Positions 1 to 64,000 of a stretch of 64,000 nucleotides of DNA are shown here, piece after piece. The notes beneath the pieces were generated by a model. The model searched no databases and had not been told where the DNA came from. It was given only the letters and a program-made list of their open reading frames with translations. Position numbers and translations under genes: made by a program. The stretch is from Gymnopus androsaceus JB14 (Eukaryota; Basidiomycota; Agaricomycetes; Agaricales; Omphalotaceae), in contig ML769523.1 of NCBI GenBank assembly GCA_009733575.1, positions 67,055 to 131,054 on the forward strand, in the 5' to 3' direction. Each line of letters begins with the position of its first letter. The first letter of the stretch is position 1.

Positions 1-2845
1 GTCGGATGTCAAGGGAGGATATGGATGTAAGCTCGGAAGAAGAGTCAGATGGGCAGTCAGCGCTACGCAAAATTGAGGAAGTGGAACGAGCCCAACGCGG
101 ACCCAAAAGTAACACCCGTGACTTCTGGACGGAACGTCTAGTCACTGAACGGGGAAAGCTCAAGTGGGAGTTCAAGTGCAAATGCTGCGTGTAGGTGTCT
201 TTTTATTGAACTATTATCAATCATTCTAATCTTCCTCTAGGCGTAAGGTCACCATTAGACGATTTCCGGCGACTGCTGGTTGCAGCTCCTTTGATGAAGA
301 GCGTCCAAAACCCAACTTGTCGAACCTCACTACTCACTTGAATCAACATCATCCTGACCGTAACAATAAAGAATCCCCATCACAGGATCCAGCTGAACCG
401 CAAACAGTTACTGAGGAAGTTAGCGCTGCCTTTCTTCAACGTTACATTGATCACGGGAAGTTGAACCCAGCTATTGAAGCTACCCAGAAAGGCTTCTTGC
501 AGATGTTCTCAGCTTGGGTTTTCGAAGATGGTTTACCATTCACAACCGGCAAGAGCAAAGGACTTCGAAGGCTCTTTGAATATCTCAAAATTAACTTTGC
601 CCTGCCTACAGATACCACAGTTCGGCGTACATTGAACACTATCACCGAAACCTTGCGTCGGGCAGTGGTGAAAGAGCTTTCGGTATGTTGAACCTAGCTT
701 TACTACAGCGTATTAATGGCAAATGAGTAGGGAGTGAAGTCCAAGATTGTGTACTCTTATGATTCTTGGACAACACGCCAGATGGTCTTCAGCTTTGCCG
801 GGATCCTTGCACATTGGATTGATGATGACTGGAAGCTCATTGAGCGCCTTGTGGATTTTCAACATCTGGAAAAACAACAACATGCAGGTCAGTATGCAGC
901 TAAGGCATTTATGAAGGCTGCATCGGCTCAAGGTGGCTTGGACAAGATGAGTGGCACTTTTCAATTCTCAATTACTTGCTTCATATCCTGATTCTTTTCC
1001 TGTCATTCACTTCCTTGCTATTGTTATGGACAATGCCTCAGCCTGCGATACCTTGGCGGAAACCCTCGGAAAACTCCTTTTTGATAAATACAGTATTCAT
1101 TTCCATCCTGAAAACAACCGAATCCGGTGTTTGGCACATATTGTCAACCTCATTGTTCAGGCTATACTCAAAGCCTTTGATGAAGCAGACTCTAGTGATG
1201 AAGTCGATTACTTTCTACTTCACAAGGACCTACCAATTCACTACAATGAAGATGAGGATGAGAAACTAAAGGAGATGGAATTGGAAGAGGTTGGCGAGGA
1301 TGAAGTTCAGACAGATGGTGATACAGTAGATGCTGATTTACCACCAAATGTCGCATCCATGAGTGCACTCAAACGGGTTTGATCTATTTCCATTCCTTTG
1401 TTCCATAATACTGACGGCAACTTTTCTGCAGCTTCGTCTCATCACTACCAAGATCTGTTCCTCTCCTCAGAGGCGTGAAAGCTTCAGAGAGTGTGGGCGT
1501 AAGGTGTATACTAAAGTTACAGATGTCAACAGCAAAGGAACTCCTCTTTCGAAGCTTATGGTTATCCGGGATGTCGCTACTAGATGGAATTCAACTCACG
1601 CTATGATCCGGCGGGGGTACCTACTTCAGGAGGTTTGCAATCTGTCTACCGAATGTAATTATTATTATTGACAGTTTTCAGGTCATCGATGAATGGTGTT
1701 TCCGGAACAAGGAGTGCCGTGGGTGACTTGGCCTTGGCAAAAATGACTGGGATCAACTGCATGCACTGGAGAGCGTGTTAGAGGTGCTGTAGCTGATGGT
1801 TATTTGGTGTATATATAATCTGATGCCTATCGTGTGTGCCTCAGATATTCACAAATGTGACTCTTCAGATGTCACGTTCCGACACTCCAACACTCCCATA
1901 CTGTCTTCCAATGTATCAACTAATGGAGTTCCAGCTACGGGATCTGCAGGAGTGGTACATTACCCTTTGAGCTGTACTCTTCGATCGATGCAGGACTTGC
2001 CAAGCTGAACAAATATCATTCCTTGGCAAAGTCCAACCAGTTTTATGTGGTTGCAACCAGTATGTCTTCTTATTCTTTCGAAATTTACTGCTAATACTTC
2101 CACAGTCTGTCATCCGTCATTCCGGCTCAAATGGTTTGGTGATGCTGACTTGGATGAATATAAGCAAGCACGTACCATCTTTGAAACTGTGTATGGCGAG
2201 TATTCCAGGGCCGGACCAGTTGGATCAAATGGCACATCTCCAAAGAAGGTCAGCAAGCCTGTTACGGTGGGGAAGAGCTTTCTTCTTGACCTCAAGAATA
2301 TGCGGAGCATGTCGGCTCCAAGTGCTCCACCAAAAACTCCTCCCCCCGAGGAGAGGCATTCTGAGTTTGACCGCTATATCTCTGGCAAAGGAGGGGAAGG
2401 TGATATTGACAAACCCCTGGACTGGTGGCGAGTGAGTATATGATAAATTTACGCAATTCGAGGCTAAATATTCCAATACTTAGGCTCACTGCAAGGACAT
2501 TGAGGGTGTGCCTGGCTTCCCAATCATCAGTCGCATTGCTCGAGATTTTTTGGCAATTCCAGGGGCAAGTGTGTCTGTGGAACGGTTGTTCTCTCGCTCT
2601 CGTCATCTTTGTACAGATCTCCGCTCTTCGATGAAAGCAGAGACTACAACCAAAGCGATGTGCTCCAAGTGTTGGTTACGGGATGGACTTTTCGAGTTTG
2701 ACTCTTTCAAGCTTGTTTCAGGCCAAATCAAGCGTGTCACCAAAACCAATTAATTACTTATTATAATAGGTATTAAATATATTACAACCTATTCCTATTA
2801 CTTACAGCTTTCCGAGTAATAGTAATGTAATAGGATGGAGCCCTA
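1..2845 (+). mobile_element. hAT-superfamily DNA transposon, 5' end outside the window
   Basis: The transposase gene begins at base 6, so the left terminus lies before the window. The 3' side after the stop (2754-2845) is AT-rich and ends in GTAATAGGATGGAGCCCTA; read from outside this is TAGGGCTCC..., the TAGGG/CAGGG type of start known for hAT inverted repeats. The boundary falls 1-2 bp before a 94-bp segment that occurs again, without this transposon, at 7928-8021. That supports a right end near 2845. The matching left repeat cannot be checked here. Confidence 0.6.
6..2753 (+). CDS. hAT transposase with BED-type zinc finger, multi-exon, probably damaged
   Basis: Predicted to cut and move its hAT element in the nucleus. 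The first ATG is at base 6. Exon 1 (6-190) and exon 2 (from 241, GT..AG intron 191-240) together give a BED-like region (WEFKCKCC ... LSNLTTHLNQHH). The middle has the hAT catalytic-core pattern MDNASACDT followed by RCLAHIVNLI (about 1025-1160). The C-terminus (about 2500-2700) carries the hAT dimerisation block, with DFLAIPGASVSVERLFS and an LRSSMKAETTTKAM segment. Further introns lie near 690-730, 1380-1430 and 2440-2490. The stretch 1670-2045 contains an in-frame TGA and a frame change between EWYIT and the LYSSIDAGLAKLNKY segment, so this copy is probably inactive unless extra introns explain them. Family assignment is firm; exact exons are not. Confidence 0.78.
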
Positions 2846-2846
2846 A

Positions 2847-2940
2847 TTTACAATGATCTAGATGACCACCTGCCACATGCATCCCCTGCCACTGTTTTGT
2901 CCAGATTTCTCCTGCATCACTTGCCACAAAGAAGCCTCAG
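2847..2940. repeat. 94-bp segment X, copy 1
   Basis: Starts TTTACAATGATCTAGATGAC and ends GAAGCCTCAG. It recurs at 7928-8021. Copy 1 is just left of direct repeat 1; copy 2 is just right of direct repeat 2. The two copies therefore bracket the whole duplicated block like an oversized target duplication, or record a rearrangement. Confidence 0.85.
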
Positions 2941-4591
2941 GCTATTCCTGCCATTATACACAGGCTACAAATTTCCTTCCAGCAAATCCATTCAGATGGT
3001 TAATCCTTTCTAGTGTTTCTCATGGGTCCCACCCATGGGTAATCTCAGCCAAAACTCACCCACGCCACTATACCCATACCCACCAAACCATGGGTTTTTC
3101 TTAGTGGGTTTTTCATAAATCACATCATATGCAAGGGGAAATCATATACAGCTCCCTCCTTTGTGTTCAATACTGAGTAAAGACATGAATAACGAAACTT
3201 GGAATATCATAAGCCTTAGATTTATGGCTTTGAAATTTGGTGGGTTGGAAACCTCATGACCCTACCCACATCCATGAGTAGTGGGTCCAAAAAACCATCG
3301 GTTTACCCAGCATTGATTTCTATGGTTCTCTATTGTCCGAAGCATATACATGAGTTATGGACCTTTCCAGTTCTTCCTTTGTTGGATGCCGTATCAACAA
3401 TTCGGTTCTGTGGGCCCCGAGCCAACTCCTGTTTCATTCTCGACCATAGACATATACTGAACGTGTTGTCGGCAGGATGTCAGACTTGCTCATTCTATTA
3501 TTCCCCTGTTGTAGTTTTGTCCCAGTCCCAACTTCCGTTTGGGCTATTTGTTACTTATTACTCTTTATGTCATATATAGTCCTGTAACCAAACCTAAGTT
3601 TGGTCATTCCTAATAAGTATTGTACCTTTTAATGCTTATAACATCAAAATAATATGCATATCATCTCCCCTAAACTAAAGGCCTCAACTTCCCCGGTTTG
3701 ATTCTTAACCTTAAAGTTCAAAATCCAACGCTGAGTTTGTACATACATGCTTATTCAAATTTATTTTCCATTGGTGTTGCAAGTTACCTATATCATTCTT
3801 GTCCTGAACTTATTCGGCATGATGTACAAGTCCATTCATAGTGAACTTGAAATCATACTTCTGTGTGATTTGATCTTCATATCACACCCTTCTTGTCCAG
3901 AAGTAGATTATCACACCTAAACCCAACTCCGTTGAATTCCCATACTAGGCGCTTAACTGGCAATTCAGACCAAGTGCGCCACATTTCCTAACTGGTGCAT
4001 GTGTTTCCATTCTTAATGTTTGCAAAAACCAAACTTGATCTTGTCTTGTAGGTTTTGTTCCCCGCAATCACAAGTTCCAGAAGTCACATCCAATTATAAT
4101 TCTCCTTTACTATCACATGGGTAGTCTGAGCTTGAGTTGGAGCGCAACCAGTAAGGATATGGGAATCTGAGTGACAGATCGACCTTTCTAGCCCTTGAAA
4201 ACCCTCAAAACAAAGTGCTAGATTTTAACTAATTTACTCGTTGCGTCGGGCGTCGGCCGAGCAGAAACAGGGATAGTCCTGATTTTGATGCGCGCCAAAA
4301 ACCTTGGAGGTGAACAAGGGGTTTTTCTTTTGCGCAACACACAATTATCCACCTCTCTTAGAAAAACCAGTGTTAGCCTTAAGGCCTTTAAATTAAGCCT
4401 CCAAGCAGGGCCGAAGGCCTTAGGGCTTATTTGGACCTTAAATAATTTCAAGTTAGGGTCAAGTTAAGGGTTAAAAACAAAATGTTTTCATTCTTAATCA
4501 CTCATACACATACCAGTGCCTTCCAAATCTTTCTTTGCACTACTATCTTCATATGCAAGGTCTCTTCCACTCTGTAGCTGTTTTAACACTA
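2941..4591. repeat. Long direct repeat R, copy 1 (1.65 kb)
   Basis: Runs from GCTATTCCTGCC to TTTTAACACTA and matches 6258-7927 along its whole length. Differences are mainly single-base gains and losses. No convincing long protein is encoded: the short open frames shared by both copies have no recognisable motif and the frame is not kept. The arrangement of two long direct repeats around a short core resembles a large non-autonomous LTR-type element, but neither end shows a clean TG...CA terminus or a short target duplication, so the class is left open. Confidence 0.8.
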
Positions 4592-6257
4592 GCACCTATC
4601 AGGTATATAAGATGCTGCAGACAATATTATTTTTTTATCTTTTGCCCACATTCTTTGAAATACCTTCTTTATCTTGCTCATGGATGATTTGCAACAAGCA
4701 TTACAATTTCTTGTGTCTCAGAGTGGCCAAGCCCTCTTGAACCAATTTTCTCAGCAGAATCAGCCTGCTGCTGGCACTCCTTCATTACCTTTTTTGCAGA
4801 GTCAGGCTCCACCACCTCAGTTGCAGCCATAAACTCACTTGTCCAAACTGATTGCACAAGGGCACCAAAAGAATATGCTCAAACCTGTGACATTCACAGC
4901 TTGCTTGAGAGCCAAGGACTCCCTACTCAGGATAGTTTAGCATTCATTCTGTTTGGGCCTCTATATTTATATACAACCAAGTTATGTCAGTGAGGTTGAG
5001 AATCAAGAGCTTGTAGCACTTGGGAATCATGTGGAAGGTTTCAAGGAAGACATTGACAAGCAGGCAAACATCAGCAAACTGTACATACAATACATTTCGT
5101 TCTCTGAGCAAGATAATTCAGAATCCAGACTCAGAGAGTCTGGAGAGTTGACAGCTTTGACAGCTGTCAGAGCTCTGGAGATCTGGACTCTGGAGCACAG
5201 GTGCAGATGATGTCACAATTTGAGAGGTGGATGTCAGTCTTTCAAGGCAGTTGAATCTGGATTCAGGATCATTCATGAGGATCATAATCTTTTGATGTGC
5301 AGAGCTTCCTATCTGCTTGCCTTCAACAACACTTTCATAGCTTCTGTGAGAATGATCAAAACACTGGCTACTGCGTAGCTATCAAGCAGATCATCGGGAA
5401 CTACTTGCTGGATAGTGCACTAACAAGGTTTCGACCAAGTTTCGACTAAGGTAGGGCAAAAGGATCAAACATAAGCTTGAATCCAAAACACACACACACA
5501 GTCAAGGGGTTTCACTAGTCTAGGTGGAGGCATTGTCAAAGGTTCCTCACCAGATCTAGTTTTGATTTTAAAGCTACAGGTACTTGTACTGACTACAGAT
5601 TCTTTATATATTCGAGGTTGGTTTTGGTGGCATCTATGAAAATCCGCTGAATGATACAAGAAACAGCAGAAGAAGAAAATGGTTCTAAAGGCAAAGTCAG
5701 TAGTCAGGCACTTGGCCTTGGGGCAGAACCGTCGTTTTAAACTTAAGTTGTAGTAGACTAGTAGTATACTGGACCATTCTTATTGTTAAGTTTCAAGAAC
5801 TTGTAATGGAAACCTATGAAATGCTTGAATCAGCAAAGACCATCCCAAGGGGATGGTCTTTGCCAAATTCGACTATAGAGGTTTGCATGAATGCAACTGC
5901 CAACATGATGGACATTGACAACAATATGAGGATGGTTTTACAATGGGTTCAAACGATATAGATGAAGATACTAAGTTCACAAGAGTCAACAGTTGAGGAA
6001 CCACTAGCTGGCCACATGAACAATCGTTATTACCACAGGCATGTACGATAACACCACATGAACAGTAGCTGCCAAACACATGCTCAGACTTCAAAGGGTT
6101 GGTTGGTAGTTTAAAGTTTCACCAAACTCTACATTGACACTTCTAGTGTAAGTCAAAGGTGCAATGGGCAAAGGTTCTCAAGATCAAGGTTTGTTTTGCT
6201 CACAAGTAGAGTCTATTCTGCAAATCAGACCAATGCACTGCTGGCTGACAATATTTT
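4592..6257. other. Core between the two R repeats, decayed gag-like remnant
   Basis: The segment from 4680 reads as a Gln-rich peptide (starting MDDLQQALQFLVSQ) that stops after about 50 codons and is followed in other frames by PVTFTACLRAKDSLL-type text. This resembles the N-terminus of a gypsy gag with stops and frame changes. The remainder (5200-6257) has no coding signal that I trust. A Q-rich start after a long direct repeat is compatible with a decayed LTR element, at low confidence. Confidence 0.4.
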
Positions 6258-7927
6258 GCTATTCCTGCCATTATACACAGGCTACAAATTTCCTTCCAGC
6301 AAATCCATTCAGATGGTTAATCCTTTCTAGTGTTTCTCATGGGTCCACCCATGGGTAATCTCAGCCATAAACTCACCCACGCCCACTATACCCATACCCA
6401 CCAAACCATGGGTTTTTCTTAGTGGGTTTTTCATAAATCACATCATATGCAAGGGGAAATCATATACAGCTCCCTCCTTTGTGTTCAATACTGAGTAAAG
6501 ACATGAATAACGAAACTTGGAATATCATAAGCCTTAGATTTATGGCTTTGAAATTTGGTGGGTTGGAAAGCCTCATGACCCTACCCACATCCATGAGTAG
6601 TGGGTCCAAAAAACCATCGGTTTACCCAGCATTGATTTCTATGGTTCTCTATTGTCCGAAGCATATACATGAGTTATGGACCTTTCCAGTTCTTCCTTTG
6701 TTGGATGCCGTATCAACAATTCGGTTCTGTGGGCCCCGAGCCAACTCCTGTTTCATTCTCGACCATAGACATATACTGACGTGTTGTCGGCAGGATGTCA
6801 GACTTGCTCATTCTATTATTCCCCTGTTGTAGTTTTGTCCCAGTCCCAACTTCCGTTTGGGCTATTTGTTACTTATTACTCTTTATGTCCATATATAGTC
6901 CTGTAACCAAACCTAAGTTTGGTCATTCCTAATAAGTATTGTACCTTTTAATGCTTATAACATCAAAATAATATGCATATCATCTCCCCTAAACTAAAGG
7001 CCTCAACTTCCCCCGGTTGATTCTTAACCTTAAAGTTCAAAATCCAACGCTGAGTTTGTACATACATGCTTATTCAAATTTATGTTTCCATTGTAGGTTG
7101 CAAGTTACCCTATATCATTCTTGTCCCTGAACTTATTCGGGCATGATGTACAAGTCCATTCATAGTGAACTTGAGAATCATACTTCTGTGTGATTTGATC
7201 TTCATATCACACCCTTCTTGTCCAGAAGTAGATTATCACACCCCTAAACCCAACTCGTTCGAATTCCCATACTAGGCGCTTAACTGGCAATTCAGACCAA
7301 GTGCGCCACATTTCCTAACTGGTGCATGTGTTTCCATTCTTAATGTTTGCAAAAACCAAACTTGATCTGTCTTGTAGGTTTTGTTCCCGCAATCACAAGT
7401 TCCAGAAGTCACATCCAATTATAACTTCTCCTTTACTATCACATGGGTAGTCTGAGCCTTGAGTTGGAGCGCAACCAGTAAGGATATGGGAAATCTGAGT
7501 CGACAGATCGACTTCTAGCCCTTGAAAACCCTCAAAACAAAGTGCTCAGATTTTTAACTAATTTACTCGTTGCGTCGGGCGTCGGCCGAGCAGAAAACAG
7601 GGATAGTCTGAATTTTGATGCGCGCCAAAAACCTTGGAGGTGAACAAGGGGTTTTTCTTTTGCGCAACACACAATTATCCACCTCTCTCTTAGAAAACTC
7701 AGTGTTAGCCTTAAGGCCTTAATTAAGCCTCCAAGCAGGCCGAAGGCCTTAGGGCTTATTTGGACCTTAAATTAATTTCAAGTTAAGGTCAAGTTAAGGG
7801 TTAAAATACAAAAATGTTTTTATTCTTAATCTACCTCATACACATACCAGTGCCTTCCCAAATCTTTCTTTAGCACTACTATCTTCATATGCAAGGTCTC
7901 TTCACTCTGGTAGGCTGTTTTACACTA
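6258..7927. repeat. Long direct repeat R, copy 2 (1.67 kb)
   Basis: Second copy of 2941-4591. It continues at the right straight into the 94-bp segment X (7928-8021), while copy 1 continues into the core. The left end of a hAT-type MITE (7700) lies inside it; the same CAGTGTTAGCC word occurs in copy 1 at 4368. Confidence 0.8.
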
Positions 7928-8223
7928 TTTACAATGATCTAGATGACCACCTGCCACATGCATCCCCTGCCACTGTTTTGTCCAGATTTCTCCTGCATCA
8001 CTTGCCACAAAGAAGCCTCAGCCAAGGAGGCTGCCACTTTGAATCATGTTGAAGTAGGCTCTTTTCTGTCTTCATGCTCTTTCTGCTGCTTCTGAAGTCA
8101 CATGCCCTTTCAAATTAAGACTCTTAATTAAGGCTCTTAAGGTCAGCATTCAAGTTAGGTCTTATACCCTTAATGAATTAAGGGCTTAAATTAATTAAGG
8201 CTTAGGCCTTAAGGCTAACACTG
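7700..8223. mobile_element. hAT-type MITE with perfect 19-bp inverted termini
   Basis: The left end CAGTGTTAGCCTTAAGGCC (7700-7718) is matched exactly in reverse complement by 8205-8223. The word GAAAACT lies directly before the left end (7693-7699) and 4 bp after the right end (8228-8234), an imperfect hint of a target duplication. Both subterminal regions are rich in TTAAGG/CTTAA words. There is no coding capacity. CAGTG termini suit the hAT class. The element contains segment X (7928-8021), so the first R copy, which has only the left part, carries a broken copy. Confidence 0.7.
7928..8021. repeat. 94-bp segment X, copy 2
   Basis: Direct repeat of 2847-2940. Here it lies inside the 7700-8223 MITE and is not preceded by the hAT transposon, so it looks like the unoccupied form of the sequence bordering the hAT right end at 2845. 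Confidence 0.85.
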
Positions 8224-9278
8224 ATCTGAAAACTTGGATTCAGAGACTTACTAGTATACATTCCATCTGGAGTAGGTCAATTTAAGAATTGTAATTCATG
8301 TATACAGCATTCCTGAGGATTTGATGGGTATAACTAGGCCAAAGTTTTCCTTGTTGAAATTATGGTACCTCTTTGCTGTGAATAACAGCTGTATAAAGTA
8401 ACTAACAATGCTCAATACTATCTAATGAGCTTATAAAATAATACTTGTGGGTACCCAATAACGGGGAAAGCGTAAATCAACTGTTTTTCAAAAATTCAGA
8501 CTATCCATGTACCGGCGTATCCATGTGAACCACAGTATAATGCTCCATATTCCAAAAAATTTCACCCAAGTCCCCTTCCTTCTCAACCATGATCCCACAG
8601 ATTCCTCTTCACAATGATGTCTTGGGTAAATGACCTCGCAGCTGCTTGTTTTTTCTGGGGGACCCTCCAGAGTCCATTGCCCTCTCTAAGATGTTCCCAA
8701 ATCCTACAACCACCAAGCCACAGTGTGCTTTCGACAAACCGCAGTACAAGGTCCTACAGGATGAGGACGATCCACCTACGTTTTCCCTGGTTTGAGCAGA
8801 TATTTGTAACCTTTTCGTGTGTCTAGCGCAAATGTGCCTAAAGAGACTATTGGTCTTGTCCTCTCTACCGCTTCACTGGGATGTCTTCTCTATTAGAGCT
8901 CCTACAGTGCATACAACATATTGGATAACACTCAGTGTAACCAGTTTTTCGAGCCTGTCTTCGACCTGCCAAGTACAATGGACTAATCACTCTTTACTCT
9001 GGTTTCCAGGAAGCCTTTTCACTATCGACTCTTGATCAACTCCGCTATGTACTGTAATTGCTATGAATCAGCGGAAAAATAATGCCAGCTTCGGTACTGA
9101 AAACTGATGTGTCAGTTACTTTGACACAGGCATTCACCGGAGATGCGAGTGGGACGCGCGGACCCTCAGCATATTCCGCGCTTAAGAGCCAGATTCTTGC
9201 TAGTGGTACACCTTTTGCGGACTTCAAACGAGTCATAACGATCTTATTCTCTTTTTCGACAGTGCTTTCGTTGTCAAT
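8224..9278. other. Intergenic, no gene supported
   Basis: Short open frames around 8614-9035 show no motif, no plausible splice structure and no codon pattern that I trust. The last part is presumably 5' flank of the dioxygenase gene at 9279. Confidence 0.5.
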
Positions 9279-10466
9279 ATGCCTTCGGTCATGGAAATGA
9301 AGCCCCTCGCGACGTTCTTCGTCTCCCACGGATCTCCGCGTACCCTGGTAGACGAAACGCCTACAACCGAATTTTACAAGAAGATTGGAGAGTATGCAAG
9401 GCGGGAAGGCATTCAAGGTATCGTTTGGATGGGTGAGTTGAGATCACAGACATTGTGATCTCACGAGCTCAATTACCTTGACATAGCTGCCCATTGGGAG
9501 ACACCCTATGACACCATCGAGGGTAAGATAGTTGTAGCAGGCATTTCGATTGACGTTAACCCCATTTTTTCTGCCAGTATCCTCCAATCCGAATCCTGAC
9601 AAGGACTTCGTGGCATTTGTTCCGGATGAGATCTTGGGTCAGTGCTCGCATGAGCCTTTAATTTCGTATCATTCACATTCACTCCGTAGACTGGTACCGA
9701 AGCTACAAGATCAACTCGAGCCCGGCGCTCGCGGATCGCTGCTGTGGAATGCTCAAAGATGCTGGTTTCAATGCCTCGCTGAATTCCACCGTAAGCCTTC
9801 ATGTTCCTATATTGACCATATGTCACGCTCACTTCCCCGCAGGCAATCTGGCACCAAGACGTTATGATCCCTCTCCGCTGGATGTACCCTGATTCCTCCA
9901 CCTGCCCTCCCATGAGCCTGATCTCCGTCAACGGCCGCTTCGATCCGTACTTCCACCTCAAAGTCGGACAAACTTTACGCTCCCTTCGCAAGGAGAAGAT
10001 CCTTCTCATCGGCACTGGGGGAGGGATACATAACCTCTATACGCTCTCCTGGCATCACATCATCTATTACAAGGACACCACCCCGCGTACGAAACCGATT
10101 GAGAACTTCGCTGCGGCATTCAGGGAAAGTATGAATGAGAGCGTGGTGAGGAATGAGGGAGGGCCGGGGCTGGGAAGGGCAATGTGCAGGCTACTGAAAC
10201 ATCCTCATTTCTTGAAGTGCAATCCGTAAGTTTATCATCCTAATTGAGATCCTGAAGGTTGGCTCATTCCTTCGACGTGACTATACAGAACTCCGGAGCA
10301 CTTCCTTCCCATGGTCTACGCTGCAGGCGGATGCACTTCCTATGAAGACGAAGGGAGCGTAAATGCGTTCGGAGGCGAGAACTGGGAGATGAATACGCAG
10401 CTGAATAGTAACTTTGTATTTGGGCTTCCCAAGGACGATACTATCTTCCTTGGCGAAGGGAGCTAA
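9279..10466 (+). CDS. DODA/LigB-type extradiol aromatic ring-opening dioxygenase
   Basis: Predicted Fe(II)-dependent cytosolic enzyme of the LigB superfamily, DODA/YgiD-like branch, which opens the ring of catechol-type substrates such as L-DOPA. Six exons read cleanly: 9279-9432, 9487-9522, 9578-9637, 9690-9790, 9843-10225 and 10289-10466; the five introns are 52-63 bp. The product is 303 residues, normal for the family (about 270-300). Metal-ligand and active-site histidines expected for DODA enzymes are visible: His17 (FFVSHGSP), His54 (AAHWET), His180 (GTGGGIHN) and His249 (EHFLPMVYA). The first in-frame ATG was taken as start; Met5 and Met7 are alternatives and the catalytic domain begins just after. 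No signal peptide. The true substrate is not readable from sequence. Neighbours are a GMC oxidase and a flavin monooxygenase. Confidence 0.9.
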
Positions 10467-11073
10467 GTATATGTACTGTATGCTTCAAGGTTCAATCACA
10501 ATTACACAGTTGTAACTAAATCAATACGTATGCCGCTACTTGAGCCTGTGGGCTCGAAAACCACTTACGCTTTGCTGTCAATGATGATTAACGGTTTGAA
10601 CGTCTGAAGTTCCCGGACGTGTCTACCTTCGATATTAGATCATTCAGCCCATTCCTTCCTTCGAGTTATTCTATAGAGTAGCGCGGAGGATACTTTCAGC
10701 AGACTCATACTTATTTCTTCCTTCCGAGTTGTTCTAAATATAAGGTATTGCGGAGGGCGATTCCAGTAATTCATCTCTATACTTATTTTCCCAGCGTTCT
10801 GACCATTTTCGGTTCCTGGACGCGTCTACCTTCAATATTGGTATGTATGTATATCATTCAGCCTATCTGCTTCCTTCAAGTTATTCTATAGAGGTGACGA
10901 CGATTCCGGCAGTTCAGCTTTATACTTATTATCCCGACTTCCATCTGAACATGCGACATGCAATGAATTACCAAGACGAATCTCACAAACTACTGCTACA
11001 TCAGTAGTTGTAGACACTAAAATACTTATAAATATGGAATGAAAGTCTGATCACTGAATGTTCAAAGAGAGCG
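10467..11073. repeat. Intergenic with two degenerate copies of a ~200-bp repeat
   Basis: Lies between the convergent ends of the dioxygenase and GMC genes. A unit containing GACGTGTCTACCTTCGATATT (approximately 10,616) recurs as GACGCGTCTACCTTCAATATT near 10,818, followed in both by CATTCAGCC..., TTCAAGTTATTCTATAG-like text and a CTTATT tract. No coding potential. Confidence 0.6.
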
Positions 11074-13091
11074 TTACGAGGACTGCGCGGCCTTGATCAA
11101 ATCCGCACCCTTTTCCGCAATCATGTACGTCGGCGCCATAGTGTTACCAGATGGGATGATCGGCGTGATACTGGCATCTACGACTCTCAGCCCGTTGACA
11201 CCATACACCCTCAACTCTGCATCAACGACACCAGCCTCCTCCCTGTTCCTCATGCCGCAGGTACCTGTAGCCTGGTAGATCGGGTGTGCGACGGTCTGGA
11301 TAGCTTCCAGAATTTCCGCATCGCTCTGGGCGTCAAGACCGGGGAATGCCTCGGCGATGACAACAGGCGCAAGAGTCTCCGAAAGCATGACTTCACGGAC
11401 TTGACGGAAAGCCCAGATGGCCACCTGTCTGTCCGTCTCCGATTGGAGCCAATTCGGCTGAACAATGGCTTTGTCCTTTGTGGAGTTAGATACGAGGGAG
11501 ACGTAGCCCTTTGAGAAGGGATAGAGAATGACGGCCCCAGGAGAGACGAAGTTTCCGGGGGTCGGAGGGGTGGTAGCGCCAGAAGCCTGTAGATTGTAAG
11601 AATGTTTCTTGTCAGTAACTGTGGACTTCGTCGAAAGAAGGTACGTACGATGACTTCATATTGAACGTGTGGCCAGCTAGCATCAAGGGCAGAGAGTTCA
11701 GCTCCCTCGGGGAACGTTGCGAGCACGTCATCTGGGATACGCTGGTATCCACTCATGCTGGAGATAGCACCGCTCAGCTCGCCTTGGTTGTTCTTGTACT
11801 GCATCATATATTCCAGGAACAAGGTCTCGTTCGCATTGAACTGGTTGTACGTAGTGATGTTGTCTGTGACTTGGTATATGGGCCCAAAGAACAGGTGGTC
11901 GGTCAAGTTTTGTCCGACACCAGGAAGATCGACAAGCACAGGAATGTCGAATTGAGAGAGCTCATCGGCAGGGCCAATTCCGGAGACCATGAGGAGCTGC
12001 GGCGAACCGAATGCACCAGCAGAAAGAACAACTTCGCGGGAAGCATTGACAGTGAGGAGAGTTGTTCCGTTGTCGGTAGTGTACTCAACGCCGGTAGCAG
12101 TGAGGTTGGTCGAATTGGAGAAAAGAACGCGGGTGGCAAGAGCACTGGTGATGACGTGGAGATTGGGACGGTTAGCCGCGACGGCGAGGAAGCTCGCAGC
12201 GGAAGAGCTACGCGTGTCGTGGGTAGGGTCGACGGTGAGTGGGAGGTATGTTTGTCCAAGAGGATTACCGGTGTTGATATCGACTTCTTTGAGGCCTGTG
12301 ATAGAGGTGTTGGCGAGGCCCTCACTGAAGTATATAGATATGGGCTCGATGTAGCCACCGTAAGAGATCTCTAAAGGGCTGCCTGAAGGGTTTTCGTATG
12401 CTTCGGGATCGAAGACCACTTCAGACTGATTGGCATTGGGAGGCGTGAAGTGAGTACTCTGTAGAAAATACGTCGTGAGCGAATCAGTAATCGAACTATG
12501 ATCCTTACCTTCTTGAAGTAGTTGTAGACAGTGCTCCAGCCCCAGCCAACGTTGCCCAAAGCCTCCCATGCATCATATGTAGCCCCGGCTCCGCGAGTAT
12601 AAGCCATGAAGTTCGTCGAACTGAACGCAGAAAATCAGCAAGTAAAGAGCGATAGATGGGATAAACAATTACCTGGAACCTCCGAGAACATAGCCTCGGG
12701 GATAGGCAATCGTCCGGTTGAGCATGAATGGCTGCGGAGCTGTGGTGTAGTTCCAGTCAACGATTGTGCCTGCTGTGACGGTCAGGTCAAGCCCAGGAAC
12801 ACTTCAAGATGCTTGAGTATGGCACTGAGACGAGCGTACAATTACGACTCACGTCACATTGAAGTCGATGGTGTCGTTGTGACCGGCTTCAAGAACAAGG
12901 ACGCTGATGTCCGGGTTTTCCGTCAGACGAGAAGCAACGACGAGACCAGCGGTTCCTCCTAAGAATCATCATCAATAAAACTTGATTGTGTGAGGATATG
13001 ATAGGGAATATTTACCTCCTACGACAACATAGTCGTATTGCGCTTTGACGATGAGCGGAGTGGCAAGGATTGTCGCGAGTGAAAGCCTCAT
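11074..13091 (-). CDS. Secreted GMC-family FAD oxidoreductase (aryl-alcohol oxidase/dehydrogenase-like)
   Basis: Predicted flavin enzyme oxidising alcohols or sugars outside the cell; H2O2 production is likely if it is an oxidase. Exons, 5' to 3' on the minus strand: 13091-13016, 12958-12853, 12801-12673, 12620-12509, 12458-11649 and 11586-11074. All junctions are GT..AG and in frame, giving 581 residues. The N-terminus ([18 protein letters not shown]) looks like a signal peptide. The dinucleotide fold [16 protein letters not shown] follows at once, then [11 protein letters not shown], the GMC signature 2 at residues 289-303 ([15 protein letters not shown]), and the C-terminal pair His512 ([13 protein letters not shown]) and Asn559 ([20 protein letters not shown]). 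A His/Asn pair rather than His/His is also seen in known GMC dehydrogenases and oxidases. Many NxT/S sites fit secretion. Substrate not determined. Confidence 0.92.
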
Positions 13092-13458
13092 GCTTGTCTA
13101 TGGTTTGCTGTATCGTCCATCTTGGTTACTGTTATATATGTCAAGATATATGTATGTCAGGTAACCCCAAATAGTGCTCTGTCAGTGCCTGACCCCGCTG
13201 AGAAGTCCGCCATGTTGATCTTACCTAAGCTCTGTGGCGGTGTCCGAGGTGTTTAATTGTTGTGCTAGAGATATCTAGCGCTCTCATACAGCGCTGAATG
13301 TCTTGCGTTCATTTTTCCGTCGTTCAACGCCACTCTCTATTCCGGCACAACACGTACGGGCCCCCTCCCATTGACGTCGGAGCTCTTGATATCCAAAGCC
13401 GAAAAATCACAGGAATAAATACAACGAGGTGATTGATCCTCCCCTTCGCGATTCAAAT
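13092..13458. promoter_or_regulatory. Divergent promoter region between GMC oxidoreductase and FMO genes
   Basis: The 367 bp separate two start codons on opposite strands. A TATA-like stretch (GTTATATATG, 13131-13140; CATATATAAC on the minus strand) lies about 40 bp upstream of the GMC start. On the plus side AATAAATACA lies about 40 bp before the FMO start. Shared control of the two genes is possible but only inferred. Confidence 0.5.
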
Positions 13459-15921
13459 ATGCCTAACGAACCAACCCTAGCTTTGCCAACCCTCAGCTCA
13501 CTGAATGTGAGCCCCGAGACGCTCGGGAAATACTCTGTCGATGCTGCCGAAGTGTCCAACAAATGGGTGCAGTCATTCAACTCCGTCTTCAGGAGCCCGA
13601 ACGCGACTCCTGCAGATGTTGTCAGCCTCTTTGAACCGAACGGCTGGTGGCGGGATATCCTAGCGCTGACCTGGGACTTTCGATCCTTTCACGGCCACGA
13701 CAGGATTGCCAAATTCATTGGAGATCGCATTCTATCTGGCGTCGCAGGCCTGAAGGACGTCACAGTCGCTTCTGGAGAAGGAATGACACCCGTGTTTCTA
13801 AAACCCGCTCCGGACCTTGCTTGGGTCCAATTCTTCATCACTCTCAGCACTTCCTCTGGTACTGGAACCGGCGTCGTCCGTGTTGTCCCACGTATCGATT
13901 CAGCAAGTAGCGGAATAACGTGGAAGGCATTTGCTCTCCTCACTACACTCACCGAGCTCGAAGGACACCCAGAGCAGATCGGACAACTGAGGAATCCTCT
14001 TCCGAACCATGGGTTCTGGCCAAGTAATCGGGAGCAGGAACTGGAGTTTCGGGATCGAGAACCGGCTGTGGTTGTCGTTGGCGCTGGTCAGAGTGGTTTA
14101 GATGTTGCCGCTAGATTGAAGGTTCTCGGCGTGGACACACTTGTCGTTGAAAAACATATAGCACCCGGAGCGGTGAGTTTTTGACTTTCGAATCTGTTCA
14201 TCATGATTCGCTCATGGATTTTCACCTCGATAGCAATGGAGCAATCGCTATGAAGCGCTCTGTCTCCACGATCCAGTGTGGTACGACCACATGCCCTATG
14301 TACGTGTCTTCCTCCCAATTCCGTGACCCCTTTCTTTCATGAATATCATTCTCACAGGTCCCCTTCCCCAAATCTTGGCCCGTCTTCACCCCCGCTCCGA
14401 AACTCGCAAAATGGTTGGCTGCCTACGCCGAGTCCATGGAGCTCAACATCTGGACAAGCTCAACCGTCACGAGCGCGCGGTACGACGAGGAAAAGAAGAT
14501 ATGGGAGGTGAAGGTGCTTCGAGGAACAGAGAAAGAGGAACGTATTGTCAAGCCTAGACATGTTGTCTTTGCTCTCGGTCTTGGAAGCGGGGTGCCCGTA
14601 ATGCCTGCTGTAGATGGCATGGTAAGTTATCCTTCTCCTCGGCGCTTAACGAACTCAGCCCAATTCGACCTGATACAGGACAAATTCAAAGGCAAAATCG
14701 TGCACTCCGCGGGACACGGAACCGCCAGGGACTATATAGGCAAAAAGGCGCTGGTGGTCGGTGCTTGCACGTCAGGTACACATATCGGATTGCAAATAGT
14801 CAAAAGTAATGCTGATTACGATGATCTGTTCGTTCCTATCTCGCAGCTCACGACATCGCCCATGATTTCTACCATTATGGCGTCGACGTAACCATGTTCC
14901 AGCGTAGCTCAACCTACGTTATGAGTCAAAAGAACGGCTGGCCGATCTTGTTCCGTGGTGCGTTCCTTATCTTACGATTTTCCTTGGACTTTGAGCCCAC
15001 TCTGACTTCTTTGGCAGGAACATACGAGGAAAATGGCCCGCCAACGGAAGTAGCGGATCTTCTCACTGCATCCCTTCCTTTCCACGTCGCGAAGCTCATG
15101 GCTAGCAAAGCCGTCTCAAAGATCGCGGAAGCGGATAGGTGAGCCTTCAAGTCATTCCCGATACTTCATAGACCATCATGGACGCTGGAGTACTCATACT
15201 TCACTGCCTATATTACCTCATTCTTGAATGTGGATTCGCTGACGATCTCGTTCCCAGCAAATTGTTACAAGACCTCGAAAGCGTCGGGTTCAGAACGAAT
15301 ATGGGCATCGAAGGGTCAGGATTTGCATTCCTTGCGTCGACAAAGGCCGGCGGGTATTATATCGGTCAGCTGAACCTAGCTCTTTGTGGCTGATCCCCTG
15401 TTGAGCTTCATACAGATGTTGGCGCGTCGCAGTTGATCATAGATAAGAAGATCAAGATGCTATCAAGCACCAATCTGTCACATTTCACAGAGAACAGTGC
15501 TGTATTCGAGGACGGAAGGGAACTTCAATGTGATGTTGTGGTGTTTGCTACAGGGTCAGTATATGAGTTTGCATAAATATTCGCGTTATTCATACGGTGA
15601 TGCACTTTCAATAGATTCGGTGACGGAAGAGGCCCAATCAAGACTATCATTGGACCCGAGCAGGGAGAGAAACTAGTGAAGATTTGGGGTCTGGACGAAG
15701 AAGGCGAAACGAATTCTGCTTGGAGAGGGAGTGGCGTTGAGAATTTGTATGTCATGGTTGGCAATCTCATGAAGTGTCGTTTCCATTCGATGCATATTGC
15801 CCTTCGTGAGCAATGTTTTCTTTGGACATGTGGTCTCTTCGCTAACGCTTGAGTTTTCGTAGAAATCAAGGCAACGGAGGAAGGGTTGTGGGATGGGACG
15901 AGGTATTCGGAGCGGCTTTGA
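13459..15921 (+). CDS. NTF2-like plus flavin-containing monooxygenase
   Basis: Predicted FAD/NADPH-dependent monooxygenase oxygenating a small molecule in the cytosol. Ten exons fit: 13459-14172, 14234-14299, 14358-14621, 14679-14775, 14847-14957, 15018-15138, 15258-15364, 15416-15554, 15615-15805 and 15863-15921, total 622 residues with every junction in frame. Residues 25-180 look NTF2/SnoaL-like (WVQSFNSVF ... FEPNGWWRDIL). The FAD motif GAGQSG is at residues 208-213; FKGKIVHSAGH fits the FMO FxGxxxHxxx pattern; a second Rossmann motif (VVGACTSAHDIAHDFY) should bind NADPH; VVVFATGFG is near the C-terminus. Length and layout match fungal FMO-like proteins of about 600 residues. The start is the first ATG (an upstream in-frame GTG is not used). 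A Tc1/mariner element sits 112 bp past the stop and may have displaced the native 3' end. Confidence 0.9.
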
Positions 15922-16033
15922 CTGGGGATAAGTCCGACCAATGATTCGTGAAAAGAGTACGTAGAATACGTAGAAGTTATTGTCCATTGTATGATTGGTT
16001 CCATGAGCTATCGATTGATTCGTTGTAGACATA

Positions 16034-16093
16034 CAGTGACGGCGAAATCAAAGCCGCACCCCCGATTTGGAAACCATATACGTAACCGGCGCT
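16034..16093 (+). repeat. Left terminal inverted repeat of Tc1/mariner element
   Basis: Sixty bases starting CAGTGACGGCGAAATCAAAG, reverse complement of 17421-17480 with two mismatches. Confidence 0.95.
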
Positions 16094-16260
16094 TACACAT
16101 GGAGAAAGTCTACCTCTTCGCAAAAATCAGCCATTTTTGAGTATATACAGCCTGTATTGGTACTAGGAATGGTGTAAAATATAGTATGGCCCAAAAAAGT
16201 GACCCAAAAGCATGCAAAACAGTTGGATTAACAAAAAAGTAAGCAGATGACATTGGAAAA

Positions 16261-17401
16261 CTAATACTTCAGCCAACGACCTCGGTTTGCCAAAAGCATT
16301 TGGATGCGGTTAGGGAATGCAGCGTAGAGCTTTCGGACATAGTTGTTGAAGTCAGCGCTGTACCAAATGCTTTCAAGGGCAGCCCAAAGTTGTGTTTGGG
16401 AGCGTGGTGCCAGATTCATTTTTTCGAGACGTTGCTCAAGCTCCGCCCATGCATTTTTGATAGGACTAATATCCGGGGACTTCGACGGCCACTTGAGAAC
16501 GTAAATGCCGTGGTCTTTGAACCATTTCTGAGTGTCTCGAGCCGTATGTTTGGGATCATTATCCTGCTGGAAGATCCACCGGTGTCCTTCATATCCGGAA
16601 TCTTGAACACTTGGAAGCAGGGAGTCCTGGAAATCTATTAGCTTGAAGTAGACACTGGAAGCAAAGGACACGCACCTCTAAAATCTCCATATAGACAAAC
16701 CTGTCCATGATACCCTCAATACAACGAAGCTTTCCAACACCATTTTTATGAATACAACCCCAAACCATTACTGAGCCTTGTCCCAGCCCTCGACGGTCTC
16801 GCTGTGAGACTAGAGCCTCAGTCAACGGTTCCTGAGATTTGCGTCTACGGCACCAGCGAAGGCCATCGGAGCCTCCTGCAAGCACAAATTTGGACTCGTC
16901 AGATATCATCACCCAATACTGATCCCAACCAGCGGCAGTGCTCCAGTCCCGCCAGGTTCGAGCAAAAGCAAGGCGCTCTGCAAAATTTCGAGCACTGAGG
17001 ATGACTTTACAGCGACGGACAAATCCTACAAGCCCTGCCTTATGAAGCTTGTTGCAAACTGTGCATTGAGACACTCCTGGAAACCGTTTCCGCTGAAGGT
17101 CAGCACCATCGGTTGCATCCCCATTATCCAGGTCAGCAATTCCTTGGGCAAAATCTTCTTTGGAGATAGCAGGCAGGCGACCTTGACAAGACTTTTTGTA
17201 GTAGCATCCTTGGTTTCGAGCAATCTTGTAGTTGTGTGAAATAGTCGAGTGGTTGCATGCAGTATCACGGAAATATGGTGCATGATTGGCAATCCAATTA
17301 AAACTTTTATGCTCCTCGTCATGGTAGAGGAGGATTATACGGCGTTTAGTAGGTGTTACTTTGGCTGGAGGGAGCCCAATGGCCTTTTTGTGTGCAGTCA
17401 T
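16261..17401 (-). CDS. Tc1/mariner transposase, DD34E-type spacing with third acid replaced by Lys
   Basis: Two exons: 17401-16676 and 16626-16261, with a 49-bp GT..AG intron in phase 0; 363 residues, typical for the superfamily. An N-terminal helix-turn-helix region precedes an RNase-H-fold catalytic domain. First catalytic Asp is Asp168 (YWVMISDES); the second is Asp264 (WIFQQDNDPKH). Exactly 34 residues separate Asp264 from position 299, where the Tc1 catalytic Glu is expected in the PIENxW context. Here the sequence is SPIKNAWAEL, so position 299 is Lys (codon AAA). A single G-to-A change at a CpG (ATCGAA to ATCAAA) would explain it. The protein is otherwise open, so it is probably a recently inactivated transposase that may still bind its ends. 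Confidence 0.9.
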
Positions 17402-17420
17402 GGGCGAAACGAAAAAGTTT

Positions 17421-17480
17421 AGCGCTGGTTACGTATATGGTTTCCAAATCGGGGGTGCGGCTTTGGTTTCGCCGTCACTG
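17421..17480 (-). repeat. Right terminal inverted repeat of Tc1/mariner element
   Basis: Partner of 16034-16093; ends CCGTCACTG directly before the TA duplication. Confidence 0.95.
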
Positions 17481-17649
17481 TACGATAGTGCGCAAGACTG
17501 GTCACGCCTACTCTGTTGCAGCGATGATTCTTTGATCCAAGAACCCAGCTTCGAAGCTTCAAGGCTTTGGAATCAGCTATCGGAAGTGATGAGAAGCAGT
17601 TTCAAAAATCCCATCTGGTCTAGGAAGCTCTGGAAACCAATACACAGAG

Positions 17650-18423
17650 ATGAGTAGATCAATTTCACCGAAGTCCTTGCAGTCATCTTGGACTACAATG
17701 GTCAGGACTCAACCCAGACAGCTTCCAATGCTTTTGCAGAGGCTCTCAAAGGCACAACACCTGCCAAACCAACCGCTACTGGGGCATCAGCAAAACCTGG
17801 GTAGTCCCATAGCAAGGTCCCAATCTGTCCAGAACTGGACAGTTCTATGACTGCTATGGATTGTATTGGAGCTTCTGTACAGTGCTGTAGAGCAACTCAT
17901 AGCAACTCATAGCAATCCATAGCAATCCATAGTTCACCCAGGTTTTGCTGATGGGCAATCAACAATTGAGTTGCTTAGCTCCAAGCCTGGTTCACCTACA
18001 AGGAAGCAGTTTGTTTCATATAGGAAGCTGTCACAGGGAGCTCCAGGCATACAAACTCCACATCCAACAACTTTTCAACAACTTCCAATCCAGCATCCAC
18101 CCAAGCATTATCAAATACAACAAAGCAGTTCATCAGCTCATTGGTTTGAGAAGAGAAATCCTCCTTAATGAAGTCAGCCACCCTGACATTGCTGAATTCC
18201 AGGACCGGTATATTATCCCTGGCAGAACACATCAACAGCTACAGGGCTCCTTGCACACTGAGCACTCCAAATCAAGTGGTCACCCCCACAACAAAGCCAA
18301 AGAAGTCTGCAACAGGTTCAACCAAGGAGACTGTGATGGCTGTGAGAGGAAGCACCAGTGCTTGACCTGTGGTGAAAAGGGACATGGTGCCAACAAGTGC
18401 ATTAAGGGAAGCAGGAAGTGAAC
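17650..18423 (+). pseudogene. Retroelement gag-like fragment with CCHC-type zinc knuckle, split by a MITE
   Basis: The C-terminal part (17954-18423) reads as an open frame ending in a Cys/His-rich block: CNRFNQGDCDGCERKHQC, then LTCGEKGHGANKC. The latter is a CCHC knuckle as in retroelement nucleocapsid proteins, and the preceding C-rich stretch resembles basidiomycete retrotransposon gag tails. A 169-bp MITE (17785-17953) cuts the reading frame; left of it, frames of similar Gln/Pro-rich composition run back to about 17650. No pol is attached. Partial and inactive. Confidence 0.55.
17785..17953. mobile_element. CATCAG-family MITE, copy 1 (169 bp)
   Basis: Ends are CATCAGCAAAACCTGGGT and its inverse ACCCAGGTTTTGCTGATG. 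The dinucleotide GG flanks both sides, a 2-bp target duplication. The inside is built of ATAGCAACTC/ATAGCAATCC tandem words. It differs from 34687-34855 at only three of 169 positions. It interrupts the gag-like frame. Confidence 0.9.
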
Positions 18424-18443
18424 AAGAGCTGACTGAGGTCATG

Positions 18444-18832
18444 CATCAGGAAAAATGGTCTGGGCCCAGGCTTGACTTTAGGTTGACCCACAATGACCTA
18501 AAGAGACTTAAGGGAACCTAAGGATACCTAGGTCTCCTAGGTCACCTAGGTTGCCTAGGCTGCCTCAGTTTCTTTGAGGTCACCTAGGTTGCCTAGGATT
18601 TAGGGATAAACTTTGGGAATTTGAGGCAACCTGAGTAAACCTGAGTAAACCTGAGTAAACCTGAGTAGACCTGAGTAGACCTGAGTAAACCTGAGCTAAC
18701 CTGAGGAACCTGAGGTAACCTGAGGTAACCTGAGGTAGCCTAAGGTAGCCTGGGGTAGCCTGGAAGACCTAAGGTGACCAGGGTAGCCTAGGTTCCCTAG
18801 GTCATCATAGGTTTAACCCCTTTTTGCTGATG
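18444..18832. mobile_element. CATCAG-family MITE, CCTAGG-rich subtype, copy A (389 bp)
   Basis: Begins CATCAGGAAAAATGGTCTGG and ends CCCCTTTTTGCTGATG. TG flanks both sides as a 2-bp duplication. The interior is rich in CCTAGG and contains about ten copies of a CCTGAGTAAA-like 10-mer (18630-18740). The same subtype lies at 41683-42042. Confidence 0.85.
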
Positions 18833-18848
18833 TGGCTAGTTGCCCATC

Positions 18849-19235
18849 TGTTATATCCATGCAATGTCTGATACTTGCAATCAGTTGGCACCCAATGAGT
18901 GATCAATGCCAGCGAGCATTGGATATTCTTTGCAAGTTACAATTCATTCTTATTGTTCTCCTATTAAATTAACTGCTGACTCCTATTGTACTTTTACTGA
19001 ATACCTTACTTACCTTGGTCTGATAGCTCTTTGAGTATATAAACTAGAGTATTCTGTTTAGTAGTCTTTGTTGTAATCAGCTAGATAGAGATACAGCAAG
19101 ATCAGATCCTCAGCAACCAGATGGTGGTAAAAGGCTCTGTATAGCGCATACCTAGATAGAGATACAGCAAGATCAGACTGTAATGTATGTAAGTATGGCT
19201 CAAAACAATAAACAAGAGAGATAAATTTACTCCTC
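18849..19235 (+). repeat. Possible LTR or LTR fragment with TATA box
   Basis: Starts TGTTATATCC, has GTATATAAACTAGAG near 19035 as a promoter-like box, then two copies of TAGATAGAGATACAGCAAGATCAGA (about 19082 and 19152) and two of CTCAGCAACCAGATG(G/A)TGG (about 19108 and 19232). The orientation of the TATA box (+) disagrees with the minus-strand copia debris next to it, so it may belong to another element. No second LTR found. Confidence 0.35.
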
Positions 19236-19399
19236 AGCAACCAGATGATGGTAAAAGGCTGAGGAGCATGGGAATTGAATGTATTGTAAAAAGTGGGGAA
19301 GAGTCACATGTAGTCCGAGATAAGAGATGATGATATACTAAATACGACACACCCCCATTGGACTGCAAAGGGACTGAAAAGTAGGAAAGTAAGAAATAG

Positions 19400-21434
19400 G
19401 AAAGTGAACGTAGTTTTGCAGTGTACATGTCACGCTGGGCTAAATCAGATTCAGTATTTGTTGTTGGGGGGTCTAGGGCAGGGTCCCAATCCACTGCACA
19501 TTTCAAACAAGGAGCATTGAGTCAGCCAAACTCATTCTCATTGAAAATGACACAGTTGTGTGGAACAACATGGTAAGTACCATTAAGGTCGCAAATCCAA
19601 TAGCCTGCATTTTCATACCCAACAAAAATGCCCTCTGTATATCTAGAACCCAGTTTTTGCTGTTTCTCCTTCGGAACCCAAAAATATGCCTGGCACCCCC
19701 ATACCCTGAGTATTGAATAGTCTGGTTTGACCTTGTTCAACTTCTCAAAGGAGGTAATGTCTTCAGTCAATGCAGAAGTCAGCAATCACAAGACCAGATA
19801 TGTTGCCATGTCTACAGCATTATCCCAGAACAACATAGGTAACCCAGATGCATGGAGTAGGACTAAGGCCATGTCCTGAATCTGTCAAATCCAATGTTCA
19901 GCTTTCCTGTTCTGCCAGTGGGAATATGGAGCTGTCAAAGCATCTGAGATTCCACTAGTGCGCATAAAGTTGTGGATTTTCTTGTCATGGAATTCCTTAG
20001 CACCATCTGCACAAAGAGCACCTGTTTGTTCACCAGTGAGACATTCCTGTTTGTTCACATTTGAGACAAGATGTTCATATGCTTGCGGACATTTGGTAAT
20101 GTTCTTTGTGCTGACCATGGACATTGACGTATCAGCAATTAAATGGAAGTGTAGGGCACCATGTGGAGTTTTAACTGGCATCGGACCACAAGTATCCATA
20201 ATGAGGGGTTCCATAGGTTGAGAAGCATATTCAACGGATGTAGTATGTGGGGGATGGGTTGTTCGTCTTTTATGCATGGCAGACAATATTGATCCATTCC
20301 TTTCCCATTCCCAGTCCCATAGGTACCTTTGATAACTTTATTGACAAGATATTGACCTGCATGGCCAAGTCATTTATGCCACAGGTGAAGGTCCATGTTA
20401 TGGGGAGCGAAGGTAAAGAAAGCAGTTGTAGTAGATATGGCTGAGGACATGTTACTAGGAGGTTTCTGGAATTGACCCTCAGAAAAGATTAAGCAGTGCT
20501 CAATTCTCACAGTGAAGTAGGAGTGTGAAGAGCCTGCCTCCTGGCTAGAATCTGGAATATAGATCTTTGCAGAACTGCTGTCACAGACAATGCTAAAGCC
20601 ACTCTCCAGTAAGGCTCCCTGTGATATAAGATTGACAGGTGCATCAGGAGCGTGGAGGCAGTCAAGTAACTCTAGTATTAGGAATTGGTCAGATTCCATA
20701 ATGCGAGTCCTGAAGTAGCAAGTTCCAGAAGCAAAAGTCTTCATTGAACTGGAGTTTGCAATCGTTACAGACAGTCCACCACCAGGATTGTAAGTGTGGA
20801 ATAAAGAATGATCATGGATTATGTGGTTTGTGCATGCAGAATCCAGGAGAGTAGATTGTCCACATATTACAGAAATGAAAGCAACATTGTCCAATTTGCA
20901 AATTTGATTCAAGGTGGTAGCTGAGGCAGAAAAAGGCTCAAGGTGGGCACACAGAGGATAGCAAGAAACATGCAAGTCTTTGTTCATGGGGGAAGCAGTT
21001 ATAGAACCGCTACTTACAACCCCATCCTGCTCCAAAGCAGTAGCCATATTAGCCCTTGGTCCATATTTGTGACCAGTGTTCTGATTATTCTCTTTCTGGT
21101 TTGTCACTCCTGTACCACCCCCATCATTCGATCCAGTTGTGGATGGACCAGCACCAGGATTAGCGCTGCCCAAACCACCCGCATTACAAGCCTTCCATCC
21201 ATTACGACTGTTTTGGTTAGCACCGTGGTTGTTAGATGAGTTGCTTTTGCCTTGAAGTTCCTTCAAGTGTTTATCATTCTCGTAAGCAGTTTGAACATCT
21301 GAGGTATAGGCATGAAAGGTTTTGTAGTTGATTGGTTTGTTTGGGAATAAATGGGGATGATCAATGTGTTTGCAAATCTCATGGGCAACATGGGAGCAAG
21401 GACCAGTAGGAGGAAGAAGTTGTGCAAAAGTCAA
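19400..21434 (-). pseudogene. Ty1/copia gag-protease-integrase remnant, truncated before reverse transcriptase
   Basis: On the minus strand, 21434 to 20370 holds a gag tail, then the copia protease (STLLDSACTNHIIHDHSLF, with DSA in the DSG/A position) and the downstream block LDCLHAPDAPVNLISQGALL; it stops at LHLWHK, where the GAG-pre-integrase region should begin. From 20286 to 19885 an integrase core is visible: LIMDTCGP, ALCADGAKEF, and SHWQNRKAEHW with the catalytic Glu still present. From 19785 the integrase-RT linker (LRVWGCQAYFWVPKEKQQKL ... GIFVGYENAGYWI) follows, then a TGA at FG*LNAPC and loss of similarity near 19400. Reverse transcriptase and RNase H are missing, and no LTR pair is found. 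Clearly dead. Confidence 0.85.
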
Positions 21435-22030
21435 AAGAAGGGAAGACCAAACAATAGTCTCCTATAAGTAGACAGCTGATTCTGCCAGAGCAATGACAAA
21501 TATCCCAATAGATGTCGTGGGTCATTTTGCAAAATATTCCTGATAACTCCAAGTGCAAAAAAATATTGCTCTGGCTGTTCATTTGCCAAATATCCCGATA
21601 ATGACCGGATCAAAACTGGTTGGTCCAGCCGTAGGATCAGCAACACGGCAAATTTCAAGCTTCCGCTTTTCCCCCTGCTGAGCGCTTATTCCAATGGCGC
21701 TTATTTCTTGCTTTTGCCAAATATTTGGTAAAACTGATATATTCACTACAATAAATATTTGCCAAATATTCAACCATAACAAAATATTACCCAAAATGAA
21801 TATCAAAGGGACCTTGGATAGTGTGCTAAAGCTATTTTGTGTACAGTGAGCAATCATAGATAATGGGTCATGAAATATAAAGAAATTCAGTATCATAGCG
21901 ACAAACTGAGATGTTTTGCGAAATATTATGATAGTGATCATCCTAACCTTGATTTCTTCCTAGGGGGCTCTCCTGCTTCTCTCATGAGACTCTCTAAAAC
22001 CCACTTCACATCCTTCAAGAGATAAACCCA
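21435..22030. other. AT-rich spacer, no gene supported
   Basis: Several copies of GCCAAATAT and its complement occur (near 21590, 21716 and 21764), which suggests a decayed AT-rich repeat. No terminus or coding sequence could be defined. Confidence 0.4.
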
Positions 22031-24926
22031 CTAGGGATCATTGTCCATGTCATCATCACCTAGATCGTACCACCAATTTGTGCACGCAAGAACAGTGAGA
22101 AAACCGTTATGACCGCAAACATCAAGAACTCCCCAATCTCCGTCACCAGACTGCAGAAATTCACCAGAAGAGTTCATCTGACGCCATGGAGGATTGAGAA
22201 CCTTCCACCAGTGGAGAAGCTGAGTTTGAAGACCATCAGGATCAGAAGTTGGCACTCTGTCAGATCTGCCACTCTGCACCCAAGTCCCCACGGCTTTAGG
22301 ATGATCCCTGCCACCAGGAAGCCCCTTGCCCTGATTAACCTCTAGGAACCCTTTGGCACTTTCAAGGTCAAACCAAGCCTCCACCAAATCGACCCATCCT
22401 GGTACTTGCTCCATCTCTTCCAAAAGCCATTCCTTCATCTCCTGATACCATGCTTCACCAGATGACTTGGGCCTACCCTTAGGCTTATAGGAAGTCTCCT
22501 GGGCAGACTTTGCAGTAGTCTTGGAGATGGATGCAGGAGTGGATGTGGGAGTGGATGCAGGAGCAGATGTAGGAGTGGATGCAGGAGTGGATGTGGGAGC
22601 GGATGTGGGATTAACAGATGTACCTTCAGGATGAGGGCCTTGCGGGAGGAAAGCTTCAGCTAAGGCTTTGGTCGGGGCTTGGCATTGGGATCATGGCCAG
22701 GACCACCTTCCTTGGTACAGCTCACTGCAGGGGCGCATCTCATGCCTTCAAAAGAAATGTCTGGAGGAGGCATGAGAAGTTTCTGAGAAAATGCAGTGAT
22801 TCCTCTGATTGGAGAAGGAGGAGGTGTTGGAGATGCATCAGATACCCAAGGCGCACAATGTTTCTTTGAGGCAGGAGGAGCAAGACGGGCAGCGAGAGGA
22901 GCAGGCTGAGGTAGTTGCCGGGGTTTACCTCTAGGGGCCCTATCTTCAGGGGAACATCATCGCGGGTGTGTTTGCGAGCTTGTGTAGCTCGACTGGAGAG
23001 ACGCGTGCAGGTGGAGATGTGATCCTTTGGGTCTTTTGGGTCTTCATAGCTGGAGTCCAAGTCCGAGTCCAAGTCCGAGTCTGAGCCTGAGTCCGAGTCA
23101 GAGCTGACTTTCCCCTTCTTCCCTTTCTTCCCCTTCCCCTTTTTCCCCTTCTTCTCCTTCATCGGCTTCTTTCCTTTGCTTCTCTTTGGCTCTTCGTCTA
23201 TCTCCTTCTTCCCCTTCCCTATGTTGTGAGTTTTCCCTGTTGCTCCAACTTTGACATTCTTCTTATCTTCATCATCCTTGGGCAATGTGAGAAGAGTGGG
23301 ATTGTTCAATATATCCTGCAAGGAAGAAGTGGTGGCATTGGAGGATGGACCAGAAAGTGTCTTGCCTGTAACAAAGTTAGTTTATACTTATTGGAATATA
23401 AAGCAAAACATACCGTGCTTAAGTTTGTACATATCAGAACAAAAATTTACCAGTCCCCGGATGTGCTCATCACGAAATGACTCCGGGTCCCAGATGTGGA
23501 ATTTTCATTCTGTATTTTGAGACATCATGCTGGGATAAATTATTATAAGCCAAATGCAAAGAAAAAAGATGAAAATAAGACGCACTTGCGCATAAAAAGC
23601 TTGGGCTCTCCCCCTTCCTCATCTGGCTTGTCGAGACAAATCAAGTTCAAAGACACCATGCCCTGGCACATAGCTGCAACAGCATCTACAAGCGGTCCAG
23701 CTAAGACTGCCAGGTTCCTCCGATGCCTGGAATTGCATGTTAGATAACAAAAACAATTAAAAACCATGACAACTTACTCATCCAATAGAGCAGGATCGTA
23801 GTAGTCCTCGCCTTTAAGCGCCCTGTCATAACACTCCTTCTTCTCATCATGGTCCTTATCTAACTCTTCCCTCAATGCAGCCTTTTCATCCTCAGACAGC
23901 CACACAAACATCTCTTTCGCGGTTCGAACTCGGTGAGCCAACACGTATTTGGATCCCTCCTCTCCATCACTGCCATCTTCTTCATCCTCTTCGTTATCCG
24001 CATCTACTTTCTCTCCTTCACCTCTTTCTTCAGGATTCTCAGTAGTAGGACCAGAACCGGAGCTTTGGTCCAGGCCTTTAGCGGCATTCTTGTCAGGAGA
24101 AGGGGAAGAGGAAGGGCAGGAAGGTTGTTGGGGGGTGTCTTTTTCTCTGGGTTTGTTGCCCATTGGTTCGTTGCCCAGTGGTTTGTAAAATTTTGTAAGC
24201 AGCCAGTTTACGAGGAGCACCCCTGTGAGTGTTCAGAGCTGATAGATACTTCTCGAAGGGATTCTTCTGGGCAGTCTTCTGTCTTGTTAAGCGAGTTGAA
24301 AACCAGCGTTTAAGCATCTGGAACAGTCGTCTCAATTAGATCAAGTTTCCATTACCAAGTTTAATCAATACTCACCTTTTTCACAACATGCCTTGCAAAC
24401 AAGATACTCGGATCATCAGCTTTGGTAGGTTCTGGAGTATCAGATGGACCTGCAGAAGAATTGCCCTCTGCAGCACCACAAGGCTGAGCTGCAGTCCCAG
24501 AGGGTTCAGCTGTAGCGCTAGAGGCATCAGCAGCAGCACCGCTCCCAGTTCCAACAGCAGGAGGGTCCTCAGCAGCAGCAGCAGCACTGCTCTCGGCTCC
24601 AACAGCAGGAGGGTCCTTAGCAGCAGCAGTATGGCTGCCATCTTCATCTTCCCTGTTGTCATCATCCCAGCTGTTGTCGAGAGGCGGATATTTCTTTTTC
24701 CTGGCAGCAAAAAAGTCCACCCAAAATTTGAACTTTTTACCCTCGGCCGCAGCGTACCCTGCGAACCATGACCCAGCGGTTCACCATGAAAATTCCCTTT
24801 GTTCCCTCGTTTGAGTGGTGGTTCGGACGAGGTTTTGCCCTTTCGAGATTTAGCGGTAAAGGGTTTTGGTTGAGTAGACTTTGCTGTACCAGCTTTCTGG
24901 GCCTTTGGTTTGGTGTTTTGAGGCAT
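22031..24926 (-). CDS. Unknown multi-exon protein with conserved Trp-rich C-terminus
   Basis: Start ATG at 24926 (MPQNTKPKAQKAGTAKS), stop TAG at 22031-22033. The N-terminal 70 residues are basic; next come an FFAARKKKYPP segment, an Ala/Pro-rich low-complexity stretch, an acidic part (NEEDEEDGSDGEE), a Lys/Gly- and Asp/Ser-rich region (about 23040-23240), a short Thr/Ser/Pro repeat encoded by 12-bp units (22520-22605), and a C-terminal block with HWWKVLNPPWRQ and GDWGVLDVCGHNGFLTVLA. That C-terminal pattern (WW..L.P.WR ... G.NG....L) is one I recall from many uncharacterised Agaricomycete proteins, often near transposons. No enzyme motif is seen. Reading frame changes near 24770 without a splice signal (HGEPLGHGS versus GSWFAGYAAAEG), so the copy may be broken. 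Exons between 23321 and 24310 are approximate. Confidence 0.6.
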
Positions 24927-24972
24927 GGTGTTTGATTTGAAAAAAATTTGACAGAGTTTGATTAGGCTCGTC

Positions 24973-25024
24973 CCCACCCGTTCTCCGATTTGATCCGTGC
25001 TAGCACGTTCGGAGAACGGCTGGG
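24973..25024. repeat. Left-end hairpin outside the inverted repeat
   Basis: Stem CCCACCCGTTCTCCGA (24973-24988) pairs with TCGGAGAACGGCTGGG (25009-25024), 15 of 16 positions, loop of 20 nt. It abuts the inverted repeat at 25027. Confidence 0.8.
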
Positions 25025-25026
25025 CT

Positions 25027-25114
25027 CCACTTGCAGTCACTAATAGGGTCACAATTTTGTGACTTTGACTTAGCGAAATTTCATCTTTTCCTCTGCGATC
25101 AGTTTACAGTTTTC
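25027..25114 (+). repeat. Left inverted repeat of the DUF6589/RecQ element
   Basis: Begins CCACTTGCAGTCACTAATAG; inverse of 31829-31916. It includes an internal palindrome-like GTCACAATTTTGTGAC. Confidence 0.9.
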
Positions 25115-25333
25115 CTTTTCATACTTCACTGACCAAATTTCCCGCCACCAGACATAGTTAATAGATCATCGAGACATATGAATAAACTGATACATCAATT
25201 CGAATGACTTCCCTGCATGAAAATCCGTGAAAACGTACAATTTTGTGTATTTCTGATCCTCTTCCCGCAGACAATATTCAGAATTTCGTGTCTGCACCAC
25301 TCCCAAACCCCCCTAGATGATCCCCCGTGTGCT

Positions 25334-28300
25334 TTAATCAAACAGATCCTCCTCATCGCTGAATTCACCATCAAGATTACCTTGAATAACATCCTCCATG
25401 TCCAAATCAACATCCTCCGCTGTTGTTAATGGCAGCATTGGATCACGTACGCCGTTCTCGATATCATCAAGAACTCGATCAAACTCCCCAACCGTGTACC
25501 CAGTGCCAATATCCTCAATTTCCTCTGGTATTGGCCAAAAAAGTAGTGAGGGTGATATTGGCGAAATGTCTGCCGGCTCAGGAGATGCAGCACCTGGTCT
25601 CGGAGAGGCATTAGGAGCACTAGGGATAAATGGGGGCAAACGCGAATCGGAACAAGCCGAGGAACTACTGTCGGTTGAAGGAGAGGGAGACCGAGAGGGA
25701 GGAATTGGTGGTTCGGTGTCATCAATGTCAACAGGGGCCATGCGTCGTCGTCGTTGTAATTTGGTAAATGCTGCCTCGTATTCAGTAAGAGGGTTCTCGG
25801 TTCCTGTTGTCAGAGAAATGAGACCGACTAATACAACGTCGTTGGCAATCTCGTTGTCTTCATCCACTTCACGGCCCTTGATTGTCTTGTAAACATGCCA
25901 TCCTGTAAGACTTGACATGAGCGTGTCGATGTCATTCCCGAGGTCAGTTTCCGTATGCAGGTTTCCCTGATCTGAGCCCAGAACACTATTCATTGTCCTT
26001 GCCAGACTTCGGAGAACATCAATGCAGGGTGTTATCATGGAGAGCCACTCCCAAGACATGTTACTACCATGAGCCTTGTAAAATACCTAGGCACTTTTTA
26101 TCATTCTTTATTCGGGCTAACATAGCATAATAATCACCTTGATCCAATAGTTCAGATGCTCTTGTAGTAGATCCAACTCGAGGAAGCGCTTCTTGCCCCC
26201 TGTGGTATTGACAAGCCAATTATTGAGTACGATTTTCCTATGAAGGAGATCAGTAAAGTAGATGCGCAAGAACTAGATAATGTACTTCATCTCTTCTGGC
26301 CACACAACCTCAATGTTGTGGATAAGATGCAGCATTTTGTATGCATATTTTGTGCGTCCACTGCCTCTAAAACTCAGTGCCCATATTTTCAACACTAGAA
26401 CAACGCGTCCCGAATCTCCAGCTTGTACAGCGTCAGTGAACTCGCGAGAAATTAAGGCGTCACGAAGGAAGAGAGCCGCGTTTTCAAAGACCATATCCCT
26501 TCACCACTGCCCCGACCACCTGCAAACTTGCGTGCTTGTCGCAACTCTTCAACAACAGAAGAGTTTGCGTAACGGTCCAGAATTTTTTGGGCATCAACGT
26601 AAATTTGTTCGAAGCTGAGTTCCTCTGACTCGGCATATTCTTCCAGGGAAGACTTTTCCGGATACAAGTAGAAGGCAATGGAGAACCCGAGCATAAAGTG
26701 AAACAAACACAAGATCACGGCAGGTACGGAAGTTGGGAAGGGATGTGGGGACAATAGGTATTCGGTTGAGAGCCGTATTATGGAAGGCAAGTGAACCAGG
26801 ATTGCTAGGTCTAGCTGTAGCATTTTCGAAGTGAGTAGCAAAAATACCAGTAATATCGGCCATCTTGGAGTGAAAAAGCCCTGGCATCCAAATGCCCCAC
26901 GCGAACCCTTCATAGCCAGTCTCTTGTCCTGCACGTATATTCTCAAGTGCACGAAGACGGGCTATAGAAAGCTGGTCTCCTGCAATAAACCGCACACGCT
27001 CCCAGAATCTGTGTACTCACTTGCGAAGCTCCAGCACATCAACAACAGCCGAGTCAGCCTCTGCATTGCCGGTGATAGAAGATTCGTCAATATTGAGAGC
27101 ATTGACGGGATATATTTCGGTTTTGTGAGGTTGGATACAGAAGGATGACTGGGGTTGTTTCTGGTCGACCTCCTTTTGTAGAGCAGCAAGCTTCTCCTGT
27201 CGACTAAACTTGATGATGATATGGATGATGGAATGAATTAAGCATTCTCGAAAGAGATATTCTTCAAACTCGTTGTGAACAATGTCTTTGATATGCAGTG
27301 GGCGTGCACTATCAAAGGCAGCCTGTAGAACGGATGCCTGTATATCTTTCAGACGAGCAGCCCAAAGCTTGAATATAGTTATACATGTTCCGTTTTCTTG
27401 ATTATCTATTTCAAAGAATGTCAGTATATCATTAAGATAGGGGGAAAATTGTGCTTACCATGTTTTCCGATAACTTGCTCTGCTGTGCGATTCATAAAAT
27501 TTATGTTATCGTAAACTTCACCGAAGAGTCCCACTGAAGCAACAGTGCGGGCTTGTACACGCAAGCCATTTGAGAGTAAACGAATTAGCCCAAGTCTCCT
27601 TTTTTTGGGTTTTGAGTCGGCTGGCGAAGGAGGAGCAGCAACATCAAGAGATGCAGTACAAGTTCCAGATGGACTGGAGGTTGTGGAAGCGGCTGGAGCA
27701 TGAGGAACGGTATCGTTAGCGCTGGAGGATGGCGTCTCAGTGGTGGATGTAGTCATTCCCGTGGCCGCACCAGAATCGGTTTCAGAAGCAGTAGCTGTAG
27801 CTGACTGTCTTACACTGACTTCTTCATTGCGAATCATATCGGTATAGCTGGTGCAGATTCCAAGCTTAGAGAGAACAGTGAAATTCTGTCGCTGTACACC
27901 CGAGGCATATAGATATAGCCCCATCATGCGCTGAGCCAGATTGTTTCCTAAGTTGTGCTCTCGCAAGCACGCAGCTATTGCAGATGTTGTTACCTGAATA
28001 ATAACCATTAATGACCTAGCTGAAATTTAAGAGAGAGTCTTACCATCTGTCCACGAGCATTTCGTGCTTTACCAAAGCTATCTGAGCGATCGGACGATTT
28101 TGTGACTGCTTCAAAGACACGGACTATGATACTGGCTTCCTTTTGAAAATTGTTGGTGAAGCTTATCGAAGGTGAATGATGAGACAAAAGTTTTATTAAT
28201 GAGTTCATCGTGAGTTTTAAGTAAACCCAGTCGAGTAATATGGCGCGCAGATTTCCCAATCTCTGCACAGACATGGCTTACAGCCCATTCATGCACCTCT

Positions 28301-28824
28301 GATCGTACTGAAGCACTTTTAGCATGAATCCACCAGTCCAGTAACTGAGTAATCCGCCCATGAACAGCTGCAAATTCATGCCACCGAACAGCTCCTGCAT
28401 CCGAGTCTGGGTTGAAATAGTACATGCAGAGGTTTCCAAAGGTGAATCCACGGCTGTGAAGATAATCGAGACATCCGCGAAAGGTCTCCTGAGCATGAGC
28501 CAGCTTCCGCTCAGCCTCGAGATGTTCTTCTAGCTCCTTTTCAGCAGCTTTTTCGGCCAGTGTTTTGGCTCTTTTCTTCTGGCCCTTTTGGAGCCGCTTC
28601 TCCTGCCGTTCTTCCACCGTGCCTACAACCGGGCTGCTAAGAACAAGCCCCGGAGACAGTTCCAGAGGAGGGAGGTCTGCCTGTCCACTACGGCTACGGG
28701 ATGGAGTAATAGGATTGCATATCGGATGAGAATCGGAATAAGAGCGAATTCGCTGTCGAGTGGGTGTGGTGTCATTGCCGTGAGGAGGAGAGCTTGGAGG
28801 AAGAGAGCTCAGAGGAGAGCTCAT
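25334..28824 (-). CDS. DUF6589-like protein (basidiomycete family of unknown function)
   Basis: Starts at ATG 28824 (MSSPLSSLPPSSPPHGN); stop TAA at 25336-25334. A charged coiled-coil-like stretch (KRLQKGQKKRAKTLAEKAAE) precedes the conserved body. Blocks I recall from DUF6589 proteins appear in order: VYDNINFMNRTAEQVIG, DNQENGT after the intron 27406-27458, FIAGDQLSIARLRALENI, GIWMPGLFHSKMADITG, and LRDALISREFTDAVQAGDSG with SGRTKYAYKMLHLIHNIEVV. The C-terminus is acidic and Ser/Pro-rich. Clear introns: 27994-28043 and 27406-27458; others lie near 26990-27020, 26500, 26200 and 26080. A frame change without splice signals near 28150-28170 suggests an indel. Function unknown; conserved Asp/His/Glu residues could be catalytic, and its place inside an inverted-repeat unit makes a transposase-like role possible (inference only). 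Confidence 0.72.
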
Positions 28825-28873
28825 CGAGGATAAAGCCAAGAGCAAGAGCGCCTAAATTTTGTCTCCTATTATC
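28825..28873. promoter_or_regulatory. 49-bp head-to-head intergenic region
   Basis: Separates the two ATGs of the DUF6589-like and RecQ-like genes. This is very short for two fungal promoters, so the pair probably shares overlapping promoter elements, or one true start is further downstream. Confidence 0.5.
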
Positions 28874-31743
28874 ATGTCTCCCGAAAATCTCCCCTCTAAC
28901 CTTCCTAGAAACAATAAAGCAAAGGTCCTGAAACATCAGTCGGCAGCGCCAGAAAAAAGAACCGTTACCAAATATTCAGCGGGAATCACTTTTAGACAAT
29001 GAGTTGGAGGGACTGGATGACTTGGTGCGGAAAAAGTTCAACAAACCATATACATTGAAGCCTTTCCAGCGTCAAGCCACAATCGCTCAACTGCAGGGAA
29101 AGGATGTTATAGTCCATGCACCTACTGGTTCAGGAAAGACTGCAATCGTTGCAGGTCCGCATGCACATCCCAACTGTACGGGGAAGGTTACGTTCGTTGT
29201 TTCTCCTTTGATTGCACTCCAAAATGAGCAGGCGGAGACTTTCAAAGCAGATTACGGACTCGACGCAATAGCAATCAATAGCAGTCATGGCGGACTTACA
29301 CCTGAAAACATACTTGTAAGCTTATAGATATTTTGACCGAAGATATACTCACCAGATATCCTCAGAACATCTGTCTTGGAAAGTATCAAGTTGTGGTGAT
29401 CTCACCAGAGATGATGCTCACCAAACGCTTCATCGGAAACGTTCTCAAGAATCCGATGATGGCGCGTCGAGTCTTTTCAGTAGTGGTTGACGAGGCTCAC
29501 GTAGTCTCACATTGGGGATCCCAGTTTTGCAAGAAGTACGCAGAGCTTGGTATTCTGCGGGCCATCCTTCCTAATGGAACCCCATTTGTGGCATTGTCGG
29601 CAACTCTTCCCAAGCGTGTTCACATTGACGTCCTTGAAAAGCTTCGGTTTCCAAAGAAGAAGGAGGACTATATTTCTATCAATATCGGGAATAACAGGCC
29701 CAATGTCGCGCTCGTTGTACGTGCTATTGAACATCCCATGAATACTTTCCGAGACCTCGACTTCATCATCCCGCAAAACTGCTCCAATCCCATGGATATC
29801 CAGAAAACATGGGTGTACGCCGATTCTATTGCAGTAGGATGCGACATCCAGGATCATCTTGAAGATTGCCTACCGAAGGAGTTGCAAGGTCAAGGTTTGA
29901 TTTGCCCATATAGCGCTGCCTACTCACAGACGTACCGCAAGGCTGTCATGCAGCAGTTCAAGTCAGGGATTGTTCGTATTCTTGTCTGTACAGATGCCGC
30001 GGGAATGGTAGGTCGCATCAATGAATGACAAAAAGAAAGCATTACTGACTTACAATAATAAGGGATGCAATGTGCCAGATATCGACCTTGTGTTCAATGG
30101 AAATTACCCGGTTCAACATCTTCATTCGTTCAACGGGCAGGACGTGTTGCACGAGATCCTAGGAGGAAGGGATTGGCCGTTCTGTTGGTAGAGAAGTCGG
30201 CATATGGCTTCAACTGCGAGGAGTTAGTTGAAGAGGTCAATGAAGTGAAAAAGAAAACAAAAGGAAAGGCACAAACCTCACGTAAACCACAGAAAACAAC
30301 TGGTGAATATGCAAAGGGAGGCAAGGGCTACGCAGAAAGTCGTGGAGTTAAGCGTGGATCGCACAACAGAAAGTGTGATGGGCTTGCGCATGCTGGATGG
30401 TCACCGGTGATTGACCGGCGTGCAAAGGATGAAAATCTTCTAGCGTTTGTGCAAACCGGCTGCTGTCGTCGCGATATGCTAACCGCGATTTTCGATAACT
30501 ATGGTTCAGGTCAGTCATTCTTGAGCGAAACCAGCCAATACTCACCACATCCATATTAGAACCATCGAGCCCTTGTTGCGACATATGCCATCCCGACCTT
30601 TTCCACCGGACTCGACCCGGGTTCTACAAAGCTCCAGCTCGTCAGAAGGCCGTTGTGAAAGGCGTCGTTCACAAACCCACCAAGCAAGCATTACACGAAT
30701 GGCGAGTTCCGGTCTATCGAGAGCACCATTCGCGTGCGCAGTGGTCCTTCGGAGCTCTGCTCAGTAACGAGCATCTTGATCTTCTTGCTTCGATAGGCCC
30801 AGTGAAATCCTTCGAACATCTTGAATCGATTATGGCGAAACAATGGAGTTGGTGGGACCAGTATGGTGAACAACTCTGGCAAACAATCGAGAAACTCGAC
30901 ATGCCGCCTATGGTACCACTTCTGAAGACGAAAAAAGGGACGAACAAGAGAACAGTTGAGGATGGTGAGGAAGAACCGGCCAAACGAACGAGAGTAGATG
31001 GTGGTAACAGATCAACTGCCGTCATTGATTCTTCTCAGCATCGTGGCGCGTCTCATGCTGTTGAACACGCGCCGTTACCTTCAGATGCTTTGCTGCATCG
31101 TTCATTCCCATCCCTGCCGACCCCTGCTTCTACTCCTGCACACTTGGATACCACTCACACTCCAAGCTCTTCCCAACGTACTGTCCCGGTTCTGATTTCA
31201 AGTCATTCCCAAAATCCCTGCGACACTCTGTTCTCAACACCTGATCGTACACAATTTGTGTATGAAAACGGGCTATCGACTCCCGTATCACATCCGCCCC
31301 GCGCACGAAACCAAATCCCGCCAAGCAATCCCCAGTATCCACCGAACCAAAACCTCGACTCGTATCCCAGTATCCCCAATATCCAGATGGTTATTTTTTC
31401 CCCGAAACTCCAGCTCATAGCCGACTCCAGTTCCGTTACTCATCCGCTCCAAATCCTTCCCCAAAATATACAATATACGCCCATCCAGCAATCCCATCGT
31501 TACCCACCACCAAATGGCTATACAATGCCACATCCTCATCCCTCACAACGTTCCAACCTGGGCATTCTGCTCATCCTGCAATGTACAACCACCACCACGG
31601 CTATCCAGATCATCAGTATACAGAAGCAGCAGGTCCGACGAGTCAAATTTCCGCTGCAGATACTGCGCCGAGAGCAGATTTGGGTGGGCCAGAATACCAA
31701 AATCACACATTCACGAGTTTTTTCGGGGGGAGAAGATGAATAA
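28874..31743 (+). CDS. RecQ-like superfamily 2 DNA helicase
   Basis: Predicted ATP-dependent 3'-5' DNA helicase. Exons: 28874-28924, 28980-29315, 29366-30007, 30063-30509 and 30560-31743; with one base of frame correction this gives 886 residues. Motif I is APTGSGKT (residues 64-71), motif II DEAH (171-174) in VVVDEAHVVSHWG, motif III FVALSATLP, motif V CTDAAGMGCNVPDIDLV, motif VI SFVQRAGRVARDP. After this come Cys residues of a RecQ-type zinc site (TGCCRRDML, then PCCDICHP) and a Ser/Pro/Thr-rich tail of about 300 residues. Between motifs V and VI (about 30089-30092) one base is missing, so the copy as assembled is frameshifted. It shares the inverted-repeat unit with the DUF6589-like gene. 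Helicases of this type are also known near fungal telomeres, but no telomeric repeat is present. Confidence 0.88.
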
Positions 31744-31828
31744 AAGAATATATTGGAATATTAGTATGTATAGTTGATTGTTGAAACAGTTTTGAGGCCG
31801 GTATCGGAAGTTGAGGAAGTAAGAGAAA

Positions 31829-31916
31829 CGAAATTGTAAAGTGATCGCGGAGAGAAAGGCGAAATTTCGCTAAGTTAAAGTCACAAATTTGTGACCCTAT
31901 TAGTGACTGCAAGTGG
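31829..31916 (-). repeat. Right inverted repeat of the DUF6589/RecQ element
   Basis: Inverse of 25027-25114, ending TAGTGACTGCAAGTGG. It lies 85 bp after the helicase stop codon. Confidence 0.9.
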
Positions 31917-31919
31917 TTC

Positions 31920-31988
31920 CCAGTCCTTCGGTAGCCGTCTCAGCTGTTGACAGCTGATTTGAAATTGGCGGATACCGAACGGAACTGG
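31920..31988. repeat. Right-end hairpin outside the inverted repeat
   Basis: CCAGTCCTTCGGTA (31920-31933) pairs with TACCGAACGGAACTGG (31973-31988), with two bulged bases; the loop holds a second small palindrome, CAGCTGTTGACAGCTG. Same position relative to the inverted repeat as the left hairpin, but a different sequence. Confidence 0.7.
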
Positions 31989-32236
31989 CGCCGCGAGTCT
32001 ACTCCGTGGCCTCCTCTACAGTGTAAATCATGAGGAATAAGTAGCCTTATAAGTACTGGGTTGGATTGATAGGAGTACTTGCACTGCCCGCTAGGTTGAT
32101 GTCTCCTAGGGCACTAACTCGACAACCGATGTTCTACAGTGACGGCCAAAATTGATGAACCACCCCCAATATAATATTGAACTGAATCGTTGCCAGCACA
32201 GCACTGGAATTTCACCGGTTTCGAAAACACCTATAT

Positions 32237-33430
32237 ATGCCCATGAAGATCCTGAAATTTTATCCTGTGATGCCCTCAGATGATATTTCTTTCATTACCG
32301 AGTCCGCAACGTTCTGGTATGCAGATTTGGTGCCGAGCCTGATTGTAAATTGTGCACTCTGCGGTACGCATCTAATGTCCCTCAGCATGAGCGATACTCA
32401 TCTACATTCCTAGGAATTTACCTTGCGGCATTCTGTTGCTTTCTTGGAATCATTTTGTGAGGACTCGATTGGTCGTGGTCTTTTAGCTAATCATTGTTTT
32501 TTCAGGAAAAGAGGTCGAATGAATGTTCCACAGAAGGTGCTCACAACTTTAACAATCGCAGGATCCGCCCTTGCCATAATGATGATGATTACCGATTGTG
32601 CTAGTCTTCTTCTCAATGTTCAATATACAGCTCTTCTTCAGCAATCATTCGGAGCCGATGAGGCCATTGGAACCATAATCAATGAATCAAAATCCGATCT
32701 GTGGGATATGGCAGAAAACTGGGCTAATATATTGAGTGTAGCTATAAGTCTTACAATAATGGATATACAGACCGCTAAACTTTCATCAAGGTTCTGATCA
32801 ATGATTCGATTGTTGCTTGGAGAGCCTGGATAATCTGGAAAAATAAATTCAGTCACTACATCCTGCTCGGGCTGTCAATAGGGAATATAGGTCAAACTGG
32901 TCTCCCATAATTCGGAAATCCTTTTGGAGTGCTCATCAATTTCGACAGTACTAAACATTGGGGTCAGCATTGCACACAGCACCCCAAAAGGTCTTGAATC
33001 TCTGGGCATCTGGGACTGGTTATCACTCTCCTGGTCTTTAGGTCTTAATGCCAGCGTAACGGGAATCATTGTAATCAGGGCTTGGTAGGCCGGCTTTGAA
33101 ACTATTGATGCTCAAGTCTTTCTGAAGTAGCTTGCAGGAAGCATCATTGTACAGTGAAGATGTTAAATTTGAATGGCAGAAGCCAACGAACAATGGCAGA
33201 AAGAGTATTTGTCGTTTTAATTGAATCGAGTGGGATATTCTGCTTATTTCAGGTTGGAGTTCCATTCGATATCAGGCCACATTGTTAACACCCATCTCTG
33301 ATTTCAATAGTTTCTCAATCTAGTCTTCAATATCCTAGAGATGCAACCAGGAAGTCTAGGCAGTTTCATAGACATAATGTATCACATCACTGGGCAACTT
33401 CTTGGTTATGCTCCGGTGCGCAACTTACTC
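32237..33430 (+). CDS. Multi-pass membrane protein of a basidiomycete-type family
   Basis: Spliced reading: 32237 (or ATG 32270)-32363, 32414-32456, 32506-32737, 32791-32890, then less certain exons near 32955-33085, 33160-33240 and 33340-33430. Hydrophobic helices alternate with loops: FWYADLVPSLIVNCALCGIYLAAFCC..., VLTTLTIAGSALAIMMMITD, then INDSIVAWRAWIIWKNK, a motif (DSIVxWRxWIIW) that I recall from a large group of uncharacterised Agaricomycete membrane proteins with about seven helices. Later pieces, SVTGIIVIRAW, AERVFVVLIESSGIFCLF and MYHITGQLLGYAP, continue that pattern. Probably a plasma-membrane or receptor-like protein, but no function can be given. The start of the gene is only about 250 bp from the DUF6589/RecQ element. 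The 3' end was not fixed. Confidence 0.6.
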
Positions 33431-34038
33431 ATATGCAGAATCATATCCAAGTCGCAACTAATTTTCCCTCATTTTTCCAAGGCCCTGCACACTATCTGTG
33501 TTTTCCTCCTAGCACATATGTTGCAGATTGTAACAGATATGGAATTGAGCTTTCATTTCAGTGACTTTTCCCAAGGTGCAATTTAGAGTACTTACACAGA
33601 TGTCATGTGCTTGGGTTCATCCCACTTTCTCCCTATATAGCCTACATCTCTATTTTCCCTGTATTATGTCAACATACTCAAGGTCTGGTCACTGTGAAAA
33701 ACAAGAAGCTCAATGTGAAGGGCTATGTAGGGCTAATAGATCAATAGTTAATATTAGTGATGGGGCAGGGCCGGGCCAGGCTCAGAAGTGATCATAAGTG
33801 CCCACAAGCACTTATCAATCACACATCTAGAGGTTAGTTATCCCAACAAAAAAAGACACTAGGGGGTAGATATACTCACAGAAGCCCTCAAACATATATC
33901 ACAAGTGATTGAGAGGTGAAATGAGTCTGTATTTCTATGTCCTAGCACCACATCTAGAACTCACTCAAATGCTATGTAGTCCTGTATAGTGCCGCTTAGT
34001 GCTGTACTTCACATAGTTAACCCCCCTACGACTGTACC
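33431..34038. other. Intergenic, one hairpin, no gene seen
   Basis: A strong hairpin lies at about 33789-33823: ATAAGTGC and GCACTTAT around a CCACAA loop, extended by GTGAT/ATCAC. It may be the end of a small repeat, but no partner was found. Nothing else supported. Confidence 0.45.
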
Positions 34039-34297
34039 GTTTCGAATGTAAGTTCAGTAACGCGTAACGCGGGGTGCTGAACTGGTGTAATTTCCATCTT
34101 CGTAACGCGTAACGTTAGCCTCCGAACTCGATTTTTCGGCGCATATAGGCCAAATTTGGCGGCTGGCTATGCCAGCCACTATAAATATGAACTCAACTGA
34201 ACTAAATTTGCAAATGTAACGCCACCTGACGGTGGCTGAACTATAAACTGAATAGGTCCAAGTAATGCATAACATCTAGTGAACTTAAATTCGAAAC
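34039..34297. mobile_element. MITE with GTTTCGAAT...ATTCGAAAC ends (259 bp)
   Basis: Left GTTTCGAATGTAAGTTCA and right TGAACTTAAATTCGAAAC form an 18-bp inverted repeat with one mismatch. The interior has two exact copies of GTAACGCGTAACG (34057-34069, 34102-34114). TA is directly right of the right end and 2 bp outside the left end, so the target duplication is unclear. Confidence 0.6.
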
Positions 34298-34686
34298 TAT
34301 ACAGTAGTTGGACATTTTCATTGTGACACTCTCAGCTTTTTGACACTAAACTTGTGTCCAAACTGAGGATGAGCTTAGTACTTCACTTTTCACACCAGTT
34401 TATTGAGTTAATCATACTTTATTTATAGTACTTATTTGATTAAGAGGTATTTAATAGAGTCTTTCAACACTAGACTTGTGTCCGAACAAAAAAAGAAAAA
34501 GCAAATAAGCTTCATGGTCACAGCAAGCTCAAGCAAAAAAGTTCAATTTCAATTTTCATATGCTGTATGAACCTCTTTGACCTCACAACACTCATGATAT
34601 ACATAATCCAGACATGTCAACATCCTGTGGTACCCAAATAAGTTCCACATCCATGGTGAGTTCAAGCTTGAGAAAGTTTGATTTCA

Positions 34687-34855
34687 CATCAGCAAAACCT
34701 GGGTGGTCCCATAGCAAGGTCCCCATCTGTTCAGAACTGGACAGTTCTATGACTGCTATGGATTGTATTGGAGCTTCTGTACAGTGCTGTAGAGCAACTC
34801 ATAGCAACTCATAGCAATCCATAGCAATCCATAGTTCACCCAGGTTTTGCTGATG
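34687..34855. mobile_element. CATCAG-family MITE, copy 2 (169 bp)
   Basis: Same size and nearly the same sequence as 17785-17953. The other arm of the inverted repeat shows the unoccupied site (GATTTCAATTTT); here it reads GATTTCA-element-CAATTTT, so CA was duplicated. Confidence 0.95.
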
Positions 34856-35003
34856 CAATTTTATATGCAGTATGAACCTCCTGGACCTCAGAATATCAAT
34901 CTATACATGATTCATGCATGGTAGCATACTCTGATACCCAAACAAGCACCATGTCCATGTTCACCAAATTCAAAGTCACCCAAAAGTAGATTTCCCTAAA
35001 TCA

Positions 35004-35291
35004 CATCAGCTAAACCTGGATAATTGCCATAGCTGTTATAGCAAGCCATAGCAAGCCATAGCAGCCATAGAACTATGAATTGCTATGAATTGCTATGGGA
35101 AGCTATGAGTTACTATGGACTTCCCAAATTATATTGCCTGTTGACAGATGTCATGCTCTATAGCAATCCCTAGCAGCCCATAGCAGTCCATAGCTCTGGA
35201 TAGATGGAGACCTTGCTATGGGTGCTATGGGTGCTATGAGTGCTGGATAGCACTATCCAGTGCTATCCACTTCACCCAGGTTTTGCTGATG
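35004..35291. mobile_element. CATCAG-family MITE, copy 3 (288 bp)
   Basis: Ends CATCAGCTAAACCTGG and CACCCAGGTTTTGCTGATG. Interior has many ATAGCA/TGCTATG words. The unoccupied arm reads CTAAATCAAAAGTAACC; here CTAAATCA-element-CAAAAGTAACC, again a CA duplication. Confidence 0.93.
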
Positions 35292-36025
35292 CAAAAGTAA
35301 CCTTTACTAAATTCAAAGTTCCCTAAAAGTCATCTTCACTATATCAAAAGTAACCTTCACTAAATTCAAAGTCACCAAATGTAACTTTTAGTTGATTCAG
35401 CATAATTTTCATTAAATTGACTGTCACCCAAGAGTAACCTTTTTGAAATTTAACATCACCCAAGTGTTACTTTTGTGAAATCCAGCATCACCTCAAGTGC
35501 TCATAATATGGAGATTGCTGGGATTTGGAAGGTTAGGTTAGGCTGGGTAAGGCTGGGTATGAAGTCTCAAGCCTGGCCTTGTAGATCATTGGTTCATATC
35601 ATATTAACTCATGTTAAACCACATTAAGGATGACTTGGAGTCTAGCATCAAAGAAAAATAACCAGTACAGCAAGTTGCACCCAGCTACTTGAATCTTGAT
35701 GTAATTTAAAAGTATGGATTTTGGCTGATAGTATCTACCTAAAGCTTGATTGCCTTGCTTTTTGCTATGGGATGGCAGTTGGTATTTCTGTATTGGTGTA
35801 TGGACAATCTTGTGGACTTGGAGTTTCTATATCATGGGTAAGTACTGAAAGCTTAAGTTACTTTAGGCACATCCCCTAGCATGGCTTGAGATGCTGAGCC
35901 CAGATGTGAGTAACATAATGAGGGTACATGCAGTTTTTATGTTTGTTGTAACAATTGAAACATAGGGTTACTTTAAATATATCACCCCAGTGTAACCTAA
36001 AAATGATCCAAAAGTAACCCAAAAG

Positions 36026-36629
36026 TGTCGTGACACGGTACAACTTTTCCATTTCCAATCACCCCTATTCATCACATGACCGTATTTGTTACTCATCATC
36101 AGCTGGACAGACTTTCGGAACATTGATCCCTTTATCTCCCTAGTTCTCATGATGCTCACATGGTATTATTGTTTTCATTTCTACTCCATCAATCCTTATT
36201 GTTAACATACTGAACGGACTCTTCAACTTCTTCTTGCTCCTGTCACATACTTATTGTTACACTCACCTAGTCCTTTCTCGCACTATTGTCTTTCTCCTTA
36301 TCACTATTGTCTTTATTGTTCTTTTACTCTTATTGTTACAAACAGTACTTATAGGACAGTAGGTAACACCTGGTTCCCTATCTCAACCTCTTGGTCATTG
36401 GGGACTAGGTTTGTATTCTGTACTCTGTACTCATGCAATAACTAACTCGGTCATTGGGGACTAGCTTGCCACCTTGATTATTGTGATTGGCCCTCTGTGC
36501 CATTGCTTTGTGTCTGAGATCATTATTTCCTTTTAGCGCTTTGTGCTTGTACTGCTCCTCTTTGACGCGAGGCTCTTTCCCGTCGCGTCTGTGCTTAGTC
36601 ATCGACTCCCTTCTGGTCTTGTCGCGACA
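36026..36629 (+). repeat. 5' LTR of gypsy-1
   Basis: Differs from the 3' LTR at about 11 of 604 positions with no indels; seven of the differences are CG in one copy versus TG or CA in the other. Confidence 0.96.
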
Positions 36630-37038
36630 TTAGGTCAAGATCTCTTACTTGTACCATCAGCAACTGTACTGTTGATCCTACGAGGAGTGGAAATCAGATT
36701 CACCTGATCTCCCACCTACACCTATCACCATGCCTTCCTTCGGAGTGAACATTGATTGCTCTAAAGCAATCCACGCCAACGATACTCAGGACAAGTGCGA
36801 CGTACACTTAAACAGCACCACCAAACACTGGGATCACTGCGACGAACATCCCTGCCCTAACTGACACAAGAGCCAACTATCAAGTGACTATGGTAGCTCC
36901 AGATATATACCAATTCCAAAACCAGTAGCCCCAACCAGAGTTGGACAATCATCGAATCCCATTAGCACCGTAACCTCTCCCACTATTGCAGAATCCTCAC
37001 AACTCCCATTTGCCCCAGCTAACGAACCAGAGGAAACC

Positions 37039-38154
37039 ATGTTGACACAAACACCTCAGGTCAATGCTGCACAGGTCAACAATATTCTGACCTTAATCCA
37101 ACAGCTAGCACAAAACCAGACAAGCTTGCAGAACACCGTCTCCACCATTGTCAAAAACACCAACACCAGCAAGGGTGTTGGCAAACCACAGAACTACGAT
37201 GGGAAACAAAGCAATGATGCTTGTCGTTTCTTAGCAGCATTTGAACTTTGGGCCCAGGGAATCCCTTTCTTTTCTGATGAAGAGAAGCTCATCAAATCCG
37301 CCATCTCTTTCCTTGAAGGGGAAGCCGCCATTTGGGCCACCCCCATCTCGGAAAACATCAGCCAGGTAAAGGCTGGCACCCAGGGTGTCACTCTCCTCTA
37401 CCCTGCCTGGAGCGATTTCAAAAATGCCTTTAAGGCTCGTTTTGAAACCACTGATGCCGCCGTGGACTCTAAGGAGGCCTTGAAGCATCTATACCAAGGC
37501 AGACAGACAGCTGCCAAGTATGCCTCTGCCTTCAAACAACATGCTTCATGTACCGGTTACTCTGATGCAGACTTACGAGACTGCTTTTATGAGCATTTGG
37601 CTGATCGTGTCAAAGATGGGTTGGTCAACTCAGTAAATGACACCAACACTCTCCAGGACCTCATCAAAGAGGCAGTCCGTATTGACAACCGACAAGTCAC
37701 CCGGGCCTTGGAAAAAGGCCAACACATTGTGGACTCCCCTTTCTCTGGATCCATTAACCCCACTCCATTCATGGCATCTGCAAGAGACCCCAATGCCATG
37801 GATGTAGATGTCACCACCACTACTCGACGATCCTCTGATGACTTCAACCGGATGATGAGGGGACGATGCTATGGCTGTGGATCCAAGGAACACCGCAAAG
37901 CTGAAGGGCACCATGAGCGAGACATCTGCAGCCACTGCGGACTTACAGGACATGTAGCTGCAGTCTGCCGCCGCAAGTTCCTCGGAATTCAAGTACAAAA
38001 ACCCCTTTGTGCAGCTGCTACTACTACTACCTTGGGATCCACTCCCACCATGTCAGTTGCAGCAACTCCAGACCTTACCAGTGTCCTCCAACAGTTGACT
38101 GCCAATCAACAAACATTGGCTGCCCAGATTGCTGAACTCCGCCAGAATTTTTAA
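37039..38154 (+). CDS. gypsy-1 gag
   Basis: Structural particle protein of the retrotransposon, 371 residues, intact. A retrotransposon gag core spans about residues 40-230 (KPQNYDGKQSNDACRFL ... WSDFKNAFKARF). Near the C-terminus the zinc knuckle CYGCGSKEHRKAEGHHERDIC is followed by CSHCGLTGHVAAVC, the latter a standard CCHC knuckle. Upstream, 36630-37038 is the leader; it contains another short open frame (from 36730) that could be a spliced or alternative N-terminus. The first ATG of the long frame was used. gag is followed 38 bp later by pol in another frame. Confidence 0.85.
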   Translation: MLTQTPQVNAAQVNNILTLIQQLAQNQTSLQNTVSTIVKNTNTSKGVGKPQNYDGKQSNDACRFLAAFELWAQGIPFFSDEEKLIKSAISFLEGEAAIWATPISENISQVKAGTQGVTLLYPAWSDFKNAFKARFETTDAAVDSKEALKHLYQGRQTAAKYASAFKQHASCTGYSDADLRDCFYEHLADRVKDGLVNSVNDTNTLQDLIKEAVRIDNRQVTRALEKGQHIVDSPFSGSINPTPFMASARDPNAMDVDVTTTTRRSSDDFNRMMRGRCYGCGSKEHRKAEGHHERDICSHCGLTGHVAAVCRRKFLGIQVQKPLCAAATTTTLGSTPTMSVAATPDLTSVLQQLTANQQTLAAQIAELRQNF

Positions 38155-38192
38155 AGTGGGAATCAGCTACCACTGCCGCCTGGTTCCCTGAG

Positions 38193-41100
38193 TTGTATAA
38201 TAAATCTTCCTCCATCTATGCTTCTACTATATCATGTACAATCGGCTCAATGAAATCGAATACCCCTTCTCATTTCCACGTACCGATTAAGTTGCAAGGA
38301 AGATTTAGAAATACAAACAGCGCAGCAATGATTGACTCCGGAGCAACAGGACTCTTCATAAACCAACACTTCGTTGAACAACACCATATCCAAACCCAAC
38401 AACTACCACATCCCATCACCCTCTATAACATCAATGGAACTCCTAACACAGCTGGTCAAACTACCCATTCTGTTTGACTCCTCTCCACCATAGACAAAAA
38501 CCAACCCCAACTACTTGAATACCTTGTCACCAATCTTGGAACAGAAAACATCATACTTGGACTCCCGTGGTTACGAAAGGTAAACCCTGACATCGATTGG
38601 AAACAAGGGAGGCTGTCCATTCCCCACTCTGGGAAGCCTGCACCAAAAGTAACCATTGAAAATGTACCTGAACCAAGAGAAACCAACATAGGTGGAACAA
38701 CGGAAAAACAGCTGGAACCCAATAATTGTGATACCAAGTGTTCAACACCTGATATTACACCCCCTGAAGATGTGGAACCAGCGGAGGAACCATGGGTATA
38801 CAACGAGGAAGGATCCCCTCTCTATCAGATAAATGGTAATTGCAAACACCGATGAGCTCTGCTACAAGCAGGGATTTTAGGACACGCCTCGGAAGAGCTA
38901 TGATGTGCTGCTGGATACACCTACTCTCAACAGTTGGCAGAGGCGACTAACAAAGACAAGCCCACTCAAACTTTTGAAGAAATGATTCCTGCCCCCTATC
39001 GGAAACATGCTAAAGTCTTCTCAGAAAAGGAATTCCGAATGCCTACCTGAACAGAAACCTTGGGATCATGCCATTGATCTGAAACCTGATGCCCCAGAAA
39101 ATATGCGCACCAAAATTTATCCTATGTCACCCAATGAACAGCAGGAGCTTGACCAGTTCCTAGAGGAAAATATGCACAAGGGATACATACAACCTTTGAA
39201 ATCACCCATGGCCTCCCCGGTCTTCTTTGTTAAAAAGAAAGATGGCAAACTCTGATTCGTGCAGGACTACCGACAACTTAACAAGTATACCATTAAGAAC
39301 CGATACCCACTTCCCCTAGTAGCCAACATCATTAACCATCTACGACATGCAAAAATATTCACTAAGTTTGATGTCAGATGGGGATACAACAATGTACAAA
39401 TCGAAGAAGGGCATGAATGGAAGGCAGCCTTTGCCACCAGTCAAGGACTCTTTGAACCACTGGTTATGTACTTCGGACTCACGAACTCCCCTGCCACCTT
39501 CCAAGCTCTGATGAATTCCATCTTTGTTGACCTAATTGCTGTGGGAAAGGTAGCAGTGTACCTGGACGACATCCTAATTTTCACAGAATCATTAGAGGAA
39601 CATCGGACACTAGTACATGAAGTCCTAAATCGACTTCAGGCACACGATCTATACCTACGACCAGAAAAGTGTGAATTTGAATGTTCCTCCATTGAATACC
39701 TAGGACTCATTATCAGTGAAGGAGAAGTTCGGATGGACCCAGTGAAAGTGGAAGCAGTACAAAACTGGCCTACTCCTTCATGCCTCCGTGATTTGCGAGG
39801 ATTTCTAGGATTCGCAAATTTCTACCAAAGGTTTATTGAAGGATTTGCAAAGAAAGCCTGACCACTTAACGACCTGACTTGGAAGGATATCCAATGGGAG
39901 TGGGGCACAGATCAGGAAGCTGCCTTCCAAATGTTGAAGGATGCATTTGTCTCAGCACCAATCCTAGTACTATGGGATCCAACTCGAGCAACGAGAATCG
40001 AGGTAGATGCATCTGGGTTTGCAACTGGAGGGACTCTTTCACAATTACAGGACAATGGACTTTGGCAACCCGTAGCATACCGCTCTGCTTCAATGGACCC
40101 AGCTGAGCGTAACTACAAAATCTACGATCGTGAAATGCTCGCAATCATCGAAGCACTTAAAGATTGGCGCAGCTTTCTAGAAGGACTTCCTGAACCATTC
40201 AAAATCATCACCGACCATCAGAACCTCGAATACTGGAAAACAGCTCAGGACCTCAGCCATAGACAGGCATGATGGGCCCTATGGCTTTCACGATTCCACT
40301 TTATGCTTAGACACCAAGCAGGGAAGTCCAACACACAAGCAGATGCACTTTCCCGTCTACCCCATCTACAAGTAACCGATGCAGAGGACAACCAGAAACA
40401 GACAGTTCCACGCCCAGAACACTTCATCCAAGCCACCACTCTATTCCAAAACCCCTTAGAAAAGTGCATCCAACAAGCAAGTGAACGAGAAGCAGAAGTC
40501 CTAGATGGGTTGCGACAACTAAAAGGACCACACAAACTTGTCGGAGGATTACCAGAATGGAAGGAGGAGGACAGCATCGTATTTTACCATGGACGTGTCT
40601 ATGTTCCACCAGACACGGAACTCTGCAGGGCAGTAACGAAACAATGCCATGATGCCCCAATGGCTGGACATCCTGGAAAGCATTGAACCTTAGAACTAAT
40701 GAGCCAACAATTCTGGTGGCCAGGCATACAAGCATTTGTGGACAAATACGTAGAAGGATGTGATACCTGTCAGCGAAAACGCCTCAACCCCCACGAGTCC
40801 ATGCCACTTCAACCCGTGCCAGTACCTGCAGGGCCTTGGCAAGACATTGGAGTCAACTTAATCGGGGAACTACCCATGACACAGGATGGCCACAATGCCA
40901 TTATCACTTTCACAGACCACTATACAAAAATGATACACTGCCTTCCAACTACAACCGTTCTCACTGCAGAAGGAGTTGCCGACTTCTACTATCAGGAAAT
41001 ATTCCGACTACATGGTATTCCCAGATGCTTCATTTCCGATTGAGGACCACAATTTGCAGCAGATGTCATGCGACAGCTGCTAAAACGTTTAGGAGTAGAA

Positions 41101-42329
41101 TCAGCCCTCACTACGGCCTACCACCCAGAAACCAATGGACAAACAGAACGAGCTAACCAGGAAATCGAACAGTACATCCGAATGTATGTAAGTCATCGAC
41201 AAGATGACTGGGACCGCCTACTCCCAACAGCGGAGTTTGTGATCAACTCTTGCGTACACTTTGCACACAATCGAGCACCGTTCGAGTTCTTTATGGATAT
41301 ACACCGGAATTTACAATCCCAATTGGTGTCTGGAAAGCATACCAATCTATTGACCAATGATTAGAACTCCTACGTCATGCTCAAGAGGATGCAGAAGCAG
41401 CCCTACGAATGAGCAAGCAACGGATGGCAGATCCTACTACACCAATTAGGTCTTCTGAAGTTGGACAACCAGTATGGCTCTCAGTCAACAATCTGAAGAT
41501 TAGACAAAAGAATGGAAAACTGGGAAGCAAACAGTTAGGCCCATTCGAAGTAACAGAACAGACAGGAACACATACATATCGACTAGCCCTCCCCACATGG
41601 ATGAAAATCCACAATAACATCCACATCAACCAGCTCTCACCCTGGAAAGGAAACGAAGTCAATAGTGTTCTCCCACCACCACATCAGGAAAAATGGTCTG
41701 GGCCAAGGATAGCCTAGGTAACCTAAGCCTCCTAGGTTACAGGGGCTGGACTTGGGATGGCCTAGGCAGCCTAGGCCTCCTAGGTTACCTAGGACTATCT
41801 CAGGCTGCCTGAGGTTTCCCCAGGTTTCCTCAGGTTTCCTCAGGTTTTCTCAGGTTTCTCAGGTTTTCTCAGGTTTTCTCAGGTTTTCTCAGGTGACTCA
41901 GGTTGTCAAAAGTCCACCCCCTAATTCCTAGGTCATCCTAAAGGAACCTAGGCAACCTAGGTGGCCTAGGTGGCCTAGGTGTCTTTGAGTTACCTTGAGG
42001 TTAACTTCAGGCCATCCAAGGCCCAAACAGTTTTTCCTGATGCACCGGAACCTGAGATAGTAGAAGGGGAGGAATTCTATGAAGTAGACGAGGTACTGGA
42101 TAGCCGCATATGGGGACAGTGGAAGAAACTACAATTCTTGGTACAATGGAAAGGATACGATGAAGGACATGACAGCTGGGAAAACAAAGAAGATGTAAAG
42201 GACACAAGTGGTGAAGCAATCGAGGAGTTTTACCAAGCTCACCCAAGTGCACCTCGAAAAATAGCGGCCTCCATATTCCACTCTCTACCATGGCAGTCTT
42301 ATGAGAACCTTACCGAGATTGCACAGTGA
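38193..42329 (+). pseudogene. gypsy-1 pol (protease, RT, RNase H, integrase, chromodomain), many TGA stops
   Basis: Protease: AAMIDSGATGLFINQHF near 38330. RT: KIFTKFDVRWGYNNVQI and VAVYLDDILIF (catalytic YLDD, about 39555). RNase H: RIEVDASGFATGG and IYDREMLAII. Integrase: [12 protein letters not shown], SDxGPQF and [13 protein letters not shown]. Chromodomain: FYEVDEVLDSR ... FLVQWKGYDEGHDSWEN (42080-42200). About ten in-frame stops (near 38475, 38854, 38901, 39049, 39254, 39860, 40270, 40684, 41041 and 41362) are all TGA, several at positions where the family has Arg (for example SD*GPQF). Two frame changes lie near 39030 and 41290. A MITE (41683-42042) separates integrase from chromodomain. 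Not functional. Confidence 0.92.
41683..42042. mobile_element. CATCAG-family MITE, CCTAGG-rich subtype, copy B (360 bp)
   Basis: Begins CATCAGGAAAAATGGTCTGG, ends GTTTTTCCTGATG, flanked by CA on both sides. Interior: CCTAGG words and a run of CAGGTTTTCT units (41830-41890). Removing the element and one CA joins the integrase tail to the chromodomain frame (PPP next to EPEIVEGEE). Confidence 0.93.
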
Positions 42330-42558
42330 AAAAGCAATTTCGCATCTGATCATCCACCTAATAACAATGGACAATGGTAGAAGGGCCAGATGAGCTGTCA
42401 CAAGGGAATTGGTGAACGATTGTAGAATCAAGATTGAATGACGTCGAAGAGCTGGTAGAAGAACTTCTAATGTGGAAAGATAACAATCGCAGTTCGGAAT
42501 CCCAATCTAGAAGGGTAATGCCAGAGTTGCTGGGAAATCAACTGTAGGAGGGGGGTAA

Positions 42559-43162
42559 TGTCGTGACATGGTACAACTTTTCCATTTCCAATCACCCCTA
42601 TTCATCACATGACCATATTTGTTACTCATCATCAGCTGGACAGACTTTCGGAACATTGATCCCTTTATCTCCCTAGTTCTCATGATGCTCACATGGTATT
42701 ATTGTTTTCATTTCTACTCCATCAATCCTTATTGTTAACATACTGAATGGACTCTTCAACTTCTTCTTGCTCCTGTCACATACTTATTGTTACACTCACC
42801 TAGTCCTTTCTCACACTATTGTCTTTCTCCTTATCACTATTGTCTTTATTGTTCTTTTACTCTTATTGTTACAAACAGTACTTATAGGACAATAGGTAAC
42901 ACCTGGTTCCCTATCTCAACCTCTTGGTCATTGAAGACTAGGTTCGTATTCTGTACTCTGTACTCATGCAATAACTAACTTGGTCATTGGGGACTAGCTT
43001 GCCACCTTGATTATTGTGATTGGCCCTCTGTGCCATTGCTTTGTGTCTGAGATCATTATTTCCTTTTAGCGCTTTGTGCTTGTACTGCTCCTCTTTGACG
43101 CGAGGCTCTTGCCCGTCGCGTCTGTGCTTAGTCATCGACTCCCTTCTGGTCTCGTCGCGACA
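42559..43162 (+). repeat. 3' LTR of gypsy-1
   Basis: Partner of 36026-36629, same length, directly preceded by a purine-rich tract. Confidence 0.96.
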
Positions 43163-43167
43163 AAAAG

Positions 43168-44149
43168 TAACCAAAAGTAACCTAAAGTAACGGTTACTTT
43201 GGGGTTATGCTAAAAGCTATAAAGGCCCTATTTGATTGCTATCATTGGAGAATCACTGCCATTGGTCCTCAAGAGTCTTTTACTTTTTTCCCTCCTTAAC
43301 TTGAAGATTGGCACAATGTAAAAAAGATGAAAATAGTTATATTTGACTACTACAAAGTATTCTACAACTTTTACATTACACAACTTAGTATCTTGGTGCT
43401 CATGCAACAGCCTAGAGAGAATGGCTTGAGTATGGAAGGGGAGGAGAGTATACAATTACTTAACTTACAAGTGGGTGAGTTAGGGATAATTCTATTAGAC
43501 AACCCTGTTGATTGAAAACAACCCTTTCTGAAGCTCTTTCAACCATTTTGTGCACATGTCATGCTGGAGTTTGCCCGAAACGCATGTCCCTCATTCTTGC
43601 TGGAGCTGCCACGTTGCATGGTTGAGTATGCTCTCATCCCTTTTGGATTCATCCTCGGAGCTGCTGCTGCCCCTAAATATCATGAGCATACTCTTCTGGG
43701 ACTCTTGTACTTGAGTCTCCTGATTGATAAAGATTCACCTACAAGACTCAAAAAACTCAGCCCATATTGCACGAAGAATTTTGGAGGCACTCTGCGGAGT
43801 AAACACCCAGTAAACACTGGTGCCAGGTGCGTATCTCGCTCTTCAGAGTTTCTTTACCTTCTCAAATCACTTCCTAGCTTGCTACTTTCCTTATACCTCC
43901 AGCTCTTACCTTGTTTAACCCACCAGGCATCTTATTGTGGTCACTATTCATCTTGCCATGTAATTGTTGGAGATTCATTCTACATGTAACATCCTCAGTA
44001 ATTCTTGCACTTCTATGCCAGTAGCTTCTTTATTGCTCTGCTCAGCCAGTACATTATTCATGGCCTTTTCTCACTAGTGATATTGCCATACTGGCGGGTC
44101 CGAGTCCTTACTTTACATGGTATGGTTTAGAGTATAATATGATATATTA
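43168..44149. other. Core of the foldback-like element, no gene supported
   Basis: Begins with CAAAAGTAACC-type short repeats, which continue the target of gypsy-1 (same words at 36005-36025). An open frame at 43561-43989 (142 codons, Leu-rich) has no recognised motif and no partner. A 37-bp segment (43489-43525) is found inverted at 47034-47070. Confidence 0.45.
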
Positions 44150-45009
44150 TGATGCTAGACTCCAAGTCATCCTTAATGTGCTTTAAAATGAGTTATCGTG
44201 ATATGAGCCAATGATCTACAAGGCCAGGCTTGAGACTTCATGCCCAGGTTTACCCAGCCTAACCTAATTCCAAATCCCAGCACTCTCCATAGTATGAGCA
44301 CTTGAGGTGATGCTGGACTTCACAAAAGTTACACTTGTGATGTGAAATCTCAAAAAGGCCACTCTTGGGTGATAGTGAATTGAATGAAAATTGTGCTGAA
44401 TCAACTAAGTTACATTTGGGTGACTTTGAATTTAGTAAAGGTTACCTTTGATGTAGTGAAGATTACTTTCAGGCAACTTTGAATTTAGTAAAGGTTGCTT
44501 TTGATTTAGTAAAATCTACTTATGGGTCCAGGGTAACTTTGAATTTAGTGAAGGTTACTTTTGATTTAGTGAATCTACTTTTGGGTGACTTTGAATTCAG
44601 TGAAGGACCAAGGTTACTTTGGATTTAGTGAAAGTTACTCTTGGGTGACTGTGAATTTGGTGAACATAGACATGGAGCTTGTTTGGGTATCAGAGTATGT
44701 TACCATGCATGAATCATGTATAGATTGATTATTATGAGGTCCAGGCAAGATCCAAAAGGCTCATACTGCATATGAAAATTGAAATCAAACTTTCTCAAGC
44801 CAACTTGAACTCACCATGGATGTGGAACTTATTTGAGTATCATAGGATGCTGCCATGTATAGATTATGTAAATCATGAGTGTTGTGAGGTCCAAGAGGTT
44901 CATATTGTATATAAAAATTGAAATTGAACTTTTTCACTTGAACTTGCTGTGACCATGGAGCTTATTTGGTTTTTGTTTTGTTCAGACACAAGTCTAGTGC
45001 TAAAAGACT
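44150..45009 (-). repeat. Right arm of the long inverted repeat
   Basis: Inverse of the left arm 34458-35650 without the two MITEs; serves as the empty-site reference for them. Confidence 0.85.
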
Positions 45010-45540
45010 ACTACAGATCTTTGTTATGCTGGATCCAATGCAGATTTAAGCCTGAAATCACAATATATCAGTTTAGTTGATTGAAATGCTTATAGCCTCA
45101 CTGACTTAAGAAAAGTCCTTCAGCAATTTGAATTGACACAAACCTTGAAGTACCTACTTCAGTATAACTGAACATTAAGAGGTTGTAGTAATCAGGGAAA
45201 AGCTGTGGCTGCCTCCAATTCCTGATCAGCTACTATCCAAGTGCTTGATGGAAGGTCCAGGGTTAATCACTTGAATCTTATAGATCACACACTTACAGAA
45301 TCTTTCACTGCTCAGTATGCAATCTAGAGAGATAGTGGTCACTGGTTGAAGTAAGAGCAAGGGCAAGGTTGGCAGTAATCACATGAAAATGGAAGTCATA
45401 AGTGCTTAGCTATTCAATACTATAATTTATTTGATATTTATAGTTACACAAGGTTATGCTAAATATGGCAATGCCATACTAGAGTAAATAAATGTTGAAA
45501 ATACACTGGGTGCTGCTGGGGTACATTGGGGTAACATTGA
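45010..45540. other. Intergenic, nothing recognised
   Basis: No open frame, repeat or motif that I could support between the foldback-like element and the minisatellite. Confidence 0.4.
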
Positions 45541-45551
45541 GGTGACCTTGG

Positions 45552-46216
45552 AATCCCCTATCCTGTTCTACCCCTATCCCCACACTCACCCTATCATACT
45601 ATCTCCTATCCCATTCTACCCCTATCCCCGCACTCACCCTTTCACACTAACCCCTATCCCATTGTACCCTATCCCTGCACTCACCCTATCACACTATCCC
45701 CTATCCCTGCACTCACCTATCACACTATCCCCTATCCTGTTCTACCCCTATCCCTGCACTCACCCTATCACACTATCCCCTATCCCATTCTACCCCTATC
45801 CCTGCACTCACCCTATCACACTAACCCCTATCCCATTCTACCCATATCCCTGCACTATCCCCTATCTTGTTCTGTCCCTATCCCTGCACTCACCCTATCA
45901 CTATCCCCTATTCCCGCACTCACCTTTTCACTCTAACCCCTATCCCGTTGTACCCCTATTCCCGCACTCACCTTTTCACACTAACCCTTATCCCTGCACT
46001 CACCCTATCACACTATCCCCTATCCCTGCACTCACCCTATCATACTATCCCCTATCCCTGCACTCACCCTATCACACTAACCCCTATCCCATTCTACCCC
46101 TATCCCCGCACTATCCCCTATCCTGTTTGATCCCTATCCCTGCACTCACCCTATCACACTATCCCCTATCCCATTCTACCCCTATCCCCGCACTCACCCT
46201 ATCACACTATCCCCTA
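45552..46216. repeat. CCCTA-rich minisatellite
   Basis: About 660 bp of imperfect units such as CCCCTATCCCATTCTACC followed by CCTATCCCTGCACTCACC and CTATCACACTA, in variable combinations (roughly 46-47 bp full unit with shorter variants). One strand is open throughout and would encode a Pro/Tyr/His repeat peptide, but nothing else suggests a gene. Confidence 0.9.
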
Positions 46217-47530
46217 ACTATGACTCAATTTAACTTGTAAACTGTACTCGGAGTCACAACACTACCTACAATGGTCACGCATATCATGATTACCTATATC
46301 ACCCTGATTTTGATCACATGTCCTGCATGATTCAGCTGCTCATACAAAAATACAAGTTGCTGAATAATCTCCACTGCTTTTCATGAACCGGCAGGCTGTT
46401 GCTGTCAGATTTCCGGGCTGTTGGTCTGATCGGATGTGTGTGTTTTTCTTGTATTAGTAAGATACATGTATGATTGTATGTGTATCTTACTAATTTGAGC
46501 GCTTGTCACAAACTGGCAGGCTGTTGCCATTGGATTTCCGGTCCATCAGCCATTGGTCTGATCGGACATTTGCAGACTTGTAAATATTATCTAGATAAGC
46601 GCCCATGAGCGCTAAAGTACTAAACACATATACAAACTAGAACACTATTGCCTATACAGCAATTACTCCTTCCATTTTTGGTCAAATCACATCCATTTTT
46701 TGTGAATCGTTATTATATTGATATGACTGCATGATTATTAAGTTAGGCACTAATTCCGATGGTGAGTATAGGTTGGATTCCACTCCAATAGTATGGATGA
46801 TGTCCAAAAAATAAAAAGCGCTTAAAAAACTTAGAGCATCTAAAATTTCCTAATGGAGATCCACACAGTTACAAGTCTTGGTGAAAATCCCACACTAAAC
46901 CTGACGTCTAAGAACTGAGTTTCCTTATGTAAAGTAAGGACTCGGAAATTTCAATGAATATGTGACCCAGTAGGACTCCGGTGTGACAGCTTGCACTATG
47001 GCCATTGCGGAAGGGTTGTTTCGGGGTTGTTTCAAGGTTGTTTTCAATCAACAGGGCTGTTTAATAGAATTATCTGTGAGTTAGAGAAGGATTGGAGGGA
47101 AGTGTGTTGTAGTATGAAAGTTGCAGGAGTACAGGAGAAGACCCTGTGTTACTTATATATGCTTTGCAAAAAGGACTTAGAACTTTCAATCTTTTAAGAC
47201 AGGAAGGGTATGGAATGAGCGGTGGTCAACATTGAAATCCTGTAAGGCCTCCTGGCTGTGAGGCTAAGAGGCGGGAGAGGCTGGTATGCAGACAGAAATA
47301 TAGCAGAAGCTGAATACCAGCTAAGAGCCTTCAAATCCCACCAAACGTCAACACAACCCAATCTACATCTGCAAAAGTACCCTATTGCCTAGGGGTTTCT
47401 AAGTTAGCCTCAGGTACCCTCAGGAAAACTGGGACACCCAGGGTGCCCAGGCTCCCTAGGCTTGCTGAGAATCCCAAGGGACACCCCCCAATTCCTAGGG
47501 TAACTGAGGATAAAGAAGTATTCTCCAGGA
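46217..47530. other. Intergenic with a hairpin and short direct repeats
   Basis: A hairpin at 46453-46494 (ATTAGTAAGATACA paired with TGTATCTTACTAAT) is flanked by two related segments containing GGCAGGCTGTTGC and GGTCTGATCGGA (46390-46434 and 46514-46566). The segment 47034-47070 is an inverted match to 43489-43525. No gene supported. Confidence 0.5.
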
Positions 47531-47640
47531 TATCTCTGGATGTCCCTGGATGTCCCTGGATGTCCCTGGATGTTCCTGGGGGAGCCCTGAGGTGTCCCTG
47601 GGGATCCCTGAGGTGTCTCTGAATATCCCTGGAAATCTAT
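47531..47640. repeat. Short minisatellite, TGGATGTCCC units
   Basis: Five or so 10-bp units TGGATGTCCC followed by related CCTGGGGATCCCTGAGGTGTC text. Confidence 0.75.
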
Positions 47641-48295
47641 TGAAGTAATATTTTATAAAAAGATACTTTCTTACCATCTAGTCTTTCTTATACTCATACT
47701 TATCTTATTTGGTTATTTAGTCATTACTGTATTCCTAGATCTTAGAGGCTCTTAGTTGCACTTCTTTATTGGTATTCACTCATTATTTTAATTTTTCAAT
47801 TTAAGTTCACGTTGCTCACTTATATCTTGCTTGCTTGCTTAACTCATGAAATTCAAAGATATTCACTGTTTGTAAATGACACCTCACAGGTTTGAGCCCT
47901 CAGCCTCACGATTAACAGTATTATGTAAGCTAAAGTGCGGAGTGTTCAAAACCACTAGACTATCAAGGCATGATAAATAGTAGAAGCTTTATGCACTATA
48001 TACCCCAACTCTACAGGAATAACTTAGCATATTTTACAGTCTAGACTCAAAGGGTATATAGTCACATGATCAAAATGCATATTAATGTGCCATCGGGTCC
48101 CAAAAATCACAAAAAAATCATAAAAAATACTGAAAATATTTAACTCAGTGTATTTCAGCCCTGAAGCACAAGCAACTGATTTAATCTCACAAAATCACAC
48201 AAATATTTTTAATACATCTATTTCAAACATGGTCATCTCAATTTGAGAGCATAATAGTACCTCAATAATCCCATTTCAATACAAATAATTCAGGA
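47641..48295. other. AT-rich spacer, nothing recognised
   Basis: No open frame with a motif and no repeat boundary between the two CCTGG-rich repeat tracts. Confidence 0.4.
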
Positions 48296-49030
48296 ATAGC
48301 CTGAGGTGTCCCTGGGTCCCTGGGGCTCCCCTGGATCTCTATGCTTCCCTGGATTATCTCTAAGCTTGCTTGGACTGTCCCTAGGCATCCCAAAAGTATC
48401 TCTGGGCTTCCCTGGAGTATCTCTGAGCTTTCCTGGAGTATCACTGGGCTTCCCTGGAGTATCTCTGAGCTTTCCTGGAGTATCACTGGGCTTCCCTGGA
48501 GTATCTCTGAGCTTCCCTGGAGTATCTCTGGGCTTCTCTGGACTATCTCTGGGCTTCCCTGGGCTATCACCAGGCCTTTTTCAAGTATCTCCAAAGTATT
48601 TCTGGGGTTCCCTGGCATACTCCTGAGCTCTCCTGGAGTAGCTAGGGTCTCCCAGGACTCCATAGGAAAATCTCCATATCCTAGGGATACTCAGGGGCCC
48701 AGGGCTATACAGAGTTTTTCTGGGATCATTGCAGAGACATCTCAGGAATGTCCCATGATGCTTCAGGGTACCCAATGATATCTTTGGCTACTCAGGCATA
48801 CTCTAGAATGCTTCTGGAATGTACCTAGGATTACTCAAGGCTTTTCAAAGAAAGTGGCATATCCTGGGGGACTTTGATTTTCTTTGAGGAACCTGGGGAG
48901 TCCCTGGGATATGGGCATTTTCCTGGGTACCCTGAGCCACCCAGGGTGCCCAGGACCTTTCAAGACTACCTGAAAAAGCCTAGGAATTGGGACTTTTCCT
49001 GGGCCCCCCCAGAGATATTCAAATATCTCA
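48296..49030. repeat. CCTGG-rich minisatellite, 21/42-bp units
   Basis: From 48390 to 48560 the unit TTCCTGGAGTATCTCTGAGC alternates with TTCCCTGGAGTATCACTGGG, a 42-bp higher-order repeat made of two 21-mers. Flanks to 49030 carry degenerate versions. Open frames on both strands here follow from the period being a multiple of three. Confidence 0.85.
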
Positions 49031-49263
49031 GGGCTTTAGGCACTTTTCCAGATGTATTGAGTAGAGCAATGTATGCGGTAGGAAGAAGAAGAACTAAGGT
49101 TACATAAGCACTGGAATGACAGTTGAGCTGCCAGTGAATCTATAGCTGTTACAAATCCAAAATAACCATGGCACAAGCCTGCAGACGTCAAGACTTGATG
49201 TGCACTTCTGCCACCAAGGGTCTGATAATCATCTTACTTTACTATGCAGTACTATAACACTAG

Positions 49264-49791
49264 GCAGTACAATGTCACTTCAGGCTGCCCCAATTTATAT
49301 CTTCTTAGATAGTCCAAAGTGTAACAATCCAGTATCTAATATGATCAAAATCCACAGGAAATCCAGGGCCCTGGAATCCATATGCCCTGCCTGGAATCCA
49401 TAGAGCTAGGATCTCTGGCACCCTTTGGATATGGATTCCATGCACTAGTAAATATAGTAGTGCATGGACTCCATGCACTAGTTAGTACAGTAGTGCATGC
49501 AAAGTATAGTTATAGTCACATGACACTGTGACAGTACAAATTCAAAATTTTGAATTAATGATTGATAGTTACAGTGATGACTTTCTCATCTACACCCAGC
49601 AACCTACCTCTGCTGATCCCATCAGCTTGCATGTGACACTGTCACACAGACTACAAATTAAACTTTTGATTACAATGAGGATGGATTCCAGAAGGAGAGC
49701 TATGGTTAAGGTATACTGTATATATAGTGTGACAGTGTCACATGTGTTACATGACAGCATTTGGGCATGAGGTGCCATAATCAGTGGGAGG
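49264..49791 (+). repeat. Left arm of second long inverted repeat
   Basis: Contains the palindrome GTGACAGTGTCAC and ends at GGCATGAGGTGCCATAATCAG. Confidence 0.75.
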
Positions 49792-49798
49792 TGGGAAA

Positions 49799-50135
49799 AC
49801 AATGCCTAAATATTTTCATGATTTATTATTATTTTTCCGAGATTTATCAAGCTCAATTCCCATTATTTGGCAGGAAAATATGCACCCATAAGTGCTGGAG
49901 GGGCGGTATAACAATGCCCAAATATTTTCACTATTTTTCATGATTTTTCCGAAATTTATCAAGCTCAGTTCCTGATGTTCTGCAGTAAAATAAGTGCCCA
50001 TTTGTGCCCATATGCACCGGGGGGCGGAACAACAATGCCAAAATATTTTGATGATTTTTAATGATTTTTTTAGGATTTATCAAGTTTGAATCCCAACATT
50101 TTTTAGATAAATAAGCACTGGGAGGGCAGGCAACC
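49799..50135. repeat. Three tandem copies of a ~115-bp unit
   Basis: Copies begin near 49799, 49910 and 50028 with ACAATGCCxAAATATTTT, continue with ATTTATCAAGCTC-like text and end in GGGAGGG/GGGGCGG. Confidence 0.8.
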
Positions 50136-50274
50136 TCAGAGTGTTACCTAGCTTTACCAACAGATTCTACCCCTTGCCCGCTCTTCACTGAGCGGCAGTC
50201 GTATAAGCTTGTTAGGTAACTTGCAGGTTTCCCTGAGAGTTGGAGTATCATTGCGTGGCAACATAAAGGCTCCT

Positions 50275-50394
50275 GAGATACGCTAAGTCGTTTGTTGAGT
50301 TGGCATACTTGACCCATGCTTGGGTATTTCACCTCAGATATGCAAAGTCGTTTGTTGAGTCGGCATACTTGACCCGTGCTTTGGTGTTTGCTTT
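50275..50394. repeat. 60-bp tandem duplication
   Basis: Two adjacent units sharing AAGTCGTTTGTTGAGT and GGCATACTTGACCC, exactly 60 bp apart. Confidence 0.85.
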
Positions 50395-50784
50395 CCCCCT
50401 TGATTAGTTCAGCACGTCATTGTACATTAGTTGGCTTTTCGAAACCTCCCTTCAAATATAAACCTTGTTCATTTCACACTGTCTGTGCCACTGTCAAGTG
50501 CTTTTCTCTTTGAATCAATTAGTAGTTGAGGGAACCTTCAACAACCTCCTTCCTTGCATTAAATTAAACCTTTTGGACAGAATCTGATTGGGGTGATTGT
50601 TGTTTGGTTGGTTTTCATACCCAGCACAAATCAAACTCATCATTGTCACGCTCATACGTGTATACATGTGTATGAGGCACGACACTGTTACTACTTCTAT
50701 TGTTCTGAACAGCTCTGAACATATAACAGCAGCTCGTTCATATTCTTGTTTGCCTTATGACCCACATTTTACCCACATTTTTCA

Positions 50785-51170
50785 ATGACCATCAACACAA
50801 TGGAAATTGCACCACCCACCAACATACCCCCTCCACAATACACTCCTTCTGCTCCTGCTCCTGCTGCTCCAAAGAAGAGGGGAGAGGCTATGGACATCCG
50901 AAGGTGGTGACCCTAATTAGAAGGCATTACCTCTTGCTTTTTGAAGAGAAAGTCAGGAAGCACAACCAAAAGCTTACTGGGAGCACAGTCATCAATGACT
51001 GGTGGCACACAACTTCAGATCAGATCTACACCTTAATTGAAGCTGGAACACCACTTTTCAAGAATATCATGCTGTCAGCGGGGATGAGGAAGGTGAATCT
51101 GGGTGTAAGCAGCATCTCTTCTGTTTTTGGTTGAAGGAGTAACTTTGTGTTTTCCATAGACAATTAATCG
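50785..51170 (+). pseudogene. Possible coding remnant split by a solo LTR
   Basis: ATG 50785 opens a Pro/Ala-rich peptide (MTINTMEIAPPTNIPPP); a related frame continues with FEEKVRKHNQKLTGSTVIND. After the solo LTR, 52006-52180 reads HYQIKLKKASAGGASRDTM and is open. The three may be exons or pieces of one gene interrupted by the LTR. No family recognised; low confidence. Confidence 0.3.
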
Positions 51171-51176
51171 TGTTTT

Positions 51177-52000
51177 TGTTAAGTCCGTGCAACCCGGAGC
51201 GGAGCGGCCGAGGTATCGGACGGAAATAGTCCGGAAAGGGTCCGGGCTGGACCTCGTGAGATATGGGACTCGGTGAAGCTATTGGCAACACCCTTGACAC
51301 GCCGTAAGGTGTCCCGAGAGGAAAACAATAGGGTAAGGCCTAAGCTAAGTCAAGGCAGCGGAACCGAAGGCGGAGCCGAGGTTTTGCCGAGATCACGTGG
51401 CTGTGTCGGCTTAGTAACCGGAAACGTCGGAAAGACAAAGGCAAGACTCGGAAAGTGAGACCAGCTAGACTAAGTCAATTTTGGAGCTAAAGTTACAATA
51501 CAAGTTTAACTACTTAAATACTACTAAGTCTGGATAAATGGGGAAAGTGTTTAACAATAAGAAATAGATTCCCGGGAGCCGGACCGGGTACTCGGTAAGT
51601 AAAAACAATAAAGTAATTCAGTAGCAAAAGACAAAAGAACATAAAAGGCAATAAAACAATAAGTACCATAAAACAAAAGCATGGGAAAGGCGTCCGAAGG
51701 TACTGGGGATATATCCGAGGCTGTTCCGAGGGTTTCCGAGGGTTACCGAGGCTCGGAATGGAACGGAACGGCTCGGCTCCGGCGGACACGGAAGCGAGAC
51801 TGGAAAGCGAGGAAAGACCATAATGAAGTCCAAACAAGTCAATGACTTGCAACCGGGTTCCGGCCGAGGTATGGCCGAGGTTTCCGAGATTGTTACCGAG
51901 ATATAGGCTCGGTAAGCCTCGGAAATAGGCGCCGGAGGCTCGGCGGTAATTTAGGGGTAATTGGTGGACTTTGGAGGCACCGGAATGCATGGATATAACA
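51177..52000. mobile_element. Solo LTR, CCGAGG-rich (824 bp)
   Basis: Begins TGTTAAGTCCG and ends GGATATAACA, so the tips are inverted (TGTTA/TAACA). The 5-bp word GTTTT lies directly before (51172-51176) and after (52001-52005), a target duplication. Much higher G+C than its surroundings, with many CCGAGG words. No internal retrotransposon sequence remains. Confidence 0.88.
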
Positions 52001-52180
52001 GTTTTCCTCAATCATTACCAAATCAAGTTGAAGAAGGCCAGTGCTGGTGGAGCCAGCAGGGACACCATGCTCTTGCATCAGGATGCAATGAAAATTATTG
52101 AAAGTGTGCAAGGACTCCATGTTGCAAATACAGGCCAAGAATTGTTCAAGTTGGAAATGGCAGATGATATCCAACAACTA

Positions 52181-52642
52181 GTTCATGGAATCCATGGACT
52201 AGTATATTTTGTAGTTCATGGATTCCGTAGAGTAGTATATCTTGTAGTTCATGGAATCCATGGACTAGTATGTTTTGTAGTTCATGGATTCCATGGAGTA
52301 GTCTATTCATTAGTTCATGGAATCCATGGACTAGTATATTTTGTAGCTCATGAATTCCATAGAGTAGTATATCTTGTAGTTCATGAATTCCATAGAGTAG
52401 TATATCTTGTAGCTCATGGATTCCATGGAGTAGTATATTTTGTAGTTCATGGATTCCATAAAGTAGTATATCTTGTAGTTCATGGATTCCATGGAGTAGT
52501 ATATTCTGTAGTTTGTGGAATCCATGGACTAGTAAATGCACTAGATTGTGGATTCCATAGACTAGCATATTCATTAGTTCATGGAATCCATGGACTAGTA
52601 CATTTACTAGTTCATGAATTCCATAGACTACTATACTATTTC
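52181..52642. repeat. 33-bp minisatellite, 14 units
   Basis: Unit of the type GTTCATGGAATCCATGGACT + AGTATATTTTGTA. Each unit holds the near-palindrome CATGGAWTCCATG and often ACTAGT. Both strands are open across the array: plus gives 14 repeats like VHGIHGLVYFV, minus gives repeats like HGIHELQDILL. Confidence 0.9.
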
Positions 52643-52717
52643 TCCTTAAAACTCACGTACAGCCCACAAACCCATCCTATGAATATTTTCATGATTTTTC
52701 ATGATTTTTCCACTAAT

Positions 52718-53215
52718 TATGGCACCTCATGCCCGACTTTTGTCATGTGACACATGTCACACTGTCACACTACTTATACAGTATACCTTATCCCTAGATC
52801 TCCTTCTGGAATCCATCTTCATAGTAATCAAAAGCTTAATTTATAGTTTGTGTGACAGTGTCATATGAGTGCTGATGGGATCAGCAGAGGTAGGTTGCTT
52901 GGTATAGATGAGAAAGTCATCACTGTAACAATCAATCACTATTTCAAAAATTTCCATTTGTACTGTGTGACAGTGTCACATGATTCTTGATGGGATCAGT
53001 AGAGATAGGTTATCAGATGACTAGATGAGACCATCATCACCATCATTATCAATACCTATTTGGTTGCCAATACTAAGAAGACATGGAATCCAGGACATCT
53101 GGAATCCATGGCCCTGGATATCCTGTGGATTTACTTCATATCAAATACTGGATTGTAACACTTTGGCCTATCTAACATGATATAAATTGTGGTAGCCTGG
53201 AATGTAAATTTTGCC
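52718..53215 (-). repeat. Right arm of second long inverted repeat
   Basis: Inverse of 49264-49791 with many substitutions and small gaps. Confidence 0.75.
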
Positions 53216-53468
53216 AGTGACAAAGGCAAACTTTGAAATTTTTTACAGGTACTTTTGTTTTTGCTCTACCATGGTGTACGCTATGCTTGAAACATGAACA
53301 TACCATTCTCTACTGCTGCCCATACTCTCAATTGAAGACAAAAACTGATTGAAAATACCTCTGTTTTTATGTGATACAGTGCAGCTTTTTTGGAGTGAAA
53401 TTTTCAACAACATTTGTTCTTCCACATTCTCGCAAGAAGATATTGCTTTTAGGCCTCAAAATGGACTC
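53216..53468. other. Left flank of gypsy-2 with interrupted start of an ORF
   Basis: The last 8 bases (53461-53468, ATGGACTC) are the first codons of a frame that resumes after gypsy-2 at 63830. Nothing else recognised. Confidence 0.6.
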
Positions 53469-53692
53469 TGTAACGAGTACGTTCCCTTTTTAGTTACGAT
53501 TACTTAATCGGGATCGAACGGACTATAAGTAGCTTAGATAGAATTATTTATCTTATCTATCTTTTTAACTCTTACCCACATACTCGATTACTCGACTACC
53601 TACGCCTGTACTTTACGTACCTAGTGCTCAATCATAAGCACTGTTTGGCTTAGCTCCCGAGTGATCTAGCATCCACGGTAAGAGCCCTTATA
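53469..53692 (+). repeat. 5' LTR of gypsy-2
   Basis: 224 bp, identical to 63601-63824. Ends in TA rather than CA; the border was set by comparison with the other LTR and the GACTC duplication. Confidence 0.97.
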
Positions 53693-53923
53693 CATTTTTA
53701 AGCCTCAGCTATTGTCCCTAGGGACGAAACTACAGGCCAGGAGCAATATTAATTGTGTCCTCCCCCCTTTGTGCACATAACGGTGGAGTCTCGACTCACC
53801 GTCAGGCATACTCGCTCGAATACACGAGCGTTACAGGAGGAGGGCTCACAGCTCCCTTTTTTTGACACTACTCTGTCACCAGACCTGACACGTACCAAAG
53901 TTGTATTAAAAAATCATAATACA

Positions 53924-56900
53924 ATGTCATCTACTGCCACCGTTAGAAATCCATCAACGGCGACAGCTAAGACGCCTGCGCTGTTCCCACCTGTGAGAAA
54001 GTCACCACGACCTTCAGAGAATAATTCTGAAGCTGAGTCGCAAGTAACGGGGGAAAAATCGCCTAAAATTCATGAAGGCCATGAAACCCCCAACACTGAA
54101 GGTAGAATAATTTCTCCGGAACAGACAAATTCTCCTAATGGATCCGTGTCCGGTGGAACCATATTGGACAGAACAAAGGCCCTAGAAATGATGAATAATG
54201 AAGCGGCAAACGTTTCAAGTGTCGGGAACCGATGGAGTGGAAAGAATTCAGGGGTAGGGATATTTCAATCTACCCCTATACGGATCCCGCGGGGACCATC
54301 CTTGTTCCCTCCAGATGCACCTAAATCGTCGAAACAAGTGACGCTTGGGAAGAAGGGATTGGATAGGAAATCCGACGCAGGTTCAAACGTGCCAGCAGAG
54401 GGAAAGTCGAAATTAGGACACTCCTCGCTGAGTACAAATGATGATAATATTATTGATTTTGATAGCATCGACCAGGAAGGAACCAATGCCCCTATTTCGC
54501 GTTTCGTAGCAGGACTTCCAAAAACTCCTGCGGAAAATGAATCGCAATCACCGGTTCAACATCAAACTGATAACCGGGAATTTAAGGGTAAAGGTAAGTC
54601 TGCCAAGAAGGTGAGTACTAATCATTCCTCGAGTGACTTATCGGAATTGAGGCCCGAGGATTCTGCATCCCAAATAGGAAGCAGACCATCGGCTAATAAG
54701 AATGTCGCATTGCCCGGGAATAAACCGTCGGCCAAAGCGTCGAATATCTCGAATTCAAGTGCAATGAATGTGAGAGTTTTACGAGAGAAATTGCGCGGAT
54801 GTGTAATATTGCAAATGTTACATGATATCGACGTACTTAGTAATCAAAAAACGATAGTTCCACATCAAGGAATTACGTTCAAGGAAGAATGGGGGTTTGA
54901 CCCAAAAATGCCTAGCGTCAAAATTAACGCTGACCAGATACCAGATGAGGATGTCATCCCTTATAGGGACCAGTATCCCGAGGTTAAGGATGAACCTCCG
55001 GCTGCGAGTCAGGATGCACAGGAACCCAGTGATCGTAAGAATTCTTCGAATAAGAGGAGATCGACTGGAAGGAAGCGTGGACGCAAGAGTAGTAAGAAGA
55101 ATGACAAGGATAATAAACAGCCTTCTCGTACCCCAGATAATGGTGAACGGGACAGGAAGGGTGGTAAGCGTCGAAGTGGTAATAAAGGAGACCCTCCTTC
55201 AGAACCATCAGATAGTAGTAGCGATAGTGACGAGAGCAGTGGAAACGATTCAAACGAGTCGGAAGACCAGTCATGGAGTGAGAATGAAAATTACTCACGA
55301 AGTAATGGCAATCCCGGTCAAAATAAATCAACTGCCCTGAACAACCGCTATCACTCGGAAGCTCCGAGTGACAGTATGGCTGAGAACTACACTTACGACC
55401 CAACACCTCGCACAAACGAGGAAATTTTGCGTGTTGCATTTGAGCGGTACCAAAAACTGATTGAGTTTCAATTGTATGGGCCACCGATGAGAATAAATTC
55501 GGCAGCCCACAAGACAATTGTCCAAAACACTCCAAAGCCTGGTAAATATGGTGGTAGTACAAATTACGCGATATTTGATGATTGGATAATAGGGTTTATT
55601 CAGTGGTTGAATATTGTGGACAATTGTGGACCTGCAACACGTTGGAGCGTGAGCAGACAAGCTTATGTTCTTACATCAGCAGACATAGTCAGAGTGAATA
55701 CCCTTGGCTCTTTCCTAGAAGGGGAAGCGCTGAGGTGGTTCAGATCAACTGTACAGAGGGTACCGAGTGGTTTTCAAGTGGAAACTACGGACCCGTTAGC
55801 TCACCGTTGGTCCTTCATGCAGGTGGTAAATGGATTGTACCAAAGATTCATTCACGAAGCCTCGATTTCAGAAATGTCGGATAAATTTTATCAAATTAAA
55901 TATATTCCGTCTAAAGGTGTTAAGAGCATGTTTGAAGAACTGGAACGTTGGGCTACATGTATGCCTATGCCACCAGATATATATACGTTTAAAAAGCGTA
56001 TCATGCTTCTGGTACCATCGGATATCTGTAAAGACATGACCAAAATTGAAGGCGTGTCTGCAGAAATGTCATCTGTAAACGACATAATGAAGGCTGCGAT
56101 CGCTTGTGAAAAAAGCGAATGGGCCAACAAATACTACGACAATGCACGCGTTGCTGCCGAACAAAATCAGAGTGCAATGAGAAATGCTCATAGAGATTAT
56201 ATCTCACCAACGTCATCCAAAGATCGAAATAGATCTTTGGTAAAGCCTAATGAATCTCGTGCACCGAGACGATTGCAGGTGGTTGAGGACAGGAGATATT
56301 CAATCCCTGACCACAAGAACCGAGTGAGTTATAATGAGCGGAAGGACAATAAGGAAAGGGATCGTGCATCCCGACCAACCTTCCCGCCTGGTTCCTGCTT
56401 TGATTGTGGCGAATTTGGCCACTACAGAGGGGATCCCAAGTGCAAAAAGAACAATACCACTAATAAAGGACCTTCAAATACAGGACCTCGTCCACCAAAG
56501 ATGTACCGAATTGCTGAGGAGGTACAGAAGGATGGGGAACGCCTATTCAGGCTGGAAGTGACTAATTCCGAAGGTAATGTGGAATTGTCGGATGAAGAAA
56601 TTTATGCAAGGTATGCATCCTCCAACCAGGAAGATGCGGACCACATTGAGCAAGCTTCCGAGGATGAACTGGATCCTTGGGGTGGATCTCAGTATGAAAG
56701 TGATGCTGTGGATGAAGAATACCTACCAGACTCACAGAGTGGGGAGAAAACGGAACCAACTGAGCGTTTGGGACATATCCGTGATTGGGATTCCTTCGCA
56801 GACCACTGGAAAGACAAACTAGAGAGTGAATTTGACTCACTGGTAGATTTATCGGATGAGCCGTTAGAGCAGGTGAATTTGGATGATGTGGAAAATCTGA

Positions 56901-57436
56901 ATATCACCAAATATATGCAGTCAATGAGTGCTACCAAAGATGGTGGCTATCAGGCGACATTGAAACCACGTAAAATAAGAAGCACTTATGTTGGTAAAAG
57001 ACCCCTGCGTGAGAGTGCAGATAACCGGTGCCTAAGTGCAATGTTGGAAATCAATGGGGTGGATGCATTCGTACTGTTTGATAGTGGAAGCACGTCCGAC
57101 GCCCTAAGTCCTGACTTTGCACGAGTCACACACGCAGACGTTTTTCAACTTGATAACCCGGTAACGTTGCAGCTGGGGACAAAAGGAAGCAGGTCACGGA
57201 TATCGTACGGCTGCATGGTACCTTATTCGATCCATGGCGGTGAACATGGGGATATCAAAGGTAAAGATTACATGGACATAGCAAACATTGACAGATATGA
57301 TGCTGTCATTGGGACTGTGTTTATGAGAAAGCATGGCATTGCCCTGGATTTTGAGAGCAATGCCATACGCGTGAAAGGGAAGAAAATACCTACTCTCACC
57401 AAGGGAGAGGAGTCCATTGAACTGGCACGTTGCTAA
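53924..57436 (+). CDS. gypsy-2 gag-protease polyprotein
   Basis: 1,170 residues from the first ATG (MSSTATVRNPSTATAKTP); the frame is open 57 codons further upstream without ATG. The N-terminal 500 residues are Ser/Pro/Lys-rich and probably disordered, with a basic tract (RRSTGRKRGRKSSKK). The gag core follows (about residues 545-740; IFDDWIIGFIQWLNIVDNCG, LGSFLEGEALRWFRSTVQR). A CCHC zinc knuckle, CFDCGEFGHYRGDPKC, is near residue 825. The aspartic protease is at the end (AFVLFDSGSTSDALSPDFA, near residue 1050). Stop TAA at 57434-57436; pol continues in another frame, so a frameshift or re-initiation is needed for expression. Unusually large gag for the family. No damage seen in this ORF. 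Confidence 0.92.
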   Translation: MSSTATVRNPSTATAKTPALFPPVRKSPRPSENNSEAESQVTGEKSPKIHEGHETPNTEGRIISPEQTNSPNGSVSGGTILDRTKALEMMNNEAANVSSVGNRWSGKNSGVGIFQSTPIRIPRGPSLFPPDAPKSSKQVTLGKKGLDRKSDAGSNVPAEGKSKLGHSSLSTNDDNIIDFDSIDQEGTNAPISRFVAGLPKTPAENESQSPVQHQTDNREFKGKGKSAKKVSTNHSSSDLSELRPEDSASQIGSRPSANKNVALPGNKPSAKASNISNSSAMNVRVLREKLRGCVILQMLHDIDVLSNQKTIVPHQGITFKEEWGFDPKMPSVKINADQIPDEDVIPYRDQYPEVKDEPPAASQDAQEPSDRKNSSNKRRSTGRKRGRKSSKKNDKDNKQPSRTPDNGERDRKGGKRRSGNKGDPPSEPSDSSSDSDESSGNDSNESEDQSWSENENYSRSNGNPGQNKSTALNNRYHSEAPSDSMAENYTYDPTPRTNEEILRVAFERYQKLIEFQLYGPPMRINSAAHKTIVQNTPKPGKYGGSTNYAIFDDWIIGFIQWLNIVDNCGPATRWSVSRQAYVLTSADIVRVNTLGSFLEGEALRWFRSTVQRVPSGFQVETTDPLAHRWSFMQVVNGLYQRFIHEASISEMSDKFYQIKYIPSKGVKSMFEELERWATCMPMPPDIYTFKKRIMLLVPSDICKDMTKIEGVSAEMSSVNDIMKAAIACEKSEWANKYYDNARVAAEQNQSAMRNAHRDYISPTSSKDRNRSLVKPNESRAPRRLQVVEDRRYSIPDHKNRVSYNERKDNKERDRASRPTFPPGSCFDCGEFGHYRGDPKCKKNNTTNKGPSNTGPRPPKMYRIAEEVQKDGERLFRLEVTNSEGNVELSDEEIYARYASSNQEDADHIEQASEDELDPWGGSQYESDAVDEEYLPDSQSGEKTEPTERLGHIRDWDSFADHWKDKLESEFDSLVDLSDEPLEQVNLDDVENLNITKYMQSMSATKDGGYQATLKPRKIRSTYVGKRPLRESADNRCLSAMLEINGVDAFVLFDSGSTSDALSPDFARVTHADVFQLDNPVTLQLGTKGSRSRISYGCMVPYSIHGGEHGDIKGKDYMDIANIDRYDAVIGTVFMRKHGIALDFESNAIRVKGKKIPTLTKGEESIELARC

Positions 57437-60400
57437 GCAAAAACCGTCTCAACGACCATTCAGATAAAAGATGGTGAGGAGATTCCTGTGAAAAGCAGGC
57501 CCAATAAGTATGGGACAGTTACACAGGAGAATTGACGGTTACCAGGTGGTGCTGAACTCGCTCGTTCTGACAGGGCAGCACCGCCCTGGTCGCGTTTTGG
57601 TCCTTCTGTGGAAGATATCACGGAAGAACCAGCAGAGCGAGTTTCCTTGAATAGAAACTTACCGGTACTACTTGGCCCTGAAGACCAAATAAACATGGAT
57701 GATATAGAGCATATGGTGGACGATGTCACTGGTGGATCCTATACAGATCCTGCATTTAATAAACGCCTACATGAAGTAGGCAAATTAGTGGATGAATTTC
57801 GAACACAGAAGTTCACCGAACAGCATGACATTGTAACGTCGAAACCAACTGACGTGATTGAATCGCTGAATGCAGTGGCGGAGAAGTTCAAGTCGAGAAT
57901 AAATAATTCGACTCCACTTCTGGAACAGGTAAAATTTTCTGAGAAGGACATACCCATCCTCCGTGAAAAGTGGTTAGAAACCTGTAAAGATATTATGGGG
58001 GGCGTCCCAGAAGTGGTCCCACCATTGCGTGAAGTGAACCATACCATTCCGTTAATTGACGAATCCGTACATTATCGGATGTATAGACCGAGATGTCCTG
58101 ATTCGCTGAGAGCGTTACTGACTGAAAAAATCGCACGTTATACACGCGCTGGCTGGTGGAAACCAATGTCCGTTGGCCAGGCTTCCCCAATGCTTTGCTT
58201 ACCAAAAAAGGATGGTGGGCTAAGAACAACGATTGATTGTAGGGAGCGAAATGCGAACACGTTCAAGGACGTGACACCGCTTCCAGATCAAGATGCACTA
58301 CGAATGGATGTTGCAAGACACAAAATACGTTCGAAAATTGACTTGTCGGATGCGTACAAGCAAGTTCGAGTTGTTGCTGAGGATGTTTGGAAAACGGCAT
58401 TTTCAACGGTACAAGGTACCTTTGTAAGTACCGTATTACAGCAAGGTGACTGTAATGGTCCCTCGACGTTCCAGCGATTGATGAATACGATATTCCGAGA
58501 CTTTATCGGAGTATTCATGCACGTGTATATTGATGATATTTTTGTTTTTAGCGATACCATCGAAGAGCACGAGAAGCACCTACAGATTGTTTTCGACACA
58601 CTTCATAAACAACATCTGTTCTTGAAAGGCAAGTAAAGTAGAATTGTATGCTGCAGTTATGGATTGCATGGGCCATGTAATTGATGACCGTGGTTTACAC
58701 GCTGATGCTGATAAACTTGCGAAAATCCGCGAGTGGAGGCAGCCTAGGAATTATAATGATGTCCAAAAATTCCTTGGACTCGTTAATTATTTGGCACACT
58801 TCTTGCCCGATGTAACAGCTTACACAAATCCGTTGTCTGAGAATGTCAAGGAACAACCAACTGTTCTTCTGGCGTCCAGTACATGATGTGTGCTTTCAGA
58901 GAATCAAAGATCTTTGTTGTAAGGTACTGATTCTCCGTCCTATAGATCCTAGATCGGGTCTTCCGATTTGGGTTGTTTGCGACGCGTCCGTTTCAGGGAG
59001 TTGGTGCACTGTATGGTCAAGGAGAATCTTGGGAAACGTGCTGTCCTGCTGGATTCATGTCAAAGAAGTTCACAGATGCACAGAGAAATTACCGTGTGTT
59101 TGAGTGCGAAATGCTTGCGATCTTGGAAGCACTCCTGAAATGGGAAGATAAACTGATTGGATATAAAATCCACGTAGTTACTGATCATGAAGCACTTACA
59201 TTCTTCCAGACACAACGGAAGTTGAGTAGCAGACAAATGCGCTGGATGGAATACCTATCGCGGTTTGACATTGATATAACTTACATCAAAGGTGTGACAA
59301 ATAAAGGTGCCGATGTCCTCTCTAGATATTATGAGAGCGACAGCGTAGATGAGCAGCACGTTTGGAGAGAATACGTAAATGCTGGATGCTCGCTTGGATA
59401 AATTAGGTGAGGACTTGCCTATTGGTCGGAAAGCAGAGTTGGATGCACGGCATGAGCAGCTGTTTGCAAGGCAGAACGCTCTGGATGCAGTGGAGCCTAG
59501 GGATATGGAGGCTGACGAGCTGGAATTGGCAAGAGAGGCGGAAATCCCTGAAAAGGTGAGTAATGAACTGGATCCGATTGTGGGTGAATCCCGAAACAGC
59601 GAGATTGCGAATGCAGAATTGGAGGTAAATTCCGACCCTCAATTTCTGAGCGATTTGAAGGCTTGTTACAACAGCGACATGCTATTCAGCAAGGTTTCAA
59701 GTAAACCGGAGGACCACCCACGATTAGAATTACAAGGTGGGTTAATATGGACCAAGAATTTGAATGGTTCCAAGGTGTTATGTGTGCCAGAAACTCCTAA
59801 AGGCATGCGTTCACTCAGGGGATTAATATTGGAACAAGGTCACCACAGTGTGGGACACTTCGGGCCACAGCGAACGGCTGACTATATCAGACGTTGGTAC
59901 TGGTGGCCTAAAATTTATGGAATGTGTGACAAGTTCTGCAGATCATGCGAGAACTGTCACCGTGCGAAAGGGAGACTATCGAAAACCTGCCGGGAAATTG
60001 CATAGTCTGCCTATTCCCCATAGACCATGGGAGTCGATTGGAATGGATTTTATTGGTCCATTCCCGGAAATGAAAGGTTTCAATTATTTATGGGTTGTCA
60101 TATGCAGATTGACGTCCCAAGTTCACTTAATCCCTTGTAATACAAAGGATACGGCGACGGACTTATCTCTACGGTACATGCAGGAAATAGTACGACTGCA
60201 TGGCCTACCGGAATCAATTGTGTCTGACAGGGACCCCAAATTTACTTCGATTTGGTGGCATGAACTTCACCGATTATTGGGATCAAAACTGCTTATGTCA
60301 ACTGCGTTCCACCCTCAAACAGATGGTGCAACAGAAAGAGCGAATTGTTCGATTGCGCAAATATTTAGAAGCGCGATCCGGGCTGATCAGCATGACTGGC

Positions 60401-61453
60401 TGGTGAAAATTCCCTATGTGGAATTTGCACTTAATTCCAGTGTAAGTGAATCAACGGGATATGCGCCGTTTGAACTGACTTATGGCTATTTGCTGTCCAT
60501 GTTGTTCAAAATTGAACATATGGATAATACACTTCCTGGTATCCGTGCATTCGGAATCCAGGCAATGCAGAGCTACTTTGACGCACATGACGCGATAATA
60601 GAAGTGCGTGTCATCAGCAAATGGGGAAAAAACTTGCGAGCTTTCGGCGCTTGCGGAGGCTTTTCTACTTGCATGCAAGCTCGCAAGTAAAATTTTGATA
60701 ACAATTATGGCTCATTTGAAACAAATTGTACTAGTAAATAATAAATATCAGTATAAGAGTTATTTGTCTTCTTCATTGAAAGCGAGCAACTGATGTGTAT
60801 GAAAGAATAAGTGTTTTATGCAGGAAAAGATGTGAGCGCATATGGGAAAATCCGACAGTTGCGGAAAAAACGGGTTGACTTGCGAGGTTGCAGACTTTCG
60901 GCTTTTTGGGGTTGTGCAAGCTTGTACAACCGGCAAAAGTGCCTGAAAGTTTTTCCCCCTTTTCCTGATGGTGTTCCAGACATATCAAGCAAATAAGAAA
61001 AGAGACCCCGAGCCCAAAATAGACAAGGGTTCATTGGTCTATCTTTCAACCAAGAATTTGGCATTGCCAAAAGGCAGGGCTAGAAAACTATTGCCTAAAT
61101 TTGTGGGCCCGTATCGGGTTGAGGAAGCATTTCCTGAAACGTCAAACTACGTTCTGGAATTGCCGGATGATCTAAAAGGACGAAGGGTACACGATAAGTT
61201 CCATGTGAGTCTGATTCGACCATATGTTGAAACAGATGCCTTGCTGTTTCCGGATCGCTCAAAACCTGAGCCTTATGATTTTGGCGCTCCACCAGATGCG
61301 GAGGAGTTTGTTGATTCAATCCGCTCGCATATGTGGAAGGGTAGTAAAGTTCTTTTTGAAGTCTGGTGGTCCCTAGGAGACATAACCTGGGAACCCTTCG
61401 AGACTGTGAAAAACTTAAAGCATTGGATGATTATTTCGCAACGCAGGCTGTGA
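57437..61453 (+). pseudogene. gypsy-2 pol (RT, RNase H, integrase, chromo-like), several 1-nt frame breaks and a MITE
   Basis: RT (57608-58636): KIDLSDAYKQVRV, CNGPSTFQRLMN and HVYIDDIFVFS (YIDD). RNase H: WVVCDASVSG, VFECEMLAILEALLKWE, VVTDHEALTFF. Integrase: HH-CC zinc site (GHHSVGHFGPQ ... CRSCENC), GMDFIGPF, VSDRDPKFTSIWW, HPQTDGATERAN. A tail (60968-61453) starts FQTYQANKKRDPEP, then KFVGPYRVEEAFPETSNY and a chromo-like end (VLFEVWWSLGDITWEPFE). Single-base frame changes lie near 58630, 58855, 58995, 59390 and 59975, mostly at short runs of one base. The MITE at 60612-60970 cuts integrase; removing it and one GT restores EVRV-FQTYQ exactly. As assembled it is not translatable in one piece. 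Confidence 0.9.
60612..60970. mobile_element. CATCAG-family MITE in gypsy-2 integrase (359 bp)
   Basis: Left CATCAGCAAATGGGGAAAAA and right TTTTTCCCCCTTTTCCTGATG-type end are inverted (about 24 bp, few mismatches), flanked by GT on both sides. Precise excision with one GT restores the integrase frame. Must be younger than the host element, whose LTRs are identical, unless it travelled with it. Confidence 0.93.
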
Positions 61454-61635
61454 CCAGATGGCAAGACCTGGCGAGGCCAAAGCGTAAACAATGAATGTTA
61501 TTTCAAATACCAAAAGATCGATCGAGAAATTAGACTAGATTGATGGGAAACGGATTTGGTAATTCATTCTGGTATGAATAGTAGGAATGACGGGTTGGGA
61601 AAGATTCGACCCTCCCCGTTCCTTACGCGTGCATT

Positions 61636-62751
61636 ATGCAACAGTATGGCTTCTCGCCTGGTGTTCAATATGGTATGCATGCGCCACCATATATTGTTCA
61701 AGGTCACCCGGATCCCTCGAATCAAACGGGAGGGACAGGATGGACCTTTGGATCAGTTGGCAATCGTACCGATGGTAAGATTGCATTACTTGACTTATAA
61801 ATTGCCCCTAAACAAAAATTAGGAGGGGGAGGGACGCACGCTTTCGACAGAGGTCCCAATTAATACTCAAGATTTGGGGACACCGAATCAACCTCCAGTT
61901 TACAATGGATCTATGACGGGACCAGGGTATGCCAACAACCAAATGATGTACCCACAGCCCTACTCAATGGGACCGACACTGTATGTTGGACCGTTTACTG
62001 GATACCGTACCCACCATCAGTATATGGGATGGGAATCCAACGGCCAAACACTCCTTATCCCTCTCGGAGAGGTAGAGGACGACATGGCCGAGGCCAAGGA
62101 TACCATCCATATCAACCACACATCCCGAACCCAAGTCGAGGTCAAGGTGTAATTATCAGCCCCATGAGATCGATTCAATCATCTATGCATGCGCCCCTCA
62201 TGACCAACGAAAGGTTACGTCAAGCGCTAGTACTGTCATATTGGGGACCCCTGATCGTTCACTCACAGTTGTGTGAATTCGGGGAATTTTTCCGATTTGG
62301 ACCAAAGACCACCAACCTCCTGTTCTTCGGAACGAATGAAGAACGTACCACGGCATCCGCGCTCATTAACTTTCATCGAGGTGGGGGACTACCCAACGAC
62401 GTTGGATGGAATAAGGAGACGGGAACTCTTACGACGACTGGAGAAATCCTTCGAGCCATCCAACAAGGCGAAGTTCCTATTCCCGGAAGGACTCTTCCGG
62501 AAAAGGAACAGACTCGACTCTCGGAACACGTACGCAGCTCCATCGAAAAAAGCAAGGTAGCTGGGAATTTCAATGCCGTATACTCGGTATTCCAGTACGA
62601 GGCCCTGTACACTCTATGGACCGTACTCAGGAAGACCCTGTCCGACTCAGGACGGATCGCACCACCTATCCCTTCCCATTTAATTCTTCATCATGAACTA
62701 TTCCGACCCAGCTCTATATCCTGGATAGGACGCTATAGCTACGATGGCTGA
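61636..62751 (+). CDS. gypsy-2 extra ORF X, unknown function
   Basis: The firm part is 62029-62751 (240 codons). It starts with an Arg/Gly/Pro/Tyr-rich segment (RRGRGRHGRGQGYHPYQP), then a possibly folded domain of about 180 residues (LRQALVLSYWGPLIVH, FGEFFRFGPKTTNLLFFG, NAVYSVFQYEALYTLWTVL). Upstream, from ATG 61636 (MQQYGFSPGVQYGMHAPP) and on through 61823-62030, Pro/Tyr/Gly/Gln-rich peptides continue in changing frames; an intron 61775-61822 (GTAAGA..TTAG) and one small indel could join them. The basic RGG-like start suggests RNA binding (inference). No transmembrane helix or signal peptide, so it is not envelope-like. I do not recognise the domain. Confidence 0.65.
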
Positions 62752-63523
62752 GAACGCAACGACAATAGTCACTCCATCCAGTCCTCGTCGAAAACTCCCT
62801 ACTGTAAGCGCACCTGGGTTACGAGATGACGACCTTAATCTCCACTGCCTATGGATGGCGATTCACGGAGACTCTGAGAACTCACCTGGAGTTATCATCA
62901 CGCACACAGGACATGTGGACAAGAATACGGTCTTGGCGTGGATCACCATACGCAGGCTCTGGGATTCAATCTACACCGGTAGATTGGTCGACCAATCAAC
63001 CAAACTCATTCAGAAGACCAACCTTACGAAGCACTTCATTACCCTAGCGGGAACTCCTGATCTGTACGAGCAGGAACTAACTAGCGCTGGACTGGTCATT
63101 GAACCTAAACACCAGATCTACCCTACGGCCTCTACATTCGACAAACGACGAGAAGTTGTGGAGCACCTCGCAAAGTGCGGGTTCTCAATGTTGGAGATGG
63201 AACGGTATATGGTCTGGGCGTTGCAATACGCCTGCGACAGTTTAAACTCGAACACGTTGGATGACGACGCTCGCGAGTTCTATGCAAGCGTCTACCGACA
63301 AGGTTTAGGACGACTCCAATTCACCGAACTCGACGAAGGAGGACAGGACCGGACTTACCGCCTCCCCGATGAATTTCCGTTGGAAAGTGTTCTGGAGTTA
63401 CGGAGGCAACGAGCAGAGAAGAGAGAAAATAGACAGTATCGCACTACGCTCAATACAGGTATGAACAATATTGACATGGTATCGGTCACCGAGAGCATCC
63501 AAGGGATGCATATGACTAATTAA
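62744..63523 (+). CDS. gypsy-2 extra ORF Y, unknown function
   Basis: 259 codons, ATG 62744, stop TAA 63521-63523. The start overlaps the end of ORF X by 8 nt (ATGGCTGA), an arrangement that permits termination-reinitiation. Predicted soluble and mostly helical with Trp/Leu blocks (LNLHCLWMAIHGDSEN, VLAWITIRRLWDSIYTG, EMERYMVWALQYACDSLN) and a charged C-terminal helix (LELRRQRAEKRENRQYR). No catalytic motif, signal peptide or membrane segment seen. It is intact, in sense orientation, and ends 77 bp before the 3' LTR, so it moves with the element. I do not recognise the family. Confidence 0.75.
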   Translation: MAENATTIVTPSSPRRKLPTVSAPGLRDDDLNLHCLWMAIHGDSENSPGVIITHTGHVDKNTVLAWITIRRLWDSIYTGRLVDQSTKLIQKTNLTKHFITLAGTPDLYEQELTSAGLVIEPKHQIYPTASTFDKRREVVEHLAKCGFSMLEMERYMVWALQYACDSLNSNTLDDDAREFYASVYRQGLGRLQFTELDEGGQDRTYRLPDEFPLESVLELRRQRAEKRENRQYRTTLNTGMNNIDMVSVTESIQGMHMTN

Positions 63524-63600
63524 ATAAGTATTAAGAGACTAATCTCCCCCGTTTACCTTTAGGTTAGATCAGACCTACGGCTGAATCTGGTTGGGGAGGA

Positions 63601-63824
63601 TGTAACGAGTACGTTCCCTTTTTAGTTACGATTACTTAATCGGGATCGAACGGACTATAAGTAGCTTAGATAGAATTATTTATCTTATCTATCTTTTTAA
63701 CTCTTACCCACATACTCGATTACTCGACTACCTACGCCTGTACTTTACGTACCTAGTGCTCAATCATAAGCACTGTTTGGCTTAGCTCCCGAGTGATCTA
63801 GCATCCACGGTAAGAGCCCTTATA
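63601..63824 (+). repeat. 3' LTR of gypsy-2
   Basis: Identical to the 5' LTR; followed by the GACTC duplication. Confidence 0.97.
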
Positions 63825-63829
63825 GACTC

Positions 63830-64000
63830 TCTTCCACCTCAGAGTTTGAATATGGACACTCTGTTGGTTTCTGCCATCACATATGCCTCAGAATCAGTGG
63901 ATAATAGCATGTCCACTGAAAAGTTGTCCGCTGAGCTGTTTGCAGCCATGACCAACTTGGCAGGGAAAGCAGGAGTGGAAGAAGTAATTCCTATGCTAGC
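63830..64000 (+). pseudogene. ORF interrupted by gypsy-2, 3' end outside window
   Basis: Open to the end of the window. The first codons ATGGACTC lie at 53461-53468, directly before gypsy-2, and the frame continues at 63830 (after the second GACTC) with CTTCCACCTCAGAGTTTG, then an in-frame ATG at 63853 (MDTLLVSAITYASESVDN). The unbroken protein would start MDSLPPQSLN. It could be a host gene or the gag of a further element; the 50 visible residues carry no motif. Translation from the second ATG may still be possible. Confidence 0.55.

Follow-up and report, generated by a model that had tools for sequence, protein, structure and literature searches.

Our data show that the unit at positions 24963-32001 of the window, the 64,000-nt stretch of Gymnopus androsaceus JB14 DNA analysed here (C141:67055-131054), is a copy of a mobile DNA transposon family. 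We hold with good confidence that this family, which duplicates 9 bp of its target, is most likely a new one within the helicase-encoding Academ lineage (AcademH), with the DUF6589 protein as a predicted DDE/D transposase and the helicase likely accessory. Elements of this kind are already known; what is added here is Pfam DUF6589 as the likely transposase. Features are collected in Table 1.

Table 1. Features of the window element (positions in the window) and convergent gene pairs with recognised ends elsewhere in the genome
Feature	Position	Strand	Length	Remarks
Whole element	24963-32001	.	7039 bp	ends TAGGCTCG...CGAGTCTA; without matching 9-bp flank
Left terminal inverted repeat	24963-24970	+	8 bp	TAGGCTCG; common to other copies with 9-bp target duplications
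Right terminal inverted repeat	31994-32001	-	8 bp	TAGACTCG on the minus strand; from comparison of copies
Left foldback just inside end	24973-25024	.		16-nt arms
Right foldback just inside end	31920-31988	.		from DNA folding
Left arm, subterminal inverted repeat	25014-25127	+	114 nt	contains the 88-bp repeat
Right arm, subterminal inverted repeat	31816-31929	-	114 nt	contains the 88-bp repeat
DUF6589 gene, predicted DDE/D-type transposase	25334-28851	-		apparently intron-split, damaged; outer bounds taken from open frames
Candidate catalytic codons	D 27508-27510, D 26975-26977, E 26159-26161	-		read from the DNA; triad from relatives
RecQ-type helicase gene	28932-31743	+		about 4 exons by reading, long C-terminal tail; outer bounds taken from open frames
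C213 convergent pair			6606 bp	TAG-ends, perfect 9-bp duplication
C189 convergent pair			6464 bp	TAG-ends, perfect 9-bp duplication
C29 convergent pair			6553 bp	TAG-ends, perfect 9-bp duplication
C4 convergent pair			6919 bp	TAG-ends, perfect 9-bp duplication
C15 convergent pair			8317 bp	each end with one mismatch; duplication 8/9

Ends and subterminal repeats

The initial annotation described 88-bp inverted repeats at 25027-25114 and 31829-31916 that enclose just two genes. The repeats are present, and they lie inside longer arms (25014-25127 versus 31816-31929) that are 84% complementary over 114 nt. The first 28 bases of the repeat occur twice in the window, both times without mismatch, with none expected from shuffles, and no third match exists in the window at up to 3 mismatches. 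The ends of the element were set by aligning 38 repeat arms together with their outer flanks from the whole genome, and in most of these arms the likeness runs outward beyond the 88-bp repeat to end at TAGGCTCG, or at TAGACTCG on the minus strand. The 88-bp repeat was accordingly rejected as the true terminus, since the outer flanks of most copies are alike up to TAG(G/A)CTCG and diverge only then; the position of the inverted repeats is subterminal. The element truly ends at 24963 and 32001, near the outer coordinates of the initial annotation (24973-31988). Across both subfamilies described below the terminal form is TAG(G/A)(C/T)TCG (TAGRYTCG).

The ends of the window element also fold back strongly. 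Folding of the left end as DNA (24963-25026) gives -15.9 kcal/mol (z -3.56) and that of the right end (31917-32001) gives -20.3 kcal/mol (z -4.39), values that 0 of 200 shuffles equal in either case. A z of -2 or lower was found in 4 of the 10 end slices folded, namely both ends of the window element and both ends of copy L014, with some slices from other copies ending before the second arm.

Further copies, target duplications and an empty site

A search of the host genome (83.3 Mb, 934 contigs) with the repeat, as the initial annotation had proposed, returned 40 matches, many of which face each other in pairs that span about 0.5 to 3.8 kb. We examined 16 copies for target duplications. Both ends match the motif without mismatch in 12, and perfect 9-bp direct repeats flank 11 of these, the window copy being the exception; in the remaining four (L018, L021, L023 and L024) the ends are degraded or could not be recognised. 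Two of the copies with duplications, L009 and L011, are relatives of the window element with internal deletions, and the pieces they have in common with it are up to 97.7% identical. An empty site was identified for copy L014: once joined, its two flanks align to C347:12636-12818 at 95% without a break at the junction, where the 9-mer is present once. This empty site is at a related repeat. Together the duplications and the empty site support staggered joining to the target, and with the common ends they bear out the view that the unit is mobile. It should be noted that the target of L014 (C249:30502-31556) is itself repeated and rich in GGTTACGG-like motifs, with at least 38 further matches beyond its own two flanks.

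State of the window copy

No target duplication of any length from 7 to 11 flanks the window copy. Nor was an empty site seen for it, and its 500-bp left flank matches the genome once, at itself. Exchange between two copies was considered, but no end carrying swapped flanks came to light: one search gave 0 matches (1 in the backwards control) and a second gave two matches with one mismatch each (again 1 in the backwards control). Our simplest guess for the missing duplication is a rearrangement adjoining the element. The 41 bp directly to the right of the element (window 32002-32042) recur once, at C194:47271-47311 (L038), with 98% identity and without an element.

Comparison with relatives shows an in-frame stop at 27017-27019 in the DUF6589 gene of the window and a stretch near 26490-26650 that is out of frame and carries further stops. 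Since its transposase gene is broken, the window copy is, judging by sequence, probably no longer autonomous. Three segments of the helicase gene (about 28989-30514, with the C-terminal part outside the comparison) aligned without stops.

The two proteins

The divergent order of a DUF6589 gene and a helicase gene stands as first described. Pfam DUF6589 (PF20231; best E 3.9e-38) is matched on the minus strand by three pieces of reading frame, and DEAD and Helicase_C domains are found on the plus strand. The helicase is assigned to the RecQ type, as proposed earlier, because related helicases of the same genome find their best PDB matches in BLM, WRN and other RecQ-family helicases.

In two AlphaFold models of DUF6589, made from relatives of the window gene, an RNase-H fold is predicted, a possibility raised by the initial annotation, with an all-helical insertion ahead of the last acidic residue. 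Their best matches include the P-element, Hermes and RAG1 transposases, P element and Hermes being the closest solved folds among those listed. A candidate catalytic triad is conserved in the aligned relatives: D19 in 19/19, D156 in 50/51 and E415 in 20/24 of the rows with a letter at that place. These model matches, taken with the conserved D, D and E at positions of a DDE site, make DUF6589 very likely the transposase of the element. With Foldseek alone neither model had a match at E <= 0.001, and a profile search of PDB sequences with DUF6589 gave none at E <= 10. Pfam scans of the element frames detected only the DUF6589 and helicase domains above cut-offs and no named transposase family.

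Two protein searches for DUF6589 relatives returned 371 and 255 proteins, sets that may overlap; the organism-named proteins among the best 120 of each all come from Agaricomycetes. In viral contigs 10 pattern matches to relatives were seen and 0 were confirmed.

Pairing of the genes across the genome

Both families are multicopy, as the initial annotation had stated. Pfam DUF6589 gave 115 matches in the host genome and two helicase queries gave 47 and 70, which merge into 59 DUF6589 loci and 59 helicase loci; DUF6589 had 0 matches in 14 control genomes. The two genes are often adjacent, too: a helicase locus lies within 6 kb of 26 of the 59 DUF6589 loci, whereas about 0.54 would be expected from density, and all these counts are lower bounds. 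In all 26 pairs the genes are on opposite strands, convergent in 22 and divergent in 4, among them the window pair.

Six convergent pairs (on C213, C189, C29, C4, C15 and C24) were examined for ends. TAG-ends and 9-bp duplications were found at five of them, the duplication being perfect at four and 8/9 at one (Table 1). The divergent pair on C601 resembles the window copy, with ends present and the duplication absent (4/9), and for the divergent pair on C13 only the left arm was found; for the first subfamily, that of the window, the 9-bp duplication is shown by its short copies. Two subfamilies of opposite gene order thus share the termini TAG(G/A)(C/T)TCG, the length of duplication and both proteins. 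Their helicases are only about one third identical. That the pair is kept across such diverged helicases and a changed gene order suggests selection to retain it. Two pairs of equal score on C4 (C4:498943-503127 and C4:517090-521271), 18 kb apart, are probably a segmental duplication.

Among the 33 DUF6589 loci without a detected helicase neighbour are fragments located at the ends of contigs and a group whose open frames are long. Partnerless loci were noted on C136, C67, C807, C462, C187, C195, C126, C533, C612 and C781, and several have long frames of up to 1185 aa. They possibly form a subfamily whose helicase is absent or has diverged.

Relation to known transposons

AcademH comprises helicase-encoding Academ DNA transposons (Kojima 2020, as cited in passages of PMC10045372 and PMC10799480). 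Its target duplications are 9 or 10 bp long and have been related to its helicase, as stated in a passage of a 2023 paper (PMC10045372). According to part of a 2019 survey (PMC6416283), Academ copies in fungi contain the domains PF00270 and recQ_fam, and annotations often treat them as genes of the host. In the Marasmius oreades genome, a passage of its paper states, putative non-autonomous Academ elements have inserted widely (PMC8290104).

Our element agrees with AcademH in its DEAD/Helicase_C helicase gene, in its occurrence in a basidiomycete, AcademH being known from fungi and animals, and in its duplications, which are 9/9 at 11 of 12 copies and at the pairs on C213, C189, C29 and C4, and absent at the window copy and C601. 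A DDE/D-type transposase is a further likeness, here as a predicted fold. With the fungal Academ elements of PMC6416283 it shares the two helicase domains and the frequent annotation as host genes; the passage in question differs in carrying neither the name DUF6589 nor ends or duplications to compare. The placement in AcademH, which we regard as the most likely one, rests on the published description (helicase, 9-bp duplications, fungal host). In the literature searched we found no link between DUF6589 and Academ and no paper under the name DUF6589; the one match to PF20231 was an unrelated optics paper. The initial annotation had suggested that DUF6589 may be the recombinase or transposase, and the helicase an accessory replication factor, of a new class of mobile element. 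The first part agrees with the predicted transposase, but a new class is not supported, because the passages available from PMC6416283 and PMC10045372 already describe fungal Academ elements with RecQ/DEAD helicases and AcademH duplications of 9 or 10 bp.

Other systems resemble the element in part. The predicted RNase-H fold, in which an all-helical insertion precedes the last acidic residue, is shared with the Drosophila P element and with hAT (Hermes). Target duplications of the P and hAT superfamilies are 8 bp long, however, and those of our element 9 bp; we know of no RecQ helicase partner in either. Mutator-like elements (MULE) use DDE chemistry and make duplications of about 9 bp, a length like that seen here, but no MULE transposase domain exceeded the Pfam cut-offs in the element frames scanned. 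Helitrons make no target duplication and encode an HUH/Rep protein with a Pif1-type helicase, and so differ from a family with 9-bp duplications and a RecQ-type helicase.

Proposed mechanism and alternative readings

In the mechanism that we propose, DUF6589 subunits would bring the 8-bp ends and the subterminal repeats together, excise the element and join it to its target with a stagger of 9 bp. The RecQ-type helicase, likely an accessory factor, might open the foldback ends or aid repair or replication of gapped DNA at donor and target. Short copies that share these ends would have been mobilised in trans.

It is conceivable, though rather unlikely, that the DUF6589-RecQ elements form a separate DDE/D superfamily with a fold nearer to P/hAT than to Academ and acquired their RecQ helicase independently. 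The nearest solved folds listed are indeed P element and Hermes, DUF6589 frames match no named Pfam transposase family and the name is absent from the literature searched. But no Academ transposase was among the structural matches listed, so the nearness of P and hAT folds is not evidence against Academ, and the helicase, the 9-bp duplications and the occurrence in Basidiomycota are all in keeping with AcademH as published. We are similarly doubtful of a stronger form, in which DUF6589 would be the hitherto unrecognised transposase of a large, independent superfamily of mushroom transposons, P/hAT-like in fold and apart from Academ, whose obligate RecQ helicase opens the foldbacks during 9-bp-staggered transposition; if it were true, such a machine would account for hundreds of fungal proteins now termed 'hypothetical'. 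A passenger role of the helicase within a real transposon, for example in repair or against host silencing and without part in movement, also appears improbable. The 33 of 59 DUF6589 loci that lack a detected helicase neighbour, including the long-frame group, would fit it, and we know of no assay on the role of a transposon-borne RecQ helicase in movement; yet the pairing persists between subfamilies despite their low helicase identity and altered gene order.

Much less credible is the capture of DUF6589 and RecQ as host genes between the ends of a short non-autonomous element, which we judge very unlikely. It could account for the absent duplication of the window copy and for the copy number of both families, but not readily for pairs at 26 DUF6589 loci that are on opposite strands every time, nor for the five loci of the second subfamily where the pair is enclosed by TAG-ends and 9-bp duplications; the transposase-like fold predicted for DUF6589 also argues against it. 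Least probable of all, to a degree that we hardly entertain it, is a Helitron-like rolling-circle element: a helicase is present and foldbacks lie near both ends of the window copy, but 9-bp duplications flank 11 of the 12 copies whose ends match, which speaks against it, as do the 8-bp inverted ends, the RecQ type of the helicase and the lack of an HUH/Rep domain in the frames scanned.

The reading as an AcademH-type transposon gives Pfam DUF6589, formerly of unknown function, a likely one: the DDE/D transposase of RecQ-carrying transposons. Many DUF6589 genes, and the RecQ genes next to them, would then belong to transposons, where present annotations list them as hypothetical genes of the host. 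Elements with clear ends are now at hand for transposition assays on the role of transposon-borne RecQ helicases.

Other repeats in the window

By reading of translations, an ORF at 16589-17428 (minus strand) resembles a Tc1/mariner-type transposase and another at 20370-21461 (minus strand) a Copia-type gag-pol fragment. Long ORFs of short repeated peptides at 45488-46240 and 51950-52750 are probably repeat DNA. The region 53753-60690 (plus strand), with ORFs for a Gag with zinc knuckle, a reverse transcriptase and an integrase, resembles a Gypsy-type LTR retrotransposon.
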